Below are positions 1-64,000 of a stretch of DNA of 64,000 nucleotides, one piece after another. Each line of letters starts with the position of its first letter. Within the stretch, counting starts at the first letter, position 1. This DNA is from Salvelinus alpinus (Eukaryota; Chordata; Actinopteri; Salmoniformes; Salmonidae): NCBI RefSeq assembly GCF_045679555.1, contig NC_092120.1, positions 9,661,805 to 9,725,804 on the forward strand, in the 5' to 3' direction. The translations under genes were made by a program, and so were the position numbers. The notes under the pieces were generated by a model. The model had not been told where the DNA came from, searched no databases, and saw only the letters and a list, made by a program, of their open reading frames with translations.

Positions 1-1389
1 ATAATCATAGCCATAATAATAGTCCTATAATCTTCAGTATTTTCATTACAGAGCTTAAGTTTCCATACAGTAGATAAACTGCCCAAGTAACCTAACGTCT
101 GTGGTAACCATTGGCATTGTAAACAATTATCTGTTAGTGTTGTGAAGCTAGGCTTGAGACAAAATATAGTAAAACAAAGAAAAACTATGGCTAACATGTG
201 TGCCACAGCACTATGTATCAAAACCCCATTTTATGTTATATTTCAGTTCTTGGTATAAAGCAAGCATTTACCTGTCAAAGCTAGGCTACAACAATGTTGG
301 TCACTTGGTCAATTGGGCATTTTTCAATTTGGACTCTTCTCCCTTTTCCGTTTGCCAGCGGAGAAGAACAAACAAGGGCCAGAGAAAGTCTCTCTTTGTC
401 ATGTCCAATTTAGTAACCAAAAGGATGGCATTATTGTATTTGATTTATGTGTGGAAAGATCTAAGTTTAAGGAAAGGTGTAGGCCTACATTCTAGTAAGA
501 CCTTCACAGAACTTATGTGCATTACATAGTGAAACCCTTTGGCAGTACAAGGCATTCCTAAAGCATTGGTGCCAAGAGTGCCTTTGAAAGCGTCATGGCA
601 TGGGCCAGATTGAACCATGTGTGCAGTGCGTTTGTGTGTGGTCCTCTCTCTCTCTGAACCAACACTAAAGTCTGACCTTTATTACAGTTTGGCAGACCTG
701 TGCAGTGCGCCAGGGAGAGGGGGTATGATGGGGAGGTTACGAGAGCAGCAGGGGCAGAAATAGAGTATGCTAAATATACCAGACTCTCTCTCTCTCCACC
801 CAGCCCCTTTCCTTCATGTGTTCCCCTGGTCTGAAATAGTCAGGGCTACAAGGCAGAGGAGGGAAGGGTAAGCAGGTGTGCCCAACGGCAGTTCCAATAC
901 TCAGGGAGGGAGTGGCTATGGCTACTAGTTGTCACAATCAGTCTTCAATCAGACACATCTTCAACTTACATTATCAAATGAATCTTCTTGAACTGTATTC
1001 CAACTAACAGCAGCAGTGTATAGAACTGCCCCAACCCAGTCTCTTCACTTCTGTTTTCAACGTTTTTCAATGCCCTAGATTGGTCTCCTTTTGTTGTCCG
1101 GTGGGCATTGTGTTCACTAGTGTAGTGGCTGAGGTCTGGAATGTCGACCAATGGATTCTGATGCAGCTGCACTTTTGGAGTGGGGGTGTATGCCCCCCCA
1201 CCTTTTTTGCACTGCTTTGAAAATCACAGTGACCTCACTCTGCACAGACCAACAACACTGACAGGGTCCTATTTGTTCCATCCATGAACAACAAATAATC
1301 ACTGTGCATACACACACAGACAGTCGCTTGTGAATTAAACATCAATACGGTACTACCTTTAGGGCAACACTGCACCCGTACACTTGTTA
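1..1389. other. No gene recognised
   Basis: I see no exon with conserved protein similarity on either strand. The short open frames are not supported by codon structure or splice signals. The stretch is AT-rich with small CT-rich runs near 640 and 785. Confidence 0.5.
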
Positions 1390-1439
1390 ACCACAAAACC
1401 CTAACTCTCCTTCACACACACACACACACACATACGTTT

Positions 1440-1650
1440 GTTTTACTATCCTTGTGGGGTTCAAACCTAGCACTAACCCTTACCTAACTCTAACCCTAAC
1501 CTTAACCCTAACCCCAAACCCCTAAAACTAAACCTAAGCTTAAAACAGCCTTTTTCCTTGTGGGGAACAGCGAAATGTCCCCACTTGTTTGATTTGTTTT
1601 AGGCTACTACCCTTATGAGGATCTCTGGTCCCCACATGAATAGTAAAACC
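1440..1650. mobile_element. Short inverted-repeat element with telomere-like core
   Basis: The ends are inverted copies of one another (GTTTTACTATCCTTGTGGGG on the left; its complement, degraded, ending in AGTAAAACC on the right). The middle (about 1478-1535) is a degenerate run of CTAACC-type hexamers resembling telomere repeat. A second, shorter copy with the same right end is at 50955-51095, so this is a dispersed non-autonomous element. The superfamily is not assigned. Confidence 0.6.
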
Positions 1651-1651
1651 A

Positions 1652-1658
1652 AACACAC

Positions 1659-1696
<38 letters not shown>
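1652..1696. repeat. (CA)n microsatellite
   Basis: About 45 bp of CA dinucleotides with one CG interruption, directly after the inverted-repeat element. A shorter CA run lies at 1413-1433 on its other side. It makes spurious open frames on both strands. Confidence 0.9.
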
Positions 1697-1698
<2 letters not shown>

Positions 1699-1869
1699 CG
1701 TCACCATAGAGGTGGGTTGGTCACATGTGAGACTCAGATGTTTTTGCTCATGGCTTGGCCTGGAGTGACATGTCCATGTGGTTCTACATGTCAACTCCAG
1801 CTCACTTAAAGACCAGTGGTTTTCACTCATTCATTAGATCAATCCCCAACTTGTACTGGACACAAAGAC

Positions 1870-2054
1870 CACAAACACAGAGCAAGCTGTTGGTTGTTTG
1901 GCTCAACACAAACACAGAGCAAGCTGTTGGTTGTTTGGCTCAACACAAACACAGAGCAAGCTGTTGGTTGTTTGGCTCAACACAAACACAGAGCAAGCTG
2001 TTGGTTGTTTGGCTCAACACAAACACAGAGCAAGCTGTTGGTTGTTTGGCTCAA
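1870..2054. repeat. 37-bp minisatellite, five identical copies
   Basis: Five head-to-tail copies of a 37-bp unit starting CACAAACACAGAGC and ending GTTTGGCTCAA, at 1870, 1907, 1944, 1981 and 2018. I find no differences among copies. Because 37 is not a multiple of three, each strand's reading frame cycles through all three frames, producing overlapping open frames on the plus strand that I do not regard as genes. Confidence 0.95.
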
Positions 2055-2778
2055 CCTCAATTGATTTATTGATGAATGAGACTTTAATGTGAATCCAATC
2101 TGTTTGTGTCTGCATAGGAAAGGTCAATGAATGTGTGCACATCATAGCATCTTTGTATTTGTAATAGTGCAGCTCTCTCTCGCTCTCTCAAGGTTTCCTT
2201 CCACCTGAAGTTTTCCTTCCCACTGTGACATGTCTTTACTGTGACAGTGGGAAGACCAGTGTATTTTGATGGACACTATCAAACATTCAAATAACTTTAG
2301 ACTGATTGACTAATTGTATGATCTATTTTATTGATAATCTATCTATTGTACATTCTATCTATATCCATATGATTTATCTGTGAAAACATAGGTTTGATTA
2401 AAACAATTATTTATGACAATCAATTGCTGTACTTCAGGACTATTCAAGGGGTACTATTATATTAATGAATGGCTAATATACGGGTATCATTCTATTGTTG
2501 TTATATAACTGCTGATGTAACCTTAAATTCCACATCGCCAATGTCACCCAAGTGTCAGTCTACAGTACATGCCATTCTGCTGTATTTCTTGATTTACTCA
2601 CAATGACAGGGAATTTGTTCTAATATTAGGCCATGTAGAAAGTATTTAAAGCAACAAGTTCCATTAGGGGACAAAGTGAATTGTACAATGTTAGAAAAAA
2701 TATGTTCCAACCAAATAAAAGCTTTACACTTGCTTGACCCAATCCATACATTCTTCATAGCTCACAATGAAATAGTAG
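2055..2778. other. Non-coding spacer
   Basis: AT-rich sequence with no recognised exon, RNA gene or repeat family. A small inverted motif around CCACTGTGACATG / CTGTGACAGTGG lies near 2220-2252. Confidence 0.4.
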
Positions 2779-2888
2779 TATCTACTGGGCACACTGGTTA
2801 AATCAACATTGTTGCCACGTAATTTCAATGAAATTTGGTTTAACCAACGTGGAATAGACGTTGAATTTACGTCTGTGCCCAGTGGGTA
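2779..2888. mobile_element. Small palindromic non-autonomous element
   Basis: Ends TACTGGGCACA and TGTGCCCAGTGGGTA are imperfect inverted repeats, and the interior (AATCAACATTG... CCAACGTGGAATAG) matches a motif common in salmonid repeats. Related sequence recurs near 3600 and 7335. I infer a MITE-like element; no coding capacity. Confidence 0.55.
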
Positions 2889-3193
2889 GGTAAATAATAG
2901 GCCACATTTCTGAATTGTGTAGCACATGATTATTTTAAGAATGAACCAGGCAAAGCACCATTCATATCCTCACCAAATCACACCTCTGTTGAAGCTCCGT
3001 ATGAGACACTGCGTAAATGTCTCCACCTCACTCGTTCCAATAGGAAAAACGCGAAGTAGGTTTTGACTCTCAAACTGTCCGAGTGAGCTGCGGACACTGA
3101 TGTCCAGTCTCAAACTGGTTTCATTGCAAGCCGCTTTTCCTTCCTCTCTCGTTGTCGGCTCTCAGATGAGTGAGATATTTAACAGTGTTTCTC

Positions 3194-3217
3194 CACGAGT
3201 GGTATAAATCACTCGTG
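3194..3217. promoter_or_regulatory. Possible TATA element inside an inverted repeat
   Basis: The motif GGTATAAATC (3201-3210) is flanked by exact inverted heptamers CACGAGT (3194-3200) and ACTCGTG (3211-3217). It sits in a CpG-richer stretch (about 2985-3330) that differs from its AT-rich surroundings and could be the 5' region of a transcript. No downstream coding exon is visible on either strand, so this is only a candidate. Confidence 0.25.
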
Positions 3218-3681
3218 TCGAACACCTGCTGCTCGCGTAACAACTGTCCACTTGGGCGCACACTCTGCTAGGCACCGGGGGGCTATTTCAAACTATCACA
3301 GCGGCTCTGGCAACCTGTTCTATTTGCATCCTGTTGTTGCTAGTGTGTTTTCTTATTTTTTATAGGAGGCCATTCTATATTTGTTGCCCTCTTGGTTCGC
3401 AGGCTATCATAAATCCCCAAGAAAGTCGGTTCAAGTAGTTTTGACAGATATCGTAGCCAGTTGAGTAAAAAAAAAAATGACTTTTGTTAATATTGCGCTG
3501 GCTGGTCTCGGGGCAATTCGTATTATTCTGTGCATAAATCTTTGACACTCCATTTAGTATGATATATTATGCTACGTTATTCATAGGTCGTATAGTAGCC
3601 CATCATTCCACAGGTCAAAAACTGGTTGAATCAACGTTGTTTCAAGGTAATTTGTCAAGGTATTGTGACGTGGAATCTATA

Positions 3682-4266
3682 CTGAACAAAAATATAAATG
3701 GAACATGCAACAATTTCAAATATTTTACTGAGTTACAGTTCATATAAGGTAATCAGTCAATTGAAATAAAGCCTTAATCTGGGGATTTCACACTACTGGG
3801 AATACAGATATGCATATGTTGGTCACAGATGCCTTAAACAAAAGGTAGGGGTGTATATTTAAAAAACTGTCAGTATCTGGTGTGACCACCCTTTAGCTCA
3901 TGCAGCAACACATCTTCTTTGCATAGAGTTGATCAGACTGTTGCAGTCATCATGCCAATAGCACGCTCCCTCAAAACTTGAGAAATCTGTGGCATTGTGT
4001 TGTGTGACAAAACTGCACATTTTAGAGTGGCCTTTTATTGTCCGCAGCACAGAGTGCACCTGTGTAATGATCATGCTGTTTAATCAGCTTCTTGACATGC
4101 CGCACCTGTCAGGTAGATGGATTATCTTGGCGATGTAAACACATTTGTGCACAACATTTGAGAGAAATAAGCTTGTTGTGCATATGGAACATTTCTGGGA
4201 TCTTTTATTTCAGCTCATGAAACATGGGACCAACACTTCACATCTTGCGTTTATATTTTTGTTCAG
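3682..4266. mobile_element. Deleted Tc1-like transposon (family A)
   Basis: Terminal inverted repeats CTGAACAAAAATATAAA at the left and TTTATATTTTTGTTCAG at the right, each bordered by the TA dinucleotide that Tc1/mariner elements duplicate. The 585-bp body keeps scraps of transposase sequence only, so it is non-autonomous. Longer members of the same family are at 29696-30829 and 31876-33035. Confidence 0.85.
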
Positions 4267-5224
4267 TATACATGAAAAATACATTGGATTTGAAAAAAGT
4301 CATCAACTTTTGTTTTTAGGGTGAAATTTAAACAAAAGGATTATGTAATCATGGTAACCAAATTTCAACATTGACAAACCTTGTATAAAATATGTTGAAT
4401 TTGTACCTTTAAAACAAAATCAGATCTTCAACTTTAGATCCATTATCAGAAAGAAATTATAATTCAAAGAATTCAACAAAAAATTGACAATATAATAGTC
4501 CTAATGATTCAACCTTTGATTTAAAATGTAAAGATATTTAGTGATATTGAATTGTGTTGGTTTGTCAACGCAACCAAATGTCAACATTTGATGGAGATGT
4601 ATCTTCTGCTTGGACAATTCAATCTGTGCCACACTTTTGAAATACAATATATAGACTATTAACTTGTCGACATGTTAACAAATAATATGTTGGATTCACG
4701 TCTCCAACTCAAGCAAAAATAAAAGTAAAAATGGGATGGCTCAGATGGAACTAAAATGTATTAAATTGTATTTAAAAAAATGTTTCTCATCAATCTACAC
4801 ACAATACCTCATAATGACAAAGCAAAAACAGGTTTTTAGAAATGTTTGGTAATTTATCAAATAAAAATAAAATAGAAATACATTATTTACATAGTATTCA
4901 GTCTCTTTGCTATGAGACTCGACATTGTGCTCAGGTGCATCCTGTTTCCATTGATCATCCTTGAGATGTTTCTACAACTGTATTGGAATACACCTGTGGT
5001 AAATTCAATTGATTGGACATGATTTGGAGAGGCACACACTGGTCTATATAAGGTAAAAATTGTAAAAATGGGAGGTCCCACAGTTGACAGTGCGTGTCAG
5101 AGCAAAAACCAAGCCATGACGTCAAAGGAATTGTCCATAGAGCTCTGAGACAGTATTGTATCTAGGCACAGATCTGGGAAAGGGTACCAAAAAATGTGAA
5201 CACAGTCTCCTCCATCATTCTTAA

Positions 5225-6060
5225 ATGGAAGAAGTTTTGGAACCACCAAGACTCTTCCTGGCCAAACTGAGCAATCGGGGGAGAAGGGCCTTGGTCAGGG
5301 AGGTGACCAAGAACCCGATGGTTACTCTGACAGAGCTCCAGAGTTTCTCTGTGGAGATGGGAGAACGTTACAGAAGGACAAACATCTCTGCTGCACTCCA
5401 CCAATCAGGCCTTTATGGTAGTGTGGCCAGACGGAAGCCACTCCTCAGTAAAAGGCACATGACAGCCAGCTTGGAGTTTGCCAAAAGGCACCTAAAAGAC
5501 TCTCAGACCACGAGAAACAAGATTCTCTGGTCTGATGAAACCAAGAGCGCTCAGGGCCACTGGCTTGAATGCCAAGCGTCACATCTGGAGGAAACCTGGC
5601 ATCATCCCTACGGTGAAGCGTGGTGGCGGCAGCATCAGGCTGTGGGGATGTTTTTCAGCGGCAGGGACTGGGAGACTAGTCAGGATCGAGGGAAAGATGC
5701 AAAGTAAAGTACAGAGAGATCCTTGATGAAAACCTGCTCCAGAGTGCTCAGGACCACAGACTGAGGCGATGGTTCCAACAGGACAACGACCCTGAGCACA
5801 CAGCCAAGACAATGCTGGAGTGGCTTCGGGACAAGTCTCTGAATGTCCTTGAGGGGCCCAGCCAGAGCCCGGACTTGAACCAGATTGAACATATCTGGAG
5901 AGACTTGAAAATAGCTGTGCAGTGATGCTCCCCATCCCACCTGACAGAGCTTGAGAGGATCTGCAGAGAAGAATGGGAAAAACTCCCCAAATCAGGTGTG
6001 CCAAGTTTGTATCATCATACCCAAAAGAACACTCAAGGCTGTTATTGCTGCCAAAGGTGC
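5225..6060 (+). pseudogene. Tc1-like transposase pseudogene
   Basis: Reading frames match a Tc1 transposase in order: helix-turn-helix N-terminal part, then the catalytic segment containing ILWSDETK (about 5521-5544), then the block with QDNDPEH (5779-5799) and the terminal [17 protein letters not shown] block (about 5860-5910). The frame is lost just after the first catalytic block, stop codons follow, and the start is degraded. The first open segment ends at 5707. It cannot give a full DDE enzyme. Confidence 0.85.
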
Positions 6061-6178
6061 TTTAACAAAGTACAGTACAGAGTAAAGGGTCTGAATACTT
6101 ATGTTAATGTAATAGTTCCATTTTTTTATTAGTAATACATTTGCAAAAATTCAAAAAATCTGTTTTTGCTTTATCATG

Positions 6179-6558
6179 TGTCCCGTTCGTCGTAGTGAGG
6201 AGACCAAAGCGCAGCGTGATGTGAATACATCTTCTTTAATGAAACGAAGAACACTTAACAAACTAATACAAAACATCAAAACGAACGTGAAGCTAAGTAT
6301 AACGATGGAAGACATGCAACATCTCATATACAATCACCCACAAACCAAACTGGAAAATGGCAACCTAAATAGGATCCCCAATCAGAGACAACGATAAACA
6401 GCTGCCACCATAGACCTACATAATGCCTAGACTACACACACACACCTAGACATACCCAAAACCCTAGACAAGACAAAAAGACACATACCACCCTCGTCAC
6501 ACCATGACCTAACCAAAATAATAAAGAAAACAAAGATAACTAAGGTCAGGGCGTGACA
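6179..6558 (-). mobile_element. Solo LTR-like element, copy 1
   Basis: About 380 bp beginning TGTC and ending GTGACA, inside the Tc1 element at 4765-6680. It is clearly homologous to 40672-41066: both share the GAGACCAAAGCGCAGCGTGAT-like segment and the ATCCCCAATCAGAGACAACG segment. TG...CA ends and a probable 5-bp target duplication (TCATG / TAATG, one mismatch) suggest a solitary LTR. On the minus strand an ATTAAAGAAG motif near the 3' end could be its polyadenylation signal. Confidence 0.65.
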
Positions 6559-7429
6559 TAATGGGGTATTGAGTGTAGAATGATGAGGGATTTTTTTTTT
6601 TAATCCATTTTGGAATAAGGCTGTAACGTAACAAGATGTGGAAAAAGTCAAGGAGTCTGAATACTTTCCGAATGCACTGTACATATAAATGTTGATATTT
6701 GGTTGCATTTTAAACCAAAAACAATTCAATATTACATTTTTAATACAGTAAATAGCCTTAAGTTAACGCTATCTTCCAAACTAATGTAACATTCAACCTT
6801 AAAATGAGTAACACCTCCATGGCCACATTTTGAGGTTATTGTAACTATACTTCTTATGTAATCATATAAAATGTGTACAGTATGTTCAAGATAACATGCA
6901 TAGGTCTTCTCAGGTCTTCACAATTGCTGTAATAATCTGTGCAAAATCTTAAATGGCCTTGATCACTTACACCATGTACTTTTAATGCAATCCAGGTAAT
7001 TTGGTTATGCTATTAGATTAAGCACAGTGATAACACATGACACTGTTGTATAAATAAACAAAACATCTGACATTATATTCCAATTTGAATTTTGCTCTAC
7101 TTTTAAATGGTTGAAAGCTAAGTGATAGACATTCGGGTGCCAACTAAACAAAAAATCCGACATTGTTTTTCCATTGGAATTAGGTTGTGCTTTTAGATGG
7201 TTGGAAGCATATTGATAACAAGTTGGAAATTCAGCTAACTTTTGGCTGTCTTTTTGAGTGGGTGAATATAGGTTGTAATCTCATTGATCAACATCTCAAC
7301 CAAATACTACCCAGTTATTCACGTTGAGATAAGGTGGTGTGCCCAGTGGGATACCTCTTACCAGGTCATACAATAGCATACAAATTGGATTATGTAATTT
7401 ATCATACGTCTTGGATGATGTATAGTATT

Positions 7430-8955
7430 GTACATCTTTCTCTGAGACCAGAGCCCTTAATCTTATGGCTGCAGGGGCAGTATTGAGTAGCTTGGATGAA
7501 AGGTGCACAGAGGTGCCCAGAGTAAACGGCCTGCTCCTCAGTCATAGTTGCTAATATATGCATATTATTAGTAGTATTGGATAGAAAACACTCTGAAGTT
7601 TCTAAAACGGTTTGAATTATATCTGTGAGTATAACAGAACTCATATGGCAGCCAAAAACCTGAGAAGTTCCACTTCCTGTTTGGATTTTTTCTGGGGGTG
7701 GTATATTTTCAACCAAGCTCCCATTGAAATTACAGGAAGATATGGAGGAGTTTTCACTTCCTACGGCTTCCACTAGATGTCAACAGTCGATAGAACTTTG
7801 CCTGATGACTCTACTGTGAAGGGGGGCCGAAGGAGACAGGAATGAGTAACCCCTGCCATGAGGTGACCACGCTTTGACCATGCGCGTTCACGTGAGAGGC
7901 AGCTCCGTTCCATCGCTCAACTGAAGTCAATGTAATTCTCCGGTTGGAACGTTATTCAAGATGTATGTTAACAACATTCTAAAGATTGATTCAATACATC
8001 GTTTGACATGTTTCTACTGACTGTTACGGAACTTTTGGACATTTCGTCACGTTTTAATTAGCTACTTTGGTTAGCGAGTTTGGTAAACAATTCCAAAAAA
8101 ACAAAGCGCGTGCTTTGTTTTTTTGGAATTGTTTACCAAACTCGCTAACCAAAGTAGCTAATTGGACATAAATAACAGACATTATCGAACAAATCAAGAA
8201 TTTATTGTGGACCTGGGATTCCTGGGAGTGCATTGTGATGAAGATCATCAAAGGTAAGGGAATATTTATCATGTAATTTCTGGTTTCTGTTGACTCCAAC
8301 ATGGCGGCTAATTTGACTCTTGTTCTGAGCTCCGTCTCAGATTATTGCATGGTTTGCTTTTTCCGTAAAGTTTTTTTGAAATCTGACACAGCGGTTGCAT
8401 TAAGGATAGGTATATCTATAATTCCATGTGTATAACTTGTATTATCATCTACATTTATGATGAGTATTTCTGTTGAAACGATGTGGCTATGCACTATCAC
8501 TGGATGTTTTTGGAACTAGTGAATGTAACGCGCCAATGTAAACTCAGATTTTTTTATATAAATATGAACTTTATCAAACAAAACATGCATGTATTGTGTA
8601 ACATGAAGTCCTATGAGTGTCATTTGATGAAGATCATCAAAGGTTAGTGATTCATTTTAGCTATATTTCTGCCTTTTGTGACTGCTATCTTTCGCTGGAA
8701 AAACGGCTGTGCTTATTGTGGTTTGGTGTGACCTAACATAATCATTTGTAGTGCTTTCGCTGAAAAGCATATTTGAAATCGGACACTTTGGTGGGATTAA
8801 CAACAAGATTACCTTTAAAATGGTATAAGACACATGTATGTCTGAGGAATTTTAATTATGAGATTTCTGTTTATTTGAATTTGGCGCCCTGCACTTTCAC
8901 TGGCTGTTGTCATATCGATCCCGTTACCGGGATTGCAGCCATAAGAAGTTTGAGT
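7430..8955. mobile_element. Unclassified interspersed repeat
   Basis: I recognise this block as a repeat family found many times in salmonid genomes; its class is unknown to me. Within it, the motif GATGAAGATCATCAAAGGT occurs twice (about 8237 and 8627), marking an internal diverged duplication. No open frame with known domains. The perfect palindrome at 8056-8163 sits in the middle. Confidence 0.55.
8056..8163. repeat. Perfect 52-bp inverted repeat with 4-nt loop
   Basis: The left arm 8056-8107 (AATTAGCTACTTTGG...) is the exact reverse complement of the right arm 8112-8163, separated only by GCGT. The structure could extrude as a cruciform or form a hairpin in RNA. It may be a feature of the surrounding repeat family, a recent fold-back duplication, or an assembly artefact. 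Confidence 0.95.
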
Positions 8956-11336
8956 TAGCAGGTACTGTAACTTTTGTCAACTCTGAGTTCAATTTGGGTT
9001 AACCGGTACCACGAAAGTCACTCACCTTTTAGCCAGGTACATTTCTATGGCAACGAATCCTTCAGAACTAACCTGCTTGGGGCAAGCTAACTCAGGGCTA
9101 ACTCAATGTGTTCTGAAGAAGTGTCTGAGCCACTAGTTGAGGACCAATTTAAAAAACGTGTGTGTAAAAATGTTTTGCAATGTTAAAATACCGATCACAT
9201 TGCACATTTAATAATGACAGAATTTGCTTTCCAAACTGTAATTTTTTTTGCGGAATTGTATTTTAAAATTGGCAAAAAGAAAACTGACAACCGCAACCAA
9301 CCAATGACAAATAATCCATAGATGGCAGTTCCCGTTCAAGTCAAGACTGGTAGCCATTGCTAGTGTATCCATGAGTTTATCTGTAAAATTGCCAGGGTTA
9401 AAGATTCCCAAACCCTGCTATGGATTATATGTCTATATACGGCCACAATGCAGCAAGCTGTTCTACAGATCAAAGAAGGAGCGATAGTAGTGGGAAAAAG
9501 ATGCCCGTGCATTGATAAGCACACCAAACACGGCATTAACGATAAGTAATAAAATAAGGAAACGTTTCTTTCATTATAATTTCAGTACAAATGAAAATGT
9601 GGCACTGACCCGCCAATGGATTGATATTTCAGCATTGTCTCAATGAAGAGTTCGCCTTCGACTAGCCATATGCGACATACACACGCAGTTACAAGCCTGC
9701 TAGAGTTAGCGGCAGGCGGACGAGCAATATCCCCCATCATACGGATGAAGCCTGACCTGGAATGTGAAGGTAACTGAAGCTACCTAGCTTTATAAAAGCC
9801 TGAGTAGATCTAGTTAGCTCGTAGTATACCACAACAAAGGAGAATTACGGGGAGAATTACGACAAATGTTAGGATAATTTACGTAAAAGGTTAGGAGAAC
9901 TAAAAAGAAAGTTTAGGTAAATGTACATAGCAGGTTAAGTGAATTTGGTTAAGTTTAGAATAAGGGTTAGGGGAAGATTTAGCTAAAATACTACAGTTGT
10001 CCCCAATTTGACTCAAACACGCAACATTTGAATTGCAAGATGGTCGCAGATTACGCCCATCCATCCTCCCTGATCCAATCTCCCTACCTTTAGTTCTGTC
10101 TAAGTAACTAGACCATTGGTAGGTAACATAGGGCTTGGAGGTGCCCAGAAATATGTTTCGTATGGCTCTGAGGCCAGGCTGCGTGGTTTGTATGACGACC
10201 CAACAAAACCAGTGGTCTGCACCATGCACCATTCACACAGCCAAGGTGCTAAACTCAGCAGGAATAGGACAGGTGCCAAACCCCCCAAACAAACTGTAAG
10301 GCTATACTGTATTTAGAAACTTTGAAACTGGTATCGAAAATACAACAAAGTGACCAAACGTGTGATCATGTTTTCAGATAGTAGGCGAATATCAGTAAAC
10401 GACATGACTACACGTTTTACCCTTTCAATTTATTGCTAGGATTTCACGTGACATGTGGCGGGCACCAGTGGCGCGAAATTTCATTGATTGACATCTGAAT
10501 ATCATTCATGCCGAATTTGGGTGAGTCCATTGTAGTTTAATATTTAATCATGATTTATTAAAAGTTCAAAGATGTAGACATTCCTGCAGGGATACACACA
10601 CAGAGGGAAGGATAGTCAGACGTGTTTACTCAACTGCGGAGAATGTCCGAAGTTATTGGCCTTTTAAGAGGGGCACCTACATCCCTCAGTGAGCGTTGCG
10701 TAGTGGCCTTTGTTTGTTGTGGCAGTGGAGGCGGGGTCCATTGACCAAGCAGTGGCTATTCGGAGCGCGAGGTCCATTGTCAGAGAGCTTTTAGGAGAGG
10801 AAAGAAGTCCTGTATCTTCGGCTCTGGATAATTGCAGAATGGGTTCGGAATGCATTTAAGAAAACAGATCCAGCATATAAGGAATTCTGGACTAATAAGA
10901 ACCCATATTTCTAACTGCCTGGCGAGTTGTTGCTGATGCATTTTCATAGGCCATATCAAAACATATTTCAGATAATGGCGACACTATATGAATGAAGAGG
11001 CAATTAATCACTTGTGACTTAAGGTAAGGGTTTAAACACATTTTCATTGGTCTATATGTTTATCTTAGTTAGTGTACTTGTTTATAAGGGCTTAGACAGT
11101 GTGTGTTTGGACACACTCCTCCAAAGTCCAAACCTTTTCCCCAAACGAAATTATGCACCTGTTATGTATCACAATATATATATATATATTTTTATTATAA
11201 TACTTTTGACAATACATTTTAGAATGTGGAAGTGTTTTTTCCATAGAAAACTTTTTTATCCCTTTACTTTTTTGGTTGCCCTAAACAGATTACCCCTATG
11301 TGGCCTGGAGACCTGTTGCCCTGGTAACTGTTAGGG

Positions 11337-11338
<2 letters not shown>
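8956..11338. other. Non-coding, with a repeat fragment at about 9840-10070
   Basis: No gene recognised. The segment 9840-10070 has the GTTAGG / TTAGCTAAAAT pattern ending near AACACGCAAC that recurs at 31730-31875, so it is probably a dispersed repeat. Sequence around 10640-10910 has an unusually GC-balanced stretch but no conserved open frame that I can identify. Confidence 0.4.
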
Positions 11339-11391
<53 letters not shown>

Positions 11392-11422
11392 TGCGTGCGT
11401 GTGTGCGGGGGAGAGAGAGAGA
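11339..11422. repeat. (GT)n/(GTGC)n microsatellite
   Basis: A GT run changes into CGTG tetramers, then a short GA run (about 11409-11422). It accounts for the Thr-His-rich open frame seen on the minus strand. Confidence 0.9.
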
Positions 11423-13410
11423 GCATAAGCTCTCTTTTAGACAGTGACTAATATGCAACACTTTTGTCTTCCTCAGGCAATGTGAGTCTCAGACATATCT
11501 GAAGAGAGGGTAAACTTGGGACTGCAGCCAGATCATGAAATATTGGTGCTTGGGGAGGCAGATTAAGTGTTAATTAACCCCTCCCAGGGCCAGGCAGGTG
11601 TGGGATGTGGTGCACTGTTGTACAATGCCCTCCCAATATTGCACTCGTCCCGGCCTCCCGGACCCAGGGTATTCCATCTTTAACAGAGGAGCTCAGAAAG
11701 GTTGTTTTTCCTCATTATTTTCTCTCCGTACATGTGTGTAAGAACACTGTGATATGTACTTCAAAACTTTGTTCTCACTTAAAAATATATTTTCAAAATC
11801 ACTTTCTACAATACATTTTGCTACTACAATTATTTAGAGAAACATATGTGTAATACTATGTCATTCGCCATATCGACCCAATTTATTCTATCTATTCACA
11901 TGTGGCCTGTTATGGGAGAAACCCAGTGAATTTATTCTATACAGTTGGTAAGCCTCTGCTTCCAAATGGTCCCACTGTCCGCACCTGACACTGGCTGGCT
12001 AGCTGCCACGTGGGGACCTTTGCCAACTCCACTAAGTCATTCTCTTCCCTCTGTCCTTGTGACTTCACTCTGAAAGTTCCCACATATTGGGATAGGAAGC
12101 AGTATTGCACAAACTCTGTATGGCCAACAAGACCTAGGATGACAAATGCCTATCAAATTGCATCTATTCACACCTGAGAGAGAGTTAGTCAGGATAGAGC
12201 AAAGAGATGAATGATCAGATTGGAATCCAGCCACAGTAGTCAGGGGTCAATAGCAGGACATCTCCAGCTTAATAGAATAATGCTTAAAATACTCCATTCT
12301 AAATGGAATCCAAATTCATTTTCAAGTCTGTCCTAAGCAGGGAACTTGTTTTGTTGTTATTACACAAGTAGAATGGGAAGAGGTTTTATTTCACTTATGT
12401 GGTAACAAAATGCTCAACTCCATTACAAAGCAAGTTACAATGTAACATGTTAAAATACAGTGTTATCATTGAGTTATTACAGTGTTACTACACTGGCATA
12501 AGAATAACGTAATTAGGCAATGTGACACATAATATATGATATTAAATATAGCAAGTTCTGTACCATGTATATGGATTTCTATGACTGGCTATTATGGTGG
12601 AGCAGAGAAGCAGACAGTGGAGACAGGCAGTTCAGTCAGTTGAGCCCTGGGGTCTGTCTGCTCCTGGGAGGTATGATGACAACCACAGCACTCAGCGATT
12701 AGATACAGTTAGCACCAGTGTCACCACATACTTCACTGCCTGGATGACCTCGGAACAGCAGTGCACATTCACAGTTGCTCTTGATTTCTTTGACAGTTTT
12801 TTATTCTAAGTATCGTTCATTAGCATTCTTGTTGTGTACAGAATCACAAAGGTCAAATAAACATATTTTTAAGAAATTCAATTGTTTATTATTTTTTGTG
12901 GACAAAGACTGTGTTGCTCTTTGTTTATGCTTCATAAAATATAATCAATTTATTCATATAATAGCTGTAAATACACAAACACAAAGCAACAACAGCACTC
13001 ATACCTAACGCAACAGTCAAACTCAACGGTTAACCGCTGTCATTCACACAACCACCGTTCATACAGTGAAATTGAAGGCAAGGACAGCAACTCAAACCCA
13101 GAAGTAACACAGTCCTACATACATTAATTATCATGTATACTTTCTTCCAAAGTCTAGTACCTTTTTGCTTTTCCAGTCTGGTATAACAACAATGTTGTAA
13201 ATTGGTTCTTCTTCCTCCTTTACCACAACTCTGAAACCCCTCCCCTTTCACTCATGGGCAGACACAGTCACACTCATTTTAACAGCAGTTGAAATTCTGT
13301 ACTGAGAGGCAGTAAGAGTGTGTGTGTGTGTGTGAGTGTGTGTGTAGAGAGACAGTGCTGGAGAGGTTACTCATCTATATGCCTCAGCACTCACACATCC
13401 TCGAATCATC
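11423..13410. other. Region downstream of THBS3
   Basis: Lies 3' of the THBS3 stop codon on the minus strand and should include its 3' UTR. Minus-strand AATAAA motifs (TTTATT on plus) occur at about 12884 and 12949 and are candidates for the poly(A) signal, unproven. A short GT run lies at 13320-13345. Nothing else recognised. Confidence 0.4.
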
Positions 13411-16400
13411 TCACACCTTGATGTGCAGCAGGACCTGTTTGCGATATGGGTTGAAGTCGTCTGGAACAGTGTCTAATAAACAACAGATACATGAAGCAGA
13501 ACATACAAGTAAATTAGTTCACTAGCATTATGTTGTTCAATACAAGTATCGTTAGTGGTTAGTAGCAATGTGAAGAACGGAGTCTTACCGTTGCAGCGGT
13601 AGCGCAGGTTGGACCAGATGATGTTCTCTTGGGAGAAACAGAAGACCCCCAGTCGTCCGCCTCTCATGGTAGTGTCAATCACCACGCCAGAGTCGGCCAC
13701 AATCTCCGTCCCCTCATATAACTTCACCCTGCCACAGAGCACGGGACAATGCACAAATCAGGGGACTTTTAAATTCCCTTGTCATTTCTAGTCATGTTCC
13801 CTTTGGTAATAATCAAAATGAAAGTCATCCTATAACTTCACACTGTCCTTATTTATACCACTGTCACATACCCATAACGTGATTGTTGTGGGTAGCTGTA
13901 GTAGTTGGCATATGGTCATATAAGAGATTAGTCAAATGAAGTGCCACCAAACTAAAACCCAGTGGCAAGTAACCACAAAACTCAAAATGGGTTATTTGGA
14001 TGAACAGAGACAGAGAGAGCAGGCCCAACCCCTGTCCCAGTCGTTGCCTGAGTGAGTGCAGTGCATCGCTGCGGTGCTCCATTGACTCCTCTGCACAGCA
14101 TACAAAGCAGGTGTCTTTCTGTTTGGGTCTGAATAGGGCCTCCCTGCCTCTAAAAAACAAGTCTCTCTCTCACTCCACTCTCCCCTCACTGCACCCCACT
14201 GGAGAGACCCCCCCTCCCTACACAACCTCCTCAAACTCCACCCCCCAACTCTCCTTTTCTCTGGCAACTTTTTTCCGAATGGGCAGTGGCGTGTATTCAT
14301 GAATGCCAAGGGAAGCTAGGCTTCCCCCAAAAAATGGACCAAGAAAAAAACATACAAAATAATGTATCTTTTGCCTCTCTGTGCTTCATACATTTCCTTC
14401 AATTCGCAACAGGCTGAATGTATCTCATCTGATCTAACGTAACAGCGCCCCTCTGTCTCAGTATGTATAGCGTATCTATCTGACGCTGTCTGGTCAGAAA
14501 GAGTATGAAATTGTTGCTGCCTGTAGCATTGAATGCAAGGGAAGCTAGCGAGCATTTGGTCTCCATTGATTAGAAATAAAAAATAATAATAGCCAATCAG
14601 TGTTGAGCTAAACTGAGTGAGCTCAGCTCTGAATGGTCCTGGAGCACCAAAAAAAAGTGTCAAGGGAAGCCAGTTTAGATTTGGCTTCAGACTAATCACA
14701 TCACAAGCCAAACATCATTATTGGCAGAAAAAAATGTGAATTGTTGCATCTCATTGTGTTGTTGTCTTCCGGGGGCTAGCTTGCTAAAATCGTCCCTTTC
14801 CTAAAATTAGCAATGGATGGAGATAGGGATTTGGACTTGTAGTTTTACTTAATTCTCCATGCTGGCCAATGATTATAACGGCGATTCTGATCTAACCATA
14901 AATTCATACATTGTGCCCCTGGACGTTAACAAGTAGCTAGATGTAGTATGCTGGCCTGGTGCATCGTTGCCCATGAAAGGTAGTTAGGCTAAATGGCAAG
15001 GAAAACAAAAAGTGTGTATTGTATGACAGAGTCATAGGCCGTTTAGGCAACATGAAAGTGGAGGATGACATTGGCGTTTCTCTACAAGTAGGGTGAGTCA
15101 ACAAGTTTTTTCTACTTGTACGCATGCAAACACACACAAATATACACACACACACAGAAATCAGTTCCATGGACAGCCACATCATATTTAGCTTACGTTG
15201 ATTGGACTAAATCGTTTTTGGTATCTTTTAGTTGTCACTCTATTAGACTAATCAGAGGTGATTTGATGATGTTGAAACGTTGATGTTGAAATGGTGCTGG
15301 AATAGTGGAGGCAGCTCCTGTTTTCTTTATGACTTGCGGTAACTCTCAGTGGTTCTAAATCAATAGTTGTTTAGTGGTCCTAAAATGTCTGAAACATTAC
15401 CTTGCTTGACCATGCTGTAGGTCATGTACCTGTTTGTTTTATGCAATATGTTTTGTGGACTTCACCAGACAGATGTTGCTCTCCGGTTTTGTGATGAAAC
15501 AAATATGTAGTTGAATTTATTCTGCTGCTGTGTCTTCTTATTGTCTTGGCCCTAGGCCTATATATCACGGTGTCAAGGCAGGTTATAGAGCAAATAAAGC
15601 AATTATCACAACATAATATGTATTTTTGTTCTGGCTTGGCTTCCCCGGTGATTTTACCTACACATCGCTACTGATAATGGGCCAGAGATGTGAGGGGTTT
15701 GAGAGATGCTCAAACGCAGGTGTTGGTTCAAATGAATGTGTCTTTTGAAAATGTCTTGCTGATGCTTTGTTGAGCACAATGTGGTATTTATGCCACGCAA
15801 TAAATCTGGTTTATTAAACTATTTGCATAAGCAAAATGTTCCTCGAACATGACGTCTGATTCAAGATATTCTCTTTCACTCTTAGAATTTGACAATCTGC
15901 TTGAGATTTTTCCTTATTCTGCTATGTTACTCTCAGTGCCTCTAGTCAGACTCCCTCACACTTGTTTATCTTTCTGTTTATTTCTGTGACTTTGATACTC
16001 TCCCTGCTCTCTCCCTCTCTCGCTTTTTCCCCCCTTCTCTCTCTCAGACCCCCCACTCTACAGTAGTTTCCTCTGGATCTGCATATGAACAGGCACTCAG
16101 AAAATTCTTGCCAAGGATTTGGTTGACATGGCAACAGGGACAATAGAGGGCCAGGGGGCCGGTCTCTCTGTAAAAGTCACAAAGAGGTTTAGGAGGGAAA
16201 AAATATGGAGTATAAATTGGTGAATAGCCACCAAGTCCACCAAACTGCCACCAGCCATCTTTCTTTTCCTTTTTTAATCATCCAAGCCAAGCCAAGGCAG
16301 TGTAAACTCCCTCTAGTGGTCAACAGTGGTCACACACAGCTGTGTACCACAACTGTGTCCTGTCCAGTGAGGATGAACTCAGCTTCAAGTGCAAACCCAT

Positions 16401-19400
16401 CGAACCCATCTGCCCCCGAGTAAGTGAAAAACTATGGAATTCTGATACATAGTTAAGCAGGTACTAAATGACTTTGACAATAAAACAGTTACTGAACATC
16501 GGCTACAAATAGAAAGTAGTAGATTAAAATAAAATTAAAATAATAAAGAACTAAGAGAGAATGAGGGGTGTGGCCTACCTGATGTATCCCACCTGGGGCC
16601 TGTGGCTGAGCTGCCAGCGGTAAGATGTCTTGTCTCTCCAGCCAACGTTCCGTGGGTCCGACCACAGCAGCTTCACCTCCTCGTTGGTGTCCCCTGTGTG
16701 CCACAGGGCGTTACGCAGGTACTCACCAGGCCCTGTACGGGACTTCACTGCCTGTAGGGGAACAAGACAGAGAGAGAGAGAGTTTGTTGTATATTCTGAA
16801 CCCTGTAGTAGATTATTTTATATTTGACTGGATAACTATCAAAGGTTTTTACAATGCCACCACAACATGCTTTGTTGTACTTATATCCAACAGCAGAGTC
16901 TGTCTGAAGGTGATTCTCAGGAAGTGTTCCGATTCAGCCAAGGTTCTTATCAGTAGCACCACCTATAGGCTGCTGTGTTTGTGTCCCATCACTCACTTTG
17001 AGCTGCAGGCCAGGTTGGGCCACGGCCCTGAAGGGTGTCGACTGCCAGTAGGTCTGCTCTGTCTGTTTCCACATCACCACGTAGAAGGAAGAGGAGTCCT
17101 GGTAGCCGAAGATGAAGCCTGCATAGTCGTCGTCCGTCACCGTGTTGATGTGGAAGGTGCCCTCAAAGTCCACCCCGTTGAACGCTGTGTAGCCTGGGGG
17201 AGGTTATTACGTTGAGTCAGGTCAATTCAGTTCATTGGAATTTAAAAATGTATATATTTTTTTCCAGCACCTTTTCAATAGACTGCTATAATGAAATCAC
17301 TGTGTAGGCCTAAATAGGAGCAATTATATTTAGAGTACATACATCACAGGACTAGGACAAGAAGTAACAAACAACATAACCCATAACATCAACTTACCCA
17401 CAGCTAAACCAGGATCACTGTTCATGGTCTGAACTATTTCCATGCCCTGCAATAAAAGAGGACTCGCTAAAATCAGAATCTGTATCCACAATGAATCACA
17501 CACCTAATTTTTGAGTATTCCATAAGAACTTGACAAATATGCACAATGCAATATACCAGGCTTTAGACTGTAGTCAATGCACTAACATAGGCCAATTTAT
17601 AATAACCATAATGGTGCTCCTTGTAAACTGATTTCAGAGTAGGAGGATAACCTTAAAGGGATATTTCAGCCTACGATCAAAGTTGTTCATGTGTTGAGCC
17701 AAAGAGGTCAAGGGTCACCTGATTGAGCACCACCCAATTGGGATCGATCTGGGCATCACCCTCTGGATCCAGAATGACTGTCTGATAGGCTCTGAAGTCT
17801 GTCAGTGTGACCTCTGAACTCTCAGGGCACACATCAATCAGATCCCAGACTGAATCGTTGTCAAAGTCGTTCTCACACACATCGCCCACCCCGTTACCTG
17901 GGAGAGGAGAGGGAGATGGCCATATTAAGACAGAGGGGCACTTTTGAAGCATTTAGCAATGCAGAAGTTTTAAAAAAGCTACAACTTGAACAGTGAACCT
18001 ATCCCTTTAACGGTTGGTTACTGTTAAAGGGATAGTTCACTGTTCAAGTTTTAATAATGGTTGGTTACTGTTAGAATCTTTCTGGTTGGGATTGGTGATA
18101 AGTCTGCAGTTGTCTTGTACGTCTGGGAATCCGTCATTGTCATCGTCATCGTCACAGTCATCCCCAATGCCATCGTTGTCCGAGTCCAGCTGGGAGCTGT
18201 TGGGATGGTCAGGGCAGTTGTCCCTGGAATCCTGGTGACCGTCCCCATCCCTAGAACACACATAGACACATTGTAATTCAGTTCAACTCAAAGGATGGGA
18301 TTTCATTCAAGACGTGCTCTAGCGCAGTGCACTAGACAACCAACAATGCGCCTTAGGCATTTTAAACAACGTTCATGGAGATCACATTCATGGTAAATGC
18401 TGCGTATGTCGGCTCAATCGTACATTACCTTTAAAAATCAGGTATAGTGTGCCTTGCATTGAATCCTGGCCCAAGTCATGTTATGTTCACTAATTTTGTT
18501 TGTACTGAAATAGTTAGCGTTTTTTTGATCACCTAGAAAACCACCATCCGGAAGGTCTAACAACTGCAGCACAAAAACAAGCCCCAGCAGGTGTGTGTGT
18601 CTACTTGTAAATCCCAACAGGTGTAAAGTGACTGTGTGTTTTTGTGAATATGAGCGCAGCAGGTGTATGTATGTGTGTGTTAGCCACAGCAGGTGTAGCG
18701 CTGTGTGACACCTGTAGCAGTGTGAGTGCAATGTGTATGTGTTTGTGTGTAGGCGGGCGGGCGTGCGTGCATGTTGAAGTCAGAGACTCACGTGTCCTGG
18801 TCAGTGTCACACACATCCCCCACCAGGTCATTGTCAATGTCCGTCTAGGGGGAGGGTCAGAATAAACCAAAGACAAGACAAATGAGCAGCCTAAACCCTG
18901 TTTCAGCCAAGAGTGGCTGAATATCTTCTGTAGATCCACATTTTGGGAGTTGGGGGTGTGTGAAGGTTATTTTACCTGCATGGGGTTGCTGATCTCAGGG
19001 CAGCTGTCGCAGGCGTCTCCTACCCCGTCTCCATCCCTGTCTGTCTGCATGGGGTTGGGGACTCTGGGGCAGTTGTCTAGCACGTTGGGGATACCTGAAC
19101 ACCAGGGTAAGACAGGGGGGCGACATGAGGGCCATCACCTAGTTGCAATGAGTGTAATGCCAACTTCAACTGCGACCCACAAAGTTGTCTCCCAGACATC
19201 TTGCCGTTTATGTGTGAGTGAGTGTGTGACTGAAAGTGTGAGTGTGTGCGCACGCGCCTGTGTGAATACACACCATCTCCATCTATGTCATTGTCACAGG
19301 CGTCTCCTTGCCCGTTGCTGTCCGTATCCCTCTGGTCAATGTTAGGGACATTGGGACAGTTGTCACAGGCATCACCGAAAGAGTCTGTGTCTGAGTTCTG

Positions 19401-20075
19401 CTGATCTTTGTTGGGTTCTAGTCGACAGTTATCCTGCAAAATATAACAGTTATGGTCATGAGAAAACATTTGAAACAATGACTTACAATCATACACATAC
19501 ACCCAGATACAATTATCACAGAGGGTCTGAGATGGAAACACACACCTCCACATTCTTGATGCCGTCCCCATCTGCGTCCTCGTCACACTGGTCTCCGATG
19601 CCATCGTTGTCTGCATCCTCCTGGCCTGAGTTGGGTGTGTAAACACAGTTGTCCTGTTTACAGTGCTTGTCATTGTCCATACAGGGCAGAGAGCGGTCTG
19701 GGTATCCATCAATGTCTGTATCTGTGCCACAAGTGTTCCCGTTACCGGCCCAGCCAATGTTGCACTGGAGAATGGAAGAAAGGAGAGCATTTTCAACCAA
19801 ACCTAAAGTACATCTATAAAGTAGTATACCGAGGCTGGCAGTATAGGGTAGTGTGGCTCCTCTGTTCCTGTCCAGGAGGGCAAAGGTAGTAAAAGACCAC
19901 TGTTGCTTACCGCACAGGACACCTCTCCGTTCCGCTCTATGATGCAGTGGGCATTGGCATCACAGGGGTTAAAGCTGAGTGTGGCACAGGACCTACGGGG
20001 CACGCAGCCCACTGTCTGGTTCCCCAGGTAACCCACCTTACAGCCACCACACCTGAACGAGCCCTGGGAGAGATG

Positions 20076-20115
<40 letters not shown>

Positions 20116-23100
20116 GACGAGGGAGAGAGAGAAGGAGAGGTTGGGGGTGAGAGAGGAGCAAGGGAGAGAGAACAGCTTTACTACAGAGCGGCTCTACAGT
20201 ACTCTCACATGATCACAAGAGAGCGATGTCTCGTTTGTGAAGATTTGACGCTGTACATACATTGTAATAAACACATTTGAAAAGGGTTTCTACTTACGAT
20301 GGTGTTGGTACACATGGAGTGGGGCACACAGGCGTTGGCAACTTCAATACACTCATCGATGTCTGCACACTCCTGTAGACAAAACCACAGCAAGGTGTGT
20401 GAGGAAGAAATAGGACAATAGGGAATTATGGATTATGACAGTAAGGAAAAAAGTGATAGTGTGTGTGTTTGTGTGTGTACCTGCTTGTGGTGGTTGGCGT
20501 ACTCCAGTCCGACCCCAAAGAGGGGTGGGCCCCAGAGACCAGGGGGGCAGAGTTCACAGCTGAAACCCTTCACTGTGTTTATACACGCACCTGGAGAGTA
20601 GCAGGGCTGGGCTATGGAACACTGAGACAAGTTAGAGAGACAGAGAATAGAAATAGAGAGAGAACAGAGAGAGTGGGGGAGTCGAGAGAGAAATAGACAG
20701 AGATAAGTGGTACAGTAGGGGCTCTTTGAAATAAGAGCCGTGCTGAGTACTTGAAATGACTCTGTCTATTTTGACAACAGCTCAGCTGTCACCCTAAAAG
20801 CCTTGTCAATTCACATTTCATTCAACTGTGAGCTTGAGGCAGTGTAAAAAACACCATTTAAAACCCAGCCAGGCTAATTTCCATTTCCTGTCTGTTATTG
20901 TGTCATACCTCGTCAATGTCTTGGCAGTGGGTTCCGTTGCCCGTCAAGCCCTCCGGGCAGGGACCACAGCGGTACCCTGGGTAGTCAAAGGTCTCCATGC
21001 AGGACAGGCCCTTAAAACAGGGGTTGGGGGAGCAGCGGGAACGAGGGTCGTGGAAGCCTGGAGGTCAACACACCGTTGGTTTAGGTTTTGTATTTAAGAG
21101 CAAGACAAGAACAGGGAACATGAGATGGGTCAAATTTTTCAGTACACATAGTTTTTTTCCCATGGCTGTTCACTCACCACACACTTGGCACTCCAGAATG
21201 GTGTTCCTAATCAGGGACATCTCCTTCACCTGGAGACATCAATGAAAATGCACAATCACATACAGTATGCAGACACACATACATGCTGCATGCATACACT
21301 TGTAGAAACACACACACACACACACACAACCCACCTGCTCTCTGATGTCCTCTCGCAGCTCTCCTAGGATCTGGTTAAAGATGATCAGCTGACCAATCAG
21401 AGCCTTTGTGTGGTCTCCTGACATACAATACCCACAGAATGCCCAATCATTGTCAAGTAAAGCCAACACACATTGCCATAAGACATTGATTTCACTGCAT
21501 ACTTGAAAAGAGACATTTGGATACACTCACCTAGAATGGAGTTCACTTCTGCAGTCGCACCGACTGTAAGAAGAGGAAAATGACTTTTGGTTGAAACATG
21601 TTCCGGATACACAGCTGATTAACCATTTTCATAACAATAATTTTCATCTTGGAAAGTCATATAGTGATTTTGGACACACCTGTGCTGTAGACTGATGAAT
21701 CCCCCTGGAATGGACAGTCTGTCAGGGTACCTGCTTTGGCCACACTGCCCCCTAGCGCCATTTTGAGGGACTCCACAGCACCCTGTAATGGGAGAAGCTT
21801 GGATCACACCATGCTGTGGTTGAAGCTGCTATGATATGATATGATTAGATATGACAGCTGTTGCTATGGTTAAAGGTAGTCAAAGAGGACCACCTCTCAA
21901 TTAAAAGTTGCCTCCACTCCTCGTCTGCTCCACTTCATCTACACTGATGTGAAAGACCTTGACAGGTGAAAGCTAATTTCCAGTAGGCATCCACCATATT
22001 GCTTCACCCTGTGTTTTAAATAAGTGCAGATTGAGGATAGGAGACGAGGAGAGCAAGCCACGTTGGGCTATTGAGATGAAGCCCTGGCCCCTAGCTAAAG
22101 GGGCATGGGATTTACTTGGGACTTAGTGTCAGACTCAGTGCTCCTTGTCACCTGTAGCCTTGCGTAGGCCTTGAAGCCATTACGAATCTCCACCTTCTCC
22201 GCGGGGAGAGGGACCAATGGAGGGAGGCCCTGGCTGGAGTCAGCCAATCGACAATTGACGTAGAGCTCCAGGTGTAGGTTGTCTCTGCGCAGGCCTCCGA
22301 TCCGGAGAATAATGGAGTGTGTGCGACCATCAGCCAGGTTTGTGCTCTGGAGGTTCACTGTGTGAATTCTGCCATCCTCCCTCACGTAACGCACCAAAGC
22401 TACGAGAGAGGGTAATACGAGAGAGGGTAATACGAGAGAGGGTAAGACGAGAGAGGGTAATACGAGAGAGGGTAACAGGGAGAGAAAAACAAAAATTGAG
22501 GGATTTACTGAACAAGGAAAGGTAACTAATAACAGCAAAAGAAGAACACGGAGAGAAAATTCAAACGGATACAAAAAAGGGGGATTGATGGACAGATTGA
22601 TATTCATGTGAACACTTTTAAATACTAAAGGTGGTTTGAGACTGAGTTAGTTGAATGCTCCGTCACAGAGAAACTGGGAAATTGTTAATTATGTTTTAGT
22701 CAGTGGTGAGAGTGACAGTATCTAAGTACCTTTGTTGATCTTTCCCATGATGGCCAGCTCCAGATACTTCTTGTTCTCCTCTTTGCTGTAGATGCCCAGC
22801 AGCACCCCTCCCATCTTGGGAGGCAGGCGGAATGTGGACACGATGTAGATGTCACTGAGCACACTCATGGCACCTGTCACCTTCTCCACCGCAGACACAC
22901 TGGTCTTGGAGTCCAGGGTTAGCATGTCAATGACTGGAGAGGGGGTGGGGAGAGAGCGATAATGAAGGAGAGAATGACAGAGATTGATAATGAAGAAGAG
23001 AGAGGGTATCTATCTACCATTTTCCCTGATCAAAGGCTCTCATCCAGTCCCATGATGACGCTTCACCTTTGACCCTTGCCCAGGTATATGAGGACAACTG

Positions 23101-24455
23101 TTGAGTGACTAGTTGACATCTCTGAAGCAACATCCAAATTACAAAAGCAAATCTGACTCTTATTAGAACCACATCCCTTATGAAGACTTCTTAAGAAACA
23201 AGTTTTACAAGTTATTTTATTTCACAAAAAAATAGTCCCAATCTACAGTTTACATGTCCATTTAATAGGCAGATAGTACAGTGTTATAACATTGTAGGTT
23301 CAAATACATAGCACATATCAACTATTTTCTTACACGTATTTTTCAATTTACTTTCTCTTCCTATGACTTTGAATTTCCCTCTGTCTTTGTTGTCTTTCCT
23401 AGATTGTGCACCAATACAGAATTAATTTACTTCCATCAATTTTAGCAGTGGCATTCCTGAACATTATCACAGAGAACTTCATAGTGCCAAAAGTCAAAGC
23501 CCATGCTGACACATTGCTGGACATTAAAACCCAGGGGAAAACAAAAGAGAGAGGAATAAAAGGAGCAGGACTCCTGGCTGCTTTCTGGCTCTTAGTAAGA
23601 AGGCTTTCCCCTTCCTCCTTTTCTCTCTGCCTCCCTCTCTCTGCTATTATTTCTGACACATCCTCACCCGTTCACACACTGGTTTGGACAATGGGGTTTG
23701 GCAATGGTCAGGATTTCTGCCACAAGCAGGCTGTGAGCACTCAAGGGGGAAAGAGGGGAATAAGGGGAAAGTCAGCCAAGGACGTCATAAAATAGTTGGC
23801 TTAGCACTTTCTCTGTTCCTGTCTATGTCAGAAAGAATACAAGTGGAGGAGACATGATCAGTTATGACATGTGGAAGGAAAAAACTGGTCATCTCAAAAA
23901 GAAAAGAGAAATAGAAATAATATGACATATTATTTGTGTAAGAAATGGAAAATAAATAACATAATTAACCAGCAGTGAAACAACCCCAACATAACCAAGA
24001 TGAATGAGACAACAGATGATAGAAAGTAGCCTATAGAGATAAAACAGCACATTTCAAGCCATAAAGGTGAGAGACAAACGTTGCGCCCTGTGTGTGGTGT
24101 GTTTTACGCACGAGTTAGAAATGGTTACAGGGCATTTCATTTTAAATATTATTACAGTTGTAACTAATATTTTCAGGATTATAATAACCATATCGAGTTT
24201 ATGTGTCTATGGCAGAACAAAGTGAAGTCCAGACCAAAAATGCGAGCTTGTTTGAAATAACTGTCTGCATTCATTCATTTCGAAACACACTTCCCCTTAA
24301 TTGAATTAGATGATTCACAAAATGCGCACTACTATGAGTTAGTTAGTATTATTTATTTTACCTTGCATATCTTGCTGATCCATTGGCTCACATGTTGCAA
24401 CGAATAGAAATGTGGATAGAGCCAGAAAAGTTTGCACATCGCGCCTCGCACCCAT
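13411..24455 (-). CDS. thbs3: Thrombospondin-3, complete, 22 coding exons
   Basis: Secreted pentameric calcium-binding matrix glycoprotein of thrombospondin subgroup B. Coding exons (minus): 24362-24455, 22730-22933, 22152-22399, 21680-21782, 21531-21563, 21335-21417, 21178-21229, 20909-21057, 20481-20621, 20298-20372, 19911-20063, 19546-19764, 19274-19433, 18976-19094, 18792-18844, 18069-18250, 17719-17897, 17398-17446, 16997-17193, 16579-16751, 13589-13728, 13411-13472. The sum is 2868 nt, 955 aa, all phases consistent, GT-AG throughout. In order: signal peptide (about 1-25), laminin-G-like N-terminal domain (to about 190), coiled coil (about 217-262) ending ECQVC with the pentamer-linking cysteines, EGF-like modules (about 265-460), type III DxDxDG calcium repeats (about 465-715), and the lectin-like C-terminal domain with [18 protein letters not shown]. 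Absence of the procollagen and type I domains and close identity to THBS3 exclude THBS1/2; THBS4 or COMP are less likely. No lesion seen. Confidence 0.95.
14284..15673. mobile_element. hAT-like non-autonomous element in a THBS3 intron
   Basis: Ends CAGTGGCG and CGCTACTG are near-perfect inverted repeats, flanked by related 8-mers CGAATGGG and ATAATGGG, which fits the 8-bp target duplication of hAT elements. The interior (AAGGGAAGCTAGGCTTCCCC and so on) belongs to a repeat I recognise as widespread in salmonids. It accounts for about half of the large intron between exons 20 and 21. No transposase. Confidence 0.7.
17983..18050. repeat. Hairpin-forming insert beside a THBS3 splice donor
   Basis: Arms 17983-18011 and 18023-18050 are inverted repeats with a single extra base on the left, and an 11-bp loop. 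The 15-mer GGTTGGTTACTGTTA occurs at 18012-18026 and again at 18059-18073. The second copy spans the exon 16 splice donor, so the first is a copy of that donor 47 nt into the intron. Confidence 0.85.
20079..20112. repeat. (GA)n run in a THBS3 intron
   Basis: Simple GA repeat, between exons 10 and 11 just outside the exon 11 acceptor. No function inferred. Confidence 0.85.
22401..22475. repeat. 15-bp tandem repeat beside THBS3 exon 3
   Basis: About five near-identical copies of a unit close to GAGAGAGGGTAATAC begin immediately upstream (minus sense) of the exon 3 acceptor, so on the transcript the array forms part of the polypyrimidine tract. The position is notable, but the acceptor itself is intact. 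Confidence 0.8.
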
Positions 24456-24740
24456 GTCCCAATAAACGGTGTGTGAAAGTTGACAAGAAAGTCAACAGGA
24501 GTAAATAACTATCCACCGAGAGTCCAGTTTGATGTTGATGAATGGAGCTTAATTTCAAAGTGAACAAAAATAAGTCTGCAGGGTGAGTTGACCGCAGAAT
24601 GTAGGTTTAACAGCAGTTACAAATGTCGACTGGCTTCTTACGGGCGCGCTCCAGCCAAGTACCTCATCCGCGCAGAGTGGATGTGACAGTGAGCGAGGGA
24701 GTTCATTCGCCTGCTATGAACTGAGGCGTGCGGTGTTTCC
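24456..24740 (-). promoter_or_regulatory. THBS3 5' UTR and proximal promoter region
   Basis: Sequence directly upstream of the THBS3 start codon. It contains a CpG-richer stretch (about 24640-24735, with GCGCGC and CGCGC motifs) and no convincing TATA box. The exact transcription start cannot be set from sequence. No other gene diverges from this point, in contrast to mammals where MTX1 does. Confidence 0.45.
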
Positions 24741-24843
24741 AACTTTCTCAATTCTCATGTTATACAGACATAATATAGGCTGTGCCGGTAGTCTATATAG
24801 TAATTAATCTGATATAAAGTTATTTCCTTCGTTTAAGGTATAG

Positions 24844-25018
24844 CAGGGGTATTCAACTCTTACCCTATGATGTCCGGAGCCTGCTGGTTTTCTGTTCTAG
24901 CTGATAATTAATTGCACCCACCTGGTGTCCCAGGTCTATATATGCCCCTGATTAGAAGGGAACAATGAACGAACGCAGGTAGAACTGGCTTCGAGGTCCA
25001 GAGTTGAGTTTGAGGGGC
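24844..25018. mobile_element. hAT-like MITE
   Basis: A 175-bp element of a type I recognise from salmonid genomes, beginning near CAGGGGTATTCAACTC and ending in GAGTTGAGTTTGAGGGG; the ends are imperfect inverted repeats. It lies about 390 bp upstream of THBS3. No coding capacity. Confidence 0.6.
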
Positions 25019-25689
25019 ATATGGCCTTAAGTAAGCGATGTACTTCAAACATATCAGACCAGGGCATTAAGATAAAAAAGGGGAAGGAACGAAGAACAAA
25101 ACAGAAAAACAAACAAGATGTCATAAAATGGTTCACATGTGTTTCCATGATTGTAGGCTAAGTTCTACTAAGCTAACATCTGGAATTGTTTTAAGATGGT
25201 CATACCATAGATCATTTAGCTATTTGATTTTACATTTTAGGACCCTTTAGGTGGCCTATCAAAATAATAAATATTTTTGGGTTGTTGATAAAATAAAAAT
25301 ACTATAGGCCATAGAAAAGCATTGAATAACACATTCATAAATGGCAAATAGATAGTCAATAAATAAATAATAAGGAATAAGGTTTTGAAGTGTCTGTCCT
25401 ATATCTAGGAGATAGAAGAAAGCTCATGAAATATGTTTGTTTTTTTGGACACTCCTTAAACTTTTTGGCACAAAACTACCTCCATACATTTGTATGGGAT
25501 ACTATGAAACAAGGGGTTGTAGGGCAAAACCGAGAACACCATCCTGTTCATGAGAGTCTCATCTTTCCATAGAGGTTTTATATTCATTTGTATGCCAAAT
25601 CTAAAGTTCAATGTGTTTCCATCACATTTTCAACTCCACCAATAGTCTGTCACAAAAACCTTTGCATTAAACAGCAAATGTGTATAGCC

Positions 25690-28600
25690 TACTCTGGTCT
25701 TCCAACAGCGATCTAGCCAACAGCTTGCAGATACAGGCCTGTCTGTAATGTCCTATCCCGAAGCTCGAGAAATTGACATTACTAAGCTGCTCCCGAATGT
25801 ACTACGTCAGGACATGGATTTCGATTCTATCGTAGTCTATGTGGGGTTTAATGACATTATGAAGGGCAGCTCTGAACAGTTGAAACTGGATTTGAAATAG
25901 CTGATTGACTCTCTGCTAGACACTAATAAAAGACCCATCATATCTGACCCTGTGTCCTCTCTGAATCGTGGCATTGAATGCTTTAGCAGGACTCTCTCTC
26001 TTCACAACTGGCTATGTTATTATTGCAGCTCAATGGGTGTAACCTTTGTTGACAATTCCGATACCTTTTGGAAACAAAACACGTTTTATAAGGAGGATGG
26101 ATGGGATCCATACAAATCATTTGAGTTCCTGGATCCTTTCACAGCATTATAAGGCTGTGTTGAGACAATGACTTATCAATGACCCAAGCCCAATTCATCT
26201 TATCCCTACCATTGTGACGCTGAGTTGTCATAATGCTTCAGCAAATCTACATTATCCCAGGGGCGTCGGTAGACACAATGTAAGTAGCCTAATTGATGTC
26301 CCTCTAACTGCCCTGAATGCCTCTGCTGATCCGACAGCTATTGTATGCAGTTGTCATGTGCCTATGAACCAGATGTATGCTGTTAGCACTGAGGCGGTGT
26401 GCCCTAGTAGGAAGTCCACTGTGTGCAGCTCACCCTGCACCAACATAAATAATATGAACATATCTACTTCTCTCCTTAGCTTCCCAGTAAAGCAATGAAA
26501 AATAGTAAGCATCCCAGAAAAGTGCTCAAAATAACATACCAACCTGAACCAACCTGGTTCAGGTTATCAGTCAACCTACCAGGGTAGTTACAAACAGCAG
26601 AGGAATTAAATCATCAACATCTATTGATCATATCTTTACTAACGCTGCAGAAATGTGCTTGAAAGCAGTATCCAGATCCATTGGATGTAGTGATCACAAT
26701 ATAGTAGCCATATCCAGGAAAATCAAAGTAAAAACAAAAAGGCTGGGCCTAATATAGTGTACAAAAGGTCATACAAGAAGTGTTGCAGTGATTCCTATGT
26801 TGTTGATGTAAAGAATATCTGTTGGTCTGTTGGGTATATCGAGGAGCAAACAGATGCTGCACTTGACACATTTATGAAATTTCTTATTCCAGTTACTAAT
26901 AAGCATGCACCAATTAAGAAAATTACTGTAAAAGCGGTTAAATCCCCATGGATTGATGAGGAATTGTATGGTTGAGAGGGATGAGGCAAATGGAATGGCA
27001 AATAAGTATGGCTGCACAACCGATTGGCAAACGTATTGCAAATTGAGAAATCATGTGACTAAACTGAATAAAAAGAAGAAGAAACTACACTATTCAACAA
27101 AGATAAATGACATAAAGAATGATAGTAAAAAGCTTTGGAGCACCTTAAATTAAATTTTTGGGGAAAAAAGGCAAACTCAGCTCCATCATTCATTGAATCA
27201 GATGGCTCATTCATCAGAAAATGTACTGATATTGCCAACTACTTTAATGATTTTTTAATTGGCATGATTAGCAAACTTTGGCATGACATGCCAGCAACAA
27301 ACGCTGACACTACACATCCAAGTGTATCTGACCAAATTATGAAAGACAAGCATTGTAATTTTGAATTCCTTAAAGAAATTGTGGAAGAGGTGATTAATTT
27401 AATTTTTATTTTTCAACAATGACAAACCACCGGGGACTGACAACTTGAATGGAAAATTACTGAGGATAATAGAGGATGATATTGCCACTCCTATTTGCCA
27501 TATTTTCAAATTAATCCTACTAGAAAGTGTGTGTCCCCAGGCCTGGAGGGAAGCAAAAGGCATTCTGCTACCTAATAATAGTAAAGCCCCCTTTACTGGC
27601 TCAAATAGCCAACCAATCAACCTGTTACCAACCCTTTGGAAACTTTTGGGAAAAATCATGTTTGACGAGATACAATGTTATTTTACAGTAAACAAATTGA
27701 CAACAGACTTTCAGCACGCTTATAGGGAAGGACATTCAACAAGCACAGCACTTGCACAAATGACTGATGATTGGCTGAGAGAAATGAATGATGAAAAGAT
27801 TGTGGGGGCTGTTTTGTTAGACTTCAGTGTGGCTTTTTGGATTATCGATCATAGTCTGCTACTGGAAAAACGTATGTGTTACTGCTTTACACACCTTGTT
27901 ATATTGTGGATAAAGAGTTACCTGTCTAACAGAACACATAGGGTGTTCTTTAATGGAAGCCTCTCCAACATAATCCAGGTAGAATCATGATTACCCCAGG
28001 GCAGCTGTCTAGGCCCCTTACTTTTTTCAATCTTTACTAACGACATGCCAGTGGCTTTGAGAAAAGCCAGTGTGTTTATGTATATGGATGACTCAACACT
28101 ATACACGTCAGCTACTACAGCAACTGAAATGACTGCAACACTTATCAAAAGAGCTGCAGTTAGCTTCAGACTGGGTGGCAAGGAATAAGTTAGTCCTAAA
28201 TATTTCTTAAACTAAAAGCACTGTATATGGGACAAATCATTCACTAAACCCTAAACCTCAACTAAATCTTGTAATAAATAGTGTGGAAATTCAGCAAGTT
28301 GAGGTGACTAAACTGCTTGGAGTAACACCGGATTGTAAACTGTCATGGTCAAAACATATTGATACAACAATAGCTAAGATGGGGAGAAGTCTGTCCATAA
28401 TAAAGCGCTGCGCTACCTTCTTAACAGCACTATCAACAAGGCAGGTCCTACAGGCCCTAGTTTTGTCATACCTGAACTACTGTTCAGTTGAGTGGTCAGG
28501 TGCCACAAAAAAGGACTTAGGAAAATTGCAATTGGCTCAGAACAGGGCAGCACGGCTGGCCCTAGGATGTATACAGAGAGCTAACATTAATCATATGCAT

Positions 28601-29149
28601 GTCAATCTATCCTGGCTGAATGTGGAGGAGAGATTGACTTCATCACTACTTGTATTTGTGAGAGGTATTGATATGTTTCAACAACTGGCGCACAGCTTGG
28701 ACATCCATGCATACCCCACAAGACATGCCACATGAGGTCTCTTCACAGTCCCCAAGTCCAGAACAGACTTTGGGAGGTGCACAGTACTACATAGAGCCAT
28801 GACTTCATGGAACTCTATTCCACATCAAGTAACTGATCCATCAGTAAAATGTGATACAAAAAAAAGAAAATACATCTTATGGAACAAGGGGGACTGTGAA
28901 GCAACACAAACAAAGGCAGAGACACATGCATATACACACACAATAACATACGCACTAGACACACACGTACACATAGATTTTGTATTGTAGTTATGTGGTA
29001 GTGGCGGAGTAGGGGCCTGAGGGCATACAGTGTGTTGTGAAATCTGCGAATGTATTGTCATGTTTTTAAAATTGTATAACTGCCTTAATTTTGCTGGACC
29101 CCAGGAAGAGTAGCTGCTGCCAAGGGGATCCATAATAAATACAAATACA
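25690..29149 (+). mobile_element. Decayed L2-type LINE retrotransposon
   Basis: From 5' to 3': an SGNH-hydrolase (esterase) segment with GFNDIMKGSSEQLKL (about 25846-25890), typical of ORF1 in fish L2 elements; a remnant of the endonuclease end (about 26620-26750); a linker region; the reverse transcriptase (about 27130-28200) with DFQHAYREGHSTSTALAQM and the active-site YMDD at 28081-28092; and the C-terminal block ending RATRGLFTVPKSRTD-like near 28750. It ends at the AATAAATACAAATAC tail. Multiple stops and frame changes (for example TGA at 27988) make it inactive. Much of the endonuclease seems to be missing. Confidence 0.85.
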
Positions 29150-29695
29150 TGAGATTATTATGGATAACAGCGAGAATATTTTTATTTCTCTAACGGCAGT
29201 CAAGCTTTGATCATCATGTCACCAGAATAAGACCCTTGACATTTCTTGAAAAGGAGTATCAAGATCACCACACACTTTCATCACCCTGTGAAGTTCATCA
29301 TAACTTATTTCATCTGTAGCCTACCTAATAAACTGCATGGTTTCGCAAGTCCTTAGTGGGAGGACCACACACCATATCAAAGCGTGACTCCAAGTTTACT
29401 TCAAAATAATTGTTATTAAATCAATATTTGCCCCAAAATGTGTTTCCACCACAATTTCGCGTATTATTAATTTTACAGACACAAAAAAATCCCACCATGT
29501 CTAATGAAGAAATTATCTGTTGGCATTTATAAAATTATACTGAAACTTCCAGTTTTCATCACAGCTGTTATGATTTATTTATAGTATAACTCTACTTGCA
29601 TAAAAACTGTGGATGCAAACATGGTTAATAATTGAAATAACAGTTAAATAAATTCATGTTGTTATTGAAAGTAGCACAAAACCTTTGTAACTAAA

Positions 29696-30829
29696 CTGAA
29701 CAAAAATATAAACATAACATGTCAAGTGTTGGTCCCATGTTTCATGAGCTGAAATAAAAGATCCCATGAATGTACCATGCACACAAAAAAGTGTATTTCT
29801 CTCAAATGTTTTGAGCACATTTGCTTACATCCCTGTTAGTGAGCATTTCTCCTTTGCCAAGATAATCCCTTCACTTGACAGGTGTGGCATATCAAGAAGC
29901 TGATTAAACAACATGATCATTACACAGGTGTACTTTGTGCTGGGGACAATAAAAGGTGCCGTTTTGTCTCACAACACATCGCCACAAATGTCTAAAATTT
30001 TGAGGGATCGTGCAATTGGAATGATGACTACAGGAATGTCCACCAGAGCTGTTGCCAGATAACTTAATGTTAATTTCTCTACCATAAGCCACCTCCAATG
30101 TAATTTTAGAGAATTTGGCAGTACGTCCAACTGGCCTCACAACCGCAGACCACGTGTATGGCTTTTTGTTGGCGAGCGGTTTGCTGACGTTGTGAACAGA
30201 GTGCCCCATGATGTTGGTGGGGTTATGGTATAAGCAGGCATAAGCTACGGACAAGGAACACAATTGCATTTTATCGATGGCAATATGAATGCACATAGAC
30301 ACTGTGATGAGAGCCCGAGGCCCATTGTCGTACAATTCATCCTCCGCCATTACTTCACGTTTTAGCATGATAATGCACTGCCCCATGTCACAAGGATGTG
30401 TACACAATTCCTGTAAGCTGAAAATGTCCCAGTTCTTTCATGACCTGCCTACTCACCAGAAATGTCACCCACTGAGCATGTTTGGGATGCTCTGGATTGA
30501 CGTGTACGACAGCGTGTTCAAGTTCCCGCCAATATCCAGCAACTGGGATAACATTCCACAGGCCACAATCAACAGCCTGATCAATGTGAAGGAGATGTGT
30601 CGTGATGCATGAGGCAAATGGTGGTCACGCCAGATACTGACTGGTTTTCTGATCCACACTCCTACCTGTTTTTTAAGGTATCTGTGACCAACAGATGCAT
30701 ATCTGTATTCCCAGTCATGTGAAATCCATAGATTAGGGCCTAATGAATTTATTTAAATTGACTTTTTTCTTTATATGAACTGTAACTCTGTCAAATCTTT
30801 GAAATTGTTGCATTTATATTTTTTCCCAG
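29696..30829. mobile_element. Tc1-like transposon relic (family A, longer copy)
   Basis: The left end CTGAACAAAAATATAAAC and right end CATTTATATTTTTTCCCAG match the element at 3682-4266. Transposase-derived segments are recognisable but scrambled by stops and frame changes (for example around 29985-30110 and 30370-30600). About 1.13 kb. Confidence 0.75.
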
Positions 30830-31729
30830 TATAAATGTGCACTCGAGAGCATGTCATTACCAAGTGTATTACTGCATGTGTACAAAGCACACATATCTTT
30901 TTTTAACACCAGTGTTAACAGAAGGCTACAGAAATGACTACATTCAACAAATATTTTGAATCTTTGTAAAATGGCCATTTCGCTTTCTCATGAAAAGGCT
31001 ACATGAGTAAATCTTCTACATGCATAAAACTTCTCTCCTCAAGTCTCCAGCCCTCCTCCTTCTTTTCCTATCCCTCAGCTTGTGAAATGTTTTTGTTTGA
31101 TTACTTATGAGTTGCCGGGGCAACTTGGGTTTAACAGCATGTGATGGAGAAAATATATTTCTCATACATTTTCTTTATTGGACCATGATGACAACTGGAT
31201 AGGCCTATGCAAAATATAGACCCACTCATTGTTGCCACATTTCTGGATTGACACCTTTCCAACAAGCCTGTACTGTGTATGGTTTGGGATTCCAGTGTCT
31301 GGTTTTTCATATGGGTTTTCCTGAGAGGAAAATATGAGTGAATGTATTGAGTCTTATCCTGGTCGAGTTGAATATGTTATGACTCACCGTTATAGCACTA
31401 TTTACCAAACTAAATCCAGCCGAATTTCTGACCTCTGTTCATTGTTGCAGATTGCGCACATGCAGTGTTGGGTTTTTTCCCTGCTCTTAAAACAATAATT
31501 CTTTCCCAGATCAGTTTTCAAGGTCATTAAACTCAGCCCCTAGAGATGTCATTGAAAGCAGAGGGAGTTTCTTTTAATCGGGGTGTAGCTCTGTGATTGT
31601 TCCAAAACGCGTAAGGGGGAAGAAACGGGTGGATCTCAAATATACCGATGCGGAAAGAGACGCGCATGCCACCCCACGCCCGCTAAACAAAACAAAAACC
31701 CTGTGTCAACATGAGCCAATGCGGAACTC
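30830..31729. other. Non-coding spacer
   Basis: No gene, RNA or known repeat recognised. A small CpG-containing stretch lies around 31605-31690 with no coding exon attached. Confidence 0.4.
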
Positions 31730-31875
31730 CTTGCCGCTGGGGTCAACAGCAGATGTTGGTTAGGGGAAGGGTTAACAAATATGCTAAGTAGTTGCAAAGT
31801 AGCTAAAAAGTCGTAAGTAGTTGAAAAGTTGCTAAAATGCTAATATTGTCCGTGATGAGATTCGAACACCAACCA
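31730..31875. repeat. Dispersed GTTAGG / GTAGCTAAAA-type repeat
   Basis: Contains GGTTAGGGGAAGGGTTA followed by short GTAGTTG/GTAGCTAAAA units and ends in GTCCGTGATGAGATTCGAAC. It resembles the segment at about 9900-10040. The GATTCGAAC ending looks like the B-box of a tRNA-derived promoter, so a SINE-related origin is possible. Confidence 0.4.
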
Positions 31876-33035
31876 GATCCCAGAAATGTTTCATACACAG
31901 AAAATGCGTATTTTGTGCACAAATGTATTTACATCCCTGCTGGTGAGCATTTCTCCTTTGTCAAGATAATCCATCTGCCTGACAGGTGTGGCATATCAAG
32001 AGGCTGATTTAACAGCATGATCATGACACATGTGCACCTTGTGCTGGGGGCAATAAAAGGCCACTCTAAAATGTGCAGTTTTGTCACATCACAATTCCAC
32101 AAATGTCTCAAGTTTTGAAGGAGCATGCAATTGGCATGCTGACTGCAGGAATGTCCACCAGAATTTTTGCCAGAGAATTTAATGTTAATTTCTCTACCAT
32201 AAGCCCCATCCAATGTCATTTTAGAGAATTTGACAGAAACCGTCTAAGGGAAGCTCATCTATCTGCATGTTTGTCATCCTCACCAGGGTGACCTGACTGC
32301 CGTTTGGCGTCAAAACTGACTTCAGCTGGCAAATGCTCACATTCGATGGCCACTAGCTTGCTGGAGAAGTGTGCTCTTCAAGGATGAATCCCGGTTTCAA
32401 CTGTAGCGGGCAGATAGCAGACAGCGTGTATGGTGTCGTGTGGGTGAGCGGTTTACTGATGTCAACATTGTGAACAGTGCCCCATGGTGGCGGTGGGGTT
32501 ATGTCATGGGCAGGCATAAACTACAGACAACAAACACACTTGCATTTTATCGATGGCAATACATGTTGCAAGGATCTGTACACCATTCCTGGAAGCTGAA
32601 AATGTCCCATTTCTTCCATGACCTGCATACTCACCAGACATGTCACCCATTGAGCATGTTTGGGATGCTCTGGATCAACGTGTATGACAGAGTGTTCCAG
32701 TTCCCCCCAATATCTAGCAACTTCGCACAGCCATTAAAGAGGAGTGGGACAATGTTCCAAAGGCCACAATCAACAGCCTGATCAACTCTATGCGAAGGAG
32801 ATGTGTTGCGCTGCATGAGGCAAATGGTGGTCACACCAGATACTGACTGGTTTTCTGATCCACGCTCCTATCTTTTTTTTAAGGTATCTGTGACCAACAG
32901 ATGCATATCTGTATTCCCAGTCATGTGAAATCCATAGATTAGGGCCTACTGAATTTATTTCAACAGACTGAGTTCCTTATATGAACTGTAACTCAGTAAA
33001 ATCTTAGAAATTGTTGCATTTATATTTTTGTTCAG
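31876..33035 (+). mobile_element. Tc1-like relic (family A), left end missing
   Basis: Begins inside the family at GATCCCAGAAATG and runs to the right terminus TTTATATTTTTGTTCAG. The transposase N-terminal region is readable at about 32073-32290 (HVLKEHAIG-type helix-turn-helix with ISPIQCHFREFD), after which stops interrupt it. It is nearly parallel to the copy at 29696-30829, about 2.2 kb away. Confidence 0.75.
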
Positions 33036-34123
33036 TGTAATTTGAGTGTCCCCTCAATATGGGTCCATCCTCATCTTTACACCCCACATCCTCATTTTGA
33101 CATATATTTATTGTATCTGGTCCTGAGGGCAGCTTCGCCTCGAGGGCAGAAACAAATGTGTTTGGATAAGTTTAGGCAAGTAATCCTAATTGGTTAAGGT
33201 TAGGCAGGTTCAGGGGGTTGGATTAAGTTTAGGCAAGAAATGTTTAGGGTTAAGGTGTATGGCAACCTGTGTGTAACATTAGTTCTGCCATCAAACCAAG
33301 ATTGAATAAGGTTAATAACTCTGTTAACAATTGCATTACAAATGTACATACCATAAATGATTTCTCTCCAACAGGCTACCTTTAAGAAATTGAAAAATAC
33401 AAAGTCAAAGAGCTTCTTGCAACTCTGAATTAGACAATAATGTAACCCTGTATGGCTGGAGATCAACAGTAGCCTATCATCCTAAAGCAGGGGAAGCCTT
33501 TACACAGTGAGCAGATGTATTGGAACATTAAAGTGATTTATTGAACTTCCCTGTTTCTTTTATTGAATGATGCTTTGACTTGCTGCAATGCAGGAATAGG
33601 GCCAGCAGTCTTCACTATAGCACACATTATGCACATGTTGTTTGATTTTGAAGCGGCCCTGAAACATTTAAAATGCCCCAAACTTCAGGCCCTCAATACC
33701 ATGGTAGGTGAAAAAGTATAAAAGAGTTCTCAGCCTGACAAGCAATAATATGAAAAGGACATAAACCAAGAAGTCACCCCTTCATTTCCTCTGTTGAAAT
33801 TATTATTATTTGAAACATCTAGACTTAGATGGTGGTTATTTTGGCAAGTGTTCAGAAAGAATGTGCTAATGCTACTAAGAATCCAGTAACAATTACATTT
33901 TCATGAATGCTACCTGGGATTTGTTCCCCCAATAATACAACTTACACATAAAAGTATTATCATTTGGATAAGATAAAGCAAAAGGAAATTGAGAAAAGCA
34001 AAGCAATGTCATGATTTGGATCTATGATTATCGTGCAATGACAGAGTCAAAATAAAGCAGAGAAAACATCCAAACATTCTCCAAGTAAAACATCGAAGCA
34101 CTCTTGGTGAGTTTTGAAGCATC
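33036..34123. other. Non-coding spacer downstream of the metaxin gene
   Basis: A GGTTAAGGTTAGGCAGG-like stretch (33170-33250) recalls the repeats at 9900 and 31730. The rest is AT-rich with no recognised gene. Confidence 0.4.
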
Positions 34124-34228
34124 TTAATGCATATTTCCACAGTGTTCCTCCTCCTCTTCATCATACTCTACTGCTTTGGCCCAATCAAACACCACCCCCT
34201 TGCCCCTTCTTCGTATTGACTCCAGGAT
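34124..34228 (-). other. Exon-like open segment with acidic C-terminus, unassigned
   Basis: On the minus strand a clean acceptor (CTTCAG at 34229-34234) opens a frame of 34 codons running to TAA at 34124-34126. It reads ILESIRRRGKGVVFDWAKAV and then EYDEEEEE-type acidic residues. It lies about 190 bp beyond the last metaxin exon. It could be an alternative last exon of the metaxin gene or the last exon of another, lost gene. I do not recognise the family, and chance is not excluded. Confidence 0.35.
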
Positions 34229-35189
34229 CTGAAGGGATGGTGAGGCATCAGCAGTAGAGTAAACCTTCCACCTAGTCTAGAAGGCTAACTGGAGTTTCTG
34301 CCATATTGGTTAACACCTTTCCAGTCATTCCAGACTGCTGAGGGAGCGTCAACGAAGAATTAGGAATAGACACAGGAGATCAGTTTTGAATTGCAGCCGT
34401 CTCCTCCTCCCCATCCTCAGCCCTCCTCATCCTCCTCCTCGTTGGAGGAGAGTGACCTGAGACCTGGGGAATGGTGGTCTAGTGCCTCCTGCTGGACGTG
34501 TTGAATAGCCACAATGCAGGTGAGGAGGGTGTAGTTCAACATGGCGCCCAGGGCCACCAGGACTGACAGCAGCAGCTGCTTGCGCCTCTTACCAGGCTCG
34601 TTATCAGCGTCACCCCCTTCAGGCTGGGAGGACACCTTGCGACTAAAACCTTCTGCACAAAAGATAAACAAGAAAAAGTGTGAGACATAATTCAAAAGTT
34701 AAACAACAATAGCAAGTTATATAATAGATATCATTGAAGACAATATCATACTGCATGTACAGTATGTTATGTGGTCCTACACCTCATCCCTCACTGGGGA
34801 AGTAGACCGCCAGGATGTTGGAGCAGAAGTGGCTCAGTTATCCAGTGACTTGAGGTGCTGCTGGAGTCTTCCATTGGGCAGTTTCATCTTCAGGATGGGC
34901 ACCAAGTAGCCAAATACAAAAGCATCCAGAGATGAAGGTCTGGAGGGAACAGTGTCATGTAGTTAGAGATGCATAGGGATGCCATGCAAGTGAATTAAGT
35001 TGAGGTGCTGAATTCCCAGTTTAATGTATTGAGGTAGAACTTCTCTGTGTGGACTTGCGAGTCTCCGAAGAAGAACTTGTTTGAGCCCAGCCACTGCGAG
35101 AGAAGGTTCATATACTCCATAGCATTGCGGTACAGCTGGAGAGAGAAAGGTGTTGACAAACCGACATCAGGCCAAATTCCCCAAAATTT

Positions 35190-35430
35190 TGAATCATGAT
35201 ATATTCCTTATTATAAACTGGGTGATTCAAGTCCTGAATGCTGATTGGCTGACAGCTGTTGTATATCAGACCGTATACCATGGGTATGACAAAACATGTA
35301 TTTTTACTGCTCTAATTACGTTGGTAACCAGTTTATAATAGCAATAAGGCACCTCGGGGGTTTGTGATACATGGCCAATATACCACAGCTAAGGGCTGTG
35401 TCCAGGCACTCCATGTTGCATCGTGCTTAA
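35190..35430. mobile_element. Short dispersed repeat in a metaxin intron
   Basis: Contains GATTGGCTGACAGCTGTTGT, ACGTTGGTAACCAGTTTATA and GGCCAATATACCACAGCTAA, a combination I recognise from a high-copy salmonid non-autonomous repeat. The family's class is uncertain. No coding capacity. Confidence 0.55.
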
Positions 35431-35431
35431 G

Positions 35432-36180
35432 AACCAGTGACGGATTGAGGCATAGGCGACATGGGCAGCCGCCCAGGGCGGCATCTTGCCTGGGGTGGCA
35501 TGGGGAATCCGGACAATTTTCAAAAAAATTAAAACAATTAAAAGTTCCGAATGGTGACATTTGCGCAATTGGTTTTCTATCGCTCATTTGCAATTCACGT
35601 AAATTATATCATGTCACCGTGTGGCACTGTGGGTCAATTAACCTTGTCGGAGTGGGCGCCCTGATTCTAGTTTGTGAGCTAGGCAGGCTACTTACTGCCT
35701 GGGAAGGTCTCACACACAGAAGTACGAGATGGGGAGGGGACGGGGGTAGGTTAACCTCAGGTTTCCCCACTGGAAGCCCGAGGTAGGGGGAGCGGGGCAA
35801 TCTATCAAATAACGCACCTCTAACTTTGTACAGTACTAATGCAATTAGTAATGCATTTAGTTGTGCAATTTAGTTTGTGTGTTTCTTGTTTGAAGTGCAA
35901 TAGTGTAATAATCAGCTTCTCTTCTTCATAAGTGTATAATTCTATTTGTATGATATAGGATTTGTGCAATTTAGTTTTATTTGTGTGTTTTTTGTTAGCA
36001 ATAGGGTAATAGTGTAATAATGAAATTCTCTTTTTTATTTGTATTTAAATGCTACAATTTGTTTCTATTTGTCTCTGTTACTTCTTTTTGATATTTATGA
36101 GTCTTATTTTTGTATATATATTCATATAGTTTTAAATGTTATGATTATTTATTTGTGTTGTTCCAAATGTCTGAATAAAA
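35432..36180. mobile_element. Dispersed repeat next to the previous one
   Basis: Begins GTGACGGATTGAGGC with GCCGCCCAGGGCGGCATC and ends in AT-rich TGTGCAATTTAGTTT and TGAATAAAAATTAC segments. It matches my memory of a multi-copy salmonid repeat; boundaries are approximate and the class is unknown. Confidence 0.45.
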
Positions 36181-39100
36181 ATTACAGTTAGTGCAGAATG
36201 GTGATTTTTTTTAGGGGGAGGTCTTTAACCATTTCAATTCTTTAGCCATTACAAGACTGAAAAAAAGGTACCCTGGACCAGAGCCGTGTATTTAGGTAAG
36301 GCTTTGCCCTGGACCAGCGCTTTGGGAAACAAGTCAAGTTCCCATGGCAACCCTATAAACCATTACATCATCACAGGGAGCAATGATATCTGAAGCATGC
36401 GTCAGCTCAGCTATGGAGGCAAGTCCAATGTTCACACCTCTCTCAGCACATGGTTTAATCACAGCGTAACACCCCCAAATGGCCCTATTCACACATCATT
36501 CTTTTTTGTTTGTTGATAGCCTATCCCAATTCACACACCTGGAATGTTATGGCCATTTTTAGGTGTTTTTAATGAAAAGTAGTAGTCTAACTTGCTAACG
36601 GCAGTGGTATATTTAAATGCGTGTTGTACAAGACCAAACTGGACAAGAACTCAAAACCAAAACATGTGGTTGGCACTCAGGAAATAGTCTTGAGCCTATT
36701 TTTTAATTTAGAAAATTGTTTATTGCTTTTTACTGTGCACAGGCGTTTCAGCATGGATTCTTTCCTCGATGCATGACTGCATGAGTGCCAACCGCATATT
36801 TTGGTGTCAGGTGAGATTTTTGCAGAGTGATGCGTCCTCAATAATATATGTAGATAAGGTTTTTCCTTCATACAATAAAAATAAATAATAATAATAATAA
36901 TAATAAATCATCCCAATGTTATTTTTTACATTAAGAATTCTGTATAAACAATATAAATGAAATGGTACCAATACAGTATGCCCCCCCCATACTAGACTGG
37001 TTGCAAAGGGCACCATAATAAAATGTAATTTGGAAAGATTAGAAAGACTATTAAAACAACAGTTGCCTTGGGTGTACCTACCCTACCCTACATCTTCCAT
37101 CTCCCCCTCCACTCACCTCCTTCTCCAATTCCTCCCCTGCTGTCAACTCTTCATCTCCCCTGACCAGCCTCAGCCTCTCCAGCTGCTGGCGCTGAATGCT
37201 GCCGGGCAGGAAGAAGTTCAGGGGGAATGGGGCGTGCTTCGCGTGCCACCGCCGAGTCACATCCACATAGTTCTTAGGGTCAATCCACTGAGTATAGACC
37301 TAGACCAGAAAGAGAGAGAAGCACAAAAGTGTGAAAGAGATGCAAACGGGCTTCCACAAGCTAGAGGTAATGACATAGTAGTTACTATGAATTAGAATCC
37401 TTAGGATATTCAAATTATTTCAAACAGACACAAAATACAGCAGTTGAGATAGACATTTTGGCATTGAGAGCACAGTGGCTGTTTATCTCACTTCAAAGTG
37501 CTGCAGGAAGCCACAGGTTGTTCCATGTTGACACGGTTCTGCTGGCACAGGAAACAACGTTTGAGGTATTTTTTATAGGACACAATGAAGCACCAGGTAT
37601 AATTACCTACAATCTTTCTAGCGAGACAGAGAGTTATGTGACAAAATAAAATAAATTAAGCAAATTCTAATAACTTTTTGCCATAATCGGAGTGATGTGG
37701 CACAACCCAGTCACTAGTGCACAACTAGTGACATCTTCCACGTCATCTCATTCTTGCAGAAATGTCTTCTACAACCTCCTCACTCATTCTCTCCACATAC
37801 ACACGCTCTTTCTCATTCCCTTCAGCCCCCTCCCTATCTGTCTTGTTCTCTTTGAGTAACAGTGATCCTCACCAGAGCTGGCATCAGTTTTTCCTCCAGG
37901 AGTGAGACGAAGGCCAGAGCGTCTGCTCCCTCTTTGGCAGACAGGTTCGAAGTCGGCATTGTATTTCTGAAAGATAGGATCATATCACAACACACTTCAG
38001 GAGATTCATCACCTTTCACGAACATCACCGACAGGATTCACGGACCACAACATTTTAAACCAGTCTCGCTGTCGTCAGGTATTCAAAATAGTTTTTAAAG
38101 CCCTTCTGGAACAATACCATGAGCCGCCTTAGGCCGATTACACCATTAGCACTTTCTGTGTTTTCCAGAAACTCCTTCAAAAAACTAAAAAGCTACCTCT
38201 AAATGAAGGCCTTTATGGGATTCCTGGCAGTCTAGGTGTTCTGGGTCAAGTGTTTTCCATCTAACCTCATGACTGCGGGGCAGTCAGTCTGAAATGGTGC
38301 ATGCTGGGATCAAGAAGAACTCAACATGATTGGAAATCTAAGAGAGGTTCTCTCCCTCCCTCGCTCTCTCCCTTGCTCTGGAGGGTAAAATAAGCAGTTT
38401 TTGACTGACTTTGGGAGGTTTGTCTGGAAACCCCACCATCCTTACCCCTTTACTGTCTAATCCTTTGGGATGATCTCACCAGGGTTTCCTCCATGTTCGC
38501 TCACATTGACACCACCACAGCACTTATCAATCTGCTTTGCATTGTGGTTTCTAACATCCCTACTGCAGTAGCTCACAACCCACCTACCACAGTCAGGGGG
38601 CAGTTATTATCTTGGCTTATGGGTTCCATCTGGGCATTAGCTAAAGTGTGCATTTAATTGAGCTTGAGGGATGGGAGGAAAGATCATAGGAGACATTGCT
38701 TTTCTCAATGGGAAATCGGGTCATAGGAAATGTTGTGATGAGAATCGATCAGTAGTTTTGAATTCAGGGGCTATAATTCACTTTAAGAAAGTGTGGAACA
38801 GAGCATGGAGCAGCTCTTTCAGACAAAGCAGAGGACTGTGCTGTACATGAGCAGGCGGTCTCTCGGTCACCTGTTTCCTGAGGTGGATGATGATGTCACT
38901 GGGCCGAGAGAGGCTCCCATTCTCGCTGGTCTTCAGGGCAGGCAGGGAGCCTACCAAAGGGGGAAAATGCATCATAAAGACAGGCACCTCACAACACCAC
39001 TCATTAACAGCCACTGTTAATGTGACCATTACAGACCGATGGAGAGAGAACAGGAGAGTGGGATAGAGAGAAAATGTAGAGATGAAGAATAGAGAGAAAA

Positions 39101-39818
39101 GGCAGAGGAAAGCCATTGGTGAAGAGAGGGAAGACATTAAGTCTGGAAAGTAAGAATCAAGAAAAACATACTATACAGATGGAGAAATAATGTAGTAAAA
39201 GAGAAAGGAATAACAAATAAGAACAAAGTGAAATGAAGGAGCTATTTTCTGCCCATATTATAGAGAGCACATTTTCCTTCCATTCCATTTATTAGTCTCC
39301 CTGTGTTCCCTTTGATTATAGGAGAATATGCCTATTTCTGAAGTGAATTAATGCAGCCATGTTTCTCGAGTTGAGACAACAAAAAATTAAAGGATCTAAA
39401 AACGAAAGACAAGACATCTTACCAGTGGGACTTCTCCAGGGGTTGCCGATCTTGTGAAGTTTGCAAACTTTGCATAAGCCTGAAGTAAAGGGAGACGATT
39501 AACAGATTAACGCTGAGCTAAAACATGTTGAGCCAGACATACCTTAGTTTCCACAGCCTTGTATAATTATATATATATTTTTAAACAGGCCAAATACCCC
39601 AGGAAGCATCCGAGCTGGGCCCAAAATAATTCCACTAACATAAAGGGAGGGGTAGGGAGGCATTAACACCTCAATTAAGGCAGACCCTTAGGACCCAATA
39701 GACAGTGTGTAAAAACAAACAGCAAGCATCTAAACAACATGACTGTGGGATAGGCTGCCTAACTCTAGACACCACAGACACCAGGCTATACTCGATAACC
39801 TTTAGCACCACAGCAAAG

Positions 39819-39993
39819 TCTGGCCTACCCCGGCCAAACCCTAACCCGACGACGCTGGGCCAATTGTGCGCCGCCCTATGGGACTCCCAATCTCAGCCGG
39901 TTGTGATACAGCCTGGAATAAAAACCAGGGTCTGTAGTGATGCCTATACCACAGATGCAGTGCCTTAGACCGCTGCGTCACTCAGGAACCCCA
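39819..39993 (-). mobile_element. tRNA-derived SINE
   Basis: On the minus strand it starts GTTCCTGAGTGACGCAGCGG, resembling a tRNA A-box region, followed by the degenerate B-box region and the body GGGAGTCCCATAGGGCGGCG common to salmonid SINEs. About 175 bp, in metaxin intron 1. Confidence 0.75.
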
Positions 39994-40502
39994 AAGACAA
40001 AACACCCGGAACAAAAAAAAGGATGAAATTAAAGGTTGACACTAGGAATGAGACATTGAGCCTTCTGAAAAGGATAGGAAAAAAAACTTTGCGCAGTTGC
40101 AATTAATTATATATAATCAAATAAAATAATAAATTATTTGTAAAAACCTGTCCCTAATCCGTGTGGACGGATATAAACATCGGTAGATGTAACAATGTAC
40201 AGTTGAAGTCGGAAGTTTACATACACTTAGGTTGGAGTTATTAAAACTCGTTTTTCAACCATTCCACAAATGTCTTTTTAACAAACTATAGTTTTGGCAA
40301 GTCGGTTAGGACATCTACTTTGTGCATGACACAAGTAATTTTCCCAACAATTGTTAACAGACAGATTATTTCACTGCATCACAATTCCAGTGGGTCAGAA
40401 CTTCACATACACTAAGTTGACTGTGCCTTTAAACAGCTTGGGAAAATCCAGAAAATTATGTCATGGCTTTAGAAGCTTCTGATAGGCTAATTGACATAAT
40501 TT

Positions 40503-41692
40503 CAAATCAAATCCAATTTATTTGTCACATACACATGGTTAGCAGATGTTAATGCGAGTGTAGCGAAATGCTTGTGCTTCTAGTTCCGACCATGCAGTAA
40601 TATCTAACAAGTAATATAACCTAACAATTTCACAACAACTACCTTATACACACAAGTGTAAAGGAATGAATTGTCACGTCCGTCGTAAGGAGGAGGAGAC
40701 CAAGGCGCAGCGTGATATGAATACATCTTCTTTAATATACGAAGAACACTAAACAAACTAACAAAATCAACGTGAAGCTATAATAACTGAGTGCTGACAT
40801 GCAACTACACATAGACAATAACCCACCAAAACCTAAATGGAAAATGGCAACATAAATAGGATCCCCAATCAGAGACAACGATAAACAGCTGTCTCTGATT
40901 GGGAACCAATTCAGGCCACCATAGACCTACAATATGCCTAGACAAACGAACACCCCTAGACATACAAAAACCCTAGACAGGACAAACAAGCATACCCACC
41001 CTCGTCACACCCTGGCCTGACCAAAATAATACAGAAAACATAGATAACTAAGCTCAGGGCGTGACATGAATACGAATATGTACATAAAAATATATGAATG
41101 AGTGATGCCCGAACAGCATAGGCAAGATGCAGTAGATGGTATAGAGTACAGTATATACATATGAGATGAGTAATGTAGGGTATGAAAACATTATATAAAG
41201 TGGCATTGTTTAAAGTGGCTAGTGATACATTTAATTACATCAAGATGGCAAGATGCAGTAGATGGTATAGCGTACAGTGTATACATATGAAATGAGTAAT
41301 GTAGGGTATGTAAGCATTATATAAAGTGGCTAGTGATAAATTGATTACATCAATTTTTCCATTATTAAAGTGGCTAGAGTTGAGTCAGTATGTTGGCAGC
41401 AGCCACTCAATGTTAGTGATGGCTGTTTAACAGTCTGATGGCCTTGAGATAGAAGCTGTTTTTCAGTCTCTCGGTCCTCGCTTTGATGCACCTGTACTGA
41501 CCTCGCCTTCTGGATGATAGCGGGGTGAACAGGCAGTGGCTCGGGTGGTTGTTGTTCTTGATGATCTTTTTGGCCTTCCTGTTATATCGGGTGGTGTAGG
41601 TGTCCTGGAGGGCAGGTAGTTTGCACCCGGTGATGCGTTGTGCAGACCTCACTACCCTCTGGAGAGCCTTACGGTTATGGGCGGCAACTGCT
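40503..41692. mobile_element. Unclassified salmonid repeat inserted in the Tc1 element
   Basis: Begins near CAAATCAAATCCAATTTATT and ends near CTTACGGTTATGGGCGGC. The TATACATATGAGATGAGTAA segment (around 41155) recurs in diverged form near 41281. Its position splits the Tc1 sequence between TTGACATAATTT and GAGTCAATTGGAGG, which are adjacent in intact copies as I remember them. Confidence 0.7.
40672..41066 (-). mobile_element. Solo LTR-like element, copy 2
   Basis: 395 bp from TGTCACGTCC to GGCGTGACA, flanked by an exact 5-bp duplication TGAAT (40667-40671 and 41067-41071). TG...CA termini plus a 5-bp duplication are the signature of an LTR left by recombination. The element includes an internal hairpin (AATCAGAGACAACG ... 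CTGTCTCTGATT). Read on the minus strand, it has a promoter-like middle and an ATTAAAGAAG motif towards its end. Homologous to 6179-6558. Confidence 0.8.
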
Positions 41693-42590
41693 TTGAGTCA
41701 ATTGGAGGTGTACCTGTGGATGTAGACCTCAGACAAAAAAAATGTAGACCTCCACAAGTCTGGTTCATCCTTGGGAGCAATTTCCAAACGCCTGAAGGTA
41801 CCACATTCATCTGTACAAACAATAGTACGCAAGTATTAACACCATGGGACCACGCAGCCGTCATACCGCTCAGGAAGGAGACTGTTCTGTCCCCTAGAGA
41901 TCAACGCACTTTGGTGCGAAAAGTGCCAATCAATCCCAGAACATCAGCAAGGAAGAAGCCACTGCTCCAGAACCGCCATAAAAAAAGCCAGACTACCGTT
42001 TGCAACTGCACATGGGGACAAAATTCTTACTTTTTGGAGAAATGTCCTCTGGTCTGATGAAACAAAAATAGAACTGTTTGGTCATAATGACCATCGTTAT
42101 GTTTGGAGGAAAAAGGGGAGGCTTGTAAGCCAAAGAACACCATCCCAACCGTGAAGAATGGGGGTGGTAGCATCATGTTGTGGGGGTGCTTTCTGCAGGA
42201 GGGACTGGTGCACTTCACAAAATAGATGGCATCATGAGGTAGGAAAATGATGTGGCTATATTGAAGCAACATCTCAAGACATCAGTCAGGAAGTTAAAGC
42301 TTGGTCGCAACTGTGTCTTCCAATTGGACAATGATCCCAAGCATACTTCCAAAGTTGTGGCAAAATGGCTTAAGGACAACAAAGTCAAGGTATTGGAGTG
42401 GCAATCACAAAGCCCTGACCTCAAACCTATAGAAAATGTGTGGGCAGAACTGAAAAAGTGTGTGCAAGCAAAGAGGCCTACAAACCTGACTCAGTTACAC
42501 CAGCTCTGTCAGGAGGAATGGGCCAAAATTCACCCAAATTATTGTCGGAAGCTACCCGAAACATTTGACCCAAGTTAAACAATTTAAAGG
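41683..42590 (+). pseudogene. Tc1-like transposase pseudogene with deletions
   Basis: Recognisable blocks: an N-terminal DNA-binding part (GSNFQTPEGTTFICTNNSTQ, about 41773-41830, degraded), the catalytic block SSGLMKQK in a shifted frame near 42050, and a well-kept C-terminal part (42252-42578) with QLDNDPKHTSKVV and PDLKPIENVWAELKK. Frame changes and missing internal sequence between about 41935 and 41950 break it. Confidence 0.85.
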
Positions 42591-42817
42591 CAATGCTACC
42601 AAATACTAATTGAGTGTATGTAAACTTCTGACCCACTGGGAATGTGATGAAATAAATAAAAGCTGAAATAAATCATTCTCTCTACTATTATTCTGACATT
42701 TCACATTCTTAAAATTAAGTGGTGATCCTAACTGACCCAAGACAGGGAATTTTTATTAGAATTTAATGTCAGGGATTGTGAAAAACTGAGTTTAAATGTA
42801 TTTGGCTATGGTGTATG

Positions 42818-43170
42818 TGTCAGAGTCTATCTAAAAGATAGTGAAGGAGTCAGGCGCAGGACACAGGTAAGAGTAACAATCACTGATTTAATCAATCCAA
42901 AATGTAACAAAATCCCGTTCCAAACAAGGACAAAACACGACTCAAAATACAACACACCGGAACACAAGAAAGACAATCACGCACAAAACAGAAAGGGAAA
43001 CCAGAGGGTTAAATAAGGAACATAATTATGAGATGGGAACCAGGTGTATAAACAGACAAAACAAAAGAAAAAATGAAACATGGATCGGTGGCGGCTAGAA
43101 AGCCGGTGACGTTGACCGCCGAACACCGCCCGAACAAGGAGAGGGAACAACTTCGGTGGAAGTCGTGACA
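42818..43170 (-). mobile_element. LTR-like element, different family
   Basis: 353 bp from TGTCAGAGTC to AGTCGTGACA, flanked by an exact 5-bp duplication GTATG (42813-42817 and 43171-43175). It has the same TG...CA terminal style as the two copies above but an unrelated interior. It interrupts the right inverted repeat of the surrounding Tc1 element, so it arrived later. Confidence 0.8.
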
Positions 43171-43195
43171 GTATGTAAACTTCCGACTTCAACTG

Positions 43196-45189
43196 TAGAT
43201 TGCAGATTATTTTTATCAATGGGGTGGGCATTTCTTGCTTTAGACTGTTCGGATGGAGATTATGGAAGAAAGGATGTGGAGCCTGCCCTGCCTGAAAGAG
43301 TCCTGGAGCATGCAGTGTGATTAGGCAAGGGAAGGGGAGTGGCGGGTAGCTGTGCCAGTTGTGATGTAACAAACGGTTCCTGAAGAGATAAATAACCTGT
43401 AAGGAGATTGAAAAAGTAGAAGGAACGCAGTAAAATACCAGAGTAAAAAGGCTTGTGAAGGAGAAACTTCAATAGGTCTAATAGAAACGGATTAGATGTC
43501 TAAACATAGCCTACATTCTCAAACTAAGACCAGTGCCAAGTTTCACAAATCACTTCTTACACAAAAACTTAAGCTTTTAAGAAAAAAAGTGCAATTCCTC
43601 AACAATATCTTAAGATTTAATGATTTTCTTACAAACTTCTCAAATATCTTCTGAATCTTCTTAAAATGTTTGTTGCTAGGCAACTAATTTAGCTAGCTAT
43701 CTAGCCAGCAATGGCAATCATGTTAGCATAATTCGTACTGAGATTACTGTTCTAAAACATGTTTTGGGGTTTAAAATAATCAATACAGAAACTTTCAGAT
43801 GAAGTTTGTTAGTGAATTAAACATGTTCAATTGCTTTCATGAACTTATTCTCTCACTGCCCAGAGTTTAGGACAAGGGTTTAGCTATGTTGGAATTAAGA
43901 AAAAATCCAATAACTTTATTTTCAAGAATCTAATTTCTTCTTAACTTTTTGCTTAAGGAAGAAACATAAGAAATAGAGCAAGAACATTTCCAATAAGATT
44001 TTTTAGGAATAGCAACCTTGCTTGACTTTCTTCATAAATCTAGAGTTGTGGAAAAAATGGCAGTTAAGAAGAAATGTCTTCTTAAGAAGGTTGTGTCAAT
44101 CTGGGCCCAGGTCACCATTCATGGAATGGTCCTGCATTTCTGCTTACTGTGTCCTGCACTCACAAGGAAAGTCATATTCCAGAATGAAATAAGCAAACAG
44201 TATTCGACTGCATTAATATGCCTTCCAATGGATCTCAAAGCAATTGTTGTATTGCAGTAGACTTGATACAAAGTAGCCTAAAGACACATTGCACTATAGA
44301 TTGACAAGGCAAATGCACAGCAACATTTATGATTGTGTATGGCTGATAGATAGCTATACATAAAATTACATTCCTATAAATGTGTTTTGGCAGAGTTGAA
44401 CAGATCGACCTGACTATGCTTGCAGACAGGCGTGACGGGACGTCATTTCATGGAAAAGAAGAGGTAATTCCTTCCACAGTGTCCGCAAGTACTTACAAAC
44501 CCCACTTTCAGCTGGCCCCAGGGCATTGAGAATGGCCTTATTGCTTTAATGTATCCTACAATCATCAAAACCAATAACACACCTAAAATAATTTAGATAC
44601 AGTCATTCAATACATTTTACCTCAGAAGACATATAATCATGTAATTTAGGGTCTGCCCACAACAATGACAAACTGATCATGTCACAATCACAAACAGACA
44701 TTTGTAAGAAGTCAAGTACAGTACACAACCATAGCTTACTTAGAGTGTACAATGTACAGCAATAGTATCAACATTGGGCCTGGTGCTCCACTGTGAAGGA
44801 CAGATCTCACTTCAGATTGAAAGAAAAACTCATTCAAGAAGGCAGAACTAGATCTTCAATAATGGAATAGCCAGTCAAAGTTAAGAGGGCGAAATGGAGA
44901 GAAGCTGTCCGCTGTTGGCCAAAGTTACCCAACCAGTTGGAAAAATGTCATTAAACACATCAAAAGCTGACATCATGGCTACGACTTTATTAGGAAATTC
45001 CTCCTCAACTTTTTATCTTTGGTCGTAAACCGAAGACTAGCTAGACTGAAAATAAAACATTAATTTATTCATACCTACCCTACAGGTCTAAAAGACATAA
45101 ATAATATATTGGTAAGCCTATACAGATATGTAGCCTAGGTGTAGGCCTAGCTAGAATGAATAAGTGTGCATACTGCATACCATAACACA
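43196..45189. other. Metaxin intron 1 sequence without a recognised gene
   Basis: Contains a stretch rich in CTTCTTAAGAA-like motifs (about 43545-44100) that may be an older repeat, and otherwise AT-rich unique-looking sequence. No exon found. Confidence 0.4.
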
Positions 45190-45688
45190 CACACATATAA
45201 AACATAAGGAACACCTGCTCTTTCCATGACAAACTGACCAGGTGAATCCAGGTGAAAGCTATGATCACCTGTTAAATCCAATTTAAAATCAGTGAAGGGG
45301 AGGAGATCAGTGAAATAATGATGTTTAAGCCTTGAGACATGGATAGTGTATGTGTGCCATTCAGAGGGTGAATGGGCAAGACAAACTATTGAAGTGCCTT
45401 TGAACGGGGTATGGTAGTAGGTGCCAGGCACACCGGTTTGAGTGTCATGAACTGCAACACTGCTCGATACAACAGTTTCCAATGTGTATCGAGAATGGTC
45501 CCCAACCCAAAGGACATCCAGCCAACTTGACAACTGTGGGAAGCATTGGAGTCAACATGTGCCAGCATCCCTGTGGAACGCTTTCGACACCTTGTAGTCC
45601 ATGCCCCGACGAATTGAGACTGTTCTGAGGGAGAAAGGGCTGAAACTCAATATTAGGAAGGTGTTTTTAATGTTTTGTACACTCAGTG
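45190..45688. mobile_element. Short Tc1-like derivative
   Basis: The right end GTTTTGTACACTCAGTG is followed by TA; the left end (ATAAAACATAAGGAACACCT) is its degraded inverted copy. The interior includes a piece reading like transposase on the minus strand but with no complete domain. Confidence 0.6.
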
Positions 45689-45699
45689 TATATACTATA

Positions 45700-45915
45700 C
45701 AGTGCATTCGGGAAAGTATTCAGACCCCTTCACTTTTCCACATTTTGTTACGTTACAGCCTTATTCTAAAGTGGATTAAATAGAAACATTTCCTCAACAG
45801 TCTACACACAATACCCCATAATGACAAAGTGAAAAAAGTTTTTTTGAAATGTTCGCAAATGTATTTAAAATAAAAAAACAGAATGACCTTATTTACATAA
45901 GTATTCAGACCCCAC
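45700..45915. mobile_element. Detached terminal repeat of the Tc1 family at 4765-6680
   Basis: Begins CAGTGCATTCGGGAAAGTAT after TA and continues through CACATTTTGTTACGTTACAG and ACACAATACCCCATAATGAC, then stops without a body. It is the end region of the same family as 4765-6680. Confidence 0.75.
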
Positions 45916-46068
45916 CGTCCTCTCCTCTGCATGAGAGACTGCAAACAGGTGTTCGTAATTGAGTGCTAGCCTACACTGCACTGCCAATCATTTTTTACAT
46001 CATTGCTTGATAAAACAGAGCAACACACTTCTCATCTGAGGTAAAGAGAGACACTCCTCTTCTAGATA

Positions 46069-47690
46069 CAGTGGGGAGAACAAGTATTTGATACACTGCA
46101 GATTTTGCAGGTTTTCCTACTTACAAAGCATGTAGAGGTCTGTAATTTTTATCATAGGTACACTTAAACTGTGAGAGACGGAATCTAAAACAAAAATCCA
46201 GAAAATCACATTGTATGATTTTTAAGTAATTAATTTGCATTTTATTGCATGACATAAGTATTTGATCACCTACCAACCAGTAAGAATTCCGGCTCTCACA
46301 GACCTGTTAGTTTTTCTTTAAGAAGCCCTCCTGTTCTCCACTCATTACCTGTATTAACTGCACCTGTTTGAACTCGTTACCTGTATAAAAGACACCTGTC
46401 CACACACTCAATCAAACAGACTCCAACCTCTCCACAATGGCCAAGACCAGAGAGCTGTGTAAGGACATCAGGGATAAAATTGTAGACCTGCACAAGGCTG
46501 GGATGGGCTACAGGACAATAGGCAAGCAGCTTGGTGAGAAGGCAACAACTATTGGCGCAATTATTAGAAAATGGAAGAAGTTCAAGATGACGGTCAATCA
46601 CCCTCGGTCTGGGGCTCCTTGCAAGATCTCACCTCGTGGGGCATCAATGATCATGAGGAAGGTGAGGGATCAGCCCAGAACTACACGGCAGGACCTGGTC
46701 AATGACCTGAAGAGAGCTGGGACCACAGTCTCAAAGAAAACCATTATTAACACACTACGCCGTCATGGATTAAAATCCTGCAGCGCACGCAAGGTCCCCC
46801 TGCTCAAGCCAGCGCATGTCCAGGCCCGTCTGAAGTTTGCCAATGACCATCTGGATGATCCAGAGGAGGAATGGGAGAAGGTCATGTGGTCTGATGAGAC
46901 AAAAATAAAGCTTTTTGGTCTAAACTCCACTCGCCATGTTTGGAGGAAGAAGAAGGATGAGTACAACCCCAAGAACACCATCCCAACTGTGAAGCATGGA
47001 GGTGGAAACATCATTCTTTGGGGATGCTTTTCTGCAAAGGGGACAGGACGACTGCACCGTATTGAGGGGAGGATGGATGGGGCCATGTATCGCAAGATCT
47101 TGGCCAACAACCTCCTTCCCTCAGTAAGAGCATTGAAGATGGGTCGTGGCTGGGTCTTCCAGCATGACAATGACCCGAAACACACAGCCAGGGCAACTAA
47201 GGAGTGGCTCCGTAAGAAGCATCTCAAGGTCCTGGAGTGGCCTAGCCAGTCTCCAGACCTGAACTCAATAGAAAATCTTTGGAGGGAGCTGAAAGTCCGT
47301 ATTGCCCAGCGACAGCCCCGAAACCTGAAGGATCTGGAGAAGGTCTGTATGGAGGAGTGGGCCAAAATCCCTGCTGCAGTGTGTGCAAACCTGGTCAAGA
47401 ACTACAGGAAACGTATGATCTCTGTAATTGCAAACAAAGGTTTCTGTACCAAATATTAAGTTCTGCTTTTCTGATGTATCAAATACTTATGTCATGCAAT
47501 AAAATGCAAATTAATTACTTAAAAATCATACAATGTGATTTTCTGGATTTTTGTCTCTCACAGTTTGTCTCTCACAGTCGTCTCTCACAGTTGAAGTGTA
47601 CCTATGATAAAAATTACAGACCTCTACATGCTTTGTAAGTAAGAAAACCTGCAAAATCGGCAGTGTATCAAATACTTGTTCTCCCCACTG
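46069..47690 (+). mobile_element. Full-length Tc1-like transposon
   Basis: Ends CAGTGGGGAGAACAAGTATT and AATACTTGTTCTCCCCACTG are exact inverted repeats, bordered by TA on both sides (46067-46068 and 47691-47692). Longer inverted regions (about 200 bp each, with a conserved block near AAAATCCAGAAAATCACA on the left) resemble the IR/DR layout of Sleeping Beauty-type elements. The right inner repeat has a small CTCTCACAGT triplication at about 47553-47592. The 1622-bp body holds an unbroken transposase frame, making it the best-preserved DNA transposon in the window. Confidence 0.95.
46437..47459 (+). CDS. Intact Tc1-like transposase, 340 aa
   Basis: DDE transposase that would cut and paste the surrounding element. 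The length of 340 aa is full size for the family. Paired helix-turn-helix DNA-binding motifs occupy about residues 1-110 (the second around [18 protein letters not shown]). The catalytic core shows D in [13 protein letters not shown] in [12 protein letters not shown] and E in SIENLWREL, with 34 residues between the second and third, the DD34E pattern. A glycine-rich box ([15 protein letters not shown]) is present. There is no stop or frameshift. It starts at ATG following CCTCTCCACA. It lies in metaxin intron 1 on the opposite strand. Whether it is active cannot be told from sequence. Confidence 0.93.
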
Positions 47691-47825
47691 TATGTATGAA
47701 TGCCACTTGCCTGTAGTAGAAAGACATGGTAGGCTACTACTGAATTTGTTTAACAAATAAGAGGGCTACCAGTGGATGGGTATCACAAGACTAGGGTTAG
47801 GCTAAGGGCAATTCCACAGTAAAAG

Positions 47826-48003
47826 AGTGATGCTGTGACTCAGATTTTTCACTTTAAAATGTATGCCAAACTTTGCATCTGCACTGTTCTTCAAGTTAAT
47901 GTGTTTTTGTATTGTTAAAAGTAGTCCCTGTGTATAGAGTTGTATGGTTTGTTAAACTTTGACCTACATTTTAAAGTGAAAAAATCTGAGTCTCAGCATC
48001 AGT
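47826..48003. mobile_element. MITE-like inverted-repeat element
   Basis: The left arm AGTGATGCTGTGACTCAGAT...CACTTTAAAATGTA and right arm TACATTTTAAAGTG...CAGCATCAGT are inverted repeats over nearly 40 bp with few mismatches, enclosing about 100 bp. No coding capacity; superfamily not assigned. Confidence 0.65.
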
Positions 48004-49322
48004 CTGTTACTAACTAAACATCAATCTCTTACATGATTTTCCAATTAACTATGCTTACTATGATAATTAGACTAGCCATTGGCAATAACATATGCTATAA
48101 ACATAGGCTAATCCAGCAGTAACCATCAAGTAGATATGCTAATGATTTAATTTTTAAGTAACTCAAAAATATAGATTTCTTTTTTTTTTATCTGGAGGGT
48201 TCTCTAATTCACTTTTGCAATTACCTAATAGGTGGAATGTACAGACCTCTAGCCTAAATGCAGTGACATTTTGCCAGTTCACTAATGGAAAGAATGAGGT
48301 CTCTGAATGTGACACATCATCAGACACAAATCTACCCAGTTGCAGTGAAAACCCGGGGGGCATCCTGGAAAACTCTGAATGAAATTGCTCATTTCCAAAC
48401 AAGAGTTTGTCCAAGAGTATGATGTGTCACTAACATGGCTGCAGTTCAATAGCAAATTTGTGGTTTTAGAGACGACACTGAGACACAAACTAAAAGCAAG
48501 CAAGATGTGCATTTTCCAACCACCAAAAAAAGTATCAGGGGAGGAAAGTCACTTTCCAGACCCACATTTAACATCTTGTTCCCTCCAGTAAGATGTGGGT
48601 CCAAAATATACATGTTTTAAAAAAATGGGTTAATGTCTGAAAATTTGCCAGGGAGGAAAAGGTAGCTTATGATGCTCAAGGCTGGTTTACTCAAGCCTGC
48701 AAGGTATTATAAGCTGTCATATGTGGCTTGTGAACACATGAGTCATTTAACTGAACATGCACAATGGAAATGTTGTGGTTTACTGTAATATAATAGATTT
48801 TTTGGGTGGCCTTGTATTAAGAGCAAACCAAATGGAACATTATTAGAGGTTTTACATTGGAAGAATGTTCAGCTAAATCAAAAACACTGCTTCCAGTCAG
48901 ATACGTACAACACAATGTTTGGGTTTTGTATACATGGGTACCATGAGAACTGTACCATGACGGGCATACCTGGAATTTCCTGTAAGAAACTGAGGGGGGA
49001 GCTAAAGCCAGTTACAGTTGCCTCTGATGCAGTGTAGCGAGAGACTTGGAGTTAGCTAATAAAGCCATATCCCATAAAAGCTGTGTATAGAGAGGTACAT
49101 GTAAGACAAAAGGCACCAGACAATAGCCTTAAGAATAGCCTTATCTTCGCTCCAGATGTCTTCCAAGATTGCACACTGCACAGATTCCTTCATTACTTCC
49201 TCTTCATTTGTCAACTTCAGGGCTATAACGTTGGGAGGGTAGCCGAACACCTGCATGGTCTGTGTGGTTAATCATGTGTTAAGCTATGCTGCATTCCTAT
49301 GTTGAATTTATGGATTATGATT
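48004..49322. other. Intronic sequence, nothing recognised
   Basis: AT-rich sequence in metaxin intron 1 without an identifiable exon or repeat. Open frames here (for example 48379-48591) lack similarity I can recognise. Confidence 0.4.
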
Positions 49323-50802
49323 AGAGGTCTGGCCGATTAATTTGTGCCGATTTCAAGTTTTCATAATAATCGGTAATCTGCCTTTTGGATGCCGATTATG
49401 GCCGATTACATTGAAATCCACGAGGAGACTGCGTGGCAGGCTGACCACCTGTTACACGAGTGCAGCATCAAAAGGACCTTGTGGCTGCAAGGAGCCAAGG
49501 TAATTGCTAGCTAGCATTAAACTTATCTTATAAAAAAACAATTAATCTTCACATAATCACTAGCTAACTACACATGGTTGATGATATTACTAGGTTAACT
49601 AGCTTGTTCTGCGTTGCAGATAATCAATGTGGTGCCTGTTAATTTATCATCGAATCACAGCCTACTTCAACTTCGCCAAATGGGTGATGACTTATCAAAA
49701 GCGCATACGCGAAAAAAGCACAATCGTTGCAATAATGTATCTAACCATAAACATCAATGCCTTTCATAAAATCAATACACAAGTATATTTTTTTAAACCT
49801 ACATATGTAGTTAAAAGAAATTCATGTTAGCAGGCAATATTAACTAGGGAAATTGTGTCACTTCTCTTGTGTTCAGTGCAAGCAGAGTCTGTATATGCAG
49901 CAGTTTCGGCCGGCTGGCTCATTGCAAACTGTTGAAAGGCCATTGATTACTAACAAAGACCGTAATTCATTTGCCAGATTTTTACATAATTATGACATAA
50001 CATTGAAGGTTGTGCAATGTAATAGTAATATTTAGACTTATAAATACGGAACGGTTCCGTATTTCACTGAAAGAATAAACGTTTTGTTTTCGAAATTATA
50101 GTTTCTGGATTTTACCATATTAATGACCAAAGGCTCGTATTTCTGTGTGTTTATTATGTTATAATTAAGTATAGGATTTGATACTTGATAGAGCAGTCTG
50201 ACTGAGCAGTGGTAGGCAGCAGCATGCTCGTAAGCATTCATTCAAACAGCAGCTCTTAGCAATGCTTGCAGCACAGCGCTGTTTATGACTTCAAGCATAT
50301 CAACTCCCGAGATTAGGCTGGCAATACTAAAGTGCCTATAAGAACATCCAATAGTCAAAGGTATATGAAATACAAATGGTATAGAGAGAAACAGTCCTAT
50401 AATTCCTATAATAACTACAACCTAAAACTTCTTAACTGGGAATATTGAAGACTCATGTTAAAAGGAACCACCAGCTTTCATATGTTCTCATGTTCTGAGC
50501 AAGGAACTTAAACGTTAGCTTTTTTACATGGCACATATTGCACTTTTACTTTCTTCTCCAACACTGTGTTTTTGTATTATTTAAATCAAATTGAACATTT
50601 CATTATTTATTTGAGACTAAATTGATTTTATTTATGTATTATATTAAGTTAAAATAAGTGTTCATTGTTCATTCAGTATTGTTGTAATTATAATTTATTA
50701 CAAATATTTATATAAACGTCGGCCGATTAATCGCTATCGGATTTTTTTGGTCCTCCAATAATCGGTATCGGCGTTGAAAAAACATAATCGGTCGACTTCT
50801 AA
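49323..50802. mobile_element. hAT-like non-autonomous element
   Basis: Ends AGAGGTCTGGCCGATTAA and ATAATCGGTCGACTTCTAA are imperfect inverted repeats rich in CCGATTA-type motifs, and the 8-mer TTATGATT borders both sides (49315-49322 and 50803-50810), matching hAT target duplications. About 1.48 kb with no transposase frame. I recognise the family as common in salmonids. Confidence 0.75.
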
Positions 50803-50954
50803 TTATGATTGTAATGTTCATAATTCATGATTGACAGGTAATCAATCATATGTTCAAACATTTGGCACCAGTAGTTAGGGATAGCCTAGATTACAGGTTA
50901 TAAACTCTCAAGTCCAGATCCTAATAATTACAAACAATTGATTCCCATTCAAAA

Positions 50955-51095
50955 TCCTATTTTCCATAACCCTTAACCTCAAACCCTAATTGTAACCATA
51001 ACCCTAAACCTATCCCCTAAGACTAAAATAGCCTTTTTCCTTGTGGGGACAGGCAAAATGTCCCAACTTCTGGTCCCCACAAGGATAGTAAAACC
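50955..51095. mobile_element. Second copy of the element at 1440-1650
   Basis: Shares TTTTTCCTTGTGGGGA, AAATGTCCC and the right end CCACAAGGATAGTAAAACC with the first copy, including the CTAACC-like internal run in reduced form. Confidence 0.6.
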
Positions 51096-51109
51096 AAAAA
51101 CACTCACAC

Positions 51110-52570
51110 CAGTAGTGGTCGGTGCAGTTTAGGATTAGAGAGGACTGTCATTACTATTCCATTCACACAGCTCAATGTAACATTGATAGGTTTAGGCTAC
51201 TACATGATACAAAGATGTGCCCTACACCCATCGTTGCTACAACCTAGACTACAAATGAACGTTTATAACGTAGGTGTACAGGCTGAGAGACAAATTGGAG
51301 TACTCAAGGTGAAAGACAGTGACACATTCAATACCACCTGGAACAATCTTGGCTGTATCTAGCTGATCTGGGGTTTAATCATTAGTCCAAACAGTTTCTA
51401 TTTGACCAATTCAGGTAGGTCCATCCCCGTTTCGTTCCGTTTAAGAAACGTTTTGCAACAGAAATCGGTGGAATGAATACACCCCTGATCACCCGCAGAC
51501 ATGGTTCACTTTCATAGCAGCGCCATACAGCATCATCACTTTGCTCATTGAATAAATCCTTCTCGCATCTACACGGTCTCCTCCTCTCTCCTTTTCCATT
51601 CACTTGTGGACTTCAGTGCACAACACAACATCGGTCTGTGACCAGGCAAAAAAAAACTCTACAAGCCAAACCGTCATACCATAATTGCTAACGCTAACCC
51701 CTACACAGCCTACATCGTTGTCACCATATCAGTTAACGTCATAGTCAACATAGCTACTAGAACTAACACGTTAGTAAACCCACAATCCAATCCATGTGTA
51801 CAATCACACAGTCCAGTGAACAGCAAGCAGTTTAGCAGTTACACCGACGGGCTCGGTGGCAATAAATTAATAAAACCAAAAGCTTACCTTGACTAGGATA
51901 GCCTTAGCTAGCTAGCTAACATAAAAATAGCATTCCTCTCTGTTTGAGTCAGGTTGTTGAGTATGCTAAATTAGCTGCATTAGCTAGCTAGCTAAGTAAG
52001 TGAAAGGTAAACAAACTAGATTCATTCTCTGATCCTTTGATTGGATAGACAACATGTCAGTTCATGCTGCAAGAGATTTGATAGGTTGGAGAACGTCCTC
52101 TGGAAGTCATTATAATTACTGTGTAAGTCTATGAATGTGGGTGAGAACCATGAGCCTAAGGCTTAAATTGAAGTCCATGTACCCAGAGGAGGACAGAAAC
52201 TACGTGTCCTCCGGCTACACCATGGGGCTACCCTAGAGGGTACTGTTAAGGCTACTGTAGAACTTAATTGCAAAACACTGTTTTAATCAGTTATTTGGTG
52301 ACATGTGAATATATTTAGTATAGTTTTATCATCTAAAAAGGATAACTTTTTTAAATGTTTCACTATTTGTATTTTTCTGAAATTCACTGAGTAGGATGGT
52401 TCTCCCCTTCCTCCTCTGAGTAGCCTTCACTGAGACACACACAAAGGCAGGTAGAGGGAAGGGTTACTGTACTTACAGCTGTTTAACTACACCTGCTTGT
52501 TTGCATTGATTGAGGTTAGCTAAATACATTCAATTATCTACATTCTTTTGAGATGCTGCTTACATAGGAC
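51110..52570. repeat. Probable dispersed repeat
   Basis: Segments such as GATTGGATAGACAACATGTC and CCTCCGGCTACACCATGG (52041-52230), and the part around 51420-51600, match my memory of multi-copy salmonid sequence. No terminal repeats were identified and boundaries are approximate. Confidence 0.35.
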
Positions 52571-53056
52571 GCCGCTACAGTAACGGGTCGATAGCGACAA
52601 TTTTTTAATTGTCTGAAAGGTTAACAGTGTCTGAAAGGGGTATAAGTTAGCCAGATAGCCAGCCGTAGATGTTAATGTAACAATGTTCACCTTGCAATGC
52701 AATTACATGGTAACGGCCCATATAACGATAACTATCATGCAAATATACTAATCGTTACCGGTAGTTACGGTGAAATGTTTATTACAAATAGCTAGACAAC
52801 TAACGTTAACGTTGATAGATAGCCACGTCAGTGAGATATGTGATGTCCAAGCCAACGTCATGAGCATTGACATTAGCTTGCAACTGAATATGAAGGCAAC
52901 CAAGCTGTGCTATCTTGCAGTGTTGTTATTGCTGGAATTACAGCATAATTGATATTTTACCAATACAATTAAACACTCAGTGTCGACAGACGGCAAATCC
53001 CAATCGCTTTCCCAGCAGTACAGCTCAGAGGTTGCAATCTGCGAGGGGGCAGCCAT

Positions 53057-54799
53057 CTTGAAATAATTGAACGACCTTTCACTCGAAAGTGATACCTCTC
53101 GTTGCCAATGACAACGTTTACATTTCTTGTCTCGACTCCGTACTTCAAGAACGTTCTGTCTAGACGTTTTTGAAACTAGCCATTGATAGAGTCCTTTGAT
53201 ATCAAAATCATGTATGATTAACAATATTATGTCTATTACAATAGAACTTTGAACAACATTTGCCATTCGAAATAGAATTCAACGTATGTGCTTTCCCTAT
53301 GTTTTTGTGGTGCAATATTTATCCGAATGTTGTAAATATTCTATAAACAGTGGTCAAATTGGTCCAACAAACTGTGGTCAACTCTCCAGACTGTCTTTTC
53401 CAAATAGGACTTCCAGGACTTTGACCTGGAAAATGCTTCCAGTGTATATGTCAGAATAGATTTAGCAGATGTTCTGAATAAGGATAGTGTGTTTTTTCTT
53501 CTAAACCAATACATGGCTTTTTAATATGTGTTTGAGGAATATTAATGCTGGAATTTTTCACTTTAGCAGTTAAAGAGGAATTTGTACTTTTGACATCCGT
53601 GGAAAATGAAAGAAACTCATGCAATGGATAATTCATACCTCTATGTGTTCTTAAGAGTGGTAGTGTAACAATAACTTTGAACTCAACCTATCTATCCATA
53701 AAGCAGAATATAAAATATGAATGAAACTACTGTATAATCTATTTCAAATGCTTCTGTTTTACTTTCTTTCACTCACTAAAGATTAACGCCAACAGGTCTA
53801 CCTACAATGTAAGCATTGATAGAAGGAGAAGACAGGGAAGAATGATCCACCTAAAAGCAATGTTTTAACCCACCCGACAGAGCTCTTAAACATGGAAATA
53901 ATCCTGTGTCTGTTTTGCAACAAACAGCTCAGCTGCGCAAAGAGCCCATGCCAGAGAGACATGCACAAGCCATGACATCATCAAACCGAGCAGGAGAAAA
54001 GGAGTACCCTCATTCCTATCAGGAGGGGGCAGGAGCCAAAGATCACCATTCCTTCCTTCCTTACAATGGTGTATGGGAACCATAAACTAATAACACAGAA
54101 TATGAATACTGTATAGATAATACATTAATTATTAGCACTTTCAAATAGCTTAAGGTCAAACACCATTTATATTTGGGTAAGAGCGTCTGCTAAAATGATG
54201 TACATCTGTGGGTTTGTGTTGCAACATCACAGAGATGAAAGATGCTCCATCATTTAATTAAGTTATAGAACGCACCGAACTTGTGAGACATTTTGAAATA
54301 CTAGGAGGCAGAGCATTTGGACAAAAATGCTTACCATCAAATGGAGCTGTGCTGTTGTACTTGCTGAGCATTATGTGAAACAAACAGGATGTACTATTTA
54401 TGTTGAAGACGAAAAAGATTCCATCTGTGACCCATTTGTATAGCTGACTATTATCACAAAAATCTCATCAGCATATGACTAGAGAAATTAGTTCACTCCA
54501 TAAATGAAACTTGTATTTGTCTTTAATGTAATTTACATTTGGCTATTATTTCAACAAGACGAATGGTTTTTAATCACAAAGCTTGTAAAATGACTACACA
54601 ATCCGACAGCATAAATTCCTTATTCTAAAAGCAAAAATCCTTAAATCAGTGACTCAAATAAGTAGATCAGAAAACATACGCGAGAAAGCACAGGAGCATT
54701 TTGACAAACCGATGACCCTGAATGAATAAGCACTTCTTTTATGTTTTTGTAGAAAATTCAATTCACATGTAAGGTCTTACAAGGGCAGCTTTAGCCTAC
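53057..54799. other. Spacer between metaxin-1 and the Ig receptor
   Basis: The first about 200 bp should contain the MTX1 promoter; the sequence TTCAAGATGGCTGCC over the start codon resembles the YY1-type AAGATGGC motif of housekeeping promoters. A short SINE-tail-like piece (GGGTAAGAGCGTCTGCTAAA) lies at about 54176-54195. No other gene recognised. Confidence 0.45.
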
Positions 54800-56265
54800 T
54801 TATTTTTTAGCTGCGGCTGTAGGAAGGGTCTCACGACCAGCTCCAAACTTCAAACTGTCATACTGCACCTCAGTCAGACCCTGAATGACAAGGAAACACT
54901 ATCATCATCATCATTACAAATAGTAATAATAGAAAACGTAGTAATAGTATAATCTCAAAAAAATAATACTTATAATAGTATAATACACAAACATTTATAA
55001 AAAAGTTATTTTACCTGTGCTCCGTCCTGGTTGTGCTCATAGGGTTGAAATCTTTTCTTTCCTTTGGAAATATTATGATACAATATGTTAAAGATACAAT
55101 TGATAGCCTATATAATATACTGCTGCTATAGATGTAGTAAAGTTATCAATCATGAATAACTAATCAAATACAAACAGTACTTACGATGGTCGTGTCTCAG
55201 TCTGCAGACATACAAGGTGATGATCATCACCACAATAGAAAGAAGGATACACATGCCGCCCAAAGAGATGGCCAGAAACATTCCCTGTCTGGACCGCTCC
55301 ATTCCTAAAAATGCACAATTTGTTTTGACACATAAGAGTTCTACATCCGTTTAAACTTGTGCAGAGAGACATTCTACACAAATGCAACTCAGAGCCCTGT
55401 GGCGATCTCTCTTACCCATCCTGCTGACTGTCTTGTTCATCTTCACCCCACTGGTACTCTCCATAACACAGGTCATCTCTTCACCTTCAGCCCAGGTATG
55501 GCCAGGTACAGAGATCTGGACTCTGACACTGGCTGGCTTCTCTGACAGAACCTCAGGTAAACGCTCTGAGGACTGAACCTTCCCCTCCACCTCCCAGTAC
55601 ACCCTGGCCTGACTGAGATCCAGTCCAGACACCAGGCACAGGAGTGGGACTGAGGATAAGGAGGCCTCCTGCCAGTCCACGGGCACCAGGACCTCCAGAG
55701 TAGTGTCAGAGGTGATAGGGTCTGAAAGACAGAGGACATTACATGACATGGCATAACTACCAAATGTATACCTCCCAGGACTAGAAAATATGAACGCTAA
55801 CATAAACCATGGAGAAGCATCTGATCTTACCAGAGACTTCCGGCACACTCCCATTGCCCATGTTCAGCATGGCACTGTTAAGCAGGGCACAGTAGAAGAT
55901 GCCCACACTTGTCCTGTTGGCATTGATGATGTTCAGGAGGCAGGCTGTGTTGGTGTGGACACTGTAGGTTTTTCGAGGCCAGAGTATGAGCTTTCTCATA
56001 GGTCCCACTTGCACCCATACGATATAAGAGCATTCCCCTCCCATTTCACTGATGTCACAGTGAAATGTCACATTGGTACCCTCTGCCACTGTTAGTGACC
56101 CTGGGTACTGGTATACCACTGCTCCTGCTGTGGGACTAAATCATCTGCAACTTGATATTTAATGTACAGTCATATACAAAAATAGTAGATGTTGTGCATT
56201 TCAATAATCTTACCAACAATCAAGTGTGCAAGGAGAAATGTCACCTGCATCCAACTTGAACACAT
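54800..56265 (-). CDS. Two-Ig-domain membrane receptor with one ITIM
   Basis: Predicted type I membrane protein of 300 aa, probably an inhibitory leukocyte-type receptor. Exons (minus): 56214-56265, 55831-56127, 55416-55721, 55185-55304, 55015-55061, 54800-54880; the sum is 903 nt, in frame. Exon 1 gives the signal peptide (MCSSWMQVTFLLAHLIV). Exon 2 is a V-type Ig domain (about 20-115) with FHC, IVWVQV and GIFYCALLN. Exon 3 is a C1-like domain (about 117-215) with LLCLVSGLDLS, VYWEVEGK and EEMTCVM. Exon 4 holds the membrane span (about 228-250). The tail contains VQYDSL (Y about 281), an exact ITIM (V-x-Y-x-x-L). The exon 2 acceptor has three in-frame choices; I took the first AG. I cannot assign a named family: NITR-, SIRP- or TCR-like fish receptors are options. 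It lies between MTX1 and the mucin gene, tail to tail with MTX1's start. Confidence 0.8.
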
Positions 56266-58021
56266 CTTTAGGCTGAGGTGTTGTCACTCAGTAATAATGG
56301 TGGAGTTGTAGCACACATATCAAGTGCCAAACTGCCGAGATTGCCAAAGAGTGCGGAATATCTATGTACTGGAATAGGTCACCAACTCACACCACTCCTC
56401 CATCATTGCAGAAGAGAGCAGCACTGACCCAAGTCATCACATGGCTTAAAATGTGCTTCAAAGTGATGCATGAACAATGTCATTGTTCTACAGTCTGGAG
56501 TATCATAAAAACACACACACTTATCTTTTTTCGAAATCAATGGAAATTGCTTCACACAAGTGAAAACACATGTGACATATTACCCCATATTTCTGTTTAT
56601 CAATTCAGGTTTACTTTCAAAGCCTCAGGATTGAATGCTGCATTACACTTTTTACATCAATGTTGTTGTGAAATAGGGTGTCAGAACAACGTGAGTGGCG
56701 AATGTGTCAAGAAGTACAAAGAAGGTTAATCCATTTGGCAGTGTTTGTATTATAATTCACCTCCCTGTCCTCAATTTTGCGATACCCTGACATCTACAGT
56801 ACACCAAACTGTAGCCTACATGTCTCCAACTACGTCACATATTGTTCCTTGATCTTTATATCTGTCCGGTCTATAGGAGAGAGTTTGCGCGCAAGCGAGA
56901 GAGAGAGTTTGTAGAGTGGGGTGGGATTGAGGATAGGGAGAAAGAGAGATGTGTCACAATGTGTCTTTGATTACTGTTATCAGGGAGAAAAAGTATCATT
57001 ATTGCAGGTAATTAACAATCGTGCACTTGTAGGAAAGCTTAACTAGCTAGTTTACTTTGCGTAGTTGCTTCAAATGCATTTTCGCTTGTGTTTCTGGTCA
57101 AATAAAATAGTAAGTAGGCTAATCACTGCATGTCCTTAATTCAGATAGCGCAAAGTCATACCGCAGTTTTCCGAGTAGAAGACAAGGTCCCACATACGGA
57201 TAAGGGAAGTTGTGAATGATGTGCACAATCTTCCTTACGAAAAAATATTGGAGTCAGACTACAGTATAACTGCAGTTAGAGTGCAATATAACGGTAGTAT
57301 GCTGCAAATAACTGCAGTAACTGCAGTACACTGCAGGTATTCTGCAATATCTGCGTCCAAAATACCACAGTCGACTGCAGTTACTGCACTGTTACTGTAG
57401 TTTCAAAACGGACATATATATATTTTTTGCCGTTTTTTTAATAGCCATTTCTATGAATGATACACACCCATTTATTCTGGAAAGATATAAATGATTTTAG
57501 TACAATTTTTAGCACAAGACGAATCCTATCGTTAATCAAAATCAAAGGGTGGATTATGTTTTTGTTGTTATTTTAGTCTTTGCACACATCATGTCGACCT
57601 CATTGGCTTTCAGTCCTTGCCATTGCTCCATTTATGAATTTGAGAGTCGTTTCCCTCAGTTTACTAAATAGTGGCTGGGTCAGGCTCTTGATTTTGCCTC
57701 GTGCCTTTTTGTGCCTTGCTTTTCTCAAAGGTTTACAGCATCAAGGTGAAACTGATTAGTCTGACAACAAATCCTTCTGGCCGCGGGGTGGCGTCAAACA
57801 CCACGAATGTCTATATTTGCGTTCTCTTCCAGCGCGCGCACTCTAGGGTCCGCCCCGCGCCATACACCTGTCCTACCTGCACACTTATATGGATGATAAA
57901 ATAACCGTTTCTTTCAGACATAAATCGTTTCTCATCAAGTAAGCAACCGGCTAATTCCCAACGTCCACTGGGTATATTTGGCTTTTATTTTAAAAACTTT
58001 AGTCTACCAGTTTGATACATC
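56266..58021. other. Intergenic region between the Ig receptor and the mucin
   Basis: The two genes diverge from here, so both promoters should lie within it. A patch at about 57250-57405 is built from repeated CTGCAGTAACTGCAGT-like units, a local low-complexity repeat. A CpG-richer stretch at 57770-57870 directly upstream of the mucin could be its promoter. No exon recognised. Confidence 0.45.
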
Positions 58022-61000
58022 ATGGAGAAAACACCATTCAAATTTGGGATTATTCTTACTTTGGCTGTTTCAGGTATGACAGAAAACGTCTATCTATCTA
58101 TCGATCTATCGATCTATCTATCTACTCTTCCATGCATCTTCATTTATTGATTATACTAAAATATGTAGACTATAACACATTTACACATTACATTTCTTTA
58201 GAGACTTCTGTTGTAGGGCAGTGATTCCCAACAAGGGGTACTAGGACCCCTGGAGGTACTAGGCCTATCCACAGAGTGTACTTGAGAAGACTCATGAGAC
58301 CATAGGCCTACTGGTAAAATGCACATGAGGGGGTACTTCAGGGCTACTCCGGGCAGAGCAAAATTCTGTTGGTGAAACAGTAACCCAAAAAGGTTGGGAA
58401 CCACTGTTGCATGGGAAGCATTGTTGTACTGTAACCTACACTTCTTAGACGTGGGAGTCAGATTGGGGTTTAATTGTTAATGTGACAATCAACAGGACCG
58501 AAAACATATGCTAAACAGGTCTGTAAAAATTATGGCATCTCATGCATTACCTGAAGCCTGCTTTTATTCAGGCTATGATTGTAAACTGAGAATGGTGTCG
58601 CATCCCTCCATTAGAGTTCCAGACACTAGTAGAATCTATGCCAAGGTGCATTGAAGCTGTCCTGGCTCGTGGTGGCCCAAAACCCTATTAAGACACTTTA
58701 TGTTGGTTTTTCCTTTATTTTGTCAGTTACCTGTATCTAAGTAAATCATACTATGAGGTTTACGGAGAGTAAAACCTTATCAGCACACAACCAGAATACC
58801 ACTTTTTCATGATTCTCTTGTCCCTGGCTGCTCAGGACTTTTTGATGACATTTTGCCTTGTTATTTTTTTTAACTTTAAATTGCTTCCTCAGGTGCCTCA
58901 AGTGATATCAATTTACTGGAGTTAAAACCTACATTGAGAATATTTTTAAATCTTAGCCAAACATCTATCATAATTTGTCATAATCTGTCATAATGTATAA
59001 AGTGTCTTCAGGGTTATGCAGTAGCAGAATAGTATTATGGATTTACAATCAACCCCACTCAATCAAATATTGGGATAAGACAAAACAACTTCTTTCCCAC
59101 GCTGAGAAAACACCCCCTTTCAACTCAAAGTGTCTGTTTACAGATAATCATTTCCACAGTACAAGGCATCCTTTATTGGCTGTAATTTGCACTTCAATCA
59201 GTCAGTCTCTAAGGGTAATGGCAGTAATTTATTAGATGGCTGTGTAACAGTATTTCTGCTAATTTCAGAATTTCGGCTTGTTTTCCATTCACCGTTACAG
59301 CACTCCTTTTCTTTGATGATGTTGTGCCTGCTTCCCATTTACGGAGGGCAACACCCAGCAGCAACGACAAGACCACCCCAGCTACGCTGTCCGCCTACTA
59401 CATATGCGTCAGAATCACCAACCGGATTTACACTGAGTCACTCAATAATCAAAGCTCTAAGGAGTACAAACAGCTGAGGAAACAGGTGGAGCAGATGGTA
59501 AGAGTGTGTTTTTTTACTGCTCAAGTCAGTCCATAGAGCTTCAACTCATCACTCAGTCTATACCCACAAAATAACTCTTTGTCCTGGAGATACTTCATGT
59601 TTGCCAACAAAATGGAAATGCTCCATGGCATTTCCATTGTTTTGGTCAAGTTCCATTGACGTCTTTACTGCATTTATACCAAGCAACCATTGCGAGTGTA
59701 CCCATGAGTTTACCAGTCAAATTGCCAGAGTTAGATGTTCCCAAGGCTGTTCTATTCACTATTTTCTTTGTCACCAACATCATCAGCTCTCCAACACCTA
59801 GCAGTGAGCACTATTTTAACAGTCAACAACAAAATGAGCCATCACTACTAGCTCACACTCCAGTTGACCCACTCCACTACACCATAGACAATGATACTAT
59901 AGACACCTCCCTTACAACCTGTTACTCAATATTCAAACAAGGAAAGGTGTGAAGACATGCCTTGTAGGATAATATTAAAGTGCTCCTCTGATTGCTGTGT
60001 CTTTTTCAGGTGGATGACGTCCACAGCCCTTTGCCAGAGTCTGACAAATATATGGGTGTATTTGATATAATTTTCAGGTGAGCTCTAATGTTGAATTTAA
60101 AATTCTGCCATTGAAAAAAAATTGCATTCTTAAGGACATTGACAATTATACGTTAGAATTATTTTTGACTACTGGTCTCACTCTTGCAGTAATGGATCCG
60201 TCATTGCAAACTCGACAGTAATGTTTGGGACTACATTCATGATCACTCCAACTTTGGTTAAAAGTCTATTTTCCACTCATATCCAATCAAATAAATCCAA
60301 AGCCCTTGACCTGGACCGCGTCTATACTGAAGGTAAAGAAGATGGCAACCTTCTCTACTTCTGCTTTGTAGCAGCCTGATTCATTTGTATGTTTCAAAAA
60401 ACTGTATTGTAAATAGCTTAAGAAACTGTTATTAAGTAAAATAAAGCAGGAATCACAAATATGTTCTTTATTCCTTAGGTCAACTTCCAATAAAAGCCAC
60501 ACTACCTCTTGTAGCACGTACCACAGCAACCGCAGCTGCCTTAGTTAGTACCCTCACAAACACCACCACTAGTCCTGACAAAAACAATACAATTAGCAAC
60601 ATAACCACCCCTAGTCCTGAAGACCATAACAGTACAATTAGCAACATAACCACCCCTATTCCTGGAGACCATAACACTACAATTAGCAACATAACCACCC
60701 CTAGTCCTGAAGACCATAACAGTACAATTAGCAACATAACCACCCCTATTCCTGGAGACCATAACACTACAATTAGCAACATAACCACCCATATTCCTGG
60801 AGACCATAACACTACAATTAGCAACATAACCACCCCTAGTCCTGAAGACCATAACAGTACAATTAGCAACATAACCACCCATATTCCTGGAGACCATAAC
60901 ACTACAATTAGCAACATAACCACCCATATTCCTGGAGACCATAACACTACAATTAGCAACATAACCACCCGTATTCCTGGAGACCATAACACTACAACTA

Positions 61001-63262
61001 GCAACATAACCACCCTTAGTCCTGTAGACCATAACACTACAACTAGCAACATAACCACCCGTATTCCTGGAGACCATAACACTACAACTAGCAACATAAC
61101 CACCCCTTCTCCTGGAGACCATAACACTACAATTAGCAACATAACCACCCCTGCTCCTAGAGACCATAACATAACAATTAGCAACATAACCACCCCTATT
61201 CCTGGAGACCATAACAATACAATTAGCAACACAGCTAACCCTATTACCCATAAAAATCCTCCCCAGACCATTAGCACGACTGTCTTTCGTAAAACCTTTG
61301 CCCCTACTGAGAGAGCAACAAGCAGGTATAAGACCACAGAGCATGCTGCAGCTGTAGTTGCTGGGGCCGGAGAGGAAGTCCCAGGATGGGGGATCGCTCT
61401 ATTGGTACTGGCTGCCCTGATCTTGTTAATCCTCCTTATTCTCCTAATACTTCTGGTGAGTACAAAAACAAAAACAAATGCAAAAACAAATTCTCCCTGA
61501 ATGCATTGTTGACCTCCATTTTCTCAGAAACAGCCACAACCCTGCTCTAACAGTTACAGTATGTCATGCTAAGGAGGCCATTTTACTATGATTCTTGTCT
61601 TTTCTTGACCTTCAGCTAGTGTGGTTGTGCTGTAGGCAGAGATATGGAAGCTTCAGCCCATATAACCAGATCAACCACGGGGCAGACATCCAAATGTACT
61701 CCACACACAGCCGCTTCAACGTGCCCAACGGCAAGCCTAATGTAAGTCCTATGTCTTGGCAGAGAGGCCAGATAGACACACACACACAGGCTCAGATTCT
61801 GCATTCAGCAGATTGGCTATGGTTACTAAGACTGGGCGCTATGCCTCAGTGTTAGATAGACGTCTCTTTGTGCCGTTCCGGCTTTGACCAGGGAAACCTG
61901 AGGCGTGGGAAACACTAGCCTTCCCCTCTACCCTCTCAGCCGAACTACCCCTGCAGCTTCCAGAGAGGGGTCCCAAGCCATACTCCTCCCCCCAAGCCAC
62001 CTATATTCATTGATGCACTAAGTTGCTTATCTCCAAAATCAAACCCCCACATAAGCAGATGTTCTTGGTAGACCAGACAACCAATTTAAAGCAATCATCT
62101 GTGAGCTGTGAGTTTATAGCTTTAATTCTGCCTTGGGTACGTATGAGGGATGATACCAGAGTTATCGTCCAAGGACCTTCCTGTATGGGGCATGTTACTC
62201 ATCAATGTCACTTTGAATGACTGGCAACACCATGATTTGACTGAAAAAAGGCAGTGTTTATTCTGGACATCAAAAATATATATTTTCGATTGAGCTTTGA
62301 AAGGGATGCTAAATACAAATGCCATGGGATCTACCAACGTCAGAGAGAGAGAGAGATCTCTCCCTTAACACCAAACAAAGAGACCATTGACTGTACTAAT
62401 GAGACTTGCATGTTCGTCACACTGCAGTGCACACCTCAAGCACACACACACCTGAGAGGAAGGGAAGTGAGGAGGGAATCTACTCAGGCTTTTTCTGGTG
62501 TTGATATGTAGCGTCATAGATATTTTTTTAGTTTTGGAAATGTACAGTTTGAGTTAGATTACACTGTATATTGCTTATATTCAATCTACTGTATAAGGAT
62601 ATTGTTGTGTGTTTGTGTTTATGCACTTCATATAATTGTGCTACATTTACGTAGATATATTTTTAAATTCTGTGTTCCTGCTAGCAGTGGTTTGAACATG
62701 TTTGTTATGTTGTTTTGGAAAGGGGACAGTGGAAGACATTGGATGACTATTTGTTCACAGCCTCCAACTCTCCTTGATCAATTTATTGAGCATAGTCGTT
62801 CCATACTAGTCTGCCAACATTTGCTCCGAGACTGACTATCATATAATGAGAAGAGTGCCCCCTCTGTCACCTGTCTCTATGGCAACAGAGCAGCAGACAG
62901 ACACATTGTAATCCACAACCACTCTGTTCTCTTTACATAACCTTCTCCCAAAGCCCTTTTAATTGATGAATCACCGGTTTGATTTATTGTTGCAATTAAG
63001 CCGAGTGGATGTCTTTCAGGCTTAGTTAACTAAGGCTTTAAAACAGACGAACGTCTGCAAGATAAGCTAACATTGCAGTTCTATACAACAGGTCAAAAAC
63101 AGACTGCAAAATTCAGTTTTGCCTGATAAATGATATTGTGTGCAGTATCATCTTCACAGACTGTTTTACACCTTTGATGAGCTGATACTTTCTCTGATAC
63201 AGGACGAAATGGGAGAACCATCGAAAAACCAAACAGGGATGTATGTGGTGAACGAGTACTGA
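58022..63262 (+). CDS. muc1: MUC1-like membrane mucin with SEA domain
   Basis: Predicted cell-surface mucin, 540 aa. Exons: 58022-58073, 59301-59497, 60010-60077, 60190-60332, 60479-61455, 61616-61741, 63203-63262; the sum is 1623 nt, in frame, GT-AG throughout. Signal peptide about 1-23; SEA domain about 50-153, with YKQLRKQVEQM and NGSVIANSTV, where G108-S109 matches the G|SV self-cleavage site of MUC1; fourteen 15-residue repeats (194-403); Thr-rich stem; membrane segment about 457-484 starting VPGWGIALLVL, which is the human MUC1 sequence at this point; tail of about 55 residues beginning CCRQRYG and containing YSTHSRFNVPNG, comparable with the MUC1 CQCRRKNYG and YHTHGRYVPP parts. The THBS3-MTX1 neighbourhood supports orthology. 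Oddity: the repeats follow the SEA domain instead of preceding it. A general SEA mucin unrelated to MUC1 is the alternative. Confidence 0.85.
58089..58124. repeat. (TCTA)n microsatellite in mucin intron 1
   Basis: Tetranucleotide TCTA/ATCG-variant run starting 16 bp after the exon 1 donor. Simple repeat without inferred function. Confidence 0.9.
58219..58406. mobile_element. hAT-like MITE in mucin intron 1
   Basis: Inverted ends CAGTGATTCCCAAC and GTTGGGAACCACTG (one mismatch) enclose 160 bp. The flanking 8-mers TTGTAGGG and TTGCATGG share six of eight positions, consistent with a degraded hAT target duplication. Confidence 0.75.
60598..61227 (+). repeat. Coding tandem array, fourteen 45-bp units
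   Basis: Fourteen units of exactly 45 bp inside mucin exon 5, preceded by a degenerate 39-bp unit (60559-60597). Consensus NITTPIPGDHNTTIS. The first four units alternate between SPEDHNST and IPGDHNTT versions, pointing to a 90-bp duplication step. Every unit has two N-x-S/T sites. The absence of stops on the opposite strand creates two long minus-strand open frames that are shadows. Confidence 0.95.
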
Positions 63263-64000
63263 CACACAGGTACGGTAGGTGACACACTTTCTGTATGTTT
63301 ATGTACTTCAGTGGTACTGTCAGGTAGACAACAGGGGAAATGTAGTTTCATGTTTTCAATTCCAGGAGACAATCTCCCCTGAATGCTTTCTTTCCTTCCA
63401 TACATCAGGGGGATGGGGTTCAATGAGAGGTTTGAATAGGTAGACTACTGATTATTGTAGATATAGGTGTGTAGAGACGTGTCAACCTACATATTCATTA
63501 AACACATTGAATTAACTTTCTAAGAAAACACATCAATCATGTAATGTTGAAGATACTGTATATATTTAATTCAAGTAATTTACTGTTTTTACGGTATTTT
63601 TTGTTGTTGTCCCTTCCCTACTTCTCTTTCCTCCAGAAGCTCCAGTCAATTGGGTAAGAAGACCATCTGAAATGGCCTTATGAAGTAATATGCATGGGAG
63701 CAATGACAATTCTGTACAAATGGTCCAATTATCTCTGAAGTATCTGAATGAAGACCGTGGCTTTGGCTCACTGATTGTAATTTCAACCTGTATTTATTCA
63801 AATCAAATCACATTTATTTATAAAGCCCTTTTTACCTCAGCCGATGTCACAAAGTGCTATACAGAAACCCAGCCTAAAACTCCAAACAGCAAGCAATGCA
63901 GATGTCCTAATGTTATTTTATTCCTAATGCTTTTACCAGTGGAGGCTGCTGAGGGGAGGATGGCTCATAATAATAGCTGGAATGGAGTCGATGTAATGGT
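63263..64000. other. Mucin 3' UTR, then dispersed repeats
   Basis: The presumed 3' UTR follows the stop codon. A small exon-like piece (AAGCTCCAGTCAATTG, 63637-63653, between AG and GT) could be a spliced UTR segment. At 63801-63895 lies a fragment (CAAATCACATTTATTTATAA, GTCACAAAGTGCTATACAGA) of an abundant salmonid repeat. At 63940-64000 another repeat (AGTGGAGGCTGCTGAGGGGA) runs off the window. Confidence 0.5.

What the first reader, a model, noticed from the sequence alone, without database searches (positions are those of the whole stretch)
58022..63262. A fish MUC1-like gene at the MUC1 locus with its domains in swapped order
Seen: signal peptide, SEA domain, tandem repeats, then a membrane segment starting with the MUC1 motif VPGWGIALLVL. 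Known: mammalian MUC1 neighbours THBS3 and MTX1 and carries its repeats outside the SEA domain. Here the repeats lie between the SEA domain and the membrane. If the SEA domain is cleaved, the glycosylated stalk would stay attached to the cell, the reverse of mammalian MUC1. From memory, MUC1 has been described mainly from mammals, so a syntenic fish relative would bear on its origin; I could not check this.
Basis: partly seen in the sequence, partly recalled or inferred. Interest (0 to 1): 0.85.

Follow-up and report, generated by a model that had tools for sequence, protein, structure and literature searches.

The report
Fish MUC1 relative, mucin stalk reversed
A fish gene beside metaxin-1 looks like the fish counterpart of the human cell-surface mucin MUC1, but its sugar-bearing repeats lie between the SEA domain and the membrane instead of outside it, and related copies in the same genome share this layout, so it bears on how MUC1 arose.

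Summary
Window 58022-63262 (+) encodes 540 aa in seven GT-AG exons: signal peptide, SEA domain (Pfam E 2.1e-8) with the motif GSVI, 14.7 copies of a 45-bp repeat, a membrane segment opening with VPGWGIALLVL (11 of 11 as in human MUC1) and a short tail. No mucin-like exon was found between signal peptide and SEA. Three more genes of this genome have SEA, repeats, membrane in the same order: a collinear copy on C4 and two diverged genes on C29 and C26 (exon 1 of the last not found); modelled intron phases agree, repeat units do not. mtx1 sequence lies on the opposite strand upstream of all four. A profile of the fish genes matches human MUC1 in SEA (36.6 bits) and membrane segment (27.4), 0 of 5000 shuffles each; the tail alone is weak (124 of 5000). 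Best reading: the teleost MUC1 counterpart with its mucin stalk on the membrane side of SEA, a layout that probably predates the teleost genome duplication (inferred). Cleavage, expression and reciprocal best match are untested. New variant of a known kind.

The parts
58022..58073 (+). Exon 1, signal peptide (MEKTPFKFGIILTLAVS), ends in phase 1
   Evidence: same exon 15 of 17 residues on C4 (88%)
59301..59497 (+). Exon 2, end of signal peptide, short linker, first part of SEA domain; ends in phase 0
   Evidence: Pfam SEA 50-135; C4 copy 89%
60010..60077 (+). Exon 3, SEA domain; ends in phase 2
   Evidence: C4 copy 91%
60190..60332 (+). Exon 4, SEA domain with GSVI motif; ends in phase 1
   Evidence: motif present in the five SEA copies examined
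60194..60199 (+). Codons of Gly108-Ser109, the expected SEA self-cleavage bond; Asn107-Gly-Ser is also an N-glycosylation sequon
   Evidence: position computed; sequon list; cleavage itself inferred
60479..61455 (+). Exon 5, linker, repeat stalk and most of the membrane segment; ends in phase 0
60583..61245 (+). 45-bp tandem array (15-aa unit NITTPIPGDHNTTIS), 14.7 copies; 28 N-glycosylation sequons in 14 units
   Evidence: TRF; sequons
61378..61455 (+). Membrane segment starting VPGWGIALLVL (continues into exon 6)
   Evidence: human letters in PMC4534190
61616..61741 (+). Exon 6, LVWLCCRQRYGSF..., start of cytoplasmic tail; phase 0 to phase 0
   Evidence: C4 copy 98%
63203..63262 (+). Exon 7, end of tail, stop codon
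   Evidence: C4 copy 89%
34450..53056 (-). mtx1 (metaxin-1), 5' end facing the MUC1-like gene
   Evidence: tblastn with recalled human MTX1; joined window pieces 56% to recalled MTX1, 46% to recalled MTX3
13578..19746 (-). thbs3, type 3 repeats and C-terminal domain; further 5' exons not mapped
   Evidence: Pfam TSP_3; tblastn with a recalled COMP C-terminus; called thbs3, not thbs4, because its neighbour is mtx1

Best explanation
This is the teleost counterpart of the MUC1 gene, in reversed topology. The protein enters the secretory pathway through its signal peptide; the SEA domain folds and probably cuts itself at Gly108-Ser109, as in MUC1 (motif kept; cutting inferred). The SEA domain would then sit as a small two-piece cap at the outer end of a stalk of about 300 residues, with 28 N-glycosylation sequons in the repeats and many Ser/Thr, anchored by a MUC1-type membrane segment with a short tail. 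If the cap came apart, only about 80 residues would be lost and the glycosylated stalk would stay on the cell, the reverse of mammalian MUC1, where the repeat-bearing subunit is the part that can leave (inferred). The order SEA, repeats, membrane is shared by two diverged gene pairs near mtx1, so it probably dates from before the teleost genome duplication (inferred from the paired loci; no tree was made).
For: Gene model and domains. SEA: fish profile against the human MUC1 SEA 36.6 bits, 0 of 5000 shuffles reach it, best shuffle 12.3; the typed human SEA letters match PDB chains of 2acm, 6bsb and 6bsc. Membrane segment 27.4 bits, 0 of 5000; membrane plus tail 41.3 bits against 12.8 and 10.5 for recalled MUC16 and MUC17 pieces. 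Single-gene test: SEA score 79, 0 of 20000 shuffles. Locus: mtx1 and a thrombospondin in the window, the cluster that holds MUC1 in human and mouse (PMC1464143 passages). Order SEA-repeats-membrane in 4 of 4 copies that have the repeat exon (B1 without exon 1; a fifth copy, B2, lacks the repeat and membrane exons). Intron phases 1,0,2,1,0,0 in A, A' and B; the five introns modelled in B1 agree. mtx1 sequence on the opposite strand upstream of 4 of 4. A and A' are both open over the full length.
Against: Cytoplasmic tail alone: profile 3.4 bits, reached by 124 of 5000 shuffles; single gene 142 of 20000; CQC and YTNP of human MUC1 are absent. With residues 1-165 as query, PDB shows a transmembrane-protease SEA (2e7v, E 0.017) and no MUC1, whose PDB chains are split at the cut; with the four-gene profile that protease scores 26.5 bits (E 5.3e-5) and the MUC1 N-terminal half 21.6 (E 0.0017). 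The membrane/tail part alone finds photosystem PsbH chains in PDB (best E 0.0088) that share VPGWG by chance, so that short motif is not unique to MUC1. Gene order and strand differ from human. A versus A' shows dN/dS 1.04 in SEA, 0.87 in membrane plus tail, 0.47 in the tail, on few changes: no clear purifying selection. B1 exon 1 was not found; in B and B1 several in-frame acceptors fit exon 5. No transcript, no proteome-wide reciprocal search, no other fish species.
Confidence: 0.78

Rival explanations
1. It is a separate, fish-specific SEA membrane glycoprotein that arose beside mtx1 and resembles MUC1 only in SEA and membrane segment; not the MUC1 counterpart.
For: Tail alone barely exceeds shuffles; a protease SEA domain ranks above the split MUC1 chains in PDB; VPGWG also occurs in unrelated PsbH; gene order differs from mammals (against PMC1464143).
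Against: VPGWGIALLVL identical over 11 residues and the only strong match in 64 kb; membrane plus tail 41.3 bits against 12.8 and 10.5 for recalled MUC16 and MUC17; unsplit MUC1 SEA 36.6 bits; mtx1 sequence near all four copies.
Confidence: 0.15
2. Gene-model or assembly artefact: a mucin exon between signal peptide and SEA is missing or collapsed, and the protein has repeats on both sides or on the mammalian side.
For: Mucin repeats are often hard to assemble (PMC9578598 passage); no transcripts were available; 5 kb upstream of B1 exon 2 holds one 40-codon frame with 0.475 Ser+Thr+Pro.
Against: In intron 1 the richest stop-free 40-codon frame has 0.325 Ser+Thr+Pro in A, 0.30 in A' and 0.35 in B, against 0.575-0.775 in the four exon 5 sequences; in A's intron 1 TRF shows only a TCTA microsatellite and a 3-copy 10-bp array. 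Four loci agree on SEA before repeats.
Confidence: 0.05
3. MUC1 counterpart with this order, but the SEA domain does not cut itself and serves only as an adhesive or sensing head on a glycan stalk.
For: Asn107-Gly-Ser makes the expected cut site a glycosylation sequon in A, A', B1 and B2; some SEA domains are not cut (recalled).
Against: GSVIAN is kept in 5 of 5 SEA copies examined although the SEA domain otherwise falls to 36-37% identity.
Confidence: 0.3

Closest known systems
Mammalian MUC1
   Same: Signal peptide, one SEA domain with GSV(V/I), VPGWGIALLVL membrane start, basic juxtamembrane stretch followed by YG, mtx1 and thbs3 in the neighbourhood
   Different: Repeats between SEA and membrane instead of outside SEA; repeat unit rich in N-glycosylation sequons; CC instead of CQC; no YHPM or YTNP; gene next to mtx1 on the opposite strand
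MUC1-like protein of Fugu rubripes and weak chicken Muc1 candidate (PMC1552070, passages); quail MUC1-like LOC107317569 (PMC11283604, passages)
   Same: Non-mammalian genes already called MUC1-like or MUC1-related
   Different: The chicken candidate has PTS before SEA and no membrane segment was found; for Fugu and quail the passages give no layout or locus, so identity with this gene could not be judged
MUC16 and MUC17
   Same: Membrane mucins with SEA domains
   Different: Recalled MUC16 and MUC17 membrane parts score 12.8 and 10.5 bits against 41.3 for MUC1; MUC13, MUC3 and MUC12 were not compared
Transmembrane-protease SEA domains (PDB 2e7v, 8vis)
   Same: SEA domain, 26.5 bits for 2e7v with the fish profile
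   Different: Proteases without a mucin stalk (recalled)

Membership tests
MUC1 | Single SEA domain related to that of MUC1 | tested here: met
   36.6 bits, 0 of 5000 shuffles. In PDB one protease SEA passes E 1e-3 and the split MUC1 half reaches only 0.0017; no full human proteome compared
MUC1 | GSVV-type cleavage motif in SEA | tested here: met
   GSVI in 5 of 5 SEA copies examined
MUC1 | Self-cleavage and non-covalent subunits | not testable with these tools
   needs expression
MUC1 | PTS repeat domain on the N-terminal side of SEA | tested here: not met
   repeats C-terminal of SEA in 4 of 4 genes that have them; no Ser/Thr/Pro-rich frame in intron 1 of A, A', B
MUC1 | VPGWGIALLVL membrane segment | tested here: met
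   11 of 11 in the window gene; VPEWGITLLIL in A', VPGWAIALLVL in B and B1
MUC1 | Cytoplasmic tail with CQC, YHPM, YEKV, YTNP | tested here: not met
   motifs (PMC4534190, PMC5039420) absent from the tails; tail alone reached by 124 of 5000 shuffles
MUC1 | Neighbourhood of THBS3 and MTX1 | tested here: met
   order and strand differ from mammals
MUC1 | Same intron positions in SEA and membrane exons as the human gene | not tested
   human exon borders only recalled; no human genomic record at hand
MUC1 | Reciprocal best match between fish and human proteomes | not testable with these tools
   no vertebrate proteome in the tools

The most novel reading that the evidence does not exclude
The mucin domain of MUC1 is not ancestral. 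The old gene beside mtx1 was signal peptide, SEA, membrane segment, tail; fish gained glycosylated repeats on the membrane side of SEA, inside the membrane exon, and mammals gained them as a separate exon on the outer side. The two lineages thus built the same kind of mucin with opposite shedding behaviour.
Probability: 0.45. Interest if true: 0.75.

Novelty: new variant of a known kind. Interest (0 to 1): 0.62.

Why it matters
The MUC1 cytoplasmic domain has been called restricted to mammals (PMC4534190, passage). A fish gene with the MUC1 membrane segment and SEA domain beside mtx1 would move the origin of the gene back to the common ancestor of bony vertebrates. Its reversed layout would make the role of SEA cleavage testable: whether cutting serves to shed the mucin or to sense force or ligand, since a fish protein that cannot shed its stalk by this cut separates the two.

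Tried and rejected
Missed upstream mucin exon: scanned in the window gene and three paralogues; nothing convincing, one frame of 0.475 upstream of B1 left open. Metaxin-3/THBS4 locus instead of MTX1/THBS3: joined window metaxin pieces score 242 bits for recalled MTX1 and 204 for recalled MTX3. Tail evidence as independent proof: dropped, too weak. Selection: A versus A' dN/dS 1.04 in SEA; B versus B1 SEA dN 0.219, dS 0.119, Fisher p 0.06 with approximated site totals; not claimed as positive selection. Within-array changes: 1 synonymous, 27 non-synonymous, but copies are not independent. Pfam scans of read-through frames: 1-13.5 kb of the window, six frames, transposase only; 53-57.9 kb, six frames, nothing at E 0.01; L018 plus strand, transposase; L031 and L032 minus strand, one reverse-transcriptase match. 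L019-L023 and the other strands were not scanned with Pfam. Recalled KRTCAP2, DPM3, SLC50A1, EFNA1, GBA1 and FDPS gave no match in the window and L015-L034, so no further neighbour of human MUC1 was found. The viral, metagenome and prokaryote collections were not scanned, since they hold no fish. Whole-genome searches for the membrane/tail part and for thbs3 did not complete.
Full report
What is there. Seven exons on the + strand, 58022-63262, each intron with GT-AG borders, give a 540-residue protein. It has a hydrophobic signal peptide that forms across the exon 1/2 join (read by eye), an SEA domain (Pfam E 2.1e-8, residues 50-135), a 45-bp tandem array of 14.7 copies with no indels, a membrane segment beginning VPGWGIALLVL at residue 454, and 61 residues from exon 6 on. 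The SEA domain carries GSVI where human MUC1 has GSVV. Between residues 29 and 453 there are 34 N-glycosylation sequons, 28 of them in 14 repeat units; Ser plus Thr make up 35% of residues 179-451.

Is it MUC1-like beyond chance. The human membrane segment, with the letters printed in PMC4534190 (passages), was searched in six frames of the window: exon 5 gives E 2.3e-7 and the next best 0.11. The human SEA and tail as separate DNA searches gave no strong match; the SEA is split over three exons. At protein level the SEA domain aligned with human MUC1 scores 79, against a best of 61 in 20000 shuffles; the tail scores 40, reached by 142 of 20000. With a four-gene fish profile the human SEA scores 36.6 bits and the membrane segment 27.4, each above all 5000 shuffles; the tail alone scores 3.4 bits and is reached by 124 of 5000. 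Recalled MUC16 and MUC17 membrane parts score 12.8 and 10.5 against 41.3 for MUC1. In PDB the SEA profile finds a transmembrane protease (2e7v) at 26.5 bits and the N-terminal half of MUC1 at 21.6; PDB lists MUC1 SEA as two cut chains. The membrane and tail part alone finds PsbH chains that share VPGWG, best E 0.0088. So SEA and membrane segment speak for MUC1, the tail hardly does.

The locus. The window holds thrombospondin exons on the minus strand and mtx1 on the minus strand from 53056 down to about 34450. Human and mouse MUC1 lie in a cluster with THBS3 and MTX1, and fish TSP-3 loci are called syntenic with it on at least two adjacent genes (PMC1464143, passages; its figure, which may or may not show MUC1 in fish, is not held). 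Here the order is thbs3, mtx1, an Ig-like gene, then the MUC1-like gene, which faces mtx1. The neighbourhood is shared; order and strand are not.

The same genome holds more. The window lies in contig C35 of a 2.37-Gb genome. The SEA query gave 15 matches at E up to 10: 3 in the window gene A, 3 in a copy A' on C4, 2 in a gene B on C29, 4 in two copies B1 and B2 on C26, and 3 weak ones on C31, C10 and C9 that were not followed. A' is collinear with the window over mtx1, the Ig-like gene and the MUC1-like gene, most blocks at about 83-97% DNA identity (list cut at 60 rows), and encodes 715 residues with a 20.9-copy array of 45 bp in the same place. B encodes 608 residues with 25.4 copies of a 24-bp unit. 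B1 has 19.7 copies of another 45-bp unit; its exon 1 was not found. B2 keeps SEA exons; repeat and membrane exons were not found in it. Intron phases are 1,0,2,1,0,0 in A, A' and B, and the five introns modelled in B1 agree; for exon 5 of B and B1 several in-frame acceptors were possible and one was chosen. SEA identity of A to A', B and B1 is 90, 37 and 36%, yet GSVIAN is kept in the five copies examined.

Dating. The mtx1 start lies about 5.0 kb from the start codon of A, 5.7 kb from A' and 10.6 kb from B, on the opposite strand. On C26 several mtx1 exons lie on the strand opposite to B1, some 24 kb upstream, but exon 1 was not found there, and a genome search with one mtx1 exon found C35, C4, C29, C5 and C19, not C26. 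Two diverged gene pairs, each near its own mtx1, are what a duplication of the whole locus would leave; zebrafish TSP-3a and TSP-3b are described as arising by duplication of this locus (PMC1464143).

Position and turnover of the repeats. In the four genes the repeats lie in the exon that also begins the membrane segment. Their units differ between A, B and B1 while exon phases, cleavage motif and membrane segment stay alike. The richest stop-free 40-codon frame in intron 1 has 0.325, 0.30 and 0.35 Ser+Thr+Pro in A, A' and B, against 0.575 to 0.775 in exon 5; 5 kb upstream of B1 exon 2 reaches 0.475. From memory, the human gene carries its repeats in exon 2, between the signal-peptide exon and the SEA exons, with SEA, membrane and tail borders at the same phases as here; this could not be checked.

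How it would work. Shown: order of parts, motif, sequons, membrane segment. Inferred: SEA cuts at Gly108-Ser109 and the two pieces stay together; the piece that can leave is about 80 residues (signal cut placed by eye near residue 28); the glycosylated stalk remains on the cell. In MUC1 the repeat-bearing subunit is on the outer side of the cut. Asn107-Gly-Ser makes the expected cut site a sequon in A, A', B1 and B2 but not in B, which has Arg-Gly-Ser.

What is known. PMC4534190 states that the MUC1 cytoplasmic domain is restricted to mammals (passage). PMC1552070 lists a MUC1-like protein in Fugu and a doubtful chicken candidate with PTS before SEA (passages); PMC11283604 measures a gene annotated MUC1-like in quail (passages). 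So non-mammalian MUC1-like genes have been named before. Papers on sea trout and sea bream mucins name other membrane mucins, and no Muc1 gene of this layout, in the passages seen. In the listings (some capped) I saw no title or abstract start that reports this gene; the letters VPGWGIALLVL occur in one held paper, PMC4534190. The library lacks most subscription journals, and two papers looked up were not held. Of the 15 papers opened I saw passages only.

Verdict. Since the N-terminal repeat domain and the tail motifs of mammalian MUC1 were tested and not met, I do not file it as MUC1 itself but as the probable fish counterpart with a different layout: a new variant of a known kind.

Noticed in passing
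window 55351-56140, minus strand: Ig V-like and C1-like exons between mtx1 and the MUC1-like gene (V-set E 1.2e-3, C1-set 0.01, both under Pfam's cut-off; best PDB hits are antibody chains, E 5e-5); 92-93% conserved on C4, no good match in L016-L030.
   Followed up: partly
L026, about 6785-7651, minus strand (C26:16.04M): Truncated copy B2: SEA exons kept, repeat and membrane exons not found, last-exon sequence close behind; perhaps a pseudogene or a secreted form.
   Followed up: partly
L028 and L024/L025 SEA exons: Between B and B1 the SEA domain has dN 0.219 and dS 0.119 while 28 membrane residues do not differ; a hint of fast outer-domain evolution, not significant.
   Followed up: partly
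window 60191-60199: The expected SEA cut site overlaps an N-glycosylation sequon (Asn-Gly-Ser).
   Followed up: no
window about 5100-6000 and 46389-47459: Tc1/mariner-type transposase sequences; the second has an open frame of 356 codons.
   Followed up: no
L034, 1390-9999 (C26): mtx1 exons upstream of B1 with changed residues and no exon 1 found; this metaxin copy may be decaying.
   Followed up: no
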